A DNA stretch of 64,000 nucleotides from Candidatus Methylopumilus universalis (GTDB lineage Bacteria; Pseudomonadota; Gammaproteobacteria; Burkholderiales; Methylophilaceae), in contig CAMCXI010000008.1 of assembly GCA_945883335.1 (NCBI GenBank), positions 1 through 64,000 of the forward strand. The letters are read 5' to 3'. The notes beneath the pieces are model-generated. The model made no database searches. It worked only from the letters and a program-made list of their open reading frames with translations, and was not told where the DNA came from. Below, in pieces: positions 1-64,000 of the stretch (positions are counted from its first letter, which is position 1; each line of letters begins with the position of its first letter). The position numbers and the translations under genes were made by a program.

Positions 1-150
1 AAATCAACAAGCTCAGTCGCATCAGAAGAACTTGCAGGCGTAACCTTGAGCAGTTCAACAAGCGATGCAACTTGCTCGGCACTGAGCGGCAATGGAGGTA
101 GGCCAAGTGCTGAACGTTCAGCAATGTGGGTGTGGTAGTTAGATAACATA
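1..150 (-). CDS. acnB: Aconitate hydratase B, N-terminal fragment (runs off window start)
   Basis: Reverse-strand translation MLSNYHTHIAERSALGLPPLPLSAEQVASLVELLKVTP matches the AcnB N-terminus; it directly follows prpD. Confidence 0.85.
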
Positions 151-163
151 GATTTAAATTAGT

Positions 164-1624
164 CTAAATTTCAAATAAGTTAACGAATTCGTGAACCGGT
201 GTCGCTTCCAATGTTTTTTGGTTTTCGCACACAGCCAAAATTGCCGCTTGTTGTTTGGCTGGGAAACGACGCGCCAAGTTGATTTTGAATTTTTTCACCA
301 ACTCAGGGATGCCTTCACCGCGACGGCGACGGTGCCCGATTGGATAATCAACAGCTACGTTCTCAGACTTAGAACCATCTTTGAAGAATACTTGGATGGC
401 ATTTGCAATAGAGCGTTTTTCAGGGTCTAAATAATCTTTGGTGTATTCGGCTTTTTCCACACATTGCATTTTGGCACGAAGCGCATCAATACGAGGGTCG
501 TTCGCAACATCATCTTCATAATCCGCTGCGGTGAGGTTGCCTTTCAATAAACCAATCGCACTCATGTATTGAATACAGTGGTCACGGTCAGCAGGATTCG
601 CTAATGGCCCAGTTTTATCGATGATGCGGATTGCTGATTCGTGCGTTGTAATCACAATTTTTTCAATTTGATCGATTTTTTCTAAGCTGTTAATGCGTTC
701 GCCGATTTGCGGATGAAGTGTCAATGCACATTCCACTGCAGTTTGTGCGTGGAACTCTGCTGGGAATGAAATTTTGAACAGCACTTGCTCCATCACATAG
801 CTACCGTATGGACGTTGGAATTTAAATGGCTGACCTTTGAATGACACGTCATAAAAGCCCCAAGTTTTTGCCGTAAGTGCTGATGGGTAACCCATTTCGC
901 CTTTCATCGCCATTAACGCTAAACGCACGGCACGGCTAGTTGCATCGCCTGCTGCCCATGATTTACGTGAGCCAGTATTTGGTGTGTGGCGATAGGTACG
1001 AAGCGCTTGACCATCGACCCATGCATTAGAAACGGCGTTAATGATTTCATCTTTAGTGCCGCCAAGTAAGCCTGTTACCACTGCAGTAGAGGCGACTTTA
1101 ACCAAAATCACGTGATCTAAACCAACGCGGTTAAAACTGTTCTCAAGTGCAAGTACACCTTGAATTTCATGAGCTTTAATCATGGCAGTAAGCACATCTT
1201 TAACAGTCAAAGCTGCTTTGCCTTGGGCAACACGAGTACGTGAAATCCAATCTGAAGTGGCTAGAATGCCGCCTAGATTGTCAGATGGATGACCCCACTC
1301 AGCCGCCAGCCAAGTATCGTTAAAGTCTAACCAACGAATCATGGCACCGATATTAAAGGCGGCTTGAATTGGATCAAGTTGAAACTGAGTGCCTGGCACT
1401 TTCGCGCCATTGGGGACTACTGTGCCGGGAACAATAGGCCCCATTAATTTGGTGCAAGCAGGGTAGGACAATGCTTCAAGGCCGCAACCCAAAGTATCCA
1501 TCAAGCAGTTCCGTGCAGTGTCATAAGCTTCTGCGCTATCAATTTTGTAGTTCAATACATAATCAGCAATATCGACTAAAACTTGGTCTGGTGCTGGGCG
1601 TACATTTGAAATATGAGATGACAT
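164..1624 (-). CDS. prpD: 2-methylcitrate dehydratase PrpD
   Basis: 486 aa, MmgE/PrpD family motifs ([38 protein letters not shown]); next to prpC and prpB. Confidence 0.95.
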
Positions 1625-1647
1625 GTTATTGCTTTCTTTTATATAAA

Positions 1648-2808
1648 TTAGCGTTTTTCGATAGGCAAGAATGGGCGGTCTTCAGGGCCGTTATATTCTG
1701 CGTTTGGTCGAATAATCTTGTTGTCTATGCGCTGCTCAATCACGTGCGCAGCCCAGCCAGTGGTACGTGAAATCACAAAGATGGGGGTGAACATGGCAGT
1801 TGGAACCCCCATCATGTGATAACTCGACGCACTGTACCAGTCGAGGTTCGGGAACATTTTCTTTTCGCGCCACATGGTTTGCTCAATGCGATCAGAAATG
1901 TTAAATAAATTCATGTTGTTGCCAGCCTCGCAAAGCTTGCGTGAGATTTCTTTAATCGCCACGTTCCGAGGATCTGAAATGGTGTAAACAGGGTGGCCAA
2001 AGCCAATGATGATTTCTTTAGCTGCCATACGACGCATGATGTCGGCTTCTGCTTCATCTGGCGTTTTGTAGCGCGCAATAATCTCCATCGCTACTTCATT
2101 TGCGCCGCCGTGTTTAGGGCCGCTAAGGGCGCCAATTGCGCCGCTGATGCTAGAGTAGATGTCAGCCAGCGTGCCTGAAATGACTCGGGCTGTGAATGTT
2201 GAAGCGTTAAATTCATGCTCTGCGTAAAGCACCAATGAGGTGTTCATGCAGGCTTCGTGTAAAGCAGATGGTTTTTTGCCGTGTAATAAATGCAAGAAAT
2301 GCGCCGCGATAGAGTGATCATCTGTCACGCAGTCGATACGTTTGTTGTTATGACTAAAGTGATACCAATAAAGCAAAACAGAGCCAAAGCAAGCAATCAA
2401 ACGGTCGGCAATATCTTTTGCGCCATTGATATTGTGATCCTCAGCCTCTTGTTCAAGTGTGCCAAGCATGGAGCAAGCTGTACGCATAACATCCATGGGG
2501 TGGGCGTCCGCTGGGATTTGCTCTAAAACGGTTTTGAGTGATTCGGGTAAATCACGAAGTTTTTTTAGTTTTGCGTGGTATGCGGCTAATTCTGCCTTGG
2601 TCGGCAAAGCACCATAAATTAATAAATAGGCGACTTCTTCAAAGGTCGCGTGTTTGGCTAATTCTAAAATGTCATAACCACGGTAATGCAAATCGTTGCC
2701 TGAGTGGCCGACAGTACAGATGGCTGAAATGCCTGCAACGACGCCAGAAAGAGCAACGCCTTTTTTACGTTTTGGCTCAGCAGGTGCTGGATTTGCATTG
2801 TTTGTCAT
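1648..2808 (-). CDS. prpC: 2-methylcitrate synthase PrpC
   Basis: 386 aa citrate synthase family ([43 protein letters not shown]-type C-terminus). Confidence 0.95.
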
Positions 2809-2886
2809 GACTGTTTCCTATCGTTATTTTTAACATAACTTTTGTTGAAATCACTAAAAGTGCGGTTAAGTTTTTTGTTTTAAGGG

Positions 2887-3765
2887 TTAGCTTTTATAAA
2901 GCTCATCAAGCTTCTGTTCGAAAGCGTGGTAGCCCAAATAATCGTAAAGCTCCATGCGGCTTTGCATTAGTGTCAAAACGTTCTTTTGGGTGCCCTCTTT
3001 GCGCACAGCTTCATAAACCTTAAGTGCCGCTTGGTTCATAGCGCGGAACGCTGAAAGTGGATAAAGCACCATACCTACATCTGCCGTGGCAAGCTCTTCT
3101 ACAGTAAATAGTGGCGTTGAGCCGAACTCAGTTATATTGGCAAGGACAGGTATTTTGACTGCGCTAGCAAACTGCTTGTACATGCTAAGTTCAGTCATTG
3201 CTTCTGGGAAAATCATGTCAGCACCTGCCTCAACACATGCACATGCGCGATCGATTGCTGATTGCAAACCCTCAACGGCAAGCGCGTCGGTACGTGCCAT
3301 GATGACAAAATCAGGATCGGTTTTCGCATCGACCGCTGCTTTAACGCGGTCAACCATTTCTTGTTGGCTTACCACAGCTTTATTAGGACGATGGCCACAG
3401 CGTTTTGCTTGCACTTGGTCTTCAATATGTACGGCTGCAGCCCCCATTTTGATCATTGACTTTACTGTGCGGGCAATGTTGAATGCACCGCCAAAGCCTG
3501 TGTCTATGTCTACGAGTAAGGGAACATCGGTTGCATCAGTAATGCGACGCACGTCTGTCATGACGTCATCCATCGTTGAGATGCCAAGGTCAGGCAAGCC
3601 AAGCGAACCAGCGGCAACGCCACCGCCAGAGAGGTAAAGTGCTTTGTAGCCTACTTGTTCAGCAAGTTTTGCATGGTAAGCGTTAATTGCGCCGATGATT
3701 TGCAAAGGTTTTTCTGCGGCGAGTGCGGCTCTAAATCTTGCGCCAGCTGATGTAAGGGTAGTCAT
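2887..3765 (-). CDS. prpB: Methylisocitrate lyase PrpB
   Basis: 292 aa, PEP mutase/ICL family, KRCGHRPNK motif and [22 protein letters not shown]. Confidence 0.95.
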
Positions 3766-3796
3766 GTTGTTGTCCTAGGTCTTGTGCAAATAGGTC

Positions 3797-4789
3797 TTAA
3801 GCGAAAAAAGCGTTTACAGCGTCGGCAGGAATGCTAATGCCACTGACTTTTGCTTTTTGTAATACTTCCCAGTAGTAGCGATAAGTAGCTCTGTCATGTA
3901 ATTCGCCTGCATGTTGAATTGGGCCCCATTCTGCTTTTTGTGCGGCAATCAAAATATCAGCAGCATCTTGTACTTCATCAAGATTAGGCTTCATTGCATC
4001 AACGATAGCTTGAATCTGAGTTGGGTAAATACTCCACATTCTCAAGAAGCCAAACTCTTGGCGAGCGCGTGTTGCATCGCTATTGGTTGCTATGGTGTTT
4101 TTCAAGTCGAGTGAAACGTTATGCGCTGGCACAATGCCGTGCATTAATGCGGCTGCAACGACTTCAGATTTTGCACGTGCAAGTAAGCGGTGCTCGAATT
4201 GGCCCGGACTTCGCATTGCAGATGCTGGAATTGCCCCGTGATGACCGCTCACAAAGTCCATGAGTCCGAAGTCTAAAACTTGAATCCAAGGCAAGGCGGC
4301 AATCTCGAATACTTCATGCAAAGCACCGTGTGTTTCAATCAATATATGGATAGGAATTTCGCGCTTAATGCCGTGCTCCTTACATTTGTTTTGAATGTAA
4401 GAAATCATCTCTTTTACTTGCGACGCATTAGTCGATTTAGGAATCGTGATGTAAGCCACGATATTGCCGATTCCTTCCACAAAAATATCGACATCTTGGC
4501 GCCAGGCAGGGTGAGTGTAATCGTGGATACGAACACCCGCCATTTTGTGTTTGTTTGCTTCAGATTGCTGAACGCGTACAATCATCTCTGCATGTTCGCG
4601 CTCTTGACCTGCGGCAGCGCCATCTTCACAGTCGCAAGTAATGTCAAAAATTGGACCTAGCTCATCTTGAATTTGTAATGCTTTTAAGATGAGTTTTTCG
4701 CTACCCGCAAAATGCTCGCAACTAGGAATCACTGGAAAGGCTCTTTCGCCTTTAAACAACGCGTCGTTTGGGTGGACTGGAGTATTCAA
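3797..4789 (-). CDS. HpcH/HpaI aldolase / CitE-like CoA-ester lyase (paralog 1)
   Basis: Motifs CDCEDGAAAGQE, IPIHILIETHGALHEVFEIAALPWIQVLDFGLMDFVSG. The ORF track starts at 4891, but AGGAAAAG followed by TTG at 4789 gives an RBS-supported start after the upstream gene's stop. Confidence 0.8.
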   Translation of the reverse strand: MNTPVHPNDALFKGERAFPVIPSCEHFAGSEKLILKALQIQDELGPIFDITCDCEDGAAAGQEREHAEMIVRVQQSEANKHKMAGVRIHDYTHPAWRQDVDIFVEGIGNIVAYITIPKSTNASQVKEMISYIQNKCKEHGIKREIPIHILIETHGALHEVFEIAALPWIQVLDFGLMDFVSGHHGAIPASAMRSPGQFEHRLLARAKSEVVAAALMHGIVPAHNVSLDLKNTIATNSDATRARQEFGFLRMWSIYPTQIQAIVDAMKPNLDEVQDAADILIAAQKAEWGPIQHAGELHDRATYRYYWEVLQKAKVSGISIPADAVNAFFA

Positions 4790-4817
4790 GAACTTTTCCT
4801 TTTTTCCAAAATTGCTT

Positions 4818-5894
4818 TTAAGATTTACGAGGCATGAGGACGGTATAGTCCAAATCCAATACCACATTAGGGTTGTAGCTGCGTTTCCCATCCGCCGTAC
4901 TTGAAGCTTCGGAGATGGATTGGAGTGGTGCGCCTTTTACGCCAATTAAACGTAAACGAAGGGCGCCCAAATCCTTGCGTCCTGGGATCTCAATGCGATC
5001 TAATACTTCGCTATGTGCGTAAATTGTGTCGCCGCCAAAGGTTGGATTGCAGTGCGTGCCGCCATTAATGGCGGCAATGCTCAGCGCGTTCTCCAAGCCC
5101 TCATAACTCAAAGCGCGGCACACAGACATGACGTGACCGCCGAATACTAGCCGTTTGTTGTAGGTTGATTTCGAAGCGTCAAAATGCAGGCGTGCAGGGT
5201 TTTGGTACAATTTAGTCGCTAAGGTGTGATCACTTTCATCAATCGTCATGCCAGATGGGTGTGCAATTTCTTCACCAATTTGGTAGTCTTCCCACAGGTG
5301 CGCGCTACCGGTCATTGTGGTATCAAAGCCGTTGTATTCAACATCAAGAGGAATGTCTAAATCTCCTGTTTGGACCACTGTGTCGAGTTTTGGCAATACT
5401 GTTTCAGGCGTTGGCGCATTAATATTACTTTTGCGAACCATCACCCAACGCACCCATGAAATCACTACTTGGTGGTCTTGGTTAATCGCTTCACATTGCA
5501 CATAAACAATGCCACTTTTACCGTCAGAGTTTTGTTTGAGGCCAACCACAGTAGATTTTGAGCTGATGGTATCGCCAGCATAAATAGGTCTCACGAATTT
5601 CACTTGTGCGTAGCCTAAGTTGGCAATCGCATTAATTGAAATGTCTGGCACAGTTTTACCAAGTGCCATATGGAAAGCGAGCAAATCATCAATCGTACGG
5701 TTCTTGTATCCCATCGCGTGGGCAACTGGTTGCGCGGAATGAATTACTTGGCGTGCGCCAGTGAGTGCAACATATAAAGCGCTATCACCTTCAGATATTG
5801 TGCGTGGTGTTGCATGATGAAAGATTTGCCCAATATGGAAGTCTTCAAAAAAATTGCCTCTTGGGCTTTTGTTTGTCGCGTTGCTGTTATGCAC
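4818..5894 (-). CDS. MaoC-like double hot-dog dehydratase, mesaconyl-CoA / methylmalyl-CoA hydratase-like
   Basis: 358 aa with two hot-dog halves (FEDFHIGQIFHHATPRTISEGDSALYVALTG ... WEDYQIGEEIAHPSGMTIDESDHTLATKLYQNPARLHFD). Confidence 0.75.
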   Translation of the reverse strand: MHNSNATNKSPRGNFFEDFHIGQIFHHATPRTISEGDSALYVALTGARQVIHSAQPVAHAMGYKNRTIDDLLAFHMALGKTVPDISINAIANLGYAQVKFVRPIYAGDTISSKSTVVGLKQNSDGKSGIVYVQCEAINQDHQVVISWVRWVMVRKSNINAPTPETVLPKLDTVVQTGDLDIPLDVEYNGFDTTMTGSAHLWEDYQIGEEIAHPSGMTIDESDHTLATKLYQNPARLHFDASKSTYNKRLVFGGHVMSVCRALSYEGLENALSIAAINGGTHCNPTFGGDTIYAHSEVLDRIEIPGRKDLGALRLRLIGVKGAPLQSISEASSTADGKRSYNPNVVLDLDYTVLMPRKS

Positions 5895-6783
5895 TCTCTG
5901 CCTCCAGTTTTTGGATCATTTCGCTGAGTATCAGCAAGCGCTTGGCTGCCTCAACTTGGTGTCTTTCTATAAGGCGGCCTTCAACCACTACGGTGCCTCG
6001 GCCAGCTGCATTGGCAGCCGCTAGCTCTGTAATTACTTCTTGTGCTAACTCAACTTCGGCCCGTTTGGGGGTGTAAGCATCGTTGCAGTAGTCCAACTGG
6101 AAAGGATGCACCAATGTTTTACCATCCAAACCTAAATCGCGCCCCATTCGGCATGCGTATTCGAATGAATGCATATCTTTTAAGTTGGTATTGATGCCAT
6201 CTACAATAGAACGACCATATGCGCGAGCTGCTAATTGCACCATTGATAAGCTGGTCAGAAGGGGGAGGCGCTCCAATGTAATGCGACCACGCAAATGTGA
6301 AAGCAGGTCTGAAGTGGCCATCACCATGCAAGCGATACGGTCTGAAGCACTGGCAATTTCTTCGGCATGCAACACTGCAAGCGGGCTTTCTATCATTACC
6401 ATAATTGGGATAGTCGTGTTGCCCGCATCTTTTAAAATATCAAGCACGGTTAACACGTCTTCTTGACTTTCGATATTTGGAAACAAAATAGCATCGGCGC
6501 CAATGTTAGCAACCGCGTAAATATCATCCTTGCCCCAAGGAGAATCAATGTCATTTACGCGAACGACAACTTCACGCGAACCAAAGCCACCTTCTTTAAC
6601 TGCCGCAACAACATTCTTACGCGCTTCTTCTTTTGCTTCGATCAGAATTGGATTGCCTAGATCGAGAATGACAGAGTCAACGATTAGCGAGCGCGATTTA
6701 TTGATATAGCGTGTATTGCACCCTGGCACATAAAGCATGGATCTGCGTGGTCGAAACAAATCGTTCATACATTCTCGATTCAA
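5887..6783 (-). CDS. CitE/malyl-CoA lyase-like protein (paralog 2)
   Basis: 298 aa; RRSMLYVPGCNTRYINKSRSLIVDSVILDLG, IMVMIESPLAVLHAEEIA, GKTLVHPFQ motifs of the CitE/HpcH family. Confidence 0.8.
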   Translation of the reverse strand: MNRECMNDLFRPRRSMLYVPGCNTRYINKSRSLIVDSVILDLGNPILIEAKEEARKNVVAAVKEGGFGSREVVVRVNDIDSPWGKDDIYAVANIGADAILFPNIESQEDVLTVLDILKDAGNTTIPIMVMIESPLAVLHAEEIASASDRIACMVMATSDLLSHLRGRITLERLPLLTSLSMVQLAARAYGRSIVDGINTNLKDMHSFEYACRMGRDLGLDGKTLVHPFQLDYCNDAYTPKRAEVELAQEVITELAAANAAGRGTVVVEGRLIERHQVEAAKRLLILSEMIQKLEAESA

Positions 6784-6892
6784 AAGTTATCTATATAGGA
6801 CTAGCGCTTTATTGATTCAAAAGCGCAAAAATACTTCCAGCTACGTGAAGTGATTCTATCCACAGGAAAAACGAAAGTCAATAAAAATATTT

Positions 6893-6910
6893 ATATCTTA
6901 TATAAGACAT
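6893..6910. promoter_or_regulatory. Candidate GntR-family operator: ATaTCTTATATAAGAcAT
   Basis: Perfect 12-bp palindrome TCTTATATAAGA at 6896-6907, plus two matching outer pairs, in the divergent intergenic region just upstream of a gntR gene. Confidence 0.6.
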
Positions 6911-6954
6911 AAAACTATAGACTTTTAATATTTCCTTGAGTTAAACTTGCGGTT

Positions 6955-7695
6955 ATGGTTACTAAAAATACATCAACAGTCCTTTTATATCAGCCACTCT
7001 ACGAGCAGATTAAGCGCATGCTAACGCAGAGCTTAATTGAGGGTGAATGGAGAGCCGGTGAAGTTATTCCTAGCGAAATGGAGTTGGCCGCACGTTTTAA
7101 AGTGAGCCAAGGGACCGTTAGAAAAGCCATTGATGAGTTGGTGTCGGAAAATATTTTGATGCGCCGACAAGGCAAGGGTACTTATGTTAGTACTCATAAT
7201 GAAAAAGGCATGCAACTTCGGTTTCTGCGCCTGACTGACGAGAGTGGTAACAAGGCGTTCCCAAAGAATACATTGCTTTCTTGTTCGCGCGGTAAAGCCA
7301 ACGCCAAGATTGCTAAGTCTTTAAATATTAAATCGGGTACTTCAATTATTGAAATTAAGCGTTTGCTTGGTTTTGAAGGCCGTCCTTTAATTCTTGATCA
7401 CATTATTGTGCCATCTGCTGAGTTTGCAGGTTTGGGGGCAAAGCAAATTGAAGAATATAAAGGTTCGCTCTACAGAATGTATGAGCAAGAGTACGACATC
7501 CGTATGGTCCGTGCTGAAGAAGATATCCGTGCCGTGGGTGCTGACGAAGAGGCGGCAGATGCATTGAATTTGGAAGAAGGTTCGCCTTTGTTAAGAATTG
7601 AGCGCATAGCTTTTACCTATGGCGATAGGCCTTTGGAGTGGCGCTTGGGTTTATGTTTGACAGACAACTTTCACTATCGAAACGAACTCGAGTAA
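6955..7695 (+). CDS. GntR family (FadR/HutC-type UTRA domain) transcriptional regulator
   Basis: 246 aa; wHTH PLYEQIKRMLTQSLIEGEWRAGEVIPSEMELAARFKVSQGTVRKAIDELVSENILMRRQGKGTYV with a UTRA-like C-terminal domain. Confidence 0.92.
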   Translation: MVTKNTSTVLLYQPLYEQIKRMLTQSLIEGEWRAGEVIPSEMELAARFKVSQGTVRKAIDELVSENILMRRQGKGTYVSTHNEKGMQLRFLRLTDESGNKAFPKNTLLSCSRGKANAKIAKSLNIKSGTSIIEIKRLLGFEGRPLILDHIIVPSAEFAGLGAKQIEEYKGSLYRMYEQEYDIRMVRAEEDIRAVGADEEAADALNLEEGSPLLRIERIAFTYGDRPLEWRLGLCLTDNFHYRNELE

Positions 7696-7753
7696 TTATA
7701 AAGTAGTAATTGAAAAGTTTTAATCACGAATTCATTTTTACAAAGTAGACATC

Positions 7754-8965
7754 ATGAGCGACTTAAAAACCAGAGCATTGCACTATCACCAGTTTCCTAA
7801 GCCGGGCAAGCTCTCGGTTGAGTCTTCAAAACCTTGTGCGACCCAAGCGGATTTGTCTTTGGCTTACACCCCAGGGGTGGCTGAGCCTGTGCGCGAAATT
7901 AATCGTGATCCTGAAAATGCTTACAAATATACCAATAAAGGTAATTTAGTGGCCGTGATTACTGACGGCACTGCAGTTCTAGGTCTAGGTAATATGGGTG
8001 CACTAGCCAGCAAGCCGGTGATGGAAGGTAAGGCGGTTTTGTTTAAACGCTTTGCCGACATTGATGTGTTTGATATCGAAGTAACAGCTCCAAGTGTTGA
8101 GGCTTTTATTGAAACGGTGGTGAATATCGCGCCAACTTTTGGTGGGATTAACTTGGAAGATATTGCCGCGCCTCACTGCTTCCGCATTGAAAAAGAGTTA
8201 CGTGAGCGTTTGGATATTCCAGTATTTCATGATGACCAACACGGTACTGCGGTAATTGTTGGTGCGGCTTTGCTTAATGCTTTGGCAGTGCAAGGTAAAA
8301 AGCTTGCGGATGCAAAAATTGTATTTTTAGGCGCTGGCGCCGCAGGCTGTGCTTGCGCCCGCTTACTCAAAGTGATGGGTGCGCAACATTTAGTGATGGT
8401 GGATAAATCTGGCGTGCTCAAAACAAGTCGTCCGGACTTACACGATATGAACCGTGATTTAGCCTCAAGCCGAGATCTAAACACCTTGGCTGAAGCCATG
8501 GTCGATGCGGATGTATTTATTGGGGTTTCTGCAGCCAATGCATTATCGCCAGATTTATTGAAAGTCATGGCGGCTAAGCCTGTGGTATTTGCTTTGGCAA
8601 ATCCAGACCCTGAAATCTTGCCTTCATTAGCGCATGCAGTAAGGGATGATATTTTGATGGCAACAGGCCGTTCTGATTTCCCCAATCAAGTAAACAATGC
8701 TTTGTGTTTTCCATATTTATTCCGCGGCGCTTTAGATGCACGGGCAAAACAAATCACCACTGCGATGCAAGTCGCTGCAGCGGAAGCCTTGGCTGAAATT
8801 GCGCGCGAACCAGTGCCGCAAGAAGTGCTAGATGCGTATCAGTTAACTCAGTTGTCTTTTGGTAAGGAATACATTATTCCAAAGCCTTTCGATCCTCGCT
8901 TGATGGCACGTGTATCTGGTCGTGTGGCTGACGCCGCCCGTATTGAAGCCGCCCGGGGAAAATAG
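7754..8965 (+). CDS. Malic enzyme (NAD(P)-dependent, short form without PTA domain)
   Basis: 403 aa; LSLAYTPGVAEPVREI, GNLVAVITDGTAVLGLGNMG, DDQHGTAVIV. Confidence 0.93.
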   Translation: MSDLKTRALHYHQFPKPGKLSVESSKPCATQADLSLAYTPGVAEPVREINRDPENAYKYTNKGNLVAVITDGTAVLGLGNMGALASKPVMEGKAVLFKRFADIDVFDIEVTAPSVEAFIETVVNIAPTFGGINLEDIAAPHCFRIEKELRERLDIPVFHDDQHGTAVIVGAALLNALAVQGKKLADAKIVFLGAGAAGCACARLLKVMGAQHLVMVDKSGVLKTSRPDLHDMNRDLASSRDLNTLAEAMVDADVFIGVSAANALSPDLLKVMAAKPVVFALANPDPEILPSLAHAVRDDILMATGRSDFPNQVNNALCFPYLFRGALDARAKQITTAMQVAAAEALAEIAREPVPQEVLDAYQLTQLSFGKEYIIPKPFDPRLMARVSGRVADAARIEAARGK

Positions 8966-8975
8966 GGAAAATGAC

Positions 8976-9374
8976 ATGAGCTCAATTTATCCAAAAGCAC
9001 CTAAAAGACAACGCCCAAAAAATCTGAATTTGCTGACGATACGTCTGCCGATTCCTGCTTTGGTGTCGATTATGCACCGTGTTAGCGGCGCGTTTTTATT
9101 TATGTTGTTGCCGGCTTTGTTGTGGCTGTTCCATCAGAGCTTAGCAAATGCTGAGGCCTACCAGTTGGCGCAACTAGTTCTCAATCATCAGCTTGCTAAG
9201 CTTATTTGCTTGGCAGTGACTTGGGCTTATTTGCATCATGCTTGTGCAGGCATTCGCCATTTGGCTTTGGATGCACATTATGGTTTGAGACTGAACTATG
9301 CCCGCGCGACTAGCCGTGCAGTGTTAATCATCAGTGGCTTGCTCACGTTAAGAATGGGAATCTGGCTATGGTAG
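8976..9374 (+). CDS. sdhC: Succinate dehydrogenase cytochrome b556 subunit
   Basis: RPKNLNLLTIRLPIPALVSIMHRVSGAFLF, HHACAGIRHL heme-binding region; start ATG at 8976 downstream of AGGGAAAA. Confidence 0.92.
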   Translation: MSSIYPKAPKRQRPKNLNLLTIRLPIPALVSIMHRVSGAFLFMLLPALLWLFHQSLANAEAYQLAQLVLNHQLAKLICLAVTWAYLHHACAGIRHLALDAHYGLRLNYARATSRAVLIISGLLTLRMGIWLW

Positions 9375-9715
9375 ATCGCAAAAAACCTGCTCACGGCTTT
9401 AGTGATTGGGCTTGGCAGCGGGCTACAGCCATCACTATGGTGATTTATAGCGTATTGCTGGCTGTTCGCTTTTTGGTGGATGCCCCAAGTGCTGGCTTTG
9501 AAGGTTGGCATGCGTGGTTTGCGCCAGTTTCATTTAGAGCGATTACGCTTCTGTTTTTATGGGCCCTGATTTATCACGCATGGCTTGGAATGAAAGAGAT
9601 TTTAATGGATTACGTTCACAACGTCGGTATTCGCGCAAAGTTGCAAAGCGTGTTTGGCTTGGTGTTGGTCGGTGATGCCGTTTGGGCAGCTTATATACTT
9701 TGGAGTCTAGTGTAA
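9368..9715 (+). CDS. sdhD: Succinate dehydrogenase membrane anchor subunit
   Basis: 115 aa, between sdhC and sdh[16 protein letters not shown]. Confidence 0.9.
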
Positions 9716-11466
9716 TGGCCTCAGCAATCGAGATTAGAAAATACGATGCCATCGTGATTGGTGGCGGTGGCGCAGGTTTGCGTGCGGCTTTGCAATTGGC
9801 CGATAGTGGCTTAAGTGTTGCAGTTCTTTCCAAAGTTTTCCCGACTCGTTCCCACACAGTGGCCGCGCAAGGGGGTATTGCAGCTTCACTTGGTAATGTG
9901 GGTGAAGATAATTGGCATTGGCACATGTACGACACCATCAAGGGCTCGGATTACTTGGGCGACCAAGATGCGATTGAGTTTATGTGCAAAAACGCGGCTG
10001 AAGCGATTTACGAGCTCGAGCATTTTGGCATGCCGTTTGATCGTTTAGAAAACGGCAAAATCTTTCAACGCCCATTTGGGGGTATGTCTAAGAAATATGG
10101 TGCGGAATCCGTTGCCCGCACTTGTGCAGTGGCTGATAGAACTGGTCATGCCATGCTTCACACGCTTTATCAGCGTAATGTTTACGCGAAAACAGACTTT
10201 CTGATCGAGTGGTTTGCGCTTGACTTAATTCGTGATGCTGAAGGCGATGTGTTAGGGGTGACAGCCATGGAAATTGAAACGGGTCAGATTTTTGCGCTCC
10301 ACGCGAAATCGACGATGTTTGCTACAGGCGGTGCCGGGCGAATTTTCCAAGCAAGCACCAATGCCTTTATTAACACGGGCGACGGCTTGGGTATGGCAGC
10401 ACGCGCTGGCGTGCCTTTGCAAGATATGGAGTTTTGGCAGTTTCACCCAACTGGTGTTGCCGGTGCCGGTGTGCTCATTACCGAAGGTGCGCGCGGTGAG
10501 GGTGGTTACTTGGTCAACTCACAAGGTGAGCGCTTTATGGAGCGCTATGCGCCAAATGCTAAAGATTTGGCTAGTCGTGATGTCGTTTCTCGTGCCATTG
10601 CCACAGAAGTGAAAGCTGGTCGCGGTGTAGGCATTGATGGTCAAGCAGTATTGCTAAAACTGGACCATTTGTCTGAAAAGGTTATTGATACTCGGCTACC
10701 TGGGATAAGAAATATTGCGATTAAGTTCGCTAATGTGGATCCTGTTCACTCGCCAATTCCTGTCGTGCCTACTGTGCACTACATGATGGGCGGTATTCCA
10801 ACGAATTTAAACGGTCAAGTCATCGATGATGACAAAGTGGTGAATGGTCTTTATGCAATTGGTGAATGTGCTTGCGTCTCAGTTCACGGGGCAAATCGTC
10901 TGGGGTCTAACTCATTGCTTGATTTAATGGTGTTCGGTAGTGCCGCTGGCAATCACACGGTGCAATCGCTTAAAGGCGTTAGCCACAAACCGCTACCAAC
11001 TGATTTTGCTGATCAAACACTCACTCGTTTAGATCGCTTGGATAATCAAAAATCCGGCGAGGTGGTGGCTGAAGTGGGAGATGCAATGCGCAGAACGATG
11101 CAAGTGCATTGTGGTGTATTTCGATTCCCAGATCTTATGTCAAAAGGGGTGCGCGAAATTATGCAAATTGAAGAGCGCATTAAGTCGCTTGAAATTAAAG
11201 ACAAAAGCAAAGTGTTCAACACCGCCCGTGTTGAAGCGCTTGAGCTTGAAAATCTTATCGAAGTGGCGAAAGCAACTATGGTGTCGGCAGAGGCAAGACA
11301 AGAAAGTCGGGGTGCGCATTGTCGCGAAGATTTCCCGGCGCGAGATGATGAGCAATGGCTCAAACACTCTCTGCATTACCGTGAAGGTAATCGCCTTGCT
11401 TACAAACCTGTGCGTTTAAAACCATTGACGGTTGATACGTTCCCGTTAATTGCTAGAACCTATTAA
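9715..11466 (+). CDS. sdhA: Succinate dehydrogenase flavoprotein subunit
   Basis: [49 protein letters not shown]; start ATG 9715 overlaps the sdhD stop. Confidence 0.97.
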
Positions 11467-11484
11467 TAAGGGGAAGAGACCATT

Positions 11485-12180
11485 ATGAAATTTTCTGTTT
11501 ATCGATTTAACCCCGATGTTGATAAAGATCCTTATATGCAGGAGTACGACATTGAGCTTGACCCCGACACGCGGATGTTGCTGGATGCACTTATTCAGAT
11601 TAAAGCCCTCGATGATACTTTGAGCATGCGTAAGTCTTGCCGAGAAGGGGTTTGCGGTTCAGATGCCATGAATATCAACGGCAAGAATGGCCTTGCCTGT
11701 ATGACGCCTTTAGAGGGTATTAAAGAGCCCGTTGTATTGAGACCACTGCCAGGCTTGCCCGTGGTGCGTGATTTGGTGGTAGATATGGAGCAGTTTTTTG
11801 CGCATTACAACTCCATTAAGCCTTACTTAATTAACAACGACCCGCCACCTGCGACTGAGCGTTTGCAGTCGCCAGAAGATAGAGCAAAGTTGGATGGGCT
11901 TTATGAATGTATTTTGTGCGGAGCATGCACGGCAGCTTGCCCTTCATTCTGGTGGAATCCGGATAAGTTCGTTGGCCCAGCAGGGTTGATGCAAGCTTAT
12001 CGTTTTATTTCGGATAGTCGTGACCAGGCGCAAGAAGAGCGTTTAGAAAATCTTGAAGATCCCTATCGTTTGTATCGTTGCCACAACATCATGAATTGCG
12101 TGGATGTATGTCCTAAAGGCTTGAATCCATCAAAAGCGATTAATGAAATCAAAGCGCTGAAAGTGAAGCAAAAGTTTTAA
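11485..12180 (+). CDS. sdhB: Succinate dehydrogenase iron-sulfur subunit
   Basis: SCREGVCGSDAMNINGKNGLAC and CILCGACTAACPSFWW / CHNIMNCVDVCPKGLNP clusters. Confidence 0.97.
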   Translation: MKFSVYRFNPDVDKDPYMQEYDIELDPDTRMLLDALIQIKALDDTLSMRKSCREGVCGSDAMNINGKNGLACMTPLEGIKEPVVLRPLPGLPVVRDLVVDMEQFFAHYNSIKPYLINNDPPPATERLQSPEDRAKLDGLYECILCGACTAACPSFWWNPDKFVGPAGLMQAYRFISDSRDQAQEERLENLEDPYRLYRCHNIMNCVDVCPKGLNPSKAINEIKALKVKQKF

Positions 12181-12449
12181 TGATCGCTAACATACAAACA
12201 ATAGATTCTAACGACGCAGCGTTAAGGCGCATGGAGTGGCGTTGTCGGCGAGGGATGTTAGAGATGGATTTGTTGTTTGTTGATTTTGTGAGTCGCTATT
12301 TACCAAGTTTGAACGGAGCTCAAATTTCAGCCTTGGATAAATTGCTAGATTTGCCTGATAACCAACTTTGGAATTTGGTTTCTGAAGGTGAGGAAGTTGA
12401 TGATTTGGCAACGGCGCAAGTGTTAACGATGTTGCGCAGGAAGCAGTAA
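12180..12449 (+). CDS. sdhE: Succinate dehydrogenase assembly factor SdhE (YgfY/CptB family)
   Basis: 89 aa; MEWRCRRGMLEMDLLF RGxxE-type motif; overlaps the sdhB stop. Confidence 0.93.
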   Translation: MIANIQTIDSNDAALRRMEWRCRRGMLEMDLLFVDFVSRYLPSLNGAQISALDKLLDLPDNQLWNLVSEGEEVDDLATAQVLTMLRRKQ

Positions 12450-12500
12450 AGTAAAAAAACGGATAGATCTTTTTTAATCCCATTTAATAGGGAAAGTACG

Positions 12501-13658
12501 ATGAGCCAAGACCATACCTACAATTCAGACCCATATGCGAACGCGGACTATTGCCGTGTCGTATCGCCACATGTGTTGGGTGATTATTGGCCGGGCATTC
12601 AGCTTTACTATCCGCCGGTTAAATACTCGCCAGCGCAGGGCATTTATGAGGATTTAGAAGCCGCCTCGAAACGCATGAAAAAACATGCACTGAATACCCA
12701 TGCGCATACCTTAATTTTTGACTTGGAAGATGGTTGTCGTCAAAAAGAAATGAGTCGTGAATTGCTGAGAAATGAATTGCCAGTATTTATGACGAGCAAT
12801 AAAAAAGTGTCGATTGCGGTGCGTATCAATCCATTTAGAACCGAAGAATACGAGCGCGACATTGCTTTTGTGCGTGATATGGCGGATGTGATTGATGTGG
12901 TGATGCTCGCGAAGGCTGGCGAGGCTTATGGTGCAGCGGAAGTGCGCGATTTGTCTAATTTGCTAGCGGGCTGGAATGACAAAATTACTATTCAGCCAAT
13001 TATTGAGCATCCTAAATCGCTCAAAATTGCGCATGAGTTGATGCAGTACTCTACAGTTAAACATGTCGTTTTTGGTATTCATGACTTCTCAAAGGCGATG
13101 GGTATTCACATTACACCGGAGCACTGGACTGAAGAACTGAAGTACTTTATGAATCAACTCATGTTTGAAGCACGTATTGCGGGTAAAGGTGTGATTGGTG
13201 GTGTGGAAACCTTAATCGGTTCAAGCAGTATGCCAGAGAAATTCCTAGAGCCACATGATGTGCGTCGTTGGTTAGATTTGCATGGCGAAAATGAATCTCG
13301 CATTGTTTACAAGCATGCCTGCCAAGAAGCTGCGATGGGCTTAACCGGTAAGCAAGTCATTCATCCTGCGCATATTCATTTATGTAAGGTGGCCTATACC
13401 CCATCACCCACTGAGATTACGCAAAAAATCAAAATCCTAAAAGCGGCGATTGAGGCAGATGCTTTACTTGGCGGTGCGATTAAATTTGAAGGTGAAATGC
13501 TCGATCCGCCGATGTTTGGTAAGGCTTTGCAAACACTGTTACGTGCTAATGCTTTACGTGCATTAGGCCCAGAAGATACCAAGTTTGCGCTGACTGTGAT
13601 GCAGATGTTGCCAACACAAGTGATTAGTCAAAACTGGCCATACGGCTTAATTTTATAA
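12501..13658 (+). CDS. HpcH/HpaI aldolase / CitE-like CoA-ester lyase (paralog 3, about 385 aa)
   Basis: LIFDLEDGCRQKEMSR, ITIQPIIEHPKSLKIAHELM, GKQVIHPAHIHLCKVAYTPS motifs. Confidence 0.8.
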   Translation: MSQDHTYNSDPYANADYCRVVSPHVLGDYWPGIQLYYPPVKYSPAQGIYEDLEAASKRMKKHALNTHAHTLIFDLEDGCRQKEMSRELLRNELPVFMTSNKKVSIAVRINPFRTEEYERDIAFVRDMADVIDVVMLAKAGEAYGAAEVRDLSNLLAGWNDKITIQPIIEHPKSLKIAHELMQYSTVKHVVFGIHDFSKAMGIHITPEHWTEELKYFMNQLMFEARIAGKGVIGGVETLIGSSSMPEKFLEPHDVRRWLDLHGENESRIVYKHACQEAAMGLTGKQVIHPAHIHLCKVAYTPSPTEITQKIKILKAAIEADALLGGAIKFEGEMLDPPMFGKALQTLLRANALRALGPEDTKFALTVMQMLPTQVISQNWPYGLIL

Positions 13659-13696
13659 GCGCATATTTAGATCGAATATTAAGAGGGAGTTTTTAA

Positions 13697-15343
13697 ATGT
13701 CAGCAACGACTTCACAAGCGCCATTTGTCCCATTTGAAAAATGGGTATGGCAAGTGCCATCGCATTTCAATATTGGTGTGGCTTGCACGGATATCCATCT
13801 TGGCACGCCTACTGAATCTGCGATTGCGATGATTGTTGAAGATGACACGCTAGGTACTTCTGAAATTACTTTCGCGGGCTTATCCAAACGTACACATCAG
13901 TTTGCACAGCTATTGAGAAATATTGGCGTAGCGGCGGGTGAGCGTGTGCTTATTCGTTTGCCAAACAGCTTGGATTATCCAACAGCTTTTTTAGGCGCAA
14001 TGAAGCGCGGCGCGATTTCAGTGCCTACTTCTACTTTACTCACAGCGGATGAAGTCGTGTATTTAGCTAAAGACTCTGGTGCGCGAGTCTTGGTGACCGA
14101 TAAAGCCGCTTGGAAAACGCTACGCGAAGGCTTAAATGGGGTGGGTGGTTTAACCCATGTGTTGCTTTCTGGAGAGGGTGAATGTCTCCCTGCTGATGGT
14201 TTGCAAGTTCTGGATTTAACTTCTAGTTTAGAAGCGATTACTAGTTGGGATGCGCCGCATCAAACCAAGTCAGATGATCCTGCTTATTTGGTGTATACCT
14301 CGGGCACCACAGGTTATCCAAAAGGCGTGTTGCACGCTCACCGCTCAATGATAGGCCGTCAACCAGCCTCTAAATACTGGTTTGACTTCAGTCCTAATGG
14401 CGACCGCATTATGCACTCAGGTAAGTTTAATTGGACTTACGTGCTCGGCACTGGTTTGATGGACCCGCTATATCAAGGTAAAACGGTGATTGTGCATGAA
14501 GGTAAAAACGATGCGAATACTTGGCCGCGTTTGATCCAAAAACATCAAGCGACTATTTTTATTGGTGTGCCGACAATTTACCGTCAAATTTTGCAAAAGA
14601 CGGAATTTGTGCAAAAAGATTTACCTAGCTTGCGCTATTGTATGAGTGCTGGCGAGCACTTGTCTGACGAGGTCTTGGCGCAGTGGCATGAGCGCTTCGG
14701 TATTGATATTTACGAGGCGGTGGGTATGTCTGAGTTTTCATATTATTTATGTGAAACCAAATCGCGCGCAATTCGTCCGGGTTCGGCAGGTTTTGCACAG
14801 CCAGGTCACGATATTGCTTTGCTTGACCCAGAAACATTACAGCCTGTGCCGCAAGGTGAAGAGGGCGTGATTAGCGTTCCAGACAACGATCCTGGTTTGT
14901 TTATCAATTATTGGAATCAGCCAGAAGAAACGGCGAAACATAAACATGATGGCTGGTTTATTACAGGCGACTTTGCCCGTATGGATGCCGATGGATACAT
15001 TTGGTTTTTAGGCCGCAAAGACGACATTATTAAAAGCTTTGGCTTCCGTGTTTCACCTTATGAAGTCGAGCGTGTATTGAAGTCGCATCCTGAGGTTGCA
15101 GATTGTGCTTCTGTGGCAGAAACCATCGAAAAAGATAAAGTATTGGTGGTAGCCTATATCATTCTGCAAGCGGGTAGCACGGCTAAAGCTGATGATTTAT
15201 ATGCATTTGGTAAAAAGCATTTGGCGGCATACAAGGCGCCAAAAGTGGTTTATATTACTGATCAATTTCCACGCACCAAGAACGGCAAAATTTTACGCCG
15301 TGATGTGAACCCAGCTATTGCATTGAGCAGATCGAATACATGA
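13697..15343 (+). CDS. AMP-forming acyl-CoA synthetase
   Basis: 548 aa ANL family; AYLVYTSGTTGYPKGVLHAH, WFITGDFARMDADGYIWFLGRKDDIIKSFGFRVSPYEVE, PRTKNGKILRR. Confidence 0.9.
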   Translation: MSATTSQAPFVPFEKWVWQVPSHFNIGVACTDIHLGTPTESAIAMIVEDDTLGTSEITFAGLSKRTHQFAQLLRNIGVAAGERVLIRLPNSLDYPTAFLGAMKRGAISVPTSTLLTADEVVYLAKDSGARVLVTDKAAWKTLREGLNGVGGLTHVLLSGEGECLPADGLQVLDLTSSLEAITSWDAPHQTKSDDPAYLVYTSGTTGYPKGVLHAHRSMIGRQPASKYWFDFSPNGDRIMHSGKFNWTYVLGTGLMDPLYQGKTVIVHEGKNDANTWPRLIQKHQATIFIGVPTIYRQILQKTEFVQKDLPSLRYCMSAGEHLSDEVLAQWHERFGIDIYEAVGMSEFSYYLCETKSRAIRPGSAGFAQPGHDIALLDPETLQPVPQGEEGVISVPDNDPGLFINYWNQPEETAKHKHDGWFITGDFARMDADGYIWFLGRKDDIIKSFGFRVSPYEVERVLKSHPEVADCASVAETIEKDKVLVVAYIILQAGSTAKADDLYAFGKKHLAAYKAPKVVYITDQFPRTKNGKILRRDVNPAIALSRSNT

Positions 15344-16863
15344 GTCTAAATAAGCCCACCATTAATAAAATAGACTTTGTTGCAAGTGTCGCTGACGCTT
15401 TGCAATTCATGTCTTATTACCACCCTGTGGATTTCATTCGAGCGTTAGGCGATGCCTATGAAATTGAAGAGTCTCCAGCAGCAAAAGATGCAATTGCGCA
15501 GATTTTAACAAACTCTCGCATGTGCGCTGAAGGAAAGCGTCCTATCTGCCAAGATACAGGTATTGTGGTGGCGTTTATCAATGTTGGAACAGATGTGCAA
15601 TGGGAGCAAGGTGCGGATGTTGAAGCCTGGGTGAATGAAGGTGTGCGACAGGCTTATCTATTACCCGAAAACCCCCTTAGAGCCTCAATTGTGGCTGATC
15701 CAGCAGGTAAGCGTGCCAATACCAAAGACAATACGCCAGCCGTTGTGCATGTGCGCTTGGTGCCGGGCAACACGGTGGAAGTAAATATCGCCGCTAAAGG
15801 TGGCGGCTCTGAGAACAAAGCAACACTGGCAATGCTTAATCCATCTGACAGTATTGTAGATTGGATTTTGAGTGTGGTGCAGGACATGGGCGCTGGATGG
15901 TGTCCGCCAGGTGTATTGGGTGTTGGCATTGGCGGGACAGCTGAAAAAGCCGTGCTACTGGCTAAAGAGTCGCTCATGCAACCACTCGATTTAGCGGCTT
16001 TGCGAAAGCGTGGAGCAAGTAATCGCATTGAAGAGTTGCGTTTAGAAATTGCAGACAAAGTGAATGCTTTGGGAATAGGTGCGCAAGGCTTAGGCGGCTT
16101 AACCACGCTGCTCGATGTGAAGATTTTAGATTATCCAACTCATGCGGCATCATTGCCTGTTGCGGTCATTCCTAATTGTGCTGCGACGCGCCATGCGCAT
16201 TTTGTATTAAATGGTTCTGGTGCTGCTAAACAAACGCCACCTAACCTCAATGATTGGCCTAAGGTCACTTGGGCACCTAATCAGGATTCACGCCGCGTAG
16301 ACCTTAATAAGATTACTTCCACAGATGTACAAACCTGGCAACCAGGCGAGACATTACTTTTAAGTGGTAAGTTGCTCACGGGTCGTGATGCCGCACATAA
16401 GCGTATTTCAGAGATTCTAGCGCGGGGTGAATCATTGCCTGAAGGCGTTGATTTCACTAATCGCTTTATTTATTACGTAGGCCCAGTTGATCCTGTGCGC
16501 GGCGAGGCCGTTGGTCCAGCAGGGCCAACTACCGCAACGAGGATGGATAAATTCACCGACATGATGTTGGATAAAACAGGTTTGCTCGGCATGGTGGGTA
16601 AGGCGGAGCGTGGTGAAGAGACTATTGCGTCTATTAAAAAACATCATTCAGTGTATTTAATTGCAGTGGGTGGCGCAGCTTATTTGGTATCTCAATCTAT
16701 TCAATCAGCGAGTGTTGTTGCCTTTGCAGATTTAGGCATGGAAGCCATTTATGAGTTTGATGTAAAAGATATGCCAGTGACAGTTGCAGTAGATGCCAAA
16801 GGTACTTCAGTACATCTGACAGGTCCAGCAAAGTGGCAGAAGTTATTGGCTAAGAGGGATTGA
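15340..16863 (+). CDS. Class I fumarate hydratase
   Basis: 507 aa; RPICQDTGIVVAFINVG, KGGGSENKA, GIGGTAEKAVLLAKESL, GPAGPTTATRMDKF. Confidence 0.93.
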   Translation: MSLNKPTINKIDFVASVADALQFMSYYHPVDFIRALGDAYEIEESPAAKDAIAQILTNSRMCAEGKRPICQDTGIVVAFINVGTDVQWEQGADVEAWVNEGVRQAYLLPENPLRASIVADPAGKRANTKDNTPAVVHVRLVPGNTVEVNIAAKGGGSENKATLAMLNPSDSIVDWILSVVQDMGAGWCPPGVLGVGIGGTAEKAVLLAKESLMQPLDLAALRKRGASNRIEELRLEIADKVNALGIGAQGLGGLTTLLDVKILDYPTHAASLPVAVIPNCAATRHAHFVLNGSGAAKQTPPNLNDWPKVTWAPNQDSRRVDLNKITSTDVQTWQPGETLLLSGKLLTGRDAAHKRISEILARGESLPEGVDFTNRFIYYVGPVDPVRGEAVGPAGPTTATRMDKFTDMMLDKTGLLGMVGKAERGEETIASIKKHHSVYLIAVGGAAYLVSQSIQSASVVAFADLGMEAIYEFDVKDMPVTVAVDAKGTSVHLTGPAKWQKLLAKRD

Positions 16864-16883
16864 GAATACCTGAAGGTATTCTC
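16862..16883. terminator. Compact inverted repeat between two convergent stop codons
   Basis: GAGAATACCT-GA-AGGTATTCTC, perfect 10-bp arms overlapping the fumarase stop and abutting the stop of the opposing ORF. Confidence 0.5.
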
Positions 16884-17596
16884 TATATGTTCATTTCTAC
16901 CCACTTTTCCATTATTTTGAGTTGTTGTTTGTGGGTGCCATAATTAAACCTAAATTCACACTCTTTTAGAAACAATAAAAAATTAGATTTTGGTATCCCA
17001 TTATATTTTCTTAGTATCTCTTTAGATCTAATCCAGAATGCATCAACTTGAGTCTCGGCATCTCTCAAAATAATTTCCTGGCATAAGTCATTCACGTCTA
17101 TAACTAGATTATGCTGGCCCTTGGCGTAGAATAGTGTTTCAGGGATGACCAAGCTTATGGCTTTCTGGTTGCCATGGCTTCTCATTTTCGTAAACACCTT
17201 GCCATTTTTTTTAAAGACAGCAAAAACGATATATTTTTCTTGATCTTCATGAGCCGTTAAGATTTTTTCATCGATGAATAACTCTCCCCCAAATGTTTCA
17301 TATGACTCTTGATCTAGATGAGTTGAAATTAATTTACGTAACTTACGATAAAATAGTGCCGATGTATTAGGTTGTATTTTCACAATCTCAGCAGCAGACC
17401 TGGCTGTTTCACCCAATGTAAAAAGGCCAATCATTTGCAACTGCTCTTTTTGAGATAGTTTGCAACGAGTTATTCTAAGAGGCTTTTTTTGTTGGATTTT
17501 TGATACCATTTTCTTAGCTCCATAGCGCATCGTTTGTTTTCTCGAGTATGTATTATCTTTTAAAGTTCTTAAGCGCGCTTCTTGTATTACTATCAA
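16883..17596 (-). mobile_element. IS1595/IS1016-type transposase homolog, degenerate or domesticated
   Basis: ARSAAEIVKIQPNTSALFYRKLRKLIS and FWIRSKEILRKYNGIPKSNFLLFLKECEFRFNYGTHKQQLKIMEKWV match the IS1016 transposase fold. The glycine/lysine-rich segment after the first Asp and the segment before the catalytic Glu are missing. Confidence 0.75.
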
Positions 17597-17817
17597 GCAT
17601 GCTCCATAGCGCTACCTTTTCTTCATTCTCTAACATCTCACATCGATCATGCGCGAGTTTGAGCTCTTCATCTTGAACGCGCTCTGAGGTGGTCTTCACA
17701 GGGTAATCATCCAATCCTGGAGATGGTTAAAGTTATAAACTTTATTGCACTATTGATGGCTGATTAAGTAGCAACAGCGCATGCCTCATCTTTGAAAATG
17801 TTGTTTTACAAAACGGA

Positions 17818-18064
17818 CTAGTTCTCATTTGGAAAATACTCAACAAAATAGTCTTCTAGAAAAAACAAACCCAATCCTTTGGAATCGAGCACTTCTATTG
17901 GCTTAGAGCGATATTTTTTGATTTTGGCGGCCTATCAAAATATATGGATTTCCAAAATGAACCTAATTCTGCTCTAGGCTATACTGAATAGGGCTTAAAC
18001 GCATATTTCTTATATTCGGGGGCTAGGGATGAAAAATATACCTTTTTGCCAAACGAACCCAATT
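17818..18064 (-). pseudogene. Decayed coding remnant / degenerate repeat tract
   Basis: Reverse strand reads LGSFGKKVYFSSLAPEYKKYAFKPYSV*PRAELGSFWKSIYFDRPPKSKNIALS, then (shifted frame) KPIEVLDSKGLGLFFLEDYFVEYFPNEN*. Similar DNA starts recur near 18064, 17968 and 17876. Confidence 0.35.
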
Positions 18065-18083
18065 TCTAGGGCATGGAGGTTTC

Positions 18084-19250
18084 TTAATCAGCGCCGAAGA
18101 GATCTCTAGTGAATACCTTCTCTTGAACACTCGATAGTTCATCTGTCATGCGATTAGTAATGATGACATCTGCCTTTTGTTTAAAAGTGTTGATGTCTGT
18201 ATAGACTTTTGATTTGAAGAATTCAGTTTCTTTAAGCTCAGGCTCATACACAATCACTTCAATGCCTTTCGCTTTAATACGTTTCATGACCCCTTGAATG
18301 CTGGATGCCCTAAAATTGTCAGAACCCGCCTTCATAATCAGTCGATAGACACCAACGACTTTTGGATTGCGCTTGAGGATACTGTCTGCAATAAAGTCCT
18401 TGCGGGTGCTATTAGATTGCACAATCGCATTAATTAGGTTTTGTGGCACACTACTGTAGTTGGCAAGTAGCTGTTTAGTATCTTTTGGCAAACAATAGCC
18501 GCCATAGCCAAAAGAAGGGTTATTGTAGTGGCTGCCAATACGAGGGTCTAAACATACCCCATCGATAATTTGCTTTGTGTTTAATCCGTGAGACTCTGCG
18601 TAAGTGTCTAATTCATTGAAGTAAGAAACGCGCATCGCTAAATAGGTATTGGCAAACAGCTTAATCGCTTCGGCTTCTGCGCTATTAGTAAGTAAAACAT
18701 CTACATTTGGCTTAAGTGAGCCTTCTTTAAGCAAATTTGCAAAGATTTCTGCGCGTTCTGATATTTCACCCACGATAATACGAGAAGGGTAAAGGTTATC
18801 GTAAAGTGCTTTCCCCTCGCGTAAAAACTCAGGCGAGAACATGATTTGTGCGTTTGTAAAGCGTTCCTTAATGCTGTCAGTATAGCCAACAGGGACAGTA
18901 GATTTAATGACCATTACGGCTTTTGGATTAATACTTAAAACATCTTGAATCACAGTTTCAATTGATTTGGTGTTGAAGTAATTGGTCTCAACATCGTAAT
19001 CAGTAGGGGTAGCAATTACTACAAAGTCAGCGCCCTGATAGGCTTTCTCTTTATTTAGCGTTGCGGTGAGATTAAGCGCTTTGTTTTTAAGATAATCTTC
19101 AATTTCAGCATCTGAAATCGGAGAGGCTTTGCGATTTAACATCTCCACTTTTTCAGGCATAATGTCTAAAGCAATAACTTCATTATGCTGCGCTAAAAGC
19201 ACTGCCAAAGATAAACCTACATATCCAGTGCCGGCAATTACGATTTTCAT
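18084..19250 (-). CDS. ugd: UDP-glucose 6-dehydrogenase
   Basis: 388 aa; [70 protein letters not shown]. Confidence 0.95.
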
Positions 19251-19317
19251 GATTCGTTCCCGAGAAAATTAATGGTTAGTTTAGCTAACTTTTTTGGCAA
19301 TTAGCACGCCGCTGGTG

Positions 19318-19541
19318 GAGGGCGTCCTGAATTTTGTGTAAACGTCGGCTAATTACTGCTGAGGCATCCTCTCCTCAAACTGAATAGTAAACCTATTGAG
19401 CGCAGGTTTCCAATCACGCAGTGGCATTGTCCATTTCTGGCTAATGTTTTGTAGTGCCAAGTGGAACAATTTCATGACAGCTTCATCGTTGGGAAATGAG
19501 CCACGGCTCTTCGTTACTTTACGCAAACTCATGTTCACCGA
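19318..19541 (-). mobile_element. Remnant of an IS256-family element (transposase C-terminus plus terminal inverted-repeat end)
   Basis: NMSLRKVTKSRGSFPNDEAVMKLFHLALQNISQKWTMPLRDWKPALNRFTIQFEERMPQQ* is an IS256-family transposase C-terminus. It is followed downstream by GTTTACACAAAATTCAGGACGCCCTC, typical of an IS256-family end. Confidence 0.85.
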
Positions 19542-19703
19542 AACCATGCGTAATTGTTTTTGCATACATTGCACTGCAGTAATGTGGCCATCCAGCCATT
19601 CCTTCTCAACGTCCTCCCATGAAGGATCCGCGAATTGCTCAAGCATCGCGTCTACGGTATCTCGCACTGATAAAGTGCCGTCAAAATCAACTACAAAAAG
19701 CAT
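19535..19703 (-). pseudogene. Truncated HAD-superfamily (MtnX-like) phosphatase, N-terminal fragment
   Basis: MLFVVDFDGTLSVRDTVDAMLEQFADPSWEDVEKEWLDGHITAVQCMQKQLRMV has the DxDGT motif, then runs directly into IS256 transposase sequence. Confidence 0.75.
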
Positions 19704-20014
19704 TGTGCTGTCTCATTAAAACGAATTCACACGATAATAAAGATGATTCCTTACAACATCCTTACAATTGTTGAGAAAATGTACTGACATATTGATATTT
19801 TTTAGTTCCTTAACCACATGATGTTGTGGTTCTTCAAAATAAGTCTAACTTAATTGTAGTTTTTGCTAAATAAATGCTTGACTTGGTGGAATTATCCCCG
19901 TAAAAAGCATATTGGGCGTTTTTACTTTGATCTTTTTTTGTTGGCGTAGCTGGCTTAGTTCGTGAAGTACAAACTTTTGGGGCGCCTCCCCTTGTTTTAG
20001 TAAGGAAGTATGCA

Positions 20015-20218
20015 ATGGCAACTGGTACCGTAAAATGGTTTAATGACTCTAAAGGTTTTGGTTTTATCACTCCTGATGAAGGTGGCGATGATCTTTTCGC
20101 TCACTTCTCTGCGATCGTAGATAGCGGCTATAAGAGCCTAAAAGAAAACGAACGTGTTAGCTTCGATGTGACTGACGGCCCTAAAGGCAAACAAGCATCA
20201 AACATTCAAAAGGCTTAA
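20015..20218 (+). CDS. Cold-shock protein (CspA family)
   Basis: 67 aa [44 protein letters not shown] upstream. Confidence 0.97.
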
Positions 20219-20253
20219 TCGCTTTTAGTTTTGTTTAGCTACAAGTTTTAATT

Positions 20254-20284
20254 AAAACGGCTCGTTTATCGAGCCGTTTTTTTA
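20254..20284 (+). terminator. Rho-independent terminator after csp
   Basis: AAAACGGCTCG-TTTAT-CGAGCCGTTTT followed by T-run. Confidence 0.9.
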
Positions 20285-20323
20285 TTTTCTCAGCCATAAT
20301 GAATTGATTGGATCAACCTTAAA

Positions 20324-20563
20324 GTGTCTTGGGTTTTATATCTTCTTGAGTGTAAAGGTGGAAGCTTTTATGCAGGTATTACCAATAATTTAGAAGCTAG
20401 ATTTCAAGCGCATATTGAAGGCAGTGGTGCTAAATATACCCGTGCAAATCCACCATTAAGAATTATCGCGCACAAAGATTATTCTGATCGGTCTGAAGCA
20501 AGTAAGGCAGAGTCATTTTTAAAGTCTTTGCCAAGACATAAAAAAATTTCATTTTTTGAATAG
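20324..20563 (+). CDS. GIY-YIG domain protein (UPF0213/YhbQ-like)
   Basis: 79 aa; WVLYLLECKGGSFYAGITNNLEARFQAHIEGSGAKYTR; GTG start. Confidence 0.88.
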   Translation: MSWVLYLLECKGGSFYAGITNNLEARFQAHIEGSGAKYTRANPPLRIIAHKDYSDRSEASKAESFLKSLPRHKKISFFE

Positions 20564-20639
20564 TCATTGAATTGTTTAAATCACTAAGAGATACAAAGTT
20601 ATTACAAAGTGACATATTCTTGTTACAGACTCATGATTA

Positions 20640-20750
20640 AATACATTCATTAGCTTGTTTACATGAATAAGTTATCTCCTTGTGTGACCCTCCAATGGTA
20701 TTTTAATTACCATTTTTAATGACGAGATTTTTATCTCGTCATTTTTTTGC
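20640..20750 (+). ncRNA. Candidate intergenic small RNA with Rho-independent terminator
   Basis: No ORF. Hairpin AATGGTA-TTTTAAT-TACCATT (20694-20714), then perfect 11-bp terminator stem AATGACGAGAT-TTTT-ATCTCGTCATT plus T-run (20718-20748). C-rich CTCCTT / CCCTCC segment is unpaired upstream. Confidence 0.45.
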
Positions 20751-20874
20751 CTATTTTTGTAGACTCATTTCTTTAGTTAGTGCTCCTTCTTATAAAACCA
20801 TTAAACATGGTTTGTGACTGGCATCGCTTTCCAGTAAAATGAAAAATGTTTCAGCTATTGTCCGTAATATCTAG

Positions 20875-22517
<1,643 letters not shown>

Positions 22518-22518
<1 letters not shown>

Positions 22519-23357
22519 TGAAATTATGCGGTTTTGATGTTGGTATCGAACATCCAATTTTCTTGATTGCCGGTCCATGTGTGATTGAGTCTGAGCAAAT
22601 GGCGATTGATACTGCAGGTCAGCTCAAAGAAATCTGCGCAAGTGTTGGTATCCCATTTATTTACAAGTCTTCATACGACAAAGCCAATCGTAGTTCTAAT
22701 AAGACATTCCGTGGTTTTGGTATTACTGAAGGTTTGCGTATTTTGAACGAAGTGCGTCGTCAAATTGGCGTGCCGATTTTGACAGACGTGCACAGCGAAG
22801 AGCAAGTGGCTGAAGTAGCCTCCGTGGTTGATGTCCTTCAAACACCAGCATTTTTATGTCGCCAAACAGATTTTATTACTGCCGTTGCGACTTGCGGTAA
22901 GCCCGTAAATATTAAAAAAGGCCAATTCTTAGCGCCAGGTGATATGAAGCAAGTGGTGCAAAAAGCTAAAGAAGCTAACGGCGGTGCAGATACCATCATG
23001 GTCTGTGAGCGTGGAGCTTCGTTTGGTTATAACACTTTGGTTTCAGATATGCGCGGCTTAGCGATTATGCGCGAGACGAGTTGCCCTGTGGTATTTGATG
23101 CAACGCATTCTGTGCAGCAGCCAGGTGGCCAGGGCGATAAGAGTGGCGGTCAACGTGAGCATGTGCCTGTGTTGGCGCGCGCTGCAGTTGCAAGCGGGAT
23201 TGCAGGCTTGTTTATGGAAACCCATCCTGACCCTTTAAAAGCCTTGTCAGATGGTCCGAATGCATGGCCATTAGGTAAGATGAAAGATTTGTTAGAAGTA
23301 TTGATTGATTTAGATAAAGTGGTTAAAAAAGCCGGCTTTATTGAAAGTACGCTTTAA
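22518..23357 (+). CDS. kdsA: 3-deoxy-8-phosphooctulonate (KDO-8-P) synthase
   Basis: 279 aa; [59 protein letters not shown]. Confidence 0.97.
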
Positions 23358-23395
23358 AACCTATTTTTAAAAATGCCTTAATTAATAATTATTAG

Positions 23396-24703
<1,308 letters not shown>

Positions 24704-24721
24704 TTGTTATAAAAGTCATCC

Positions 24722-25066
24722 TTGAAAGCTCTTACGCTTATCTTCGTTATACTGATTGCTGCGCTTCAGTACCCACTGTGGCTCAGCAAAAAGGGTAGTT
24801 GGCTAACTGTGTGGAATTTAAATCAGCAAATTGCACAGCAAATAGAAAAGAATGATCAACTAAAAGCACGCAATGCGAGTTTAGATGAAGAAGTACGAGA
24901 TTTAAAACAAGGCTACGGCGCGATTGAAGAGCGTGCCAGAAGTGAACTGGGCATGGTAAAACAAGATGAAGTGTTTATCCAAGTATTAGACGCCAACAGT
25001 CTTTCATCAACCAAACCAGCCAATTCAGCGCCAGTCGCTGAAACTAAAGAGCCAGCCAAACACTAA
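24722..25066 (+). CDS. ftsB: Cell division protein FtsB
   Basis: Short single-TM coiled-coil protein directly after eno, with L..Q...Q...N..L..RN..L..EV.DLK pattern. Confidence 0.9.
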   Translation: MKALTLIFVILIAALQYPLWLSKKGSWLTVWNLNQQIAQQIEKNDQLKARNASLDEEVRDLKQGYGAIEERARSELGMVKQDEVFIQVLDANSLSSTKPANSAPVAETKEPAKH

Positions 25067-25082
25067 GTAAGCAAGTGCCTAA

Positions 25083-26108
25083 TTAATTAAGTATGTAAGG
25101 CAGTGCTTTAAACTCTAGCTTTTTGCCTTTCCAGACTGGGAATTTATCAGTCGAATCTAAATTTTCCAAACGAATTTCAATCAGCGCATCAACGCCACCA
25201 TTGGGAGCTGGCGCAGCTCGTACAATTTGGCCGATGGCTTCTTCATGGCCGACTACTTGAATAGTATCGCCTGCCTGAGGTATTTCCTCAGTGTTGATAT
25301 TGGCAAGCTGAGTTCGGCGCTTAACCTTGCCCAAGTAATGAGTGCGTGCAACAATTTCTTGGCCTGTATAACAGCCTTTTTTAAAGTTAATACCATCAAG
25401 GCTGTCTAGGTTCACCATTTGCGGCACGAATGCTTCTTGTGTAGCTGGAATGATTTCTGGAATGCCTGCTTGTATCTCTAAATAATCCCAAACAGACTTG
25501 CCTACTTTTGTGCAGTTGCTTGATAACGTATTCCAGATGCGCTCAGCGTTTTCAGTGTGGGTAAATACTTGGTAACGCGGCGTATCGCCGGCAAGTCGCA
25601 ATAAAGTCGCATCATCCAGCGTGATAAGTTCTTGTGGTGCTTGAGGTACTTTGTTGAATAGGGTGGTTAATGTGCTTTGAGCATTCGGGCCAGCAATACC
25701 AAAGCATAATATATCTGCTGATTTTTCTGTAATCACCACTTTAGATCGCATTACATACATTTTGAGGCGCTTCATGATGGGCTCTAGAATGCTGACTGGC
25801 ATTTGTAAGTGCAGATGATCTACATGTGCAAAGGCCAAGAAAAGCGCTAACAGACGACCCTTAGGGCTGCAATAACCAGCATATTGGCTGTTACTTCCAT
25901 CGAGCTTTTTGACGTCATTGGTTACTTGGCCTTGCAGAAACGATACCGCATCCTCTCCGCTGATTTCCAAAAGACCTAAGTGCGATAAGCTGGTGATGAT
26001 GTTGCCATTAGCAGCTGCAAGCTCATTGCGCGAATCGCCAAAGGATTGCAATTCGCTAGCTTCGAATACCGCGCCTTGAGCGCTTAGAAAGTCATGCCAC
26101 TGAGTCAT
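25083..26108 (-). CDS. ygfZ: Folate-binding protein YgfZ
   Basis: KGCYTGQEIVARTHYLGKVKRR motif. Confidence 0.95.
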   Translation of the reverse strand: MTQWHDFLSAQGAVFEASELQSFGDSRNELAAANGNIITSLSHLGLLEISGEDAVSFLQGQVTNDVKKLDGSNSQYAGYCSPKGRLLALFLAFAHVDHLHLQMPVSILEPIMKRLKMYVMRSKVVITEKSADILCFGIAGPNAQSTLTTLFNKVPQAPQELITLDDATLLRLAGDTPRYQVFTHTENAERIWNTLSSNCTKVGKSVWDYLEIQAGIPEIIPATQEAFVPQMVNLDSLDGINFKKGCYTGQEIVARTHYLGKVKRRTQLANINTEEIPQAGDTIQVVGHEEAIGQIVRAAPAPNGGVDALIEIRLENLDSTDKFPVWKGKKLEFKALPYILN

Positions 26109-26148
26109 ATGCTTGCTTTATATAGATAAATCTTAGAAGAGATTATAA

Positions 26149-26576
26149 ATGAAGCCTACGCAATTAGCCTTAACTCCATCACGCCGACTTACTGTTATTT
26201 TGACATTGGTGAGCTTTATTGCTTGTGCCCTGGTGATTTTTTGCCATTTACTTGGCAATGCAAAGCTGCATTGCTCTTGGTGATTATTCCAGCGACGGCT
26301 TATTCAGTTGCTTGTAATGCGCTATTAATCCTGCCATGGTCTTGTTGCTTATTAACACTTAATAAAGACAATCATATTGTCTTGGCCCAAAAAAACGGCA
26401 GTAGTTTTGTTGTAAACATCTTGCCTACTAGCCTGATAATGCCTCAATTATCAGTCATTAACCTTAGCGCTAAAAGCCCGTTTTGGATGCGCAGCATTGA
26501 TTTATTGGCGGATAATTCAGAACCTGAAGCAGCTCGTTTGTGGCGGATTTGGCTTAAATGGGGTTTAAAGCCTTAA
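26149..26576 (+). pseudogene. YgfX-like small membrane protein, interrupted by a frameshift
   Basis: Frame A MKPTQLALTPSRRLTVILTLVSFIACALVIF and frame B LPFTWQCKAALLLVIIPATAYSVACNALLIL... join by a -1 shift in the T6 run at 26237-26242. Location next to ygfZ fits YgfX. Confidence 0.65.
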
Positions 26577-27547
26577 ATTTTTCTTTTACGGCCTTTCCAT
26601 TTTGAAAAAACCTTCGTAGGATTTTTTGGCAAATAAGCCATCAGAAATATTAAGCCAGCCAGCGCTGCTAGAATCCATTGAATTTCATAAGGGGCTATAT
26701 CTCGACGTGCAGGTTTTTGGTTTTTCATAGCAGATAAAATGCTTTGCAAGCTATCGCCTCGAACATAATCACCGCTGACTTGTTTTGACAGATCTTTCAA
26801 ATAATCCTCTTGAAGTTTTGAAATATATCGATCACCAGCGCCTGTCGCTACGTTATTGTCACGCACACCAATATTTGCTTCTGAAATTTGTGCAATCCCA
26901 GGCTGCATCGCAAAGCTATCTGCAGACCAATAACCGATGAGCTGATTCTTATCATCTAGTTTTGGGATTGATGTGCCTTTTTCGCTGCCAATTCCAACAA
27001 ATAACCAACCATTGCCACCCTGAAAATTAGTCAAATCTTTGGTGTTGAAAGCATGTAGTTTTGGCGCTTCCTCACCATCAGTAAAGTACACTACTTGTGC
27101 AGGCTCAGGAAATGCGCGAATAACCCTTGCTAGGGTGAACATGCTATCTCTAAGGCGGCTGTTGCCCGACCAAGCGGTACGCCAGTCTAGATGGTCAATC
27201 GTGTTTTGAATCGCTGCATAGTTGCTACAAACTTCAATTGGATTGTAAAGTGCTGCGACGCTTGAGCCAGCAAACAAACCAATACTTACACGGGTGCCGC
27301 ACGGCATATTAGCGACAATGTGATGCAACATATACTGGGTATAGGCCATACGAGACGTTGGCTTTCCATTTAGGCTGGTATCAATCACATTCATACTTTG
27401 AGAAATATCTGCTACGAGTATGTAGCTATAAATATTTCTTGGCATCGGGATTGTTGGCTTAAATGCAGCCACTATCAACAATAGGAAGGCACTTGCTAGA
27501 AGCGCAGCATCTCTTCGATTGCGTAAGTAAGTTAATACTTTGTTCAT
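26573..27547 (-). CDS. mxaL: MxaL, von Willebrand factor A domain protein (methanol dehydrogenase accessory)
   Basis: VWA MIDAS DISQSMNVID; order within mxaRSACKL. Confidence 0.85.
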   Translation of the reverse strand: MNKVLTYLRNRRDAALLASAFLLLIVAAFKPTIPMPRNIYSYILVADISQSMNVIDTSLNGKPTSRMAYTQYMLHHIVANMPCGTRVSIGLFAGSSVAALYNPIEVCSNYAAIQNTIDHLDWRTAWSGNSRLRDSMFTLARVIRAFPEPAQVVYFTDGEEAPKLHAFNTKDLTNFQGGNGWLFVGIGSEKGTSIPKLDDKNQLIGYWSADSFAMQPGIAQISEANIGVRDNNVATGAGDRYISKLQEDYLKDLSKQVSGDYVRGDSLQSILSAMKNQKPARRDIAPYEIQWILAALAGLIFLMAYLPKNPTKVFSKWKGRKRKI

Positions 27548-27548
27548 A

Positions 27549-28103
27549 TTATGGAAGACCTACTGGGATGTTGCCCATAATAAGGCCAGGAGAGTCAGAC
27601 TCTCCAACGCCAGGGGTCGGTGTACCGGGTAATAATAAAATTAACCTGTCTAAGTTATGACGGGAATCCCAATGTGAGTTATCAAGACGGACTGCTTGTT
27701 GGTATAAATTTTTGGCCTGTCGAAGAAGATATTCAGTCTCTTTGCCTACCTTCATGTTGGTACCATTAATCGCCAAGCCCCTGAGAAAGAAGATTGTGCC
27801 TAAATTATGCTGAATTGCTTCTTTCTGTTTGTTGTTGGCCCGCTCTAAAAGTTTGGTATAAAGCAAGGTTGATTCTTTATAACGCTCATTTTTTGCTAGC
27901 CAGTATGCGGTAGCAAATTTGGCCTCAAAACTTTGCATATCACTTCTCGGGGATTCAGCATTTAATATGGCTGTGTTAAATGCTTGTATTTGTATGATGC
28001 GTTTTATCTGTAAACCAGCTCCGATAGCACTCATAATCGCTAGAACACTGAAAATCCACACTAGTTTTTTAGTGTTCATCATTTTAAAAATATTAAATGT
28101 CAT
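27549..28103 (-). CDS. mxaK: MxaK, methanol dehydrogenase accessory protein
   Basis: TPR-like protein at the mxaK position; C-terminal LLLPGTPTPGVGESDSPGLIMGNIP. Confidence 0.82.
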   Translation of the reverse strand: MTFNIFKMMNTKKLVWIFSVLAIMSAIGAGLQIKRIIQIQAFNTAILNAESPRSDMQSFEAKFATAYWLAKNERYKESTLLYTKLLERANNKQKEAIQHNLGTIFFLRGLAINGTNMKVGKETEYLLRQAKNLYQQAVRLDNSHWDSRHNLDRLILLLPGTPTPGVGESDSPGLIMGNIPVGLP

Positions 28104-28107
28104 TGGC

Positions 28108-29100
28108 TTAATCCCATGTTCTAACTTCTAAGTACTTCACACCTAACAACAAGCCAATCATCAATGCTGCCAGTAAAAAGCAAGCCTGAGAAAAGTCGTA
28201 GCCAGGAATTTGTTCGTGATAACGAATTGGTTTTTTTTCTTTTTGATTGATGTCTGCAATCGCGGCGGCTAATGATTTAGGGTCTTCCGCCTCATAAGCA
28301 TGAAAAGGGGAGTTCAGTGTCTTAAAGAACTCGTTTAATTCAATTTGTGGTGGCAGCACAGCATCTTCTGGCGGCACGTAGCTAGTATCAAAAATACTCA
28401 AGCCGCCCGGTTGGCGTAATACAATCCAGTACAGACCAACATGCAAGCGATCAAGCCAATCACGGATCTTTTGCTGTGTTTCAACATCAATACGACCGCC
28501 ACCGTCCGATAATAAAATCATCGCACGTGAGCCAGAGTCTGGCACTTTGTCGAATAGTCCCGCACCACTTGTCATTCCGCTACCAATGTTGGTCTGGAAC
28601 AACGCATTACCTGCAGTGGCCTGTACTGCAGCTAAAATCGCCTCACGGTTTTCAGTCAGCGGTAAAACATACATCGCGGAGTTGCTGAAAGTAATCATGC
28701 CAAACATATCGTTTTGACGCGACTTAACAAACTGAGTAATCAGCCGGCTTGCTGCAACAGATTTTGTTTCGCCAACTTTTCCGTTGTTATCGCCGCCAGA
28801 AAATGGGTCATCCATACTTGCGCTTCGGTCTAAGATTAATGCGATTTGAGCACCAACGCCAATTCGCTCAATGCTTTGTTGTTTACTATGAGGGCTTGAT
28901 AAACCTAAGACGATGAATAGCAGGGCTAATACTGCTAATACTTTCATGAGCAAACCAATAAGGTCAGAGAGTTTGTCTTTGGGAAGCATAGCAACCCATG
29001 AATAGCGCTGAGTAAACGCGCGATCAAGGACCAGGGGTAAAATTGCTAAAGGCATTAGCCAAAGCGCCCAAGGCGAGTTAAAGAAAATTGGAATGTTCAT
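28108..29100 (-). CDS. mxaC: MxaC, von Willebrand factor A domain protein
   Basis: VWA MIDAS LILDRSASMDDPFSGG; order in cluster. Confidence 0.85.
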   Translation of the reverse strand: MNIPIFFNSPWALWLMPLAILPLVLDRAFTQRYSWVAMLPKDKLSDLIGLLMKVLAVLALLFIVLGLSSPHSKQQSIERIGVGAQIALILDRSASMDDPFSGGDNNGKVGETKSVAASRLITQFVKSRQNDMFGMITFSNSAMYVLPLTENREAILAAVQATAGNALFQTNIGSGMTSGAGLFDKVPDSGSRAMILLSDGGGRIDVETQQKIRDWLDRLHVGLYWIVLRQPGGLSIFDTSYVPPEDAVLPPQIELNEFFKTLNSPFHAYEAEDPKSLAAAIADINQKEKKPIRYHEQIPGYDFSQACFLLAALMIGLLLGVKYLEVRTWD

Positions 29101-29105
29101 ACGTG

Positions 29106-30125
29106 CTAAGCTTTATTTTGCTTCGCTGGCTTGAGACCACGTTCACAATCTCGACATTGCTTACCAAAACTTTTCACCCAATTAAGTGATTTTGCTTCAT
29201 CACTGGAGGCGTTGTGTGTTTCAAAGAAGACTTGATGAGAGAGTGCAAAAAATTGACGCATTTCAGCTTCAATTGTTTTGAAGCTAGATTTTTGTGCAAT
29301 AAATTCCGCAATATTATCGCTAAATACACTGTATTTAGCAGAGGTATTAAAAGCTTGATGCATGCTTAAAAGCGCTGTTTTAAGAGCATCAGCATCTTTT
29401 GGTGAAAGCTTACGTGTTTGGCGCACTGCCTTTGCAAATGGTTTACCCATCAGCGGCAACCATGCTCTAGCACCTACAATGTAAAGCAATCCCAACAGGC
29501 TCAATCCAAGAATGATTAAACAAGCCACGAGTTTTTGTTTTACAGGATATGCTTGAAGCAATAATGGCTGCCTTAAAGGACTCATATCATCTTCAATTTT
29601 GACTGCACCAAATACCGCCATCGGAGAGCTTCTAAAGTAAAACTCTGGAATTCGGTATTGCACAAGGCCGTCTTTAGCCTCTGAAGTTGATGGGCCTTGA
29701 AATTTTACAATTTCAGCAGGCAGAAGAGCAGGCTTTACTGTAGGCGCTGTAGCAAAGACTTGGTAAGAAAGTTGCACCACATAAACAGTAGAGGTATTAC
29801 TTTCTTTCTTAGTATGGCTAATTTTACGAAGTTCGATACCAGAAACTTGCCCTTGATAGCGATGCTCGTATCCGACAATAGGCAGCGTTGTTTCAATCAG
29901 TTTGTAAGGCTTTTTAACTTCTAAAGTAATGGTGCGGTCAAGAATGTCACCCATCAGGTAGCCAACATTGCGAGCTGGATCAACCTTGGTTAGCTTTACC
30001 ACGCCCTCTGGAATTTCTGGGGATGGCTCGTCATTGGCTAATCCAAGGCTTGCACTAAGAAATAGTACTAGACTTATTAAGCTAATATGTACTGGTTTGA
30101 TTAATGTGTTCATAAGGCATTTCAT
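29106..30125 (-). CDS. mxaA: MxaA, methanol dehydrogenase accessory protein
   Basis: Signal peptide plus single TM; order in cluster between mxaS and mxaC. Confidence 0.82.
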   Translation of the reverse strand: MKCLMNTLIKPVHISLISLVLFLSASLGLANDEPSPEIPEGVVKLTKVDPARNVGYLMGDILDRTITLEVKKPYKLIETTLPIVGYEHRYQGQVSGIELRKISHTKKESNTSTVYVVQLSYQVFATAPTVKPALLPAEIVKFQGPSTSEAKDGLVQYRIPEFYFRSSPMAVFGAVKIEDDMSPLRQPLLLQAYPVKQKLVACLIILGLSLLGLLYIVGARAWLPLMGKPFAKAVRQTRKLSPKDADALKTALLSMHQAFNTSAKYSVFSDNIAEFIAQKSSFKTIEAEMRQFFALSHQVFFETHNASSDEAKSLNWVKSFGKQCRDCERGLKPAKQNKA

Positions 30126-30127
30126 TA

Positions 30128-30988
30128 TTAGGCTGCCACAAATTGGTGAAAATATTCGGTTAAAGCATCCGCATCGAATCCGCCTTCTACGAAAAAAGGC
30201 GCCATATCAAAACTCATAAATAAAGCTTCGATTTCAGCTCGTCTTGCTTCAAAACTAGCAACGATATTCGCCCGCATTTCTTTTCGTAAAAATAAAGTGC
30301 GTTTTTCGCCAGTTTCACAGTCAGTAACACTAGTGATACCAAACTCAGGCAAGTTTTTATATTCGGCAGAATCCCACAATACCACTGGAACTACATGATG
30401 TTGCATCAAGAGTAATAGGGACTCTTCTAAATCATTCAGCGGCATATGAAAGTCTGAAATCAAGAAAACAAGGGAACGCTCACGCGGTAAAAAACGATTG
30501 ACGTCTTTTAGCCCTGCACTCCCGACTTGATCAGGTTCAAAATCTTTTAGGGCCGTTGTTAACTCAAGTGCTTGATGTGATTTGAAAGACTGCGTGCAAA
30601 TCCAATCTTCTCGAATGACATCGTCAAATCCAATAAAGCCAAAAGGGTCGCTATTGTTAGTAGCTGACCTAGCGATCGAACTAGCAATGTTACTCGTTAA
30701 CGCCACTTTGCTCTGCTTGCTACCAAAATTCATCGAGCCTGATAAGTCAGCAATTGCGAATACAGGGGTTGCGCTTTTTTGATTAAAAATGCGCACATAA
30801 ACCTGCTCTAGTGGGTCGCGTATGGTTTGACGAATATCAATGCGACGTGGATCAGGATACGAGAGCAAGGTGGTATGCCCACGAAACTCCATCCCCATGC
30901 CACGTTGTGTGCTTGCGTGGCTTCCACTTCGACGACCGCGAGAACGCCAATTGATATGGTAACTAAACTCTTTTATATCATTGTGCAT
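30128..30988 (-). CDS. mxaS: MxaS, DUF58-domain protein
   Basis: DUF58-like FRGHTTLLSYPDPRRIDIRQTIRDPLEQVYVRIFNQKSATPVFAIADLSGSM. Confidence 0.87.
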   Translation of the reverse strand: MHNDIKEFSYHINWRSRGRRSGSHASTQRGMGMEFRGHTTLLSYPDPRRIDIRQTIRDPLEQVYVRIFNQKSATPVFAIADLSGSMNFGSKQSKVALTSNIASSIARSATNNSDPFGFIGFDDVIREDWICTQSFKSHQALELTTALKDFEPDQVGSAGLKDVNRFLPRERSLVFLISDFHMPLNDLEESLLLLMQHHVVPVVLWDSAEYKNLPEFGITSVTDCETGEKRTLFLRKEMRANIVASFEARRAEIEALFMSFDMAPFFVEGGFDADALTEYFHQFVAA

Positions 30989-31009
30989 GGATGGCTCTGC
31001 GTGATGAAA

Positions 31010-32026
31010 CTAAGGAGCAGCAACAGCATTCACAATGCCTGAAAGCAATTCCCGCGCGATTTCTGTCCGGCGCATTTCATAAACTGGACTGAATACCAAA
31101 CGATGCGCCACTGTTGAATGGAATACAGCATGAATATCTTCTGGTAATACTGAATCACGATTATTCAACCAAGCATTTACCCTTGCTGCACGCATCATCA
31201 TGCTCATGCCGCGTGGACTTGCGCCAGCTAAAACAAGACGGTTCATATCAACGCCGCTTACTTTCACACCATAGTCACTTGGTGTCTTTGTTGCACGCCA
31301 TAAGTTAAGCGCGTACTGGCGAAGTGTTGGGCTTGCATCGACTCTTGCTTGCAACAATGCTGAGAATTCGTTCAATTGATCAAACTGAAGAACGTCTGCC
31401 TGAATACTATCGACTAAGGCATCCACGTTATGGAACTTAGTATCAAATACTAAAGATTCCATGATGGCATTGTCATCAGGAACTAAGATAGGAATCTCCA
31501 TCATGAAACGGTCGCGCGCAGCAGATGGAATTTCAAACGTTTCTTCTTTTTCAACTTGATTGCGGTCTGCAAATACCAACATGTGTGGGAAATGATACTC
31601 TTTATTGAAGGCGGACAAAGTACGCTCAGCCATCACACGAAGTAAAAGTGAGTGAACTTGTGGGCGCGCGCGGTTAATTTCGTTAAAGAAGAACACCGAA
31701 AGATTCTCACCAGACATCAATAACGGACCCGGGCTTACATGCGGTTTGCCATCTTCACCAAGGTAGGTGTGATAAACCAAGTCGTTAGGCATCAAATCAA
31801 TCGTACCTTCGATACGCTGGTATCCACCGCCAATACATCTGGTAAAGGCGCGTAATAAAGTTGTTTTACCAACGCCGACATCACCTTCAAGCAAAACGTG
31901 ACCACGAGAAAAAATCGCAGTGGTAATTAAGCGAATAGGCGATTGCTGACCCACCACGACTTTGTTAATTTCTGCTTCTAATTTTTGTGCGTGTTGGCGC
32001 CAGTCGGTAAGTTTTTTTTCGCTCAT
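31010..32026 (-). CDS. mxaR: MxaR / MoxR-type AAA+ ATPase
   Basis: Walker A LLEGDVGVGKTTLLRAF, Walker B VFFFNEINRARPQ; first gene of the cluster. Confidence 0.9.
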   Translation of the reverse strand: MSEKKLTDWRQHAQKLEAEINKVVVGQQSPIRLITTAIFSRGHVLLEGDVGVGKTTLLRAFTRCIGGGYQRIEGTIDLMPNDLVYHTYLGEDGKPHVSPGPLLMSGENLSVFFFNEINRARPQVHSLLLRVMAERTLSAFNKEYHFPHMLVFADRNQVEKEETFEIPSAARDRFMMEIPILVPDDNAIMESLVFDTKFHNVDALVDSIQADVLQFDQLNEFSALLQARVDASPTLRQYALNLWRATKTPSDYGVKVSGVDMNRLVLAGASPRGMSMMMRAARVNAWLNNRDSVLPEDIHAVFHSTVAHRLVFSPVYEMRRTEIARELLSGIVNAVAAP

Positions 32027-32213
32027 GGACTTGTCCCGTAAGAAATTGGTTAGAATAATGAAGAACTAATTTTCTCTTAGATAGTAACTGAGAATTTATA
32101 AGCTGTAAAACGAATATGCTGGCTTTAATTTAAGCTATTAACAACATTAGGGCTTTCACTTAAACGGTTTTCCAGCGAAAATAGCGATAATTCTAAAATA
32201 ATTGGTTAATTGA

Positions 32214-32729
32214 ATGTCTAAAAAGAACAGCTTTACTTTCGAAGAGCTTTTATCCTGTGGGCGAAGCGAGATGTTTGGGGCAGGCAATGCACAACTGCCA
32301 TTACCACCAATGTTGATGTTTGATCGTATTGTTTCAATCACCGAGGATGGTGGCAAATATGGTCAGGGTCAGATTATTGCCGAGTTAGATGTGAAGCCTG
32401 ACCTGTGGTTTTTTGCATGTCATTTCGAGGGTGATCCTGTCATGCCGGGTTGCTTGGGTTTGGATGCGATGTGGCAATTGGTTGGCTTTTATCTTGGCTG
32501 GAAAGGCGGCCCTGGTCGCGGACGTGCGCTTGGTGCTGGGGAGGTTAAATTTAGCGGTCAAGTATTGCCTACTGGCAAAAAGATTACTTATTACATCGAT
32601 TTAAAACGCGTCATTATGCGCAAATTGGTAATGGGAATTGCAGACGCACGGATGGAGTTAGATGGCCGTGAAATTTATGTGGCGAATGATTTGCGTGTTG
32701 GTTTATTTACCAGTACAGAAAATTTTTAA
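32214..32729 (+). CDS. fabA: 3-hydroxydecanoyl-ACP dehydratase/isomerase
   Basis: 171 aa; [31 protein letters not shown]. Confidence 0.97.
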
Positions 32730-32765
32730 AATTACAAAAATAAACGAGTTCGGGAGAACGGTATT

Positions 32766-33983
32766 ATGCGTCGTGTCGTCGTAACTGGCATGGGGATTGT
32801 TTCAAGCTTAGGCAACAACCAAGCTGAGGTTAAAGACAGTCTTTATGAAGGCCGCTCAGGCATCACATTTCAACAGGAATATGCAGATCGTGGTTTGCGC
32901 TCGCATGTTGCCGGTTCAATTAAAAACCTTGATATCGAGGCTTTGATTGACCGTAAGCTTTTGCGCTTCATGGCTAAAGGCCATGCTTATGCATGGCTTG
33001 CTATGCAAGAAGCGATTGCTGATTCAGCTTTACCTGAAGAAATGGTTTCTAATGTGCGTACCGGCCTGATTGTTGGCGCTGGCGGCACATCCACAGAGAG
33101 CATGCTAGAAGCGACCGATACATTGGCAGAAAAAGGTATCCGCCGTGTTGGGCCTTATATGGTAACAAAAACCATGTCTAGCGGCATTGCTGCTTGTTTA
33201 GCGACTGGCGCAAAAATTAAAGGTGTGAACTACGGCATTAGTTCGGCTTGTTCAACAAGTGCACATTGTATAGGCGTTGGTGTTGAACAGATTCAACTGG
33301 GCAAACAAGACATTGTGTTTGCTGGTGGTGGAGAAGAAGAGCATTGGACGATGTCGTTCTTGTTTGATGCGATGGGCGCACTTTCTAGCAAATACAATGA
33401 AACACCAGAAAAGGCTTCACGCACTTATGACGCAGACCGCGATGGTTTTGTGATTTCTGGCGGCGGCGGTATCTTGGTATTGGAAGAGTATGAACACGCT
33501 AAAGCTCGTGGTGCAAAAATCTACGCCGAAGTGGTTGGCTACGGTGCAACTTCTGATGGTTACGATATGGTGGCCCCAAGTGGTGAAGGTGCTGAGCGTT
33601 GCATGAAATTGGCGATTGAAGGCGTTGCTAAAGTGGACTATATCAATACGCATGGTACAAGTACGCCAGTAGGTGATACTAAAGAGCTGGAAGCAATTCG
33701 TGCTGTGTTCGGCAATAGTGATACTGCGATTGCCTCAACAAAATCACTTTCAGGCCATGCGCTTGGTGCGGCTGGCGTGAATGAAGCGATTTACACGCTG
33801 ATTATGATGGAAAACAACTTTATTGCGGCTTCAGCGAATATTGAAAATCTAGACCCTGCTGCTGAAGGCATGAATATTGTTCGTAAGCGTATCGATAATG
33901 TCAAAATCGAAACCGCGCTTTCAAATAGCTTTGGTTTTGGTGGTACGAATGCTTCTTTAACGCTTTCGACTAAAAACCTTTAA
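32766..33983 (+). CDS. fabB: 3-oxoacyl-ACP synthase I
   Basis: 405 aa; [47 protein letters not shown]-type motifs. Confidence 0.96.
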
Positions 33984-34000
33984 GCGTTTTTAGATGATTA

Positions 34001-34027
34001 AAAAGCCGCCTCTTTAGGCGGCTTTTT
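34001..34027. terminator. Bidirectional intrinsic terminator between fabB and rlmF
   Basis: AAAAGCCGCCT-CTTT-AGGCGGCTTTTT. Confidence 0.9.
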
Positions 34028-34037
34028 GTTTTTCTAT

Positions 34038-34916
34038 CTACACGTAAGACCAAGCTACAAATCGGCTGTGTTTCTGTCCTTGGGTCATTTCAACAATTTT
34101 TACTTTTTTAGCGCCAATGGCTTTAAGTACTCGTTCGATTTTGGGTAAATTAGGTGCTTTAGAAACCAAGGTGGTAAACCAACGGCACTGGTTTTTATAA
34201 AGGGCACTTTCTTCAATCATGCGTGTTATGAAACCAAGCTCGCCGCCTTCGCAAAATAGCTGCGCGCCCTGGCCGCTAAAATTTAGTTGGGGCTTGGTTG
34301 TGGAGATTGGTTGTTTTCCAGTATTTCTGGCTAAGCTATTAATTTTACGTTGTGTGCCAGCTTGTGCATCTTCGAGAGAGGCGTGGAAAGGTGGATTGCA
34401 CATACTAAAGTCAAAAATACTATCTGCTTGAATAATTCCTTTGAAAATTTGATTTTCATTGCTTTGCAACCTGAACTGAATGGAATCACTCAGGCCATTT
34501 GCATTAACAATCGCTTGAGCATTTTCAACTGCGCTCGCATTAATATCCGCCCCAATAAAATTCCAGCCATATTCACGATGCCCAATTAATGGATAAATCG
34601 CGTTCGCGCCCACGCCAATATCTAAGCCCTTTATCTTTTTGCGTTTGTCAGTATCAATTAAATCAGCTAAGTAATGAATATAGTCAGCCCGTCCTGGCAT
34701 AGGCGGGCAAAGAAATTGGTCGGGTATGTCCCATTCAGCGATTTGATACTCATGCGCTAAAAGTGCTTTATTGAGAGCTAGAACGGCTTTAGAATTGGCG
34801 AAATCAATGGATAAATCGTTATAAGCATTTGTCTTTACAAAAGGCTTTAGCTCGGGATTTGCGAGCGATAAAGCGACTAAGTCATAACGACCTTGATGTT
34901 TGTTTCTGGGGTGCAT
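34038..34916 (-). CDS. rlmF: 23S rRNA (adenine1618-N6)-methyltransferase RlmF
   Basis: 292 aa; MHPRNKHQGRYDLVALSLANPEL, LDIGVGANAIYPLIGHREYGW, DFSMCNPPFHAS. Confidence 0.95.
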   Translation of the reverse strand: MHPRNKHQGRYDLVALSLANPELKPFVKTNAYNDLSIDFANSKAVLALNKALLAHEYQIAEWDIPDQFLCPPMPGRADYIHYLADLIDTDKRKKIKGLDIGVGANAIYPLIGHREYGWNFIGADINASAVENAQAIVNANGLSDSIQFRLQSNENQIFKGIIQADSIFDFSMCNPPFHASLEDAQAGTQRKINSLARNTGKQPISTTKPQLNFSGQGAQLFCEGGELGFITRMIEESALYKNQCRWFTTLVSKAPNLPKIERVLKAIGAKKVKIVEMTQGQKHSRFVAWSYV

Positions 34917-34945
34917 TAAAAAGGATGTATTGATGAAAGCTGCAT

Positions 34946-35314
34946 CTATAAAATGAGGGCTGCAGCAACTTTGCGACCCTCAGCCATGAGGATGTTATAA
35001 GTTCTACAAGCCGCATCGGTGGTCATGCATTCTACAGGGATGTTCGCGGCTGTGAGCGCTTGGATTAAATTCGGACGAATGAAGCGATGCGTTGACCCGG
35101 TGCCAAGTAAAATCACTTCAGGTTGATAGGTCAATAAGCATTCAAAATTTTCCTGATTCAAGCTGTCAAAATCGCTCACAGCCCAATCCAATAGTAGCTC
35201 GTCAGGAAGAACAACCAAGCTTTGCGGATAAACGAGATTGTTGATGGAAATCCAATCTTTGCTGTAGCCTGTAATGAGCTGTTTTCCATCGGCTTGAGTT
35301 AAATGTAACTTCAT
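34946..35314 (-). CDS. Mth938/DUF498 domain protein
   Basis: 122 aa; LLGTGSTHRFIRPNLIQALTAANIPVECMTTDAACRTYNILMAEGRKVAAALI. Confidence 0.85.
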   Translation of the reverse strand: MKLHLTQADGKQLITGYSKDWISINNLVYPQSLVVLPDELLLDWAVSDFDSLNQENFECLLTYQPEVILLGTGSTHRFIRPNLIQALTAANIPVECMTTDAACRTYNILMAEGRKVAAALIL

Positions 35315-35426
35315 CTCTATTTCTCATGTTGAATTGGTTAAGTTGCTAGGCCTGAAAATCGCTTGATTCATTGCCTGATATGGCCTTCGAGGGTAAGATA
35401 ACACATTTTTATGCTTAGGTTTTGCC

Positions 35427-36656
35427 GTGCAACCATTACTTAAATCTTCGAAGCTCAATAACGTGTGCTACGACATTCGCGGCCCAGTGCTGGCGCGTGC
35501 CAAAAAGATGGAAGAAGATGGTCACCGTATCATTAAATTGAATATCGGTAATCCTGCGCCATTTGGTTTTGCTGCGCCTGAAGAAATATTACAAGATGTT
35601 ATTCGCAACATGGACCAAGCTTCTGGCTATACAGACTCGAAAGGCCTATTTGCTGCGCGTAAAGCCATCATGCATTACTCTCAGCAAAAGAATATTGATG
35701 GTGTGACGATAGACGACATTATCATCGGCAATGGTGTATCTGAGTTAATTGTGATGGCGATGCAGGGCTTGCTTAATAACGGTGACCAGGTTTTGGTGCC
35801 AGCACCAGATTACCCTCTATGGACAGCAGCTGTGAATTTGGCTGGCGGGACACCGCGCCACTACATATGTGATGAAGGTTCTGGTTGGTTGCCAGACCTG
35901 AAAGATATTGAATCAAAGATTACTGCCAATACGCGCGGTATTGTGATTATCAATCCCAACAATCCAACAGGTGCGTTGTACCATGATGAGATTTTGCTAG
36001 GCATTATCGAAATTGCCCGCCGTCACAATTTGGTGATTTTTGCGGATGAGATTTACGACAAGGTTTTGTATGACGGCAGAACCCATACTTCCATTGCATC
36101 GCTTGCAGATGACGTATTGTTTGTGACTTTTAATGGCTTGTCTAAAAACTACCGTACCTGTGGCTATCGCGCTGGCTGGTTAATTATTTCTGGCGAAAAG
36201 AAACATGCTAAGGATTATATCGAGGGCTTGAATATGCTTGCTTCGATGCGGCTTTGTGCCAATGTGCCGGGTCAGCTCGGAATTCAAACTGCATTGGGTG
36301 GGTATCAAAGTATTAATGATTTAGTGTCACCAGAAGGTCGCTTATGCAAGCAGCGAGATTTAGCACATGACATGCTGACATCAATACCAGGTGTTAGCTG
36401 CGCTAAGCCAGCAGCTGCGATGTATCTATTTCCTAAGCTTGATCCAAAAATGTATCCAATCGAGGATGATCAACAATTTATTCTCGATTTGCTCTTAGAG
36501 GAAAAAGTTTTATTGGTTCAAGGCTCTGGTTTTAACTGGAAAACGCCTGACCACTTCCGCATAGTATTTTTACCTAATGTGGATGATTTGAAAGAGGCCA
36601 TGACACGCATTGCCCGCTTCTTGGATCAGTATCGAAAACAGCACGGCACTAAATAA
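35427..36656 (+). CDS. Alanine transaminase (AlaA/AlaC-like class I aminotransferase)
   Basis: 409 aa; INPNNPTGALY, ADEIYDKVLYDG, FNGLSKNYRTCGYRAGW. Confidence 0.9.
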   Translation: MQPLLKSSKLNNVCYDIRGPVLARAKKMEEDGHRIIKLNIGNPAPFGFAAPEEILQDVIRNMDQASGYTDSKGLFAARKAIMHYSQQKNIDGVTIDDIIIGNGVSELIVMAMQGLLNNGDQVLVPAPDYPLWTAAVNLAGGTPRHYICDEGSGWLPDLKDIESKITANTRGIVIINPNNPTGALYHDEILLGIIEIARRHNLVIFADEIYDKVLYDGRTHTSIASLADDVLFVTFNGLSKNYRTCGYRAGWLIISGEKKHAKDYIEGLNMLASMRLCANVPGQLGIQTALGGYQSINDLVSPEGRLCKQRDLAHDMLTSIPGVSCAKPAAAMYLFPKLDPKMYPIEDDQQFILDLLLEEKVLLVQGSGFNWKTPDHFRIVFLPNVDDLKEAMTRIARFLDQYRKQHGTK

Positions 36657-36689
36657 CAAAAACAATATAACAATCGTTAACGAAAGTAT

Positions 36690-38015
36690 ATGAACAGTAT
36701 GAAGTCATTAAAAGTTGGTTTGCTTGGAATCGGCACAGTCGGCGGTGGAACTTACGCTGTGTTAACACGTAATCAAGAGGAAATCTCACGTCGTGCCGGG
36801 TGCAAGATTGAGATTGTGAAAGTTGCAGACAGAAATCTTGAGCTCGCAAAAAAGCTAACCAATGGACAAATCGAAGTGACCGATGATGTTATGTCAGTCG
36901 TGACGGACCCGAATGTGGATGTCGTGGTTGAATTAATAGGGGGCTATACGCTGGCTAAAGATGCCATGTTGAAAGCCATTGAGCACGGCAAGCATGTTGT
37001 GACAGCGAATAAGGCCTTAATTGCAACACATGGCAATGAGATTTTTGCTGCAGCAAAAGCCAAAGGTGTCATTGTCGCTTTTGAGGCGGCGGTTGCAGGC
37101 GGCATCCCTATTATCAAGGCCTTGCGTGAGGGCTTAGTGGCTAATAAGATTGAGTGGATCGCAGGCATCATTAACGGCACCACAAACTTTATCCTGACAG
37201 AAATGCGTGATAAAGGATTAACTTTTGCTGATGTGCTTGGTGAGGCTCAGCGTCTTGGTTATGCCGAGGCAGACCCTACTTTTGACGTTGAGGGGATTGA
37301 TGCTGCGCATAAGTTGATGATTATGTCTGCCATTGGCTTTGGTATTCCGATGCAATTCGATAAAGTCTATACCGAAGGTATTACTAAGCTTGAGAGCAAA
37401 GACATTCGCTACGCTGAAGAGCTAGGCTATCGCGTTAAATTGTTAGGCATGACTAAACATAGTGTTAACGGCATTGAAATTCGTGTGCATCCAACCTTGA
37501 TTCCTGAAAAGCGCTTAATTGCGAATGTAAATGGCGCGATGAATGCTGTTGTCGTGAAGGGTGATGCAGTTGGCCCTACGCTTTATTATGGCGCTGGTGC
37601 CGGCTCAGAGCCAACAGCAAGCTCGGTCATTGCTGACTTGGTGGATGTGGCGCGTATGCAAAATACCAGCATCCAAGATCGTGTTCCTTATTTGGCTTAT
37701 CACGACATATCTGCCACTGAGAACACACCCATTTTGCCGATCAGTGAAATTAGTACTGCTTATTATTTGCGCATGCGTGCTTCAGACAAGCCAGGTGTAT
37801 TGGCAGAAGTCACCAAGATTTTAGGTGATAGACAAATCTCTATTGATGCGATGATGCAAAAAGAACCGCAAGATGGCGAAACCGAAGCGGATATTGTCAT
37901 TCTGACCCACATTACGGTTGAAAAGAATATGAATGCGGCAATTCAAGCGATTGAGGCTTTGCCTGCGATTGATGGTGCAATCGTGAAATTGCGTATGGAA
38001 GAATTAAACAAATGA
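36690..38015 (+). CDS. hom: Homoserine dehydrogenase
   Basis: 441 aa; LGIGTVGGGTYAVL, GIINGTTNFILTEM, ACT domain C-terminus. Confidence 0.96.
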   Translation: MNSMKSLKVGLLGIGTVGGGTYAVLTRNQEEISRRAGCKIEIVKVADRNLELAKKLTNGQIEVTDDVMSVVTDPNVDVVVELIGGYTLAKDAMLKAIEHGKHVVTANKALIATHGNEIFAAAKAKGVIVAFEAAVAGGIPIIKALREGLVANKIEWIAGIINGTTNFILTEMRDKGLTFADVLGEAQRLGYAEADPTFDVEGIDAAHKLMIMSAIGFGIPMQFDKVYTEGITKLESKDIRYAEELGYRVKLLGMTKHSVNGIEIRVHPTLIPEKRLIANVNGAMNAVVVKGDAVGPTLYYGAGAGSEPTASSVIADLVDVARMQNTSIQDRVPYLAYHDISATENTPILPISEISTAYYLRMRASDKPGVLAEVTKILGDRQISIDAMMQKEPQDGETEADIVILTHITVEKNMNAAIQAIEALPAIDGAIVKLRMEELNK

Positions 38016-39445
38016 AATACATCAGCACCCGTGGGCAATCGCCTGCTTTAAGTTTTAGTGAAATTTTGCTTGGTGGTTTAGCGCCAGACGGTGGCTTGTA
38101 TTTACCGGAAAGCTACCCACAATTTAGCGATGCTGATTTAAGCGCTATGCGTGATATGAACTATCGTGATTTAGCTTTTACGATATTAAGTCGTTTAATT
38201 GATGAGCAAGATATTCCTTCAAAAGATTTGCGTGTCATTGTTGATAAAACATATCGCGCCGAGGTTTATTGCTATACCCGCAAAGGTCAAAACGCTGAAG
38301 ACATCACGCCTACACTTAAATTAGAAAACAATCTGTATGTGCTATCACTTTCAAATGGCCCAACGCTAGCCTTCAAAGACATGGCCATGCAATTGCTTGG
38401 CAACTTGTTTGAATACGTGCTCGCAAAAAAAGGGGAAACCACCAATATTCTTGGTGCCACTTCTGGAGATACTGGCTCTGCGGCTGAATATGCCATGCGT
38501 GGCAAAAAAGGCGTGAATGTATTTATGCTCTCACCCCATGAAAAAATGAGCCGATTCCAAGTTGCCCAGATGTTTAGTCTTCAAGATAAGAATATCTTTA
38601 ATATAGCGGTCAAGGGTGTGTTTGACGATGCGCAAGATATTGTTAAGGCAGTCTCAAACGATCATGCGTTTAAAGCCGCGAATAAGATAGGCGCTGTAAA
38701 TTCAATCAACTGGGCGCGTGTTGCGGCTCAAGTGGTTTACTACTTCAAAGGCTATTTTGCTGTGACGCAAAACAATCGCCAAAAAGTCAGCTTTGCTGTG
38801 CCATCAGGTAATTTTGGTAATGTGTGTGCAGGACATATCGCTCGCATGATGGGTTTGCCTATCGATAAGCTGGTGGTGGCGACCAATGAAAATGATGTGC
38901 TTGATGAGTTCTTCAGAACAGGCGTTTATCGTCCACGTGGCTCAGCGAACACTTACCATACCTCTAGTCCTTCAATGGATATTAGCAAAGCCTCAAATTT
39001 TGAGCGCTTCATTTTTGATTTAACGGGTCGAGATGCTTCCAAAGTCCGTGAGTTATGGTCTTTGGTCGATGCTGGTGGCGCGTTTGATATTAAGCAAGCA
39101 GGTTTATTTGAGAAGATCGCGAGTTATGGTTTTGTTTCGGGAAGCAGTAATCATCTTCATCGTATGAATGTCATTCGAGAAGCTGAAGCCAAATATGGCG
39201 TGGTGATTGATACGCATACCGCTGATGGCTTGAAAGTGGCTTTAGAGCTGCGCGATGTGAATACGCCGATGGTTGTTTTAGAAACGGCTTTACCTATTAA
39301 ATTCGAAGATTCCATTGTAGAGGCGCTAGGTCATTCACCAGAGCGTCCAGCGCCATTACAAGGAATAGAGGATTTGCCTCAACGCTTTGAAGTGATGGAT
39401 GCTGATGTCGATGCAATTAAAGCTTATTTAGTCGCGAATACTTAA
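38012..39445 (+). CDS. thrC: Threonine synthase
   Basis: 477 aa; ILGATSGDTGSAAEYAMRGKKGVNVFMLSP, FAVPSGNFGNVCAG. Confidence 0.96.
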   Translation: MKYISTRGQSPALSFSEILLGGLAPDGGLYLPESYPQFSDADLSAMRDMNYRDLAFTILSRLIDEQDIPSKDLRVIVDKTYRAEVYCYTRKGQNAEDITPTLKLENNLYVLSLSNGPTLAFKDMAMQLLGNLFEYVLAKKGETTNILGATSGDTGSAAEYAMRGKKGVNVFMLSPHEKMSRFQVAQMFSLQDKNIFNIAVKGVFDDAQDIVKAVSNDHAFKAANKIGAVNSINWARVAAQVVYYFKGYFAVTQNNRQKVSFAVPSGNFGNVCAGHIARMMGLPIDKLVVATNENDVLDEFFRTGVYRPRGSANTYHTSSPSMDISKASNFERFIFDLTGRDASKVRELWSLVDAGGAFDIKQAGLFEKIASYGFVSGSSNHLHRMNVIREAEAKYGVVIDTHTADGLKVALELRDVNTPMVVLETALPIKFEDSIVEALGHSPERPAPLQGIEDLPQRFEVMDADVDAIKAYLVANT

Positions 39446-39478
39446 TAGTCATTTGAGAGTCATTTTGACGGAGCCAGT

Positions 39479-40273
39479 ATGAAACAATATCAAGACTTAG
39501 TCCGCCATGTGCTTGCCCATGGTAATAAAAAAGAAGATAGAACTGGCACTGGCACGGTCTCTGTTTTTGGCTATCAAATGCGTTTTGATTTGAACGCAGG
39601 CTTTCCACTCCTCACGACAAAAAAAGTACATTTAAAATCCATGATTCATGAGTTGCTTTGGTTCTTGCAAGGCAGCACCAATATTGCCTATTTAAAAGAA
39701 AATGGCGTACGCATTTGGGATGAGTGGGCGGATGAAAATGGTAATTTAGGCCCTGTGTATGGCTATCAATGGCGCAACTGGCCTAAACCAGATGGCACGC
39801 ATATCGACCAAATCAGACAAGTCGTTAACGCGATTAAGAGTAACCCCGACTCGCGTCGATTGATTGTCTCTGCTTGGAATGTGGCAGATGTGGATCAAAT
39901 GAAATTGCCACCATGTCATGCTTTTTTTCAGTTTTACGTAGCGGATGGTAAATTAAGCTGCCAGCTTTATCAGCGTAGCGCGGATATTTTCTTAGGCGTG
40001 CCATTTAATATTGCTTCTTATGCCTTGCTCACCATGATGGTGGCGCAAGTGTGTGGATTAAAATTGGGTGATTTTGTGCACACGCTTGGCGATGCGCATA
40101 TCTACAGCAACCATTTTGAGCAGGTAAATGAGCAACTCACACGTGATTTGCGTGCCTTGCCAACCATGCACATCAATCCAAACGTCAAAGATATTTTTGA
40201 TTTCAAATTTGAAGACTTCACGCTAGAAGGCTATGACCCACATCCGCCAATTAAAGGCCTAGTGGCGGTTTAG
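39479..40273 (+). CDS. thyA: Thymidylate synthase
   Basis: 264 aa; [29 protein letters not shown]. Confidence 0.98.
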
Positions 40274-40274
40274 T

Positions 40275-40757
40275 ATGGCGTGTTTGTCTTTAATTGTTGC
40301 GATTGCTAAAAACCGCGTCATTGGCGTTAACAACACCTTGCCTTGGCATTTGCCAGAAGACCTCAAACGCTTCCGTGCTTTAACCACTGGTCATCACATT
40401 ATTATGGGTCGTAAAACTTATGATTCGCTTGGTCGTTTATTGCCCGGCAGAACCACGGTTATTGTGACGCGTAACCAAGATTACAAGGTGGAAGGTGCAA
40501 TTGTTGTGCATAGCCTTGAGGCTGCAATTGCAGCGTGTGGCGACGATAATGAAGCATTCTTGATTGGTGGTGCAGAGCTTTATAAAGACGGCTTAAAACT
40601 TGGCAATAAGCTCTACGTTACTGAAATTGATGCAGAGTATGAGGGCGATGCTTTCTTTCCTGAGTTTGAGATGAACGAATGGGAATCGGGTCAGCGCGAA
40701 AGCCATCAGGCAGAGAATAATTTGAGGTTTAGTTATATTACATATCAGCGAATTTGA
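40275..40757 (+). CDS. folA: Dihydrofolate reductase
   Basis: 160 aa; VIGVNNTLPWHLPEDLKRFRALTTGHHIIMGRKTYDSLGR. Confidence 0.97.
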   Translation: MACLSLIVAIAKNRVIGVNNTLPWHLPEDLKRFRALTTGHHIIMGRKTYDSLGRLLPGRTTVIVTRNQDYKVEGAIVVHSLEAAIAACGDDNEAFLIGGAELYKDGLKLGNKLYVTEIDAEYEGDAFFPEFEMNEWESGQRESHQAENNLRFSYITYQRI

Positions 40758-40772
40758 TAAACTTTGAATCAT

Positions 40773-40803
40773 AAAAAAGGCGCTTAAGTTAAGCGCCTTT
40801 TTT
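40773..40803. terminator. Bidirectional intrinsic terminator
   Basis: AAAAAAGGCGCTT-AAGTT-AAGCGCCTTTTTT between convergent folA and the decarboxylase gene. Confidence 0.9.
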
Positions 40804-40821
40804 ATTTGCTAGCGTAATAGT

Positions 40822-43062
40822 TTATTCTGCTACACAGTCTACGTAATACATGGCTTTGCCATCCACCACTTGTTTCACTAAGCCGTGAACGTCAGTCTCA
40901 AAACCTGGGAAGCGCTCATTAAACTCTCGCGCAAATTTCAAGTAGTTGACGATAATTGCGTTGAATTGCTCACCGGGAATCAACAAAGGAATGCCTGGTG
41001 GATAAGGGGTTAGTAATACCGCAGTAATTCGGCCTTCTAGTTCATCAATCAATACACGATCGATTTCGCGGTGTGCCATTTTCGCAAATGCATCAGTTGG
41101 TTTCATGGCAGGTACCATGTTAGATAGATACATTTCAGTCGTTAAGCGCGCTACGTCATTTTGCTTATAGATGCCATGAATCTGTGTGCACAAATCTTTT
41201 AAGCCGGTGCGTTCATAGCGTGGGTATTTTGCCGCGAATTCAGGTAATACTTTCCACAATGGCTGGTTCTTATCGTAATCATCTTTGAACTGTTGAAGTG
41301 CCGCCACCATTGTATTCCAGCGGCCCTTAGTTATGCCAATTGTAAACATAATGAAGAATGAGTACAGGCCAGTTTTTTCAACAATCACGCCATGTTCAGC
41401 CAGGTATTTAGTGACAATCGCGGCTGGAATGCCAAATTCATCAGAGAAGTCGCCATCCACGTCCAAGCCTGGTGTGATGATGGTGGCTTTAATCGGGTCA
41501 AGCATATTAAAGCCTTCGGCAAGATTGCCAAAGCCATGCCAGCGCTCATTGGCTTTAAGCATCCAAGCTTCACGCTCTTCTATGCCTTCTTCTGAAAGGT
41601 CGTTAGGGCCCCAAACTTTAAACCACCAGTCCGCACCCCATTCTTCATCCACTTTGCGCATCGCGCGGCGGAAGTCCAAAGCTTCCATAATGGACTCTTC
41701 AACGAGCACTGTTCCGCCAGGTGCTTCCATCATGGCTGCCGCTACGTCGCAGCTAGCAATAATTGAATATTGCGGGCTGGTTGATGTGTGCATCAAGTAA
41801 GCTTCATTAAATACGTCACGGTCTAATTGAATATTCTCAGCATCCTCAACCAAAATCTGTGACGCTTGACTGAGGCCGGCGAGTAGTTTATGCGTTGATT
41901 GCGTTGAGAAAATCATCGACTCTTTACAGCGTGGACGGTCTGCACCAATTGCGTGGTAATCGCCGTAAAAATCGTGGAATGTAGCGTGTGGTAACCAAGC
42001 TTCATCGAAATGTAGCGTATCAATTTTGCCATCTAACATTTCTTTAATTTCTTCAACGTTATAAAGCACGCCATCGTATGTCGATTGGGTAATGGTTAAT
42101 ACGCGAGGTTTTGCGTTTTTGTCAGTGGCAAATGGGTTGGCTTCAATCTTTTTCTTAATGTTTTCCCATTCGAATTCCGCTTTTGGAATTGGACCAATAA
42201 TGCCGAAATGGTTACGTGTTGGCATCAAGAAAACAGGAATTGCCCCCGTCATGATGATCGAGTGCAGTACAGACTTATGACAGTTACGGTCAACGACTAC
42301 AATATCGCCAGGAGCGACGGTTGAGTTCCAAACAATCTTATTGGATGTTGATGTCCCGTTAGTCACAAAGTACAAGTGATCACAGTTATAAATGCGTGCT
42401 GCGTTACGCTCTGATGCTGCGACAGGGCCTGTATGGTCAAGTAATTGACCAAGCTCATCTACCGCGTTACAAACGTCTGCACGCAGCATGTTTTCACCAA
42501 AGAATTGGTGGAACATTTGACCCACTGGTGATTTCAAGAATGCCACGCCACCAGAGTGACCAGGGCAGTGCCATGAGTAAGAGCCATCCGCAGCATAATG
42601 GGTGAGTGCTTTGAAGAATGGTGGCGGCAAGCTATCCAAATAAGCTTTAGCTTCACGGATGATTAAGCGCGCTACAAACTCTGGCGTATCTTCATTCATG
42701 TGAATAAAGCCGTGAAGTTCACGTAATACGTCATTTGGGATATGGCGTGAAGTGCGCGTTTCACCGTGCAAGAAAATAGGAATTTCTTCGTTACGGTAAC
42801 GGATCTCATTCACGAATGTGCGTAATTGTTCAATCGCTTCTGGTTTTTCTTCTACGATTTCTTCATCATCAATCGATAAAATAAATGCTGATGCACGACT
42901 TTGTTGTTGTGCAAAAGAGGTGAGGTCACCGTAACTGGTGACGCCTAATACCTCGAAGCCCTCTTCTTCAATAGCCTTTGCAAGAACGCGAATGCCTAGA
43001 CCTGAGGAATTTTCAGAGCGGAAGTCTTCATCGATGATGACGATAGGAAATCTAAATTTCAT
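40822..43062 (-). CDS. Orn/Lys/Arg decarboxylase (PLP, fold type I; wing domain present)
   Basis: 746 aa; STHKLLAGLSQAS PLP-lysine motif, DTLHFDEAWLPHATFHDFYGDYHAIG. Substrate not resolved from sequence. Confidence 0.9.
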   Translation of the reverse strand: MKFRFPIVIIDEDFRSENSSGLGIRVLAKAIEEEGFEVLGVTSYGDLTSFAQQQSRASAFILSIDDEEIVEEKPEAIEQLRTFVNEIRYRNEEIPIFLHGETRTSRHIPNDVLRELHGFIHMNEDTPEFVARLIIREAKAYLDSLPPPFFKALTHYAADGSYSWHCPGHSGGVAFLKSPVGQMFHQFFGENMLRADVCNAVDELGQLLDHTGPVAASERNAARIYNCDHLYFVTNGTSTSNKIVWNSTVAPGDIVVVDRNCHKSVLHSIIMTGAIPVFLMPTRNHFGIIGPIPKAEFEWENIKKKIEANPFATDKNAKPRVLTITQSTYDGVLYNVEEIKEMLDGKIDTLHFDEAWLPHATFHDFYGDYHAIGADRPRCKESMIFSTQSTHKLLAGLSQASQILVEDAENIQLDRDVFNEAYLMHTSTSPQYSIIASCDVAAAMMEAPGGTVLVEESIMEALDFRRAMRKVDEEWGADWWFKVWGPNDLSEEGIEEREAWMLKANERWHGFGNLAEGFNMLDPIKATIITPGLDVDGDFSDEFGIPAAIVTKYLAEHGVIVEKTGLYSFFIMFTIGITKGRWNTMVAALQQFKDDYDKNQPLWKVLPEFAAKYPRYERTGLKDLCTQIHGIYKQNDVARLTTEMYLSNMVPAMKPTDAFAKMAHREIDRVLIDELEGRITAVLLTPYPPGIPLLIPGEQFNAIIVNYLKFAREFNERFPGFETDVHGLVKQVVDGKAMYYVDCVAE

Positions 43063-43071
43063 TCGAATGCC

Positions 43072-43647
43072 TTAAATTTTAGGTAATGTCACGCCGACTT
43101 GGCCTTGATACTTGCCGCCACGATCTTTATAGCTGGTTTCACAAACATCGTCCTCATCTGCCTCAAAGAACAGCACTTGCGCACAACCTTCGTTTGCATA
43201 GATTTTGGCTGGGAGCGGGGTGGTATTGCTGAATTCTAGCGTGACGTAACCCTCCCATTCTGGTTCAAATGGCGTGACGTTGACGATGATGCCGCAACGT
43301 GCATAAGTTGATTTACCTAAGCAAACTGTTAAAACGTTGCGAGGAATACGGAAGTATTCAACAGTGCGCGCCAATGCAAATGAATTAGGTGGAATGATGC
43401 AGTAATCTGCATTCACTTCTACAAATGAATTAGGGTCGAAATTTTTTGGGTCAACAATCGTACTGTTGATATTGGTGAATAGCTTAAATTCTTTTGAGCA
43501 TCGAATGTCGTAACCATAACTTGATGTACCGTATGAAACCACACGCTCACCAGCGGCGTTCACTTTGACTTGTTTAGGCTCAAACGGCTCAATCATGCCG
43601 TGTTGTTCAGCCATGCGGCGTATCCACTTATCCGATTTAATGCTCAT
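43072..43647 (-). CDS. dcd: dCTP deaminase
   Basis: 191 aa; [48 protein letters not shown]. Confidence 0.97.
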
Positions 43648-43758
43648 TTTTACTCAACCATTCATTAAGAAAACAAAAATAACAAAATTAAAATGCCCAC
43701 GCATTATGCCATTTTACTGACAAATCGCGCAGGCATTTTGTAATGGAGAAAGAGCAGT

Positions 43759-45267
43759 TTAGTGCTCGTCGCCACCTAGTTCAATACTGTAACGCCAGAA
43801 TTGATCTTCTGCTTCAAAAATGACACTAGAAGCCTCAGGATCACGGTCCCCAGCCCGGTATTGGTGCAATGGTGTTTTGTCCTTTGCCCAAGCATTCACG
43901 ATTTGGTCAACCAAGCGCCATTGAGCTTCCACTTCACTGATGTGTAGATATTGTGAAGGATCGCCTTCCATCAAGTTCAGCATCAAAGTTTCGTATGAGT
44001 CAATGCTCTCATCGCCTTGTTGGCGTTGGGCGCCATCAAGACTCATGGTACGTGTTGCGATATCTAGACCCGGAATCTTAGATTCCATCTCAATTTTTAC
44101 GCATTCACGTGGTTGAATGTTAATGATCAACCAGTTGTGATGTTGACCTTGTTTAAGTTCGATTGGAGATTGTTTGAAGCGAATCGCAATCGCAGTATTG
44201 CTTTCATGCAAACGTTTGCCAGTGCGAACGTAGAAAGGAACGCCTTTCCAACGAGGGTTATCAATAAACAACTTAACGGCGGCATAAGTTTCAGTGAAGC
44301 TTGTATCGCCAAGGCCGTCACGCTTTACTTCTTCTATGTAACCAGGCACGTTTTCACCATGACCGTCACCTACGCAAACACGACCAGCGGCATATTGTGC
44401 GCGGAATACCTGTTTGTTGAAGTTGTCTAAGTCGATTGGACGAATAGATTCCAGCACCTTGATTTTTTCCGCACGGATGCTGTCTGGCGTCAGGTCTTTT
44501 GGTTTTTCCATGGCTACCAATGCTAAGGTTTGTAGCAAGTGACTTTGGAACATGTCACGGAGTGCGCCCGTTGCTTCGTAGAAAGTGGTACGTTCGCCAA
44601 CGCCTAATGTCTCATTGTTAGTGATTTGCACATGATCGATATGACCGTTATTCCAAAGTGGCTCAAAAATCGCATTGGTAAAGCGAGTAAGCATGATGTT
44701 TTGAATCGCTGATTTACCGAGGTAATGGTCGATACGGTAAATTTGGCTTTCTTTTAAGTGCTTAGTGATTTTTGATTGCAAATCTTGCGCGCTGGCTAAG
44801 TCCGTACCAAACGGTTTTTCAATCAATACACGGCGCCAGTATTTGCTCTCATCTAGCAAGCCCACCGCTGACAGTTGCTCCACCACTGGGGCGAAGTCGG
44901 TCGGGCGAACAGACAAGAAATAAGCCAGGTTTTGCGGGAACACTTTCTCATCACTGAGTCGGTCACGCATTTTTTCGAAAGCATTAGGATCTGTTGGCGG
45001 ATTAGCATGGTAATGGTTGCGATTTAAAAAACGCTCGAATACTTGCTTGTCGTAGCCATTTTTAAATTTAGCATCCAACATGCCTTTAATTTCTTTGTGC
45101 CAATCTTCTCGGGCAACATCACCACGGCCGACAGATAAAATCGCCATGTGGTCTGGTAAACGACCAGCAGCATCCAAACGAAAAAGGCCTGGAATTAGTT
45201 TGAGGCGAGATAGGTTGCCGCTAGCGCCAAATAAAACAAGGGTACAAGGATCAATTTGTTTGCTCAT
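43759..45267 (-). CDS. zwf: Glucose-6-phosphate 1-dehydrogenase
   Basis: 502 aa; LFGASGNLSRLKLIPGLF, RIDHYLGKSAIQN. Confidence 0.97.
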   Translation of the reverse strand: MSKQIDPCTLVLFGASGNLSRLKLIPGLFRLDAAGRLPDHMAILSVGRGDVAREDWHKEIKGMLDAKFKNGYDKQVFERFLNRNHYHANPPTDPNAFEKMRDRLSDEKVFPQNLAYFLSVRPTDFAPVVEQLSAVGLLDESKYWRRVLIEKPFGTDLASAQDLQSKITKHLKESQIYRIDHYLGKSAIQNIMLTRFTNAIFEPLWNNGHIDHVQITNNETLGVGERTTFYEATGALRDMFQSHLLQTLALVAMEKPKDLTPDSIRAEKIKVLESIRPIDLDNFNKQVFRAQYAAGRVCVGDGHGENVPGYIEEVKRDGLGDTSFTETYAAVKLFIDNPRWKGVPFYVRTGKRLHESNTAIAIRFKQSPIELKQGQHHNWLIINIQPRECVKIEMESKIPGLDIATRTMSLDGAQRQQGDESIDSYETLMLNLMEGDPSQYLHISEVEAQWRLVDQIVNAWAKDKTPLHQYRAGDRDPEASSVIFEAEDQFWRYSIELGGDEH

Positions 45268-45350
45268 TACTTCTAGTTTCCTAAGGTTTTGGTATTAATA
45301 AGCGGCCAATCTGATGTTGGCCGCGATGATGTGTTTAACTTTTGATGCGC

Positions 45351-46274
45351 TTAGTCGTTGACTGACTTAACAAAGTGACCACCAAAGCCATTACGCATCA
45401 TGGATAGCAATTTGTAGCTGTAACCAGTGGCATCTTGGCTTCTGAAGCGCGCTTGCAGGGCAAGTGTCAGCACCGGTGCAGCAACGCCTTGTTCAACAGA
45501 TTCCATGACTGTCCAACGGCCTTCACCAGAATCAGCCACATAAGGTGCAACAGCAGATAGCTCTTGGTCTTCTTTCAGTGCGTCAGCAGTTAAATCTAAC
45601 AACCAGCTTCGCACTACCGAGCCATGACGCCATAGCTCTGTGACTTGTGCGAGGTCTAAATTGAAGTCCGTTTTACCTTTTAGCAAATCTAAGCCTTCAG
45701 CCATTGCCTGCATCATGCCGTATTCAATACCGTTGTGAATCATTTTAGTGAAGTGGCCTGATCCAATTGGACCTACGTGTGCCCAGCCATTTTCTTTCGA
45801 AGGCGCAAGCGCAATCAAAATTGGTTCAACTGTTTTAGCAACTTCAGGAGTTGCGCCTACCATCAAGCAGTAGCCGTTTTCCAATCCCCAGATGCCTCCA
45901 GAAGTGCCAGCATCCATAAATCCAATCCCACGCTCTGCAAGCCAAGCGCCACGGCGTTGACTGTCTTTGTAGTTAGAGTTGCCGCCATCAATAATGATGT
46001 CGCCCTTAGCAAGCATCTCAGCAAGATTTTGAATTTGAATTTCGGTCGGTTCGCCGCTGGGTAACATTAGCCAAACAATTCGTTTTTCGCCAGATTCCCC
46101 TAGCTTTGAAACTGCATCAGCCACTGAGCTAGCAGCAGTCATGCCTTCAGTGTCGATTAACTTAGTGACGACTTCGACGCTTCTGTCGTATCCAACAACT
46201 TCAATACCACTACGAAGCAAGCGAGTAGTCATGTTGCCACCCATTTTGCCCAAACCGATCATTGCTAATTTCAT
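45351..46274 (-). CDS. gnd: 6-phosphogluconate dehydrogenase, decarboxylating (short YqeC/GndA type)
   Basis: 307 aa; IGLGKMGGNMTTRLL, DGGNSNYKDSQRR, GHFTKMIHNGIEYGMMQAMAEG. Confidence 0.95.
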   Translation of the reverse strand: MKLAMIGLGKMGGNMTTRLLRSGIEVVGYDRSVEVVTKLIDTEGMTAASSVADAVSKLGESGEKRIVWLMLPSGEPTEIQIQNLAEMLAKGDIIIDGGNSNYKDSQRRGAWLAERGIGFMDAGTSGGIWGLENGYCLMVGATPEVAKTVEPILIALAPSKENGWAHVGPIGSGHFTKMIHNGIEYGMMQAMAEGLDLLKGKTDFNLDLAQVTELWRHGSVVRSWLLDLTADALKEDQELSAVAPYVADSGEGRWTVMESVEQGVAAPVLTLALQARFRSQDATGYSYKLLSMMRNGFGGHFVKSVND

Positions 46275-46379
46275 TTTTTTTCCTTGGTTAGGATATAGTC
46301 TGCCGTCGTCCTTTTGGGTAAGATGGCGAGCTAAATTGATTTATTGAATAAGTCTGTAATTATAACGTGAAGGCTTTGC

Positions 46380-47096
46380 ATGATGCAAAATACAAACCAA
46401 GAAAACTCCCCAGAAAAAACAAGCCAAATCAGTCGATGGCACAATTTTGAAAATCAAGAGGCCATTAACCAAGCTACATTAAACCGAATTTTAGCCGCGG
46501 CAAATGAAGCGATCGCTAGTCGCGGTCGTTTTTCTATCGTTCTAGCAGGCGGCTCAACCCCTAAAAGCGTTTACGCTTTACTCAAAGATGCAGATGTCGA
46601 TTGGGAAAATTGGCATGTTTATCACAATGATGACCGCTGTTTGGCCGTGGATAACTCTGAGCGTAATAGTTTGATGGCGCGCACCACATGGCTTAATCAT
46701 GTGAGCATTCCTGCTAACCAAATCCACGATATTCCTGCAGAGTTGGGAAATATTGAAGGCGCTAAGGCTTATGCTAAAACGTTGGCTGGTGTGCCAGAGT
46801 TTGATTTGGTGCTATTAGGTTTGGGTGAAGATGGCCATACGGCGAGCTTATTTCCTAATCAAGCAGTCGATAATTCAGCGGATGCCGTACCTGTGTTTGA
46901 CGCCCCTAAGCCGCCAGCAGACCGTATTACTATAAGTCAGCAACGGTTAAGTAAAACAAGGGAGGTGATTTTCTTGGTGACAGGTGCGGGTAAACAAGAT
47001 GCTGTAGACAATTGGCGTAATGGTGTTGCGATTCCTGCCACTTTAATTACCCCTAAAAATGGCGTGGATGTTTATTGTTTTGGCGTGACTTTTTAA
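46380..47096 (+). CDS. pgl: 6-phosphogluconolactonase
   Basis: 238 aa; LAGGSTPKSVYALL, LGLGEDGHTASLFP. Confidence 0.96.
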   Translation: MMQNTNQENSPEKTSQISRWHNFENQEAINQATLNRILAAANEAIASRGRFSIVLAGGSTPKSVYALLKDADVDWENWHVYHNDDRCLAVDNSERNSLMARTTWLNHVSIPANQIHDIPAELGNIEGAKAYAKTLAGVPEFDLVLLGLGEDGHTASLFPNQAVDNSADAVPVFDAPKPPADRITISQQRLSKTREVIFLVTGAGKQDAVDNWRNGVAIPATLITPKNGVDVYCFGVTF

Positions 47097-47126
47097 GCTA
47101 GGTATTTAATTTTAGATTGCCATCAG

Positions 47127-47154
47127 AAAAGCTCCGAGATTTTCGGGGCTTTTT
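47127..47154. terminator. Intrinsic terminator between convergent pgl and apbC
   Basis: AAAAGCTCCGAGATTTTCGGGGCTTTTT. Confidence 0.8.
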
Positions 47155-47170
47155 GTTTATGCAGTTTGGC

Positions 47171-48259
47171 TTATGTGTTTTGAATCACAATATTTGGAAA
47201 TTTGCTGCTGTGGTCCAGCGCAAGTTGAGATAGCTTGGAGGCTGTCTTTCTTGCGATTTGTTTGTAAATGCTTGCGATTTGGCTATTAGGCTCACTAATG
47301 ACAGTTGGCTTGCCGCCATCTGATTGTTCACGAATTTTAATGTCGAGGGGCAAGCTACCAAGCAAATCCACATTGTAGTCTTTGCACATAGCCTCGCCAC
47401 CGCCTGCACCAAAAATATGCTCTTCATGGCCGCATTTTGAACAGATATGCGTGCTCATGTTTTCAACAATCCCCAAAATTGGAATGCCCACTTTTTCAAA
47501 CATTTTGAGGCCTTTACGGGCGTCTAACAGCGCAATATCTTGGGGTGTGGTCACAATAATTGCACCAGTCACTGGCACCTTTTGGGAAAGCGTTAATTGG
47601 ATATCGCCAGTGCCTGGCGGCAAGTCGATAATTAAATAATCGAGGTCTTTCCAGCGCGTGTCGCGTAGGAGCTGTTCTAACGCACCTGTAACCATGGGAC
47701 CACGCCAAACCATAGGCGTATCCACATCGACCAAAAAGCCAATCGACATAGCTTGAATGCCGTGTGCTTGCATAGGCTCTATGCTTTTACCATCTGCGCT
47801 GTCTGGGCGACCTGAAATGCCGAGCATTTGTGGTTGGCTAGGGCCGTAGATGTCAGCATCTAGAATCCCTACATTTGCGCCTTCTTCAGCAAGCGCAAGG
47901 GCAATATTGACCGCAGTGGTTGATTTTCCGACGCCGCCTTTGCCCGAAGCTACGGCAATAATATTTTTTACATTTGGAATCAGTGGAACCCCTCGTTGCG
48001 CGCTATGGGGAACAATTCGACTGCCTATATTCACAGTGATCTTGCTGATGCCAGCAATCGTTTTTAGTTTGTTCTCAACGATTTCTTTCATTTCGCCTAA
48101 TACGCTCTTAGCTGGGTAGCCTAATACTATGTCTATCGAAACATCGTTGCCGTTAATTTGAATATTCTTCGCTGATTTGCTGCTGATAAAGTCCGCGCCA
48201 GTATTAGGATCTATAAGTGTTTTAAGTGTGTTTTGAACATCTAATTCCGAAATTGCCAT
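47171..48259 (-). CDS. apbC: Mrp/ApbC/NBP35 family Fe-S carrier ATPase
   Basis: 362 aa; IIAVASGKGGVGKSTTAVNIALALA, CSKCGHEEHIFG; N-terminal MIP18 domain. Confidence 0.95.
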   Translation of the reverse strand: MAISELDVQNTLKTLIDPNTGADFISSKSAKNIQINGNDVSIDIVLGYPAKSVLGEMKEIVENKLKTIAGISKITVNIGSRIVPHSAQRGVPLIPNVKNIIAVASGKGGVGKSTTAVNIALALAEEGANVGILDADIYGPSQPQMLGISGRPDSADGKSIEPMQAHGIQAMSIGFLVDVDTPMVWRGPMVTGALEQLLRDTRWKDLDYLIIDLPPGTGDIQLTLSQKVPVTGAIIVTTPQDIALLDARKGLKMFEKVGIPILGIVENMSTHICSKCGHEEHIFGAGGGEAMCKDYNVDLLGSLPLDIKIREQSDGGKPTVISEPNSQIASIYKQIARKTASKLSQLALDHSSKFPNIVIQNT

Positions 48260-48377
48260 TTGCTTTTCCTTGCAATAATTCTTGAGTAAAAGATTAAGGT
48301 AATTTTAACGCATGTGAAAGCGCCCGTCATTTGTTAAAATGGGGGTATTCGAACAATTTATATATAGATTGAAATTC

Positions 48378-50426
48378 ATGAGCCGCAAAATTCTGGTCAC
48401 TTCAGCACTTCCTTATGCCAATGGCAGTATTCATTTAGGGCATTTGGTTGAGTACATTCAAACCGATATTTGGGTGCGCTTTCAGAAGATGCAAGGCAAT
48501 ACAGTCCATTACGTTTGTGCTGACGATACGCACGGCACACCAATTATGTTGCGTGCTGAAAAAGAAGGCATTACGCCAGAGGCTTTAATTGCCAAGGTGC
48601 ACACAGAGCATTACGCAGACTTTTCAGAATTTTTAGTTGAGTTTGATAACTACTACTCAACTAACTCGCCAGAGAATAAAGAGTTAGCAGGCGGCATCTA
48701 TAAAGCACTAAAAGTCAATGGCAAGATTGCGACTAAAACCATTGAACAGTTTTACGATCCAGTTAAAAACATGTTCTTGCCAGACCGCTTTATTAAAGGC
48801 GAGTGTCCTAAGTGCCATGCCAAAGATCAATATGGTGACTCGTGTGAAGTATGTGGCGCAACATATAACCCAACTGAACTGATTAACCCATTCTCAGCTG
48901 TCTCTGGTGCCGCGCCTGTGCGTAAAGAAACAGAGCATTACTTCTTCAAGCTTTCTGAATGTAGTGATTTCTTACGTGGTTGGACACGCTCCGGTACGCT
49001 TCAACAAGAAGCCGCTAACAAGATGAATGAGTGGATAGGTGAGGCGGGCGAGAATAAATTATCAGATTGGGACATCTCTCGTGATGCGCCATATTTTGGT
49101 TTTGAAATTCCTGATGCGCCAGGCAAGTATTTTTATGTTTGGCTAGATGCGCCGATTGGTTACATGGCGAGCTTTAAGAATCTATGTGCTAAAAATGGCC
49201 TAGATTTTGATGAATACTGGAAAGCAGATTCTCAAACTGAGCTTTATCATTTTATTGGTAAAGACATCTTGTATTTCCATGCTTTATTCTGGCCTGCAAC
49301 GCTTGAGTACTCTGGCTATCGCAAACCAACGCAAGTATTTTCGCACGGCTTCTTAACTGTAAATGGCGAGAAGATGTCTAAATCGCGCGGTACGTTTATT
49401 ACCGCCCGTAGTTATTTAGACCATATTAAAAATCCTGAATATTTACGCTACTACTACGCCGCTAAGTTAAATGGCAGTATGGAAGACATCGACTTAAATC
49501 TTGAAGACTTTGTGGCGCGTGTGAATAGTGATTTAGTGGGCAAATACATCAATATTGCCAGCCGTACAGCGGGGTTTATCAATAAGCGCTTCGCTGGGAA
49601 ATTGGTTTCGGCGAGTAAACATGCGGTTGTAGAAACAATTAAAGCATCTGCCCCTGAAATTGCAAAAGCTTATGAAGCTCGAGATTACAGTCGTGCATTA
49701 CGTGAAATTATGCGTTTGGCAGATTTAGCGAATGCTGACGTTGCAGAGGCTGCGCCTTGGGTCGTGGCTAAACAAGAGGGTGATGCGGCACAAGCTAAAT
49801 TGCATGCGAACTGCTCAAGTGCCCTTGAAATGTTCCGGTTACTAACCCTTTATTTAAAACCTGCATTGCCAGATTTGGCAGGCAATATTGAGCAGTTCCT
49901 GAAAATTGCCCCGCTAACATGGGATAGCGTGAATGATTCATTTGCGGATAGTCATGCAATTAACGAATACAACCATTTAATTACCAGAATTGATCCGAAA
50001 CACATTGAAGCCATGACTGAAGCGAATAAAGAAACATTACAACAAGCCGCTGTGCCAGCCATCAAGTCAGAGCAATCGGTCTCTGAAAACGCAGGCGACT
50101 ATATTTCGATTGATGATTTTACAAAGGTGGATTTACGTATCGCGAAAATCGTCAATGCTGAGCATGTAGAAGGCGCTGAAAAACTATTGTGTTTGAGTTT
50201 GGATATTGGTGAAGAAAACCCACGCCAAGTATTTGCTGGGATTAAATCAGCTTACGACCCTGCGACATTAGTTGGACGCTTAACCGTGATGGTTGCAAAC
50301 CTTGCGCCGCGCAAGATGAAGTTTGGGATGTCCGAAGGCATGGTTTTGGCAGCTAGCGATGAGCGTGGTGGGCCATTTATTTTGTCACCAGATGCTGGCG
50401 CTGAAGCTGGTATGCGCGTTAAGTAA
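48378..50426 (+). CDS. metG: Methionyl-tRNA synthetase
   Basis: [33 protein letters not shown]-terminal tRNA-binding domain [20 protein letters not shown]. Confidence 0.97.
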
Positions 50427-50437
50427 TGATGAAACTT

Positions 50438-50480
50438 AGCAAATTAAAAAGCCCGCTAATCGCGGGCTTTTTAATTTGCT
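50438..50480. terminator. Long bidirectional intrinsic terminator
   Basis: AGCAAATTAAAAAGCCCGC-TAATC-GCGGGCTTTTTAATTTGCT, perfect 19-bp stem. Confidence 0.9.
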
Positions 50481-50486
50481 TTTGCC

Positions 50487-50792
50487 TTATTTCTTGGGTG
50501 CCACTGGTTTGGCCGTAGCTGCAGGTACTGCTGGCGCAGTGCCTGATAAGGTGATTTCTGGTTTTAGTTTGGCTAAGGTTTTGTCACCGATGCCTGGCAC
50601 ATTATTCAAATCATCGACAGTTTTGAAATTGCCATTTTTCTTACGATAATCAACAATTGCTTGGGCTTTTGCTGGACCAACACCATTTAATGCCTAGAGT
50701 TGCTCAACATTAGCAGTATTCAGATTAACTGCCGCGAAAGCGCCAACGGTAAAGCTAAAAAACAAAATGGTCGCTAGTAAAAACTTTTTCAT
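50487..50792 (-). pseudogene. ComEA-like helix-hairpin-helix secreted DNA-binding protein interrupted by an in-frame amber codon
   Basis: Reverse strand MKKFLLATILFFSFTVGAFAAVNLNTANVEQL*ALNGVGPAKAQAIVDYRKKNGNFKTVDDLNNVPGIGDKTLAKLKPEITLSGTAPAVPAATAKPVAPKK*; TAG at 50694-50696. Confidence 0.85.
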
Positions 50793-50890
50793 GATGAATC
50801 TCCTTTTTTTGAAAATGAATGAACTGCGTAACAAATCACGCAACTAAATCATAATTCTGTATTAGATTAATAGTAACTAACTATTATTAT

Positions 50891-51604
50891 TTATACAGAT
50901 AAAAGAATTTCCTCATGTATTTTTATGAGCGTTTCGAGTGGGTTTTTAGATTTTGTAATCGGACGGCCAATCACTAAATAGCTTGAACCCAGCGCCAACG
51001 CTTGGCTTGGCGTCACTACGCGAGATTGGTCATCGAGTGCAGCATCTGCAGGACGGACGCCTGGGGTAACTAGACAAAATTTGTCACCTAAAGCTTTTCT
51101 TATCATAGGTGCTTCTTGTGCGGAACATACAATGCCATCTAAACCAGACTTTTGGGTTAGCGAGGCAAGTTTGAGAACTTGGTCGGAAACAGAGCCCACA
51201 ACGCCAACTTCATTAAGCATTTCTTGATTCATGCTGGTGAGCACAGTCACTGCGATGAGGATTGGTTTTTGACCTGAGCGCTCAACCCCCTCTCGCGCTG
51301 CTTCCATCATGGCGCTACCACCTGATGCATGTACGTTCAGCATCCAAACCCCCAAGCGGCTTGCCGCCTCGCAAGCTTTTGCAACCGTGGTTGGGATGTC
51401 ATGAAATTTTAAGTCTAAAAATACGCCAAACCCTTTTGCAATAAGGGCCTCAACAAGCTTAGGCCCTGCCGCAGTAAATAACTCTTTTCCCACTTTTAAG
51501 CGGCAAATTGCTGGATCAAGTTGTTCAGCAAACTGAAGCGCATCTTGGGTGTTCGCATAATCTAGTGCGATCACAATTTTTGGGTCATGGTTTGTATTGA
51601 TCAT
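50891..51604 (-). CDS. pyrF: Orotidine 5'-phosphate decarboxylase
   Basis: 237 aa; [37 protein letters not shown]. Confidence 0.96.
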
Positions 51605-52764
51605 GCTGCGGTTTCTTTAGGTTCGGCGGGTAATGATTCCCAAGCATTGCAGGCTGGACATTGCCAATGGAAGTTACGGGCTTTAAAGCCGCATTGGTCA
51701 CAACAATAGGCATTGCGGTTGCCAATGGCATAGCGAATGGTTTGGTGCATTAAGTTTAGGTCTGTATTTGCGATGCTATTTTGCAAGCTTCGTGCTTTCA
51801 ATAGTTGATCTAGGGTCTGTAAGCTTGGTTTTCTTTCTAGGTCATTGAGTGCTAAATTAGCTGCCGCATCTGCGCCTTGTTCGGCTAACGTGATTTCGAA
51901 AACGACTGATAGTAGAGATGGTAATTTATAATTCTGAAGGTACTGACTTAACAATGTAATGCCTGCACTTAGCTTACCAAGTTCCCGATAGCTATGAAGC
52001 ATCTTATTCGCGACCATACCAAGGCATTCTGATTTTTGAAACTCAATTCGTTTCCAAAAATTAATAGCAAGTTTGTGTGCGTTTAAATTTGCTTCCATGT
52101 CGCCTAACATGATGTTAGCTCTCACACAGTTTTTGTTGGCATCAAGCGCCATTTGCAATTCATGACGGGCATTGTGATCATCTTGATCCAAAATAGATTT
52201 AATGGCCATTTCACAATAAAACTGAGCAACCTCTTTACGAAATGACACTCCAGAAACGCGCTCAAGCTCTGTGGCTGTTTTTATTGCACGTTGCCACTCG
52301 CGTTCGCGAATAAATATTTCTAACAATGCACGGAGTGCGGGTTGCTTGTAGCGACTGTCATCAAGGCCATTAAACAGCTCTTCAGCACGATCATATAATC
52401 CGGCTTTCAGATAATCTTGTGCAAGCTCTGCCTTGATTGCTTTTCTTTGTTCATTTGGCAGCTCTTTACGTTCAAGTAAGCTGAGGTGTAGGTTGATTGC
52501 TCGGTCAACCTCGCCGCTACGTCGAAATAAGCTGCCTAAAGCAAAGTGCAGTTCAAGGGAGTCCGCGTTAGATTGTGCTGCCTCTATAAAAGCTTCAATC
52601 GCTTTATCTTGTTGGTCAGTAATTAAAAAATTAAGGCCTTTGAAGTAAGCAGCAGGCAGGCTGGTCGACTCAGACAGGAGTTGTTTGATATCAATTCTTG
52701 CTGCAATCCAGCCAAGTGAGAAAAATAGCGGGATTGCAATTAGCCACCAATATTCAAAATCCAT
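51601..52764 (-). CDS. lapB: Lipopolysaccharide assembly protein LapB (YciM), TPR plus rubredoxin-like zinc domain
   Basis: 387 aa TPR protein with C-terminal [26 protein letters not shown]. Confidence 0.93.
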
Positions 52765-53027
52765 TATTGAGCACCTTGAGTGTTGGATGCTGTGATTTTT
52801 TTACGTAAGCTATTTAATTCACGACGTTGTTTGATAATGGTAGGTGTGATCGCCAAGAGCCCAGCAACAATGCCAGTGAGCAATGCAATAAATAGAATCA
52901 ACGATAACGGAGCTTGCCATGATAAGCCAAGATAGTAGAGCAGGGTGACTGGATAAGCATTCTTGACAGCAAAGCCAATCAAAAGGATAAACAAGGCTAA
53001 ACTCAACATTTTAGATATTATTTGCAT
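52764..53027 (-). CDS. lapA: LapA-domain inner membrane protein
   Basis: 87 aa, two TMs; adjacent to lapB. Confidence 0.85.
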   Translation of the reverse strand: MQIISKMLSLALFILLIGFAVKNAYPVTLLYYLGLSWQAPLSLILFIALLTGIVAGLLAITPTIIKQRRELNSLRKKITASNTQGAQ

Positions 53028-53081
53028 AACATAGATTTTACTGGCGCTAGCTAAAAAGGGCTAGGTAAAAATTTAGTTAAA

Positions 53082-53126
53082 AAAACGGTAGCTCCCTTAT
53101 CAGATGACTTGGAAACTACCGTTTTT
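53082..53126. terminator. Intrinsic terminator-like hairpin between ihfB and lapA
   Basis: AAAACGGTAG...CTACCGTTTTT with T-runs on both sides. Confidence 0.7.
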
Positions 53127-53163
53127 CAGGTCTCAATCAACATAAGGTTGATTGATGTGAGGC

Positions 53164-53445
53164 TTAGACTAAATCAACGCGCTCGCGTAACTCTTTACCA
53201 GCTTTAAAGTGAGGCACATGCTTAGCAGGCACTTCAACCTTGCTGCCGGTTTTTGGGTTGCGACCAAGGCGTGGCGGACGGTAGTTAAGACTGAAACTAC
53301 CAAAGCCACGAATTTCGATACGCTCATCAGCTGCTAAGTTATCCGTCATTGAATCAAGGATAGCTTTCACTGAAAGTTCAGCATCCTTAACAACGAGTTG
53401 AGGGAAACGTGCAGCTAAGTTAAGAATGAGCTCAGATTTTGTCAT
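53164..53445 (-). CDS. ihfB: Integration host factor subunit beta
   Basis: 93 aa; [71 protein letters not shown]. Confidence 0.97.
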
Positions 53446-53456
53446 GGCTTTCTACC

Positions 53457-54968
53457 TCATTCGTTGTTTTTGCTGTCAAGTTTTGCTTTTAGCAAAGCAC
53501 CAAGGTTGGTAGTGCCTGCTGTTGCTGCGCCATCATCTGGCACTTGCGCTGCTTCTTTAGCTTTTGCAGATTTTGCTTTAGGTTTCGCTTCAGTTTTTTC
53601 TTCTGAAGAGCCACCAGTCGGATCTGGAGTCATTTGCTTCACGCCTAATGAGATACGTTCTTTCTCCACATCAATACTCAATACTAAGGCTTCTAACTCG
53701 TCACCTTTTTTGAAGTTGCGGATAGCTTCTTCGCCAGTTTGAGTCCATGAAAGGTCTGATAAGTGCACTAAACCATCAATGCCGCCTGGCAAGCCAATAA
53801 ACACACCGAAGTCTGTAATTGATTTAATTTGACCGCTTACTTTGTCAGATTTTTTATGACTTGCTGCGAAATCATCCCATGGGTTTGTTTGGCATTGCTT
53901 CATACCTAGTGACAAGCGACGACGATCTTCGTCAATCTCAAGAATCATTACTTCAACTTCGTCGCCTAATTGAGCGATTTTAGCTGGGTGAACGTTCTTG
54001 TTAGTCCAATCCATTTCTGAAACGTGAACAAGACCTTCGATACCTGGTTCGATTTCAACGAATGCACCGTAGTCAGTCAAGTTGGTCACTTTACCGAACA
54101 AACGTGTGTTTGCTGGGTAACGGCGGCTTAATGCAACCCATGGATCATCGCCTAATTGTTTGATACCAAGTGAAACACGGTTTTTGTCTTGATCGAACTT
54201 AAGGATCTTAGCTTCAACTTCTTCACCAACAGTCAACACCTCTGATGGGTGTTTAACACGGCGCCATGCCAAGTCAGTAATGTGTAGCAAGCCATCAATG
54301 CCACCCAAATCAACGAATGCACCGTAGTCAGTAATATTTTTAACAATACCCTTAACAACAGCGCCTTCTTTCAATGAACCCATTAATGCTTCGCGATCAG
54401 CACCCATGCTGTCTTCTAGAACAGCGCGGCGTGAAACCACAACGTTGTTACGTTTGCGGTCTAGCTTGATAACCTTGAAATCCCATTCTTTATTTTCGAA
54501 TGGTGTCGTGTCCTTAACCGGGCGTAAGTCAACCAATGAACCTGGCAAGAATGCGCGGATGCCGTTAACCATCACAGTTAAACCACCTTTAACGCGACCA
54601 TTTACCATGCCCTTGATGATGCGAGTTTCATTCATCGCTTCTTCAAGATCTAGCCATGCTGCTAGGCGTTTCGCTTTTTCGCGTGATAATTTTGTTGAGC
54701 CGTAACCATCTTCCAATGATTCGATGCAAACTTTAACGAAGTCGCCAACTTGAACTTCTAATTCGCCACGGTCATTTAAGAATTCAGCTGCGTCAATCAC
54801 GCTCTCAGATTTGAGGCCTGCATTGACTACAACAAAATCAGAATCGATAGAAACAACTTCCGCGGTGATCACTTCACCAGAGCGCATTTCTTGACGTGCA
54901 AGACTTTCTTCGAATAACGCTGCGAAACTTTCGCCCATAGAGGCGGTTGAGGTTGAAACATTAGCCAT
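53457..54968 (-). CDS. rpsA: 30S ribosomal protein S1 (five S1 domains)
   Basis: 503 aa with five recognisable S1 repeats ([71 protein letters not shown]). Confidence 0.97.
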
Positions 54969-54984
54969 TAAAAAGGTACCTAAA

Positions 54985-55040
54985 TAATCCCACCGTGCAG
55001 TGGGGTAAATTAAAAAAATCGCGAGTTTTAGAGACTCGGA
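54985..55040 (-). promoter_or_regulatory. Structured rpsA leader with a terminator-like hairpin and a start-proximal hairpin
   Basis: Minus strand CGAGT-CTCTAAA-ACTCG-CGATTTTTTT (55012-55038), then CCCAC-TGCACG-GTGGG (54989-55004), both upstream of the rpsA ATG. Confidence 0.4.
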
Positions 55041-55198
55041 TGCCTAAAAATTAAAACAAAGCTGAATTTTACAATAAAACAATCATTTAATTAAGTATTT
55101 TTTATACTTTTTGTGAAAGTTAACTTAATTGAGTGTTTGTTTTGATGATGTTTTTTTATTAAATACGACAGATTGTGGTGAGAGTTTAAGGAAGTTAG

Positions 55199-55867
55199 CT
55201 ATTGCTGGTTTGCGGCAATGGCTTCTAGTACCTTGTTTACAGCTTGTTCTATGTTGAGCTGGCCTGTTTCTAACAAGCAGGCATCCTGTGCTTGTTGTAA
55301 CGGCGCAACAGTACGTTGGCGATCACGCGCATCTCGATCTTGAAGCTCTTTTAATATTGCTTGGTAATTAGCCTCAAGGCCTTTATTAAGCAATTGTTTG
55401 TATCTTCTTTCAGCGCGGACTTCTGCGCTGGCGGTTAAAAAGATTTTTGTTTTTGCATCAGGAAAAATAACAGTCGCCATATCACGGCCGTCGGCCACCA
55501 AGCCAGGCGCCTTGCGGAAGCTGTGTTGCAAGTCAACTAATGCAAGCCTCACCAAAGGGTGCGCTGCGACTTTCGATGCACCTTGCCCCATTTGCTCAGT
55601 GCGTATTTTTTCGCTCACATCTGCATCGTTCAGATAAATCTCACCATGCTGAAACTTAATGCTTAATCGTGGAACAAGTTTGGCAACATCTTGTTCAGCG
55701 TTCGAATCAATGCCTTGTTCATAAGCTGCCAATGCAACGCTCCGATAGAGCGCGCCAGAGTCTAAATAATGATAACCAAGTTTCTCTGCAACGATTTGGG
55801 CAACAGTGCCTTTGCCAGAAGCAGATGGGCCATCAATTGCAATCACAGGAATGGAGTTTAAACTCAT
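55199..55867 (-). CDS. cmk: Cytidylate kinase
   Basis: MSLNSIPVIAIDGPSASGKGTVAQIVAEKLGYHYLDSGALYR; internal start chosen from conservation (ORF track extends to 55924). Confidence 0.95.
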   Translation of the reverse strand: MSLNSIPVIAIDGPSASGKGTVAQIVAEKLGYHYLDSGALYRSVALAAYEQGIDSNAEQDVAKLVPRLSIKFQHGEIYLNDADVSEKIRTEQMGQGASKVAAHPLVRLALVDLQHSFRKAPGLVADGRDMATVIFPDAKTKIFLTASAEVRAERRYKQLLNKGLEANYQAILKELQDRDARDRQRTVAPLQQAQDACLLETGQLNIEQAVNKVLEAIAANQQ

Positions 55868-55868
55868 A

Positions 55869-57161
55869 TTATTGGACGATTGTTGCAAGGCGATCGAAAT
55901 AATCAGGGAAAGTTTTGCCGACACACTTTGGGTCGTTAATGACGATAGGCACGCCGCCCAGGCTTACAAGCGAGAAACACATCGCCATGCGGTGGTCATC
56001 ATAGGTATCAATCACCGCATTTGGGGTGAGTTTTTCAGGCGGGGTAATGCGAATGTAATCAGCGCCTTCTTCAACTGTTGCACCGACTTTTCTGAGCTCG
56101 GTTGCCATCGCGCTAATGCGATCAGTTTCCTTCACCCGCCAACTAGCAATATTGCGTAAAGTTGTTGTGCCATCTGCAAATAAAGCTAGGATGGCAAGGG
56201 TCATCGCAGCATCAGGGATGTGATTGCAGTCCAGATCTATTGCTTTGAGCTTACCTACTGCACGTTTAACAATAATACTGTTGGTATCGTATTCAATGAT
56301 CGCGCCCATTTGGATGATCTCATCAGCAAACTTGATGTCGCCCTGAATGCTATCTGATGAAACACCCTGAACTTTAAGGCCGTTGGCATCTGCCGCAATT
56401 GCGCCAGCAGCAAGGAAGTAAGAAGCTGAAGATGCATCGCCTTCTACATAAATTTCTTGTGGGCTCTCATATTGGCTATTGGCAGGAATGTTGAAGCGCT
56501 CCCAGCCATCCCGTTGCACACTTACACTAAAATGACGCATTAAATTAAGCGTGATTTCAATATAAGGTTTTGAAATGAGTTCGCCTACTAGTTCAATTGT
56601 GAAGGCTTGTCCTGTGAGGGGTAGTGCCATTAAAAGCGCAGTTAAAAACTGACTGGAAACATCCCCGCGAATTTTGATTGGAGTCGATGATTGAATGTTT
56701 GCAGGCGAAATTTTAAGCGGTGGGAAGCCATCGTTGCCTAGGTATTCAATGTTTGCTCCAGCTTGACGAAGTGCATCCACCAAATCCCCAATTGGGCGCT
56801 CATGCATGCGCGCAATCCCAGAAAGCGTAAAGTTGCCTTGTGATAAAGCTAAGGCCGCTGTGAGTGGTCTAAAAGCTGTGCCCGCATTACCCAAAAAAAG
56901 GTCGGCTTGTTTGACTGAAAGCTTGCCGCCATTGCCTGTTACACGCCAGTCATTTTCTCCAACTTTTTCAAGCGGAACACCTAACTTCTCTAGCGCGTCC
57001 AGCATTCTGGCGGTGTCGTCAGAAGCCAATAAATCACGAATTTCAGTGATGCCATTTGAAAATGCAGCGAGCAATAAAGTGCGGTTCGAGATGCTCTTTG
57101 AGCCAGGCAATTTGATTGTTCCGCCCACTTGGCTGGCTGGTTGTAAGGTGATTGATTCCAT
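55869..57161 (-). CDS. aroA: 3-phosphoshikimate 1-carboxyvinyltransferase
   Basis: 430 aa; [45 protein letters not shown]. Confidence 0.97.
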
Positions 57162-57168
57162 TTTCTAA

Positions 57169-58059
57169 TTACTTTTCTTGTTCTTTTTGCCAGGCCTGGC
57201 GCGCCTGACTTGCATGCTCAAACATGGCTTGTAAGCCTTGGCTGTCTTCGTTTTTCAATAGATTGTGCAAGGCTGAGATTTCAGCTTGGTAAGCTTCTAG
57301 TTCGTTTAATAAAGCAGTTTTATTAGCTAGGCTAATATCTCGCCACATTTCTGGTGAGCTGCCAGCAATTCGTGTGAAGTCTCTAAAACCGCTGGCTGCA
57401 AAATTAAATAGTTGTTTTGCGTTAGGACGATTGGCTAAATTATTGACCAAAGCAAACGCCAATAAATGCGGTAAATGACTCACTGCCGCAAAGATTTGAT
57501 CATGCGTTTGGGCAGTCATTTCACTTACATTGGCACCCGTGGTTTGCCATAACTCGCGTACAAGCTTAATGGCTTCTAAAGAGGTTTTTTCGTTAGGCGT
57601 AAGCACTACATTTTTGCCAATAAATAAGTCTTCTTTTGCGGCGGTAACTCCGCTTTTTTCTGCGCCAGCAATTGGATGCCCACCCACAAATTGACTAAGA
57701 AAATGTTCCGGATTTTTGGCCCGTTTTGAAGCATTCATCACGTACTGTGCAATGTCTGATTTTGTACTGCCAGCATCGGTAACGACCGTGCTTTGGCTAA
57801 GATGAGGAATGATTGCTTCTAAAATTTTCTGAGTTTGTGCCACTGGCGTTGCAATCAAGACTAAGTTTGCATCACCCACGGCTTTTGCAATATCGGCTTC
57901 AGCTTCATCAATCACCCCTAAATTTATTGCGGTTTGAAGGTTTTCAATATTGCGACCGACGCCCACGATTTTAGGCGCGACACCTGTTTTTTTGAGTGCG
58001 AGCGCAACTGAGCCACCAATGAGCCCGACACCAAAAATGACGATTTTATTCAAGTGCAT
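57169..58059 (-). CDS. tyrA: Prephenate dehydrogenase
   Basis: 296 aa; IFGVGLIGGSVALALKKTG, VTDAGSTKSDI, GGHPIAGAEKSGV. Confidence 0.93.
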   Translation of the reverse strand: MHLNKIVIFGVGLIGGSVALALKKTGVAPKIVGVGRNIENLQTAINLGVIDEAEADIAKAVGDANLVLIATPVAQTQKILEAIIPHLSQSTVVTDAGSTKSDIAQYVMNASKRAKNPEHFLSQFVGGHPIAGAEKSGVTAAKEDLFIGKNVVLTPNEKTSLEAIKLVRELWQTTGANVSEMTAQTHDQIFAAVSHLPHLLAFALVNNLANRPNAKQLFNFAASGFRDFTRIAGSSPEMWRDISLANKTALLNELEAYQAEISALHNLLKNEDSQGLQAMFEHASQARQAWQKEQEK

Positions 58060-58116
58060 TGCTTTGAAAATTGTTAAAGCAAGAATTGTAGCATTGCCAA
58101 GCTGGGCTTGTCTGAT

Positions 58117-58857
58117 TTATGGCTTCGCGTGCTTAATCTTCAGCCATTCACCATCAATTAATGCTTCTTGCGGACCAAAATTTTCTTTATAGGCCATTTT
58201 TTGGCTGTTTTTTATCCAATACCCCAGATACAAATAAGGCAGTTTGAGTTGCTTGCACCAATCAATCAGCCACATGATGCTGTAAGTGCCATAGCTGGCT
58301 TTTGTGTCAGCAGTATCGTAAAAAGTATAAACCGCAGAGACACCATCTTCGACAATATCAACAACGCTGACGATTTTGAGCGCGCCATTCAAAGTGAACG
58401 ATATAAACAGACTGTCTACATTACTTTGGACTAAAAAATTGCGATATTGCTCAGCGGTTTCTTCTTGCGCATTACCTTCATGACGTGCGATTTGGTAAGC
58501 CTTATAAAGGGCAAAATGTGCTTCATCAAACGAGAGCGTAGAAACGATCGCCTCTAAATGTTGATGTTGTTTGTAAGCTCGCTTTTGACTTCGGCTTGCT
58601 TGAAAATCAGTCACTGGGAGTCTGACAGGAATACAGGCATTGCAGTTTTCACAGTGCGGGCGATAGACAAATTTTCCACTTCGTCTAAAGCCTTGCTGAA
58701 TAAGCCCGCTGTATTGATGACCATCCACTAAATGTTGCGGCGTAGCGATGATCGATTGTGCAAGCTGATTGGATAAGTAACTACAAGTGTATGGCGCGGT
58801 GACATAAAATTGAATTTTTTGAAGGGCTGAATCGGCTGGGCTTGTCATTTTAATCAA
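58117..58857 (-). CDS. bpt: Arginyl-tRNA--protein transferase family (Bpt/Ate)
   Basis: [39 protein letters not shown]; adjacent to aat. Confidence 0.94.
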
Positions 58858-59536
58858 TCAGCTTTTTTAAGTGCATCATAAACTCAGTCCTGGGAATTTC
58901 TTGCGCCCCCAGTGAGGCAAGATGTTGGGTGTTCATTTGGCAATCTATCAAGCCAACATCTTTTACTGTTAAGAACTGCACCAAGTGCGCGAAAGCAATC
59001 TTTGAGGCATCCGTCAGATGGTGAAACATGGATTCACCATAGAACATTTTGTTGATCAATACACCGTATAAACCACCAACCAAGCTGTTATCAATCAAAG
59101 TCTCAGCGGAGTGAGCATACCCTAATTGATGTAACTCACAGTATGCATCAATAATCTCAGACGTAATCCAAGTGCCATCTTGACCTGGGCGATTGGTCTC
59201 AGCGCAAGCTTCCATGACTTGGCGAAAGTTTGTATTAAATCTGACTTCGTAATCTTTTTTCTTTAAGCGTTTGGCGAGCGATTTAGAGACTTTAAAATCC
59301 TGAGGAAAAAGCACCATGCGTGGGTCAGGGCTCCACCAAAGTACAGGTTCGCCTTCGCTAAACCAAGGAAAAATACCAGACCGATAGGCTGTTAAAAGAC
59401 GCTCGCTGGATAGATTTCCGCCTATTGCTAATAACCCATTTGGCTCAGACAAAGCGTTTTGGATTGGCGGGAAGGGCGTGTCATTATCTAGCGCAGCCAC
59501 TTTGCCTGAGGGGAGTTGATAGTAGTCGCCTTGCAT
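58850..59536 (-). CDS. aat: Leucyl/phenylalanyl-tRNA--protein transferase
   Basis: 228 aa; [45 protein letters not shown]. Confidence 0.97.
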
Positions 59537-59551
59537 TTCAGTTTTCTCTTA

Positions 59552-60316
59552 TTAAACGAGCATCCAAGCCGCCATCGCCACCATGAGTAAGTCCTCGATG
59601 ATAGTGATGGTGGACATTGGCAAATTAAATACAGCCCCCAAACATGCACAACGTATTTTTTGCTTATTCATGACGGCGCGAATGACACCCAAGCTTGAGA
59701 AGCCCATGACAATGATTGTTACCATATTCGTCATTTGCGGAGCTAGGGCTAGCAAATAGGCAAAGCCAAGGCCGAGTTCGATCATTGGATAAATAAATCC
59801 GTATCCTTTCCAGCGCATGGCGAGTAGATCATACATGGCATAACTATCCGCAAAAGCCCGAATATTGAGTAGCTTGAAAAAAGAAAACACAAGAAAAAAA
59901 CCAGCCATAAAGTCCATCATCCAACGCTCAACATTAAATACCTCTGTATATATAATGGCTGGCTTGAGATTGATGGCTAGGCTTGTGATTAAAATGTACG
60001 CCATAATTAATAGCAGTGGTTGATACGTGGAAAACCAAGATTGATTTTCAGGAGAAAGCGCTGGAGTCTCAGAGGTTTTATTAGAGCTAAGGCTTGATGC
60101 TTGGTAAGCGCCTGCAAGCGCAAGGGCTTTATTAATTTGAGAAATTGTTGCTGTGGCATGATGAAGCATCGCCAAAGGTGGATTAAGCGTGACAGAAACA
60201 CTTTCAGCCAAAGGCTCCAGTGCCAGCTTGATTTTGTTAACGCAGCTGTTGCAATACATGCCCTGAATTTCTAACTGTGTTGTATCTTTTGCAAGCATTG
60301 GTTGAACCATTTTCAA
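59552..60316 (-). CDS. Heavy-metal-associated domain fused to MauE/DoxX-like membrane domain
   Basis: 254 aa; N-terminal GMYCNSCVNKIKLALE (HMA CxxC), then about 5 TM segments with RCACLGAVF (CxC-type) motif. Confidence 0.75.
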   Translation of the reverse strand: MKMVQPMLAKDTTQLEIQGMYCNSCVNKIKLALEPLAESVSVTLNPPLAMLHHATATISQINKALALAGAYQASSLSSNKTSETPALSPENQSWFSTYQPLLLIMAYILITSLAINLKPAIIYTEVFNVERWMMDFMAGFFLVFSFFKLLNIRAFADSYAMYDLLAMRWKGYGFIYPMIELGLGFAYLLALAPQMTNMVTIIVMGFSSLGVIRAVMNKQKIRCACLGAVFNLPMSTITIIEDLLMVAMAAWMLV

Positions 60317-60388
60317 TCGACAAATAATAAAATGAGTTTAACCCATTTTAATTGGCTTGATATTGATAAGAGAAATGTCGATTAAAAC

Positions 60389-60900
60389 TTACTTTAGGTA
60401 CTTTTCTTCAAACAGATCAATATTAAGTGCTTTGTCATACAAATACCCTTGCCCGTAGTTGCATTCAAATGCTTGCAACCAATCGGCGTCTTTCTGAAGT
60501 TCAACACCCTCAGCAATCGTTTTAATTCCAAGCGTAGAAGATAGTTTAGTAATGGCTGAAACAATCGTTTGAGATTTGTTATTGTTAGTGACATCAACTA
60601 CAAAAGTCCTATCAATTTTGAGAACATCGATAGGGAGTTTGTGTATGTAGCCCATCTATGAATAACCTGTTCCAAAAGCATCAATGCCGATTTGAAAGCC
60701 TACTTTTTTTAAGCTTTTCAAACTTAGTGAACGTTTCGTTAGTGGAATCCAGCATGACACTCTCGGTGAATTCAAGCAGTATTTTATGGGCGTTAATTTG
60801 AAAAGTTTGTAGCATGATAATCATGCTGTCAACAAAGTCATCTTTTGCAAATTGCTTGACAGAAATATTGACTGACAAATAACAATTAATTGAATGGGTT
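60389..60900 (-). pseudogene. Decayed EAL-domain (c-di-GMP phosphodiesterase) gene
   Basis: SVNISVKQFAKDDFVDSMIIMLQTFQINAHKILLEFTESVML...FEKLKK / frameshift / [37 protein letters not shown]...IKTIAEGVELQKDADWL; A-run frameshift at 60704-60710 and amber at 60656-60658. Confidence 0.88.
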
Positions 60901-61140
60901 TTTTTGATTAAGTAATACAGAATTTAACAGAATAGTTATATTTTTTACATGCGCCACCAAATCGCAGTTCTGTTGAGTGACAATATTGGTCACCTCGTTA
61001 TTTTTTTCGATTGTTTGAGGATAATATTTACTCTTCATAAAACGATTTGATTGGGCGATATTCATCCCAATTTCGGGTAAAATATCGTCTTTATTAATTC
61101 TGCTTCTCAGTCCATGTACCCATCTATGCCAAGTTTGCCT

Positions 61141-64000
61141 ATGTTAAGTTTGCGCGGTAGCGCGGCACTATCCTCGTTCAGGCTTCAAAAGATCCTCGCG
61201 AACTTAAGTCAATCAGCCCCTCAAATCAATGCGGTGCAAGCTGATTTTTGGCACTTTGCTTGGAATGAAGGAGAATTAACTTCAGCACAGCTAGATACGC
61301 TGACAAAAATTTTGACTTACGGCCCACGCATGGCTGAGGAAGTGCCAGTGGGGGAATTGTTTTTGGTGATCCCTCGTCCAGGCACAATTTCACCTTGGGC
61401 TTCACGTGCAACCGATATTGCTAAGCATTGTGGCTTGGGTAGTATGCAGCGTATTGAGCGCGGGATTGTTTATTACGTGAGTAAGAACGACGGCTCGGCT
61501 TTGACTGAAGCTGAAAAACAATCGGTGAAAGCCGCTGTGCATGATCGTATGACCGAGGTGGTATTTGCTAACTTGGATGATGCGGCTAAGCTTTACCACC
61601 AAGCAACGCCAGCACCTTTGTCTAGCGTAGATATTTTGGCTGGTGGCAAGATGGCGCTTAATGAGGCGAATACTGACTTAGGCTTGGCGCTTTCGCCAGA
61701 CGAAGTGGACTATCTCTTAGAAAACTTTACGCGTATTGGTCGAAACCCGACAGACGTTGAATTGATGATGTTTGCACAAGCAAACTCAGAACACTGCCGC
61801 CATAAGATTTTCAATGCGGATTGGGTTGTGGATGGGGTCAGGCAGGCGCAGTCATTGTTCGGCATGATTCGTAATACACACAAACTCAACCCAGGTAGCA
61901 CGGTGGTGGCGTACTCAGACAATGCTTCTATCGTTGCAGGCTCTGCCGGACAAAAAACGAAGCGTTTCTATCCGCAAGCAGGTGGCGCTTATGGTTTCAT
62001 TGAAGAAGAAATGCACTACTTGATGAAAGTAGAAACGCATAACCATCCAACCGCGATTTCACCTTTTGCTGGTGCCGCAACTGGCGCGGGAGGCGAGATA
62101 CGTGATGAAGGTGCAACAGGTAGTGGCTCTAAGCCAAAAGCGGGTTTAACAGGTTTTTCGGTTTCTAATTTGAACATTCCTGGCTTTGAACAGCCTTGGG
62201 AAGGCGCTTATGGCAAGCCTTCACGCACAGCATCACCATTACAAATTATGATTGACGGCCCGCTTGGTGGCGCGGCCTACAATAATGAATTTGGTCGCCC
62301 AAATATTGCGGGCTATTTCCGTACGTTTGAACTAGAAGCAGCGGGCGAAATGCGCGGCTATCACAAGCCAATTATGTTGGCGGGTGGGGTAGGCAACATT
62401 TCTGCAAAACACTCCAAAAAGAATCCAATTCCAGCAGGTGCTTGCCTTATTCAGCTAGGCGGTCCAGCGATGTTGATTGGCTTGGGTGGCGGTGCGGCTT
62501 CAAGTATGGACACAGGCTCAAACGCTGAGAATTTGGACTTTGATTCAGTGCAACGTGGCAATCCAGAATTAGAACGTCGCGCACAAGAAGTGATTGACCG
62601 TTGTTGGCAGTTGGGCGACAAAAACCCAATTTTAAGTATTCATGACGTTGGTGCTGGTGGTATTTCTAACGCATTTCCTGAGCTGGTGAATGATGCGGGT
62701 GTGGGTGCGGTTTTACAATTGCGCGATGTACATAACGAAGAGCCTGGCATGTCACCACGCGAGCTTTGGAGCAACGAAGCGCAAGAGCGTTATGTGATGG
62801 CAGTTTCTAAAGAAAACTTAGCTTTGTTTGCGGAAATTTGTGAACGCGAGCGTTGTCCGTTCGCCGTGGTGGGTGAAGCAACTGAAGAGCGCCATTTAAC
62901 CTTGGCTGATAGCCATTTTGGCAACAAGCCTGTGGATATGGATTTATCAGTATTGCTTGGTAAGCCGCCAAAAATGTTGCGCGATGTAAAGCACGCAACA
63001 CGAACACTGCCCGCATTTGACACATCAAAGATTGATTTAAAAGACGCCGCAAATCGTGTCCTACGTCTTCCTGGTGTTGCTGATAAAACCTTCCTCATTA
63101 CCATTGGTGATCGCTCTGTGACGGGCTTAATTGCGCGAGACCAAATGGTGGGTCCTTGGCAAGTGCCTGTTGCTGACGTGGCAGTGACGCTTGCGGGCTA
63201 CGAGACTTACCAAGGTGAAGCCTTTGCGATTGGTGAAAAAGCACCGCTTGCTTTGATTGATGGTCCTGCGTCTGGCCGTATGGCCATTGGTGAATCCATC
63301 ACTAATATTGCCGCGAGTTTAATTAACGACATTAGCGATTTGAAGCTTTCAGCTAACTGGATGGCGCCAGCAGGACACCCAGGCGAAGATGCGGCGTTGT
63401 TTGATACCGTTAAAGCTGTTGGTATGGAGCTTTGTCCTGCGCTTGGTATTAGTATCCCTGTGGGTAAAGACTCAATGTCAATGAAGACAGTTTGGGATGA
63501 TGCGGGCGAGAAAAAAGCGGTGACATCACCGATTTCATTGGTAGTGACTGCTTTTGCTGCTACGCCAGATGTACGTAAAACACTGACACCGCAGTTAAGA
63601 ACGGATCTTGGTGATACCAAATTGATTTTGATTGATTTGGGCGCTGGTAAAAACCGCATGGGTGGCTCGGCATTAGCGCAAGTGTATGGTGCTTTAGGAA
63701 ATCAAGCGCCTGATGTTGATGATGCTGCACGTTTGAAGAGTTTCTTTACTGTTATCCAAGGCTTGAATTTAGATGGAAAATTGCTTGCCTACCACGATCG
63801 TTCTGATGGTGGTCTATTCTCAACGGTTGTTGAAATGGCATTTGCAGGACATTGCGGTCTGAATATCAATCTTGATGGCTTAGCTGGTGATGTGGTGAGT
63901 ACGCTTTATAACGAAGAGTTGGGCGCTGTGATTCAAGTGCCTGCTGCGGATGCTGATACGATTGCAGCAAACTTAAAACAAGCATTACCAAATTGCGTGC
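61141..64000 (+). CDS. purL: Phosphoribosylformylglycinamidine synthase (runs off window end)
   Basis: In-frame translation [21 protein letters not shown]...[20 protein letters not shown]... AMGTGGEI-type region [15 protein letters not shown]. Start uncertain (ATGs at 61114, 61126, 61141). Not in the ORF track because there is no stop in the window. Confidence 0.95.

Follow-up and report, generated by a model that had tools for sequence, protein, structure and literature searches.

A conserved methylcitrate cycle gene cluster of Methylophilaceae with candidate genes for its supply from mesaconyl-CoA

Introduction

Which metabolite does the methylcitric acid cycle (MCC) gene cluster of Methylotenera and other methanol-consuming Methylophilaceae handle? 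The cluster has been published as prpCBD, cyl1, maoC, cyl2, gntR, mdh, sdhABCD, cyl3, prpE, fum, and can. In the passages that describe it, its substrate is reported as unknown, cyl1, maoC, cyl2, and cyl3 are given no reaction and the ligase is named prpE (PMC3728764, PMC4109929). For Methylotenera and marine OM43, strong induction of the cluster has been reported in natural waters or on dissolved organic matter (DOM) (PMC3728764, PMC5120137). The same cluster was found in the DNA analyzed here, a window of 64,000 nucleotides from Candidatus Methylopumilus universalis (Methylophilaceae), where it comprises 15 genes and is conserved in the family. An initial annotation of positions 3797–6783 had proposed a mesaconyl-CoA route into prpC, without reference to the published cluster or to the 2007 proposal for Arcobacter butzleri (PMC2147049). 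The functional unit is larger, covering 164–16863 and both strands, and what is new in this study is a specific candidate step for each gene of the already known cluster.

Results

Layout of the Gene Cluster

The genes on the minus strand are ordered prpDCB and then lyA, mch, and lyB. The divergent arm on the plus strand contains gntR, the malic enzyme gene, sdhCDAB, lyC, an AMP-forming CoA ligase gene and a class I fumarase gene. The features are as follows.

164..1624, minus strand: prpD, 2-methylcitrate dehydratase (NF006943, 911 bits, cut-off 575; TIGR02330, 881 bits, cut-off 458)
1648..2808, minus strand: prpC, 2-methylcitrate synthase (NF009006, 677 bits, cut-off 550)
2887..3765, minus strand: prpB, methylisocitrate lyase (TIGR02317, 432 bits, cut-off 354)
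3797..4789, minus strand: lyA (cyl1 in the literature), CitE-like C-C lyase, candidate beta-methylmalyl-CoA lyase (PF03328, catalytic residues)
4818..5894, minus strand: mch, double hot-dog MaoC protein, predicted mesaconyl-C1-CoA hydratase (matches to 4E3E and 8HGN)
5887..6783, minus strand: lyB (cyl2 in the literature), CitE-like protein, putative malyl-CoA-thioesterase type (lid residue)
6896..6907, no strand: palindrome TCTTATATAAGA in the divergent promoter region, probable GntR operator
6955..7695, plus strand: gntR, GntR/UTRA regulator (PF00392, 80 bits; PF07702, 116 bits)
7754..8965, plus strand: malic enzyme, short form (NF009501, 521 bits, profile positions 8–401 of 764)
8910..12180, plus strand: sdhC (8910–9374), sdhD (9368–9715), sdhA (9682–11466) and sdhB (11485–12180) (ORFs and translations)
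12501..13658, plus strand: lyC (cyl3), third CitE-like C-C lyase, candidate (S)-citramalyl-CoA or malyl-CoA lyase (PF03328, PF15617)
13697..15343, plus strand: acs, AMP-forming acyl-CoA ligase, candidate mesaconate-CoA ligase (prpE in the literature)
15340..16863, plus strand: class I fumarase, candidate for both fumarase and mesaconase activity (PF05681, 324 bits; PF05683, 285 bits)
16862..16883, plus strand: possible terminator where fum ends, a hairpin with a 9-bp stem, of a type no commoner than in shuffled sequence

The sdhCDAB genes were assigned from their translations and synteny, and sdhA and sdhB also matched annotated Ruegeria genes. The start of lyA is most likely the TTG at 4789, which directly follows the mch stop and lies behind the ribosome-binding site AGGAAAAG, and not the longest-ORF ATG at 4891. 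Thus, the overlap of the listed ORF (3797–4891) with mch is an artefact. The lyB gene starts with TTG, with an alternative ATG at 6768.

The MaoC Protein

Over its whole length, mch was 53.0% identical to Chloroflexus 4E3E (403 bits, E 7e-120) and 46.9% identical to Methylorubrum 8HGN (348 bits, E 3e-103). Scores to the structures ranked after these two dropped to 46 bits, and the identity to Rv0216 was 26.6%. The initial annotation had described the MaoC protein as mesaconyl-CoA hydratase-like and had set its grouping with crotonyl- or acyl-ACP-type hydratases as the refutation test. In the tree, whose root serves display only, mch grouped with the characterized mesaconyl-C1-CoA hydratases and, within the available references, apart from the crotonyl- and acyl-ACP-type enzymes, in agreement with that description. 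Of the malate-pocket residues F71, S79, N85, R142, N226, H231, Y248, and G249, six of eight were identical in mch, including the catalytic pair Asn226/His231. The two differences, F71L and Y248F, are both conservative and occur in the window's lineage; most orthologues with the same gene order possess neither. The mch protein is predicted to hydrate mesaconyl-C1-CoA, a prediction against which these two differences count. Its score to the RipB equivalog (126 bits) was below the cut-off of 340.

The CitE-like Proteins

The three CitE-like proteins were classed by the residue pattern E44, D45, R76, E141, D168, and lid D299 (R. sphaeroides numbering), a catalytic set taken from PMC3832036. Among the 77 lyA orthologues, the catalytic D, R, E, and D were present in all, E44 in 76 (one unreadable) and the lid Asp in 76 (one gap). 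Similarly, the catalytic residues of lyC were intact in 60 of 60 orthologues, with one unreadable letter at R76. The best structural match of lyA was 3qqw (525 bits), which has no assigned function, and with 51 bits to 4L9Y, lyA is far from malyl-CoA lyases of proven activity. The scores of lyA, lyB, and lyC to the RipC equivalog were 50, 108, and 50 bits, respectively, none reaching the cut-off of 375.

The lyB protein failed the residue test for a C-C lyase. None of 76 orthologues had the lid Asp299, which was replaced by Glu in 71 and by Gln in 5, and E44 and D45 were variable. It was 40% identical to a Glu-type CitE protein beside mch in Ruegeria, and its typing as a probable malyl-CoA thioesterase is by the lid Glu, with this Ruegeria protein as the sequence reference. 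A second lyase is thus unlikely. The MaoC gene does lie between two CitE-like genes on the minus strand, as first annotated. However, the two-lyase picture is only half right, because the lid Asp of lyB is Glu, a mark of malyl-CoA thioesterases, and only lyA looks like a lyase. Given that the Mg-water ligands E44 and D45 also vary, the activity of lyB is uncertain.

Linkage and the Probable Operator

Of 187 Methylophilaceae genomes, 108 contained both mch and prpD, 6 only mch, 3 only prpD and 70 neither, so that the two genes co-occurred in 108 of 117 carriers. All 98 pairs on the same contig were <5 kb apart, which bears out the linkage of the MaoC/CitE genes to prpBCD noted initially. This linkage is far beyond chance, and the genes were gained and lost together in the family. 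Streamlined 1.3-Mb single-contig genomes keep the whole gene order and the operator; their sdhD, too short and diverged, gave no match.

The palindrome TCTTATATAAGA had only this match in the window and none in 100 shuffles. It was found with ≤2 mismatches in 45 of 45 gntR-lyB spacers, and in two copies where gntR and lyB are separated. It is probably the operator of GntR, through which both arms would be co-regulated.

Relatives were compared as single-locus stretches. For the PLSDB records of C. metallidurans and Cupriavidus EM10, some ORFs were annotated with Pfam, and the M. aquaticum record was left out. In Cupriavidus, the mch-lyA pair occurs without prp genes, beside acyl-CoA dehydrogenase and MmgE/PrpD genes and, in C. 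oxalaticus, also a CoA transferase gene. In Sphingobium, it is beside a CoA-transferase-like gene. These contexts point to the cleavage direction. In autotrophs, a six-gene module has no prp genes nearby, and a separate prp locus is present, often with its own PrpE. Genomes with RuBisCO likewise carry the module apart from prpBCD, and most of them also have a gene for a strong glycolate-oxidase-like GlcD.

PrpE, the CoA Ligase and Missing Enzymes

PrpB, PrpC, and PrpD all passed the NCBIfam equivalog cut-offs, by which measure the cluster encodes the methylcitrate cycle. For PrpE (TIGR02316), the best score in the window genome was 574 bits, below the cut-off of 827, and none of 8 methylotroph genomes had a curated PrpE above it. 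Curated PrpE was found in 7 of 10 autotroph genomes, in 5 of these beside prpB and prpD. In 7 of the 8 methylotrophs, AcsA-type synthetases scored 503–602 bits against PrpE; such enzymes could still activate propionate. The best profile matches of the acs ligase were benzoate/medium-chain-like ligases, TIGR02316 was not among the best 25 matches listed, and the nearest PDB structures were aryl-, acetyl-, and medium-chain ligases. The ligase is treated as a candidate mesaconate-CoA ligase. No C5 dicarboxylate transporter was found within the cluster.

Malate synthase (PF01274) and a true isocitrate lyase were absent from all 18 module-bearing genomes, and glyoxylate removal via malate synthase was rejected on this basis. 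The PF01642 mutase was absent from the window genome and from 12 of 17 other genomes; the window genome thus lacks both an ethylmalonyl-CoA mutase and the methylmalonyl-CoA route. The Mct-type CoA transferase (PF02515) was absent from 17 of 20 genomes (the window genome and 16 of 19 others), and an Mct-based C1-to-C4 transfer was set aside for this reason. CimA-type (R)-citramalate was likewise dismissed as a feed, since the substrate of fumarase/mesaconase is the (S) form (PMC8307300, PMC4682846).

Discussion

Proposed Pathway and Its Alternatives

With somewhat better than even confidence, we propose that the cluster is one co-regulated unit that breaks down mesaconyl-CoA to propionyl-CoA and glyoxylate and feeds PrpC. 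The class I fumarase would convert (S)-citramalate to mesaconate and the CoA ligase would form mesaconyl-CoA; the divergent arm with lyC, ligase and fumarase, missed by the initial annotation, may thus offer a source of mesaconyl-CoA. The mch protein would then hydrate mesaconyl-C1-CoA to beta-methylmalyl-CoA, and lyA would cleave the latter into glyoxylate and propionyl-CoA. From propionyl-CoA and oxaloacetate, PrpC, PrpD, and PrpB would form pyruvate and succinate together with an aconitase whose gene lies elsewhere; oxaloacetate would be regenerated through SDH, fumarase and malate oxidation by the cell, and malic enzyme would yield pyruvate. Glyoxylate and acetyl-CoA could be joined to malyl-CoA by lyA or lyC, and lyB would hydrolyze malyl-CoA to malate in place of the missing malate synthase. 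The route into prpC put forward initially is thus favored by the hydratase grouping, the intact lyA and the lack of curated PrpE in 8 of 8 genomes, and weakened at lyB; all substrates, the direction and the upstream mesaconate source we infer. Splitting of mesaconyl-CoA, with oxidation or assimilation of both products, would explain a propionate pathway in organisms without the usual propionate-activating enzyme. The lyC and ligase genes are probably, by annotation and gene order, the pair NB46_00665/00666 co-induced in DOM-fed OM43 (PMC5120137).

These are reversible enzymes, and their genes fit equally well a pathway that assimilates glyoxylate and propionyl-CoA to acetyl-CoA and pyruvate, as does the second cycle of the 3-hydroxypropionate bicycle. 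Mct, the CoA transferase, and Meh, the C4 hydratase, would be replaced by the fumarase and the CoA ligase: lyB would hydrolyze mesaconyl-CoA, the fumarase would form citramalate, the ligase would activate it and lyC would cleave citramalyl-CoA. The scarcity of PF02515, the separation from prpBCD in RuBisCO-bearing genomes, where GlcD could be the glyoxylate source, and the proposal already made for Arcobacter butzleri AB1917-AB1921 in the part of PMC2147049 on these genes all speak for this direction. In Methylophilaceae, however, the module adjoins prpBCD, with which it is probably co-regulated and which uses up propionyl-CoA, a compound with no obvious source in the cell, and the mch-lyA pair of Cupriavidus is in apparent degradation clusters. 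This direction is regarded as doubtful.

Ordinary propionate oxidation, with the ligase as propionyl-CoA synthetase and mch, lyA, lyB, and lyC handling a minor side substrate, would suit the canonical prpBCD and the name prpE used in the published annotation, as given where the cluster is described (PMC4109929). It is improbable, as PrpE is not among the ligase's listed matches, lyB-mch-lyA is kept with prpBCD even in the 1.3-Mb genomes and autotrophs carry the six-gene module away from a prp locus often equipped with its own PrpE. A different CoA pair, with mch and lyA acting on fumaryl-CoA/malyl-CoA or a longer 2-alkyl homologue to give acetyl-CoA or another acyl-CoA and glyoxylate, is suggested by F71L and Y248F and by the promiscuity of CitE-like lyases (PMC3832036). 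We consider it very improbable, given that these changes are conservative, that most orthologues with this gene order lack them, and that the PrpC linkage favors propionyl-CoA as the product.

The breakdown of mesaconyl-CoA could also be part of a functional (S)-citramalate cycle with closure through methylcitrate, a tentative and rather unlikely extension. In it, acetyl-CoA and pyruvate would be combined to (S)-citramalate by lyC and lyB, the class I fumarase and the ligase would convert it via mesaconate to mesaconyl-CoA, mch and lyA would release glyoxylate and propionyl-CoA, and prpCBD, sdh and fumarase would give back pyruvate and oxaloacetate. Apart from aconitase and malate oxidation, every step has a family-level candidate, with presumptive substrates, and the steps balance as acetyl-CoA -> glyoxylate + CoA + 4[H].

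With mesaconyl-CoA as candidate substrate and a role for each gene, the Methylotenera question comes down to a few direct assays. If true, the citramalate cycle would give genes to a long-proposed cycle and, with malyl-CoA lyase and thioesterase, would replace the glyoxylate cycle where isocitrate lyase and malate synthase are both missing. It would be a further route of acetyl-CoA assimilation beside the glyoxylate, ethylmalonyl-CoA and methylaspartate routes, and would allow use of C2 and C5 acids by methylotrophs without isocitrate lyase, malate synthase and 2-oxoglutarate dehydrogenase.

Comparison with Known Systems

Similar to the citramalate cycle put forward for Rhodospirillum rubrum (Ivanovsky 1997), whose key enzymes and enantiomer had not been settled according to a review (PMC8307300), the pathway would run from acetyl-CoA and pyruvate through citramalate, mesaconate, mesaconyl-CoA, and methylmalyl-CoA to glyoxylate and propionyl-CoA, and on to pyruvate. 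Different from it, almost all steps could be encoded by one cluster in the window, a CoA ligase taking the place of a CoA transferase and methylcitrate that of methylmalonyl-CoA in closing the cycle.

The lower half of the ethylmalonyl-CoA pathway also combines Mch, malyl-CoA lyase and malyl-CoA thioesterase, comparable to mch, a CitE-like lyase and a thioesterase-type CitE protein, and in Ruegeria TM1040 the Glu-type CitE protein, also with a lid Glu, mch and sdh are likewise neighbors. However, the window genome lacks PF01642, and its propionyl-CoA would go to PrpC. CoA activation, a hydratase and a CitE-like lyase are shared with the itaconate/methylsuccinate cluster of Pseudomonas/Cupriavidus, which proceeds through mesaconyl-C4-CoA and citramalyl-CoA to acetyl-CoA and pyruvate (PMC12290011), and the mch and lyA neighbors in Cupriavidus are methylsuccinate/itaconate-type genes. 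The window proteins, however, are below the RipB/RipC cut-offs.

In Arcobacter butzleri, a similar module, AB1917-AB1921 (CitE, CoA ligase, enoyl-CoA hydratase, CitE, and class I fumarase), was proposed in 2007 to interconvert glyoxylate and propionyl-CoA with pyruvate and acetyl-CoA, the condensing direction being preferred in the section on these genes (PMC2147049). Unlike in the window, the ligase and a CitE are described there as fused, and the MCC genes are elsewhere and of the AcnD/PrpF type. The gene set of the window would also run in reverse, from propionyl-CoA and glyoxylate to acetyl-CoA and pyruvate.

Gene organization and conservation in Methylophilaceae

The cluster was found in a 1.6-Mb Methylophilaceae genome and consisted of two arms separated by a 171-bp divergent region, of which the plus-strand arm started with gntR. 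The following genes were identified from open reading frames (ORFs) and profile matches.

Genes of the two arms
164-1624, minus strand, prpD
1648-2808, minus strand, prpC
2887-3765, minus strand, prpB
3797-4789, minus strand, lyA, CitE-like
4818-5894, minus strand, mch, MaoC-like
5887-6783, minus strand, lyB, CitE-like
6955-7695, plus strand, gntR
7754-8965, plus strand, malic enzyme
8910-12180, plus strand, sdhCDAB
12501-13658, plus strand, lyC, third CitE-like
13697-15343, plus strand, acs, AMP-forming CoA ligase
15340-16863, plus strand, fum, class I fumarase

With the TTG at 4789, which is preceded by a good ribosome-binding site, as the start of lyA, the listed overlap between lyA and mch vanishes. 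The malic enzyme (7754-8965) matched only the first half of a 764-residue NADP malic enzyme model, its C-terminal half being absent. Elsewhere, about 2.9 kb (60317-63206) contained no ORF of at least 150 amino acids and no Rfam match.

Among 187 family genomes, which are related by descent and so do not amount to 187 independent events, 108 possessed both mch and prpD, 6 mch alone and 3 prpD alone, whereas both were missing from 70. Whenever the two genes shared a contig (98 pairs), they were less than 5 kb apart. The palindrome TCTTATATAAGA, a putative operator, occurred once in the window vs. 0 in 100 shuffles and, with two mismatches or fewer, in 45 of the 45 gntR-lyB spacers examined; it was doubled where gntR and lyB are relocated apart (e.g., loci L034, L039, and L061). 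Four stretches from streamlined genomes of 1.3 Mb, each a single contig, also kept the gene order and operator; sdhD had no match in them.

The cluster corresponds to the published methylcitric acid cycle (MCC) cluster of Methylophilaceae, which comprises prpCBD, cyl1, maoC, cyl2, gntR, mdh, sdhABCD, cyl3, prpE, fum, and can (PMC4109929). It was strongly expressed in situ, yet its role and metabolite are reported as unknown (PMC3728764). In the marine relative OM43, MCC genes were up on dissolved organic matter, as was the pair NB46_00665/00666, annotated as an HpcH/HpaI aldolase and a CoA ligase (PMC5120137). Judged from annotation and gene order, this pair is probably lyC-acs.

Hydratase, CitE-like proteins and CoA ligase

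The resemblance of Mch to mesaconyl-CoA hydratase, proposed in the initial annotation, was borne out. In phmmer searches of the PDB, Mch matched Chloroflexus 4E3E with 403 bits and Methylorubrum 8HGN with 348 bits, vs. 46 bits for the next match. Its identities to 4E3E and 8HGN, which were 61.0% identical to each other, were 53.0 and 46.9%, and that to Rv0216 just 26.6%. 8HGN is the mesaconyl-CoA hydratase MeaC, and Caur_0173 of Chloroflexus, which we infer to be 4E3E, is cited as a characterized enzyme in the MeaC paper (PMC10164722). In a hydratase tree, rooted for drawing only, Mch and all other relatives except Rv0216 grouped with 4E3E and 8HGN. Six of the eight malate-pocket residues, including the catalytic Asn/His pair, were identical to the references, and the differences in the window's lineage were confined to F71L and Y248F. 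The closest named records over the hydratase were from uncultured Methylophilaceae (92% identity). A Terriglobia MAG (L081) has sdh genes next to its mch, whose product shares 70% identity with the Chloroflexus protein.

Six catalytic residues are conserved in the CitE superfamily, in which substitution of the lid Asp by Glu is seen only in the malyl-CoA thioesterase group (Zarzycki and Kerfeld, PMC3832036). Single unreadable or gapped letters aside, none of the six was substituted in 77 LyA or 60 LyC sequences. Of 76 LyB sequences, 71 had Glu at the lid position and the other 5 had Gln, and the E44/D45 positions were variable. The lid was Asp in 5/5 PDB relatives aligned to LyB and likewise Glu in a Ruegeria CitE-like protein, 40% identical to LyB and located with mch and sdh. 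Thus, LyB is predicted from sequence to be a thioesterase-type enzyme, not a second lyase, and of the two lyases initially annotated around mch, only LyA retained its standing. In L067, L073, L053, L065, and L080, LyB relatives had lid Gln and DLHES, DLYES, or DLHEA replacing DLED, and lyA was on the opposite strand.

Acs, which corresponds to the prpE product of the published Methylophilaceae cluster, resembled benzoate/medium-chain CoA ligases, and PrpE was not among the NCBIfam matches listed. PrpE above cut-off and 2-oxoglutarate dehydrogenase E1 were each missing from 8/8 methylotroph genomes. Malate synthase and full-length isocitrate lyase were absent from 18/18 genomes searched, and CaiB/BaiF CoA transferases were not found in 17/20.

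Proposed pathway

The best-supported reading is that mesaconyl-CoA would be converted to propionyl-CoA and glyoxylate, and propionyl-CoA then taken by PrpC. Mesaconyl-CoA may be supplied by fumarase and Acs; class I fumarases are known to act as mesaconases (PMC4682846). Glyoxylate would be removed as malate via LyA or LyC, plus LyB. Written as a cycle, the steps give acetyl-CoA + 2 H2O -> glyoxylate + CoA + 4[H] (ligase ATP use uncounted), which is Ivanovsky's citramalate cycle (reviewed in PMC8307300). A module of the same kind, operating in the opposite direction, was proposed in 2007 for Arcobacter butzleri (PMC2147049) and provides a precedent for the general idea. In the literature consulted, neither application of this scheme to the Methylophilaceae cluster nor the thioesterase assignment, missing PrpE, operator, or autotroph module appears.

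Related modules in other bacteria

The gene order fum, lyC, acs, lyB, mch, lyA was seen at loci without prp genes in Thiobacillus, Gallionellaceae, Hydrogenophilus and relatives. Eight such loci, with or without fum, were from sulfur, iron, or hydrogen oxidizers (L041, L043, L050, L060, L064, L066, L072, and L076), and RuBisCO was present in 6/6 of their host genomes searched. The ten autotroph-type genomes (G008-G017) all possessed RuBisCO, 2-oxoglutarate dehydrogenase E1, and a PrpB-like sequence; TIGR02330 PrpD was found in 7/10, as was PrpE above cut-off. PrpE shared a contig with prpB and prpD in five (G010, G012, G013, G014, and G015) and was on a separate contig in G009 and G011. A glyoxylate or acetate route is possible for the module in autotrophs.

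In Cupriavidus oxalaticus (L084), mch-lyA adjoined a CoA transferase gene as well as genes for MmgE/PrpD and acyl-CoA dehydrogenase. Near mch-lyA of C. metallidurans, ORFs for acyl-CoA dehydrogenase and MmgE/PrpD were present, and there was no CoA transferase among the ORFs scanned. The first of these sets is similar to the methylsuccinate/itaconate cluster (PMC12290011), with mch-lyA replacing itaconyl-CoA hydratase and citramalyl-CoA lyase, which favors cleavage of a C5 CoA ester. In Cupriavidus EM10, whose mch locus lacked lyA, a CoA transferase gene immediately preceded mch and a TctC receptor gene followed. In Sphingobium (L085), mch-lyA adjoined a CoA-transferase-like gene annotated as alpha-methylacyl-CoA racemase. 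The mch-lyA loci L084 and L086 of Cupriavidus and L085 of Sphingobium seem to be a C1-ester version of the methylsuccinate cluster.
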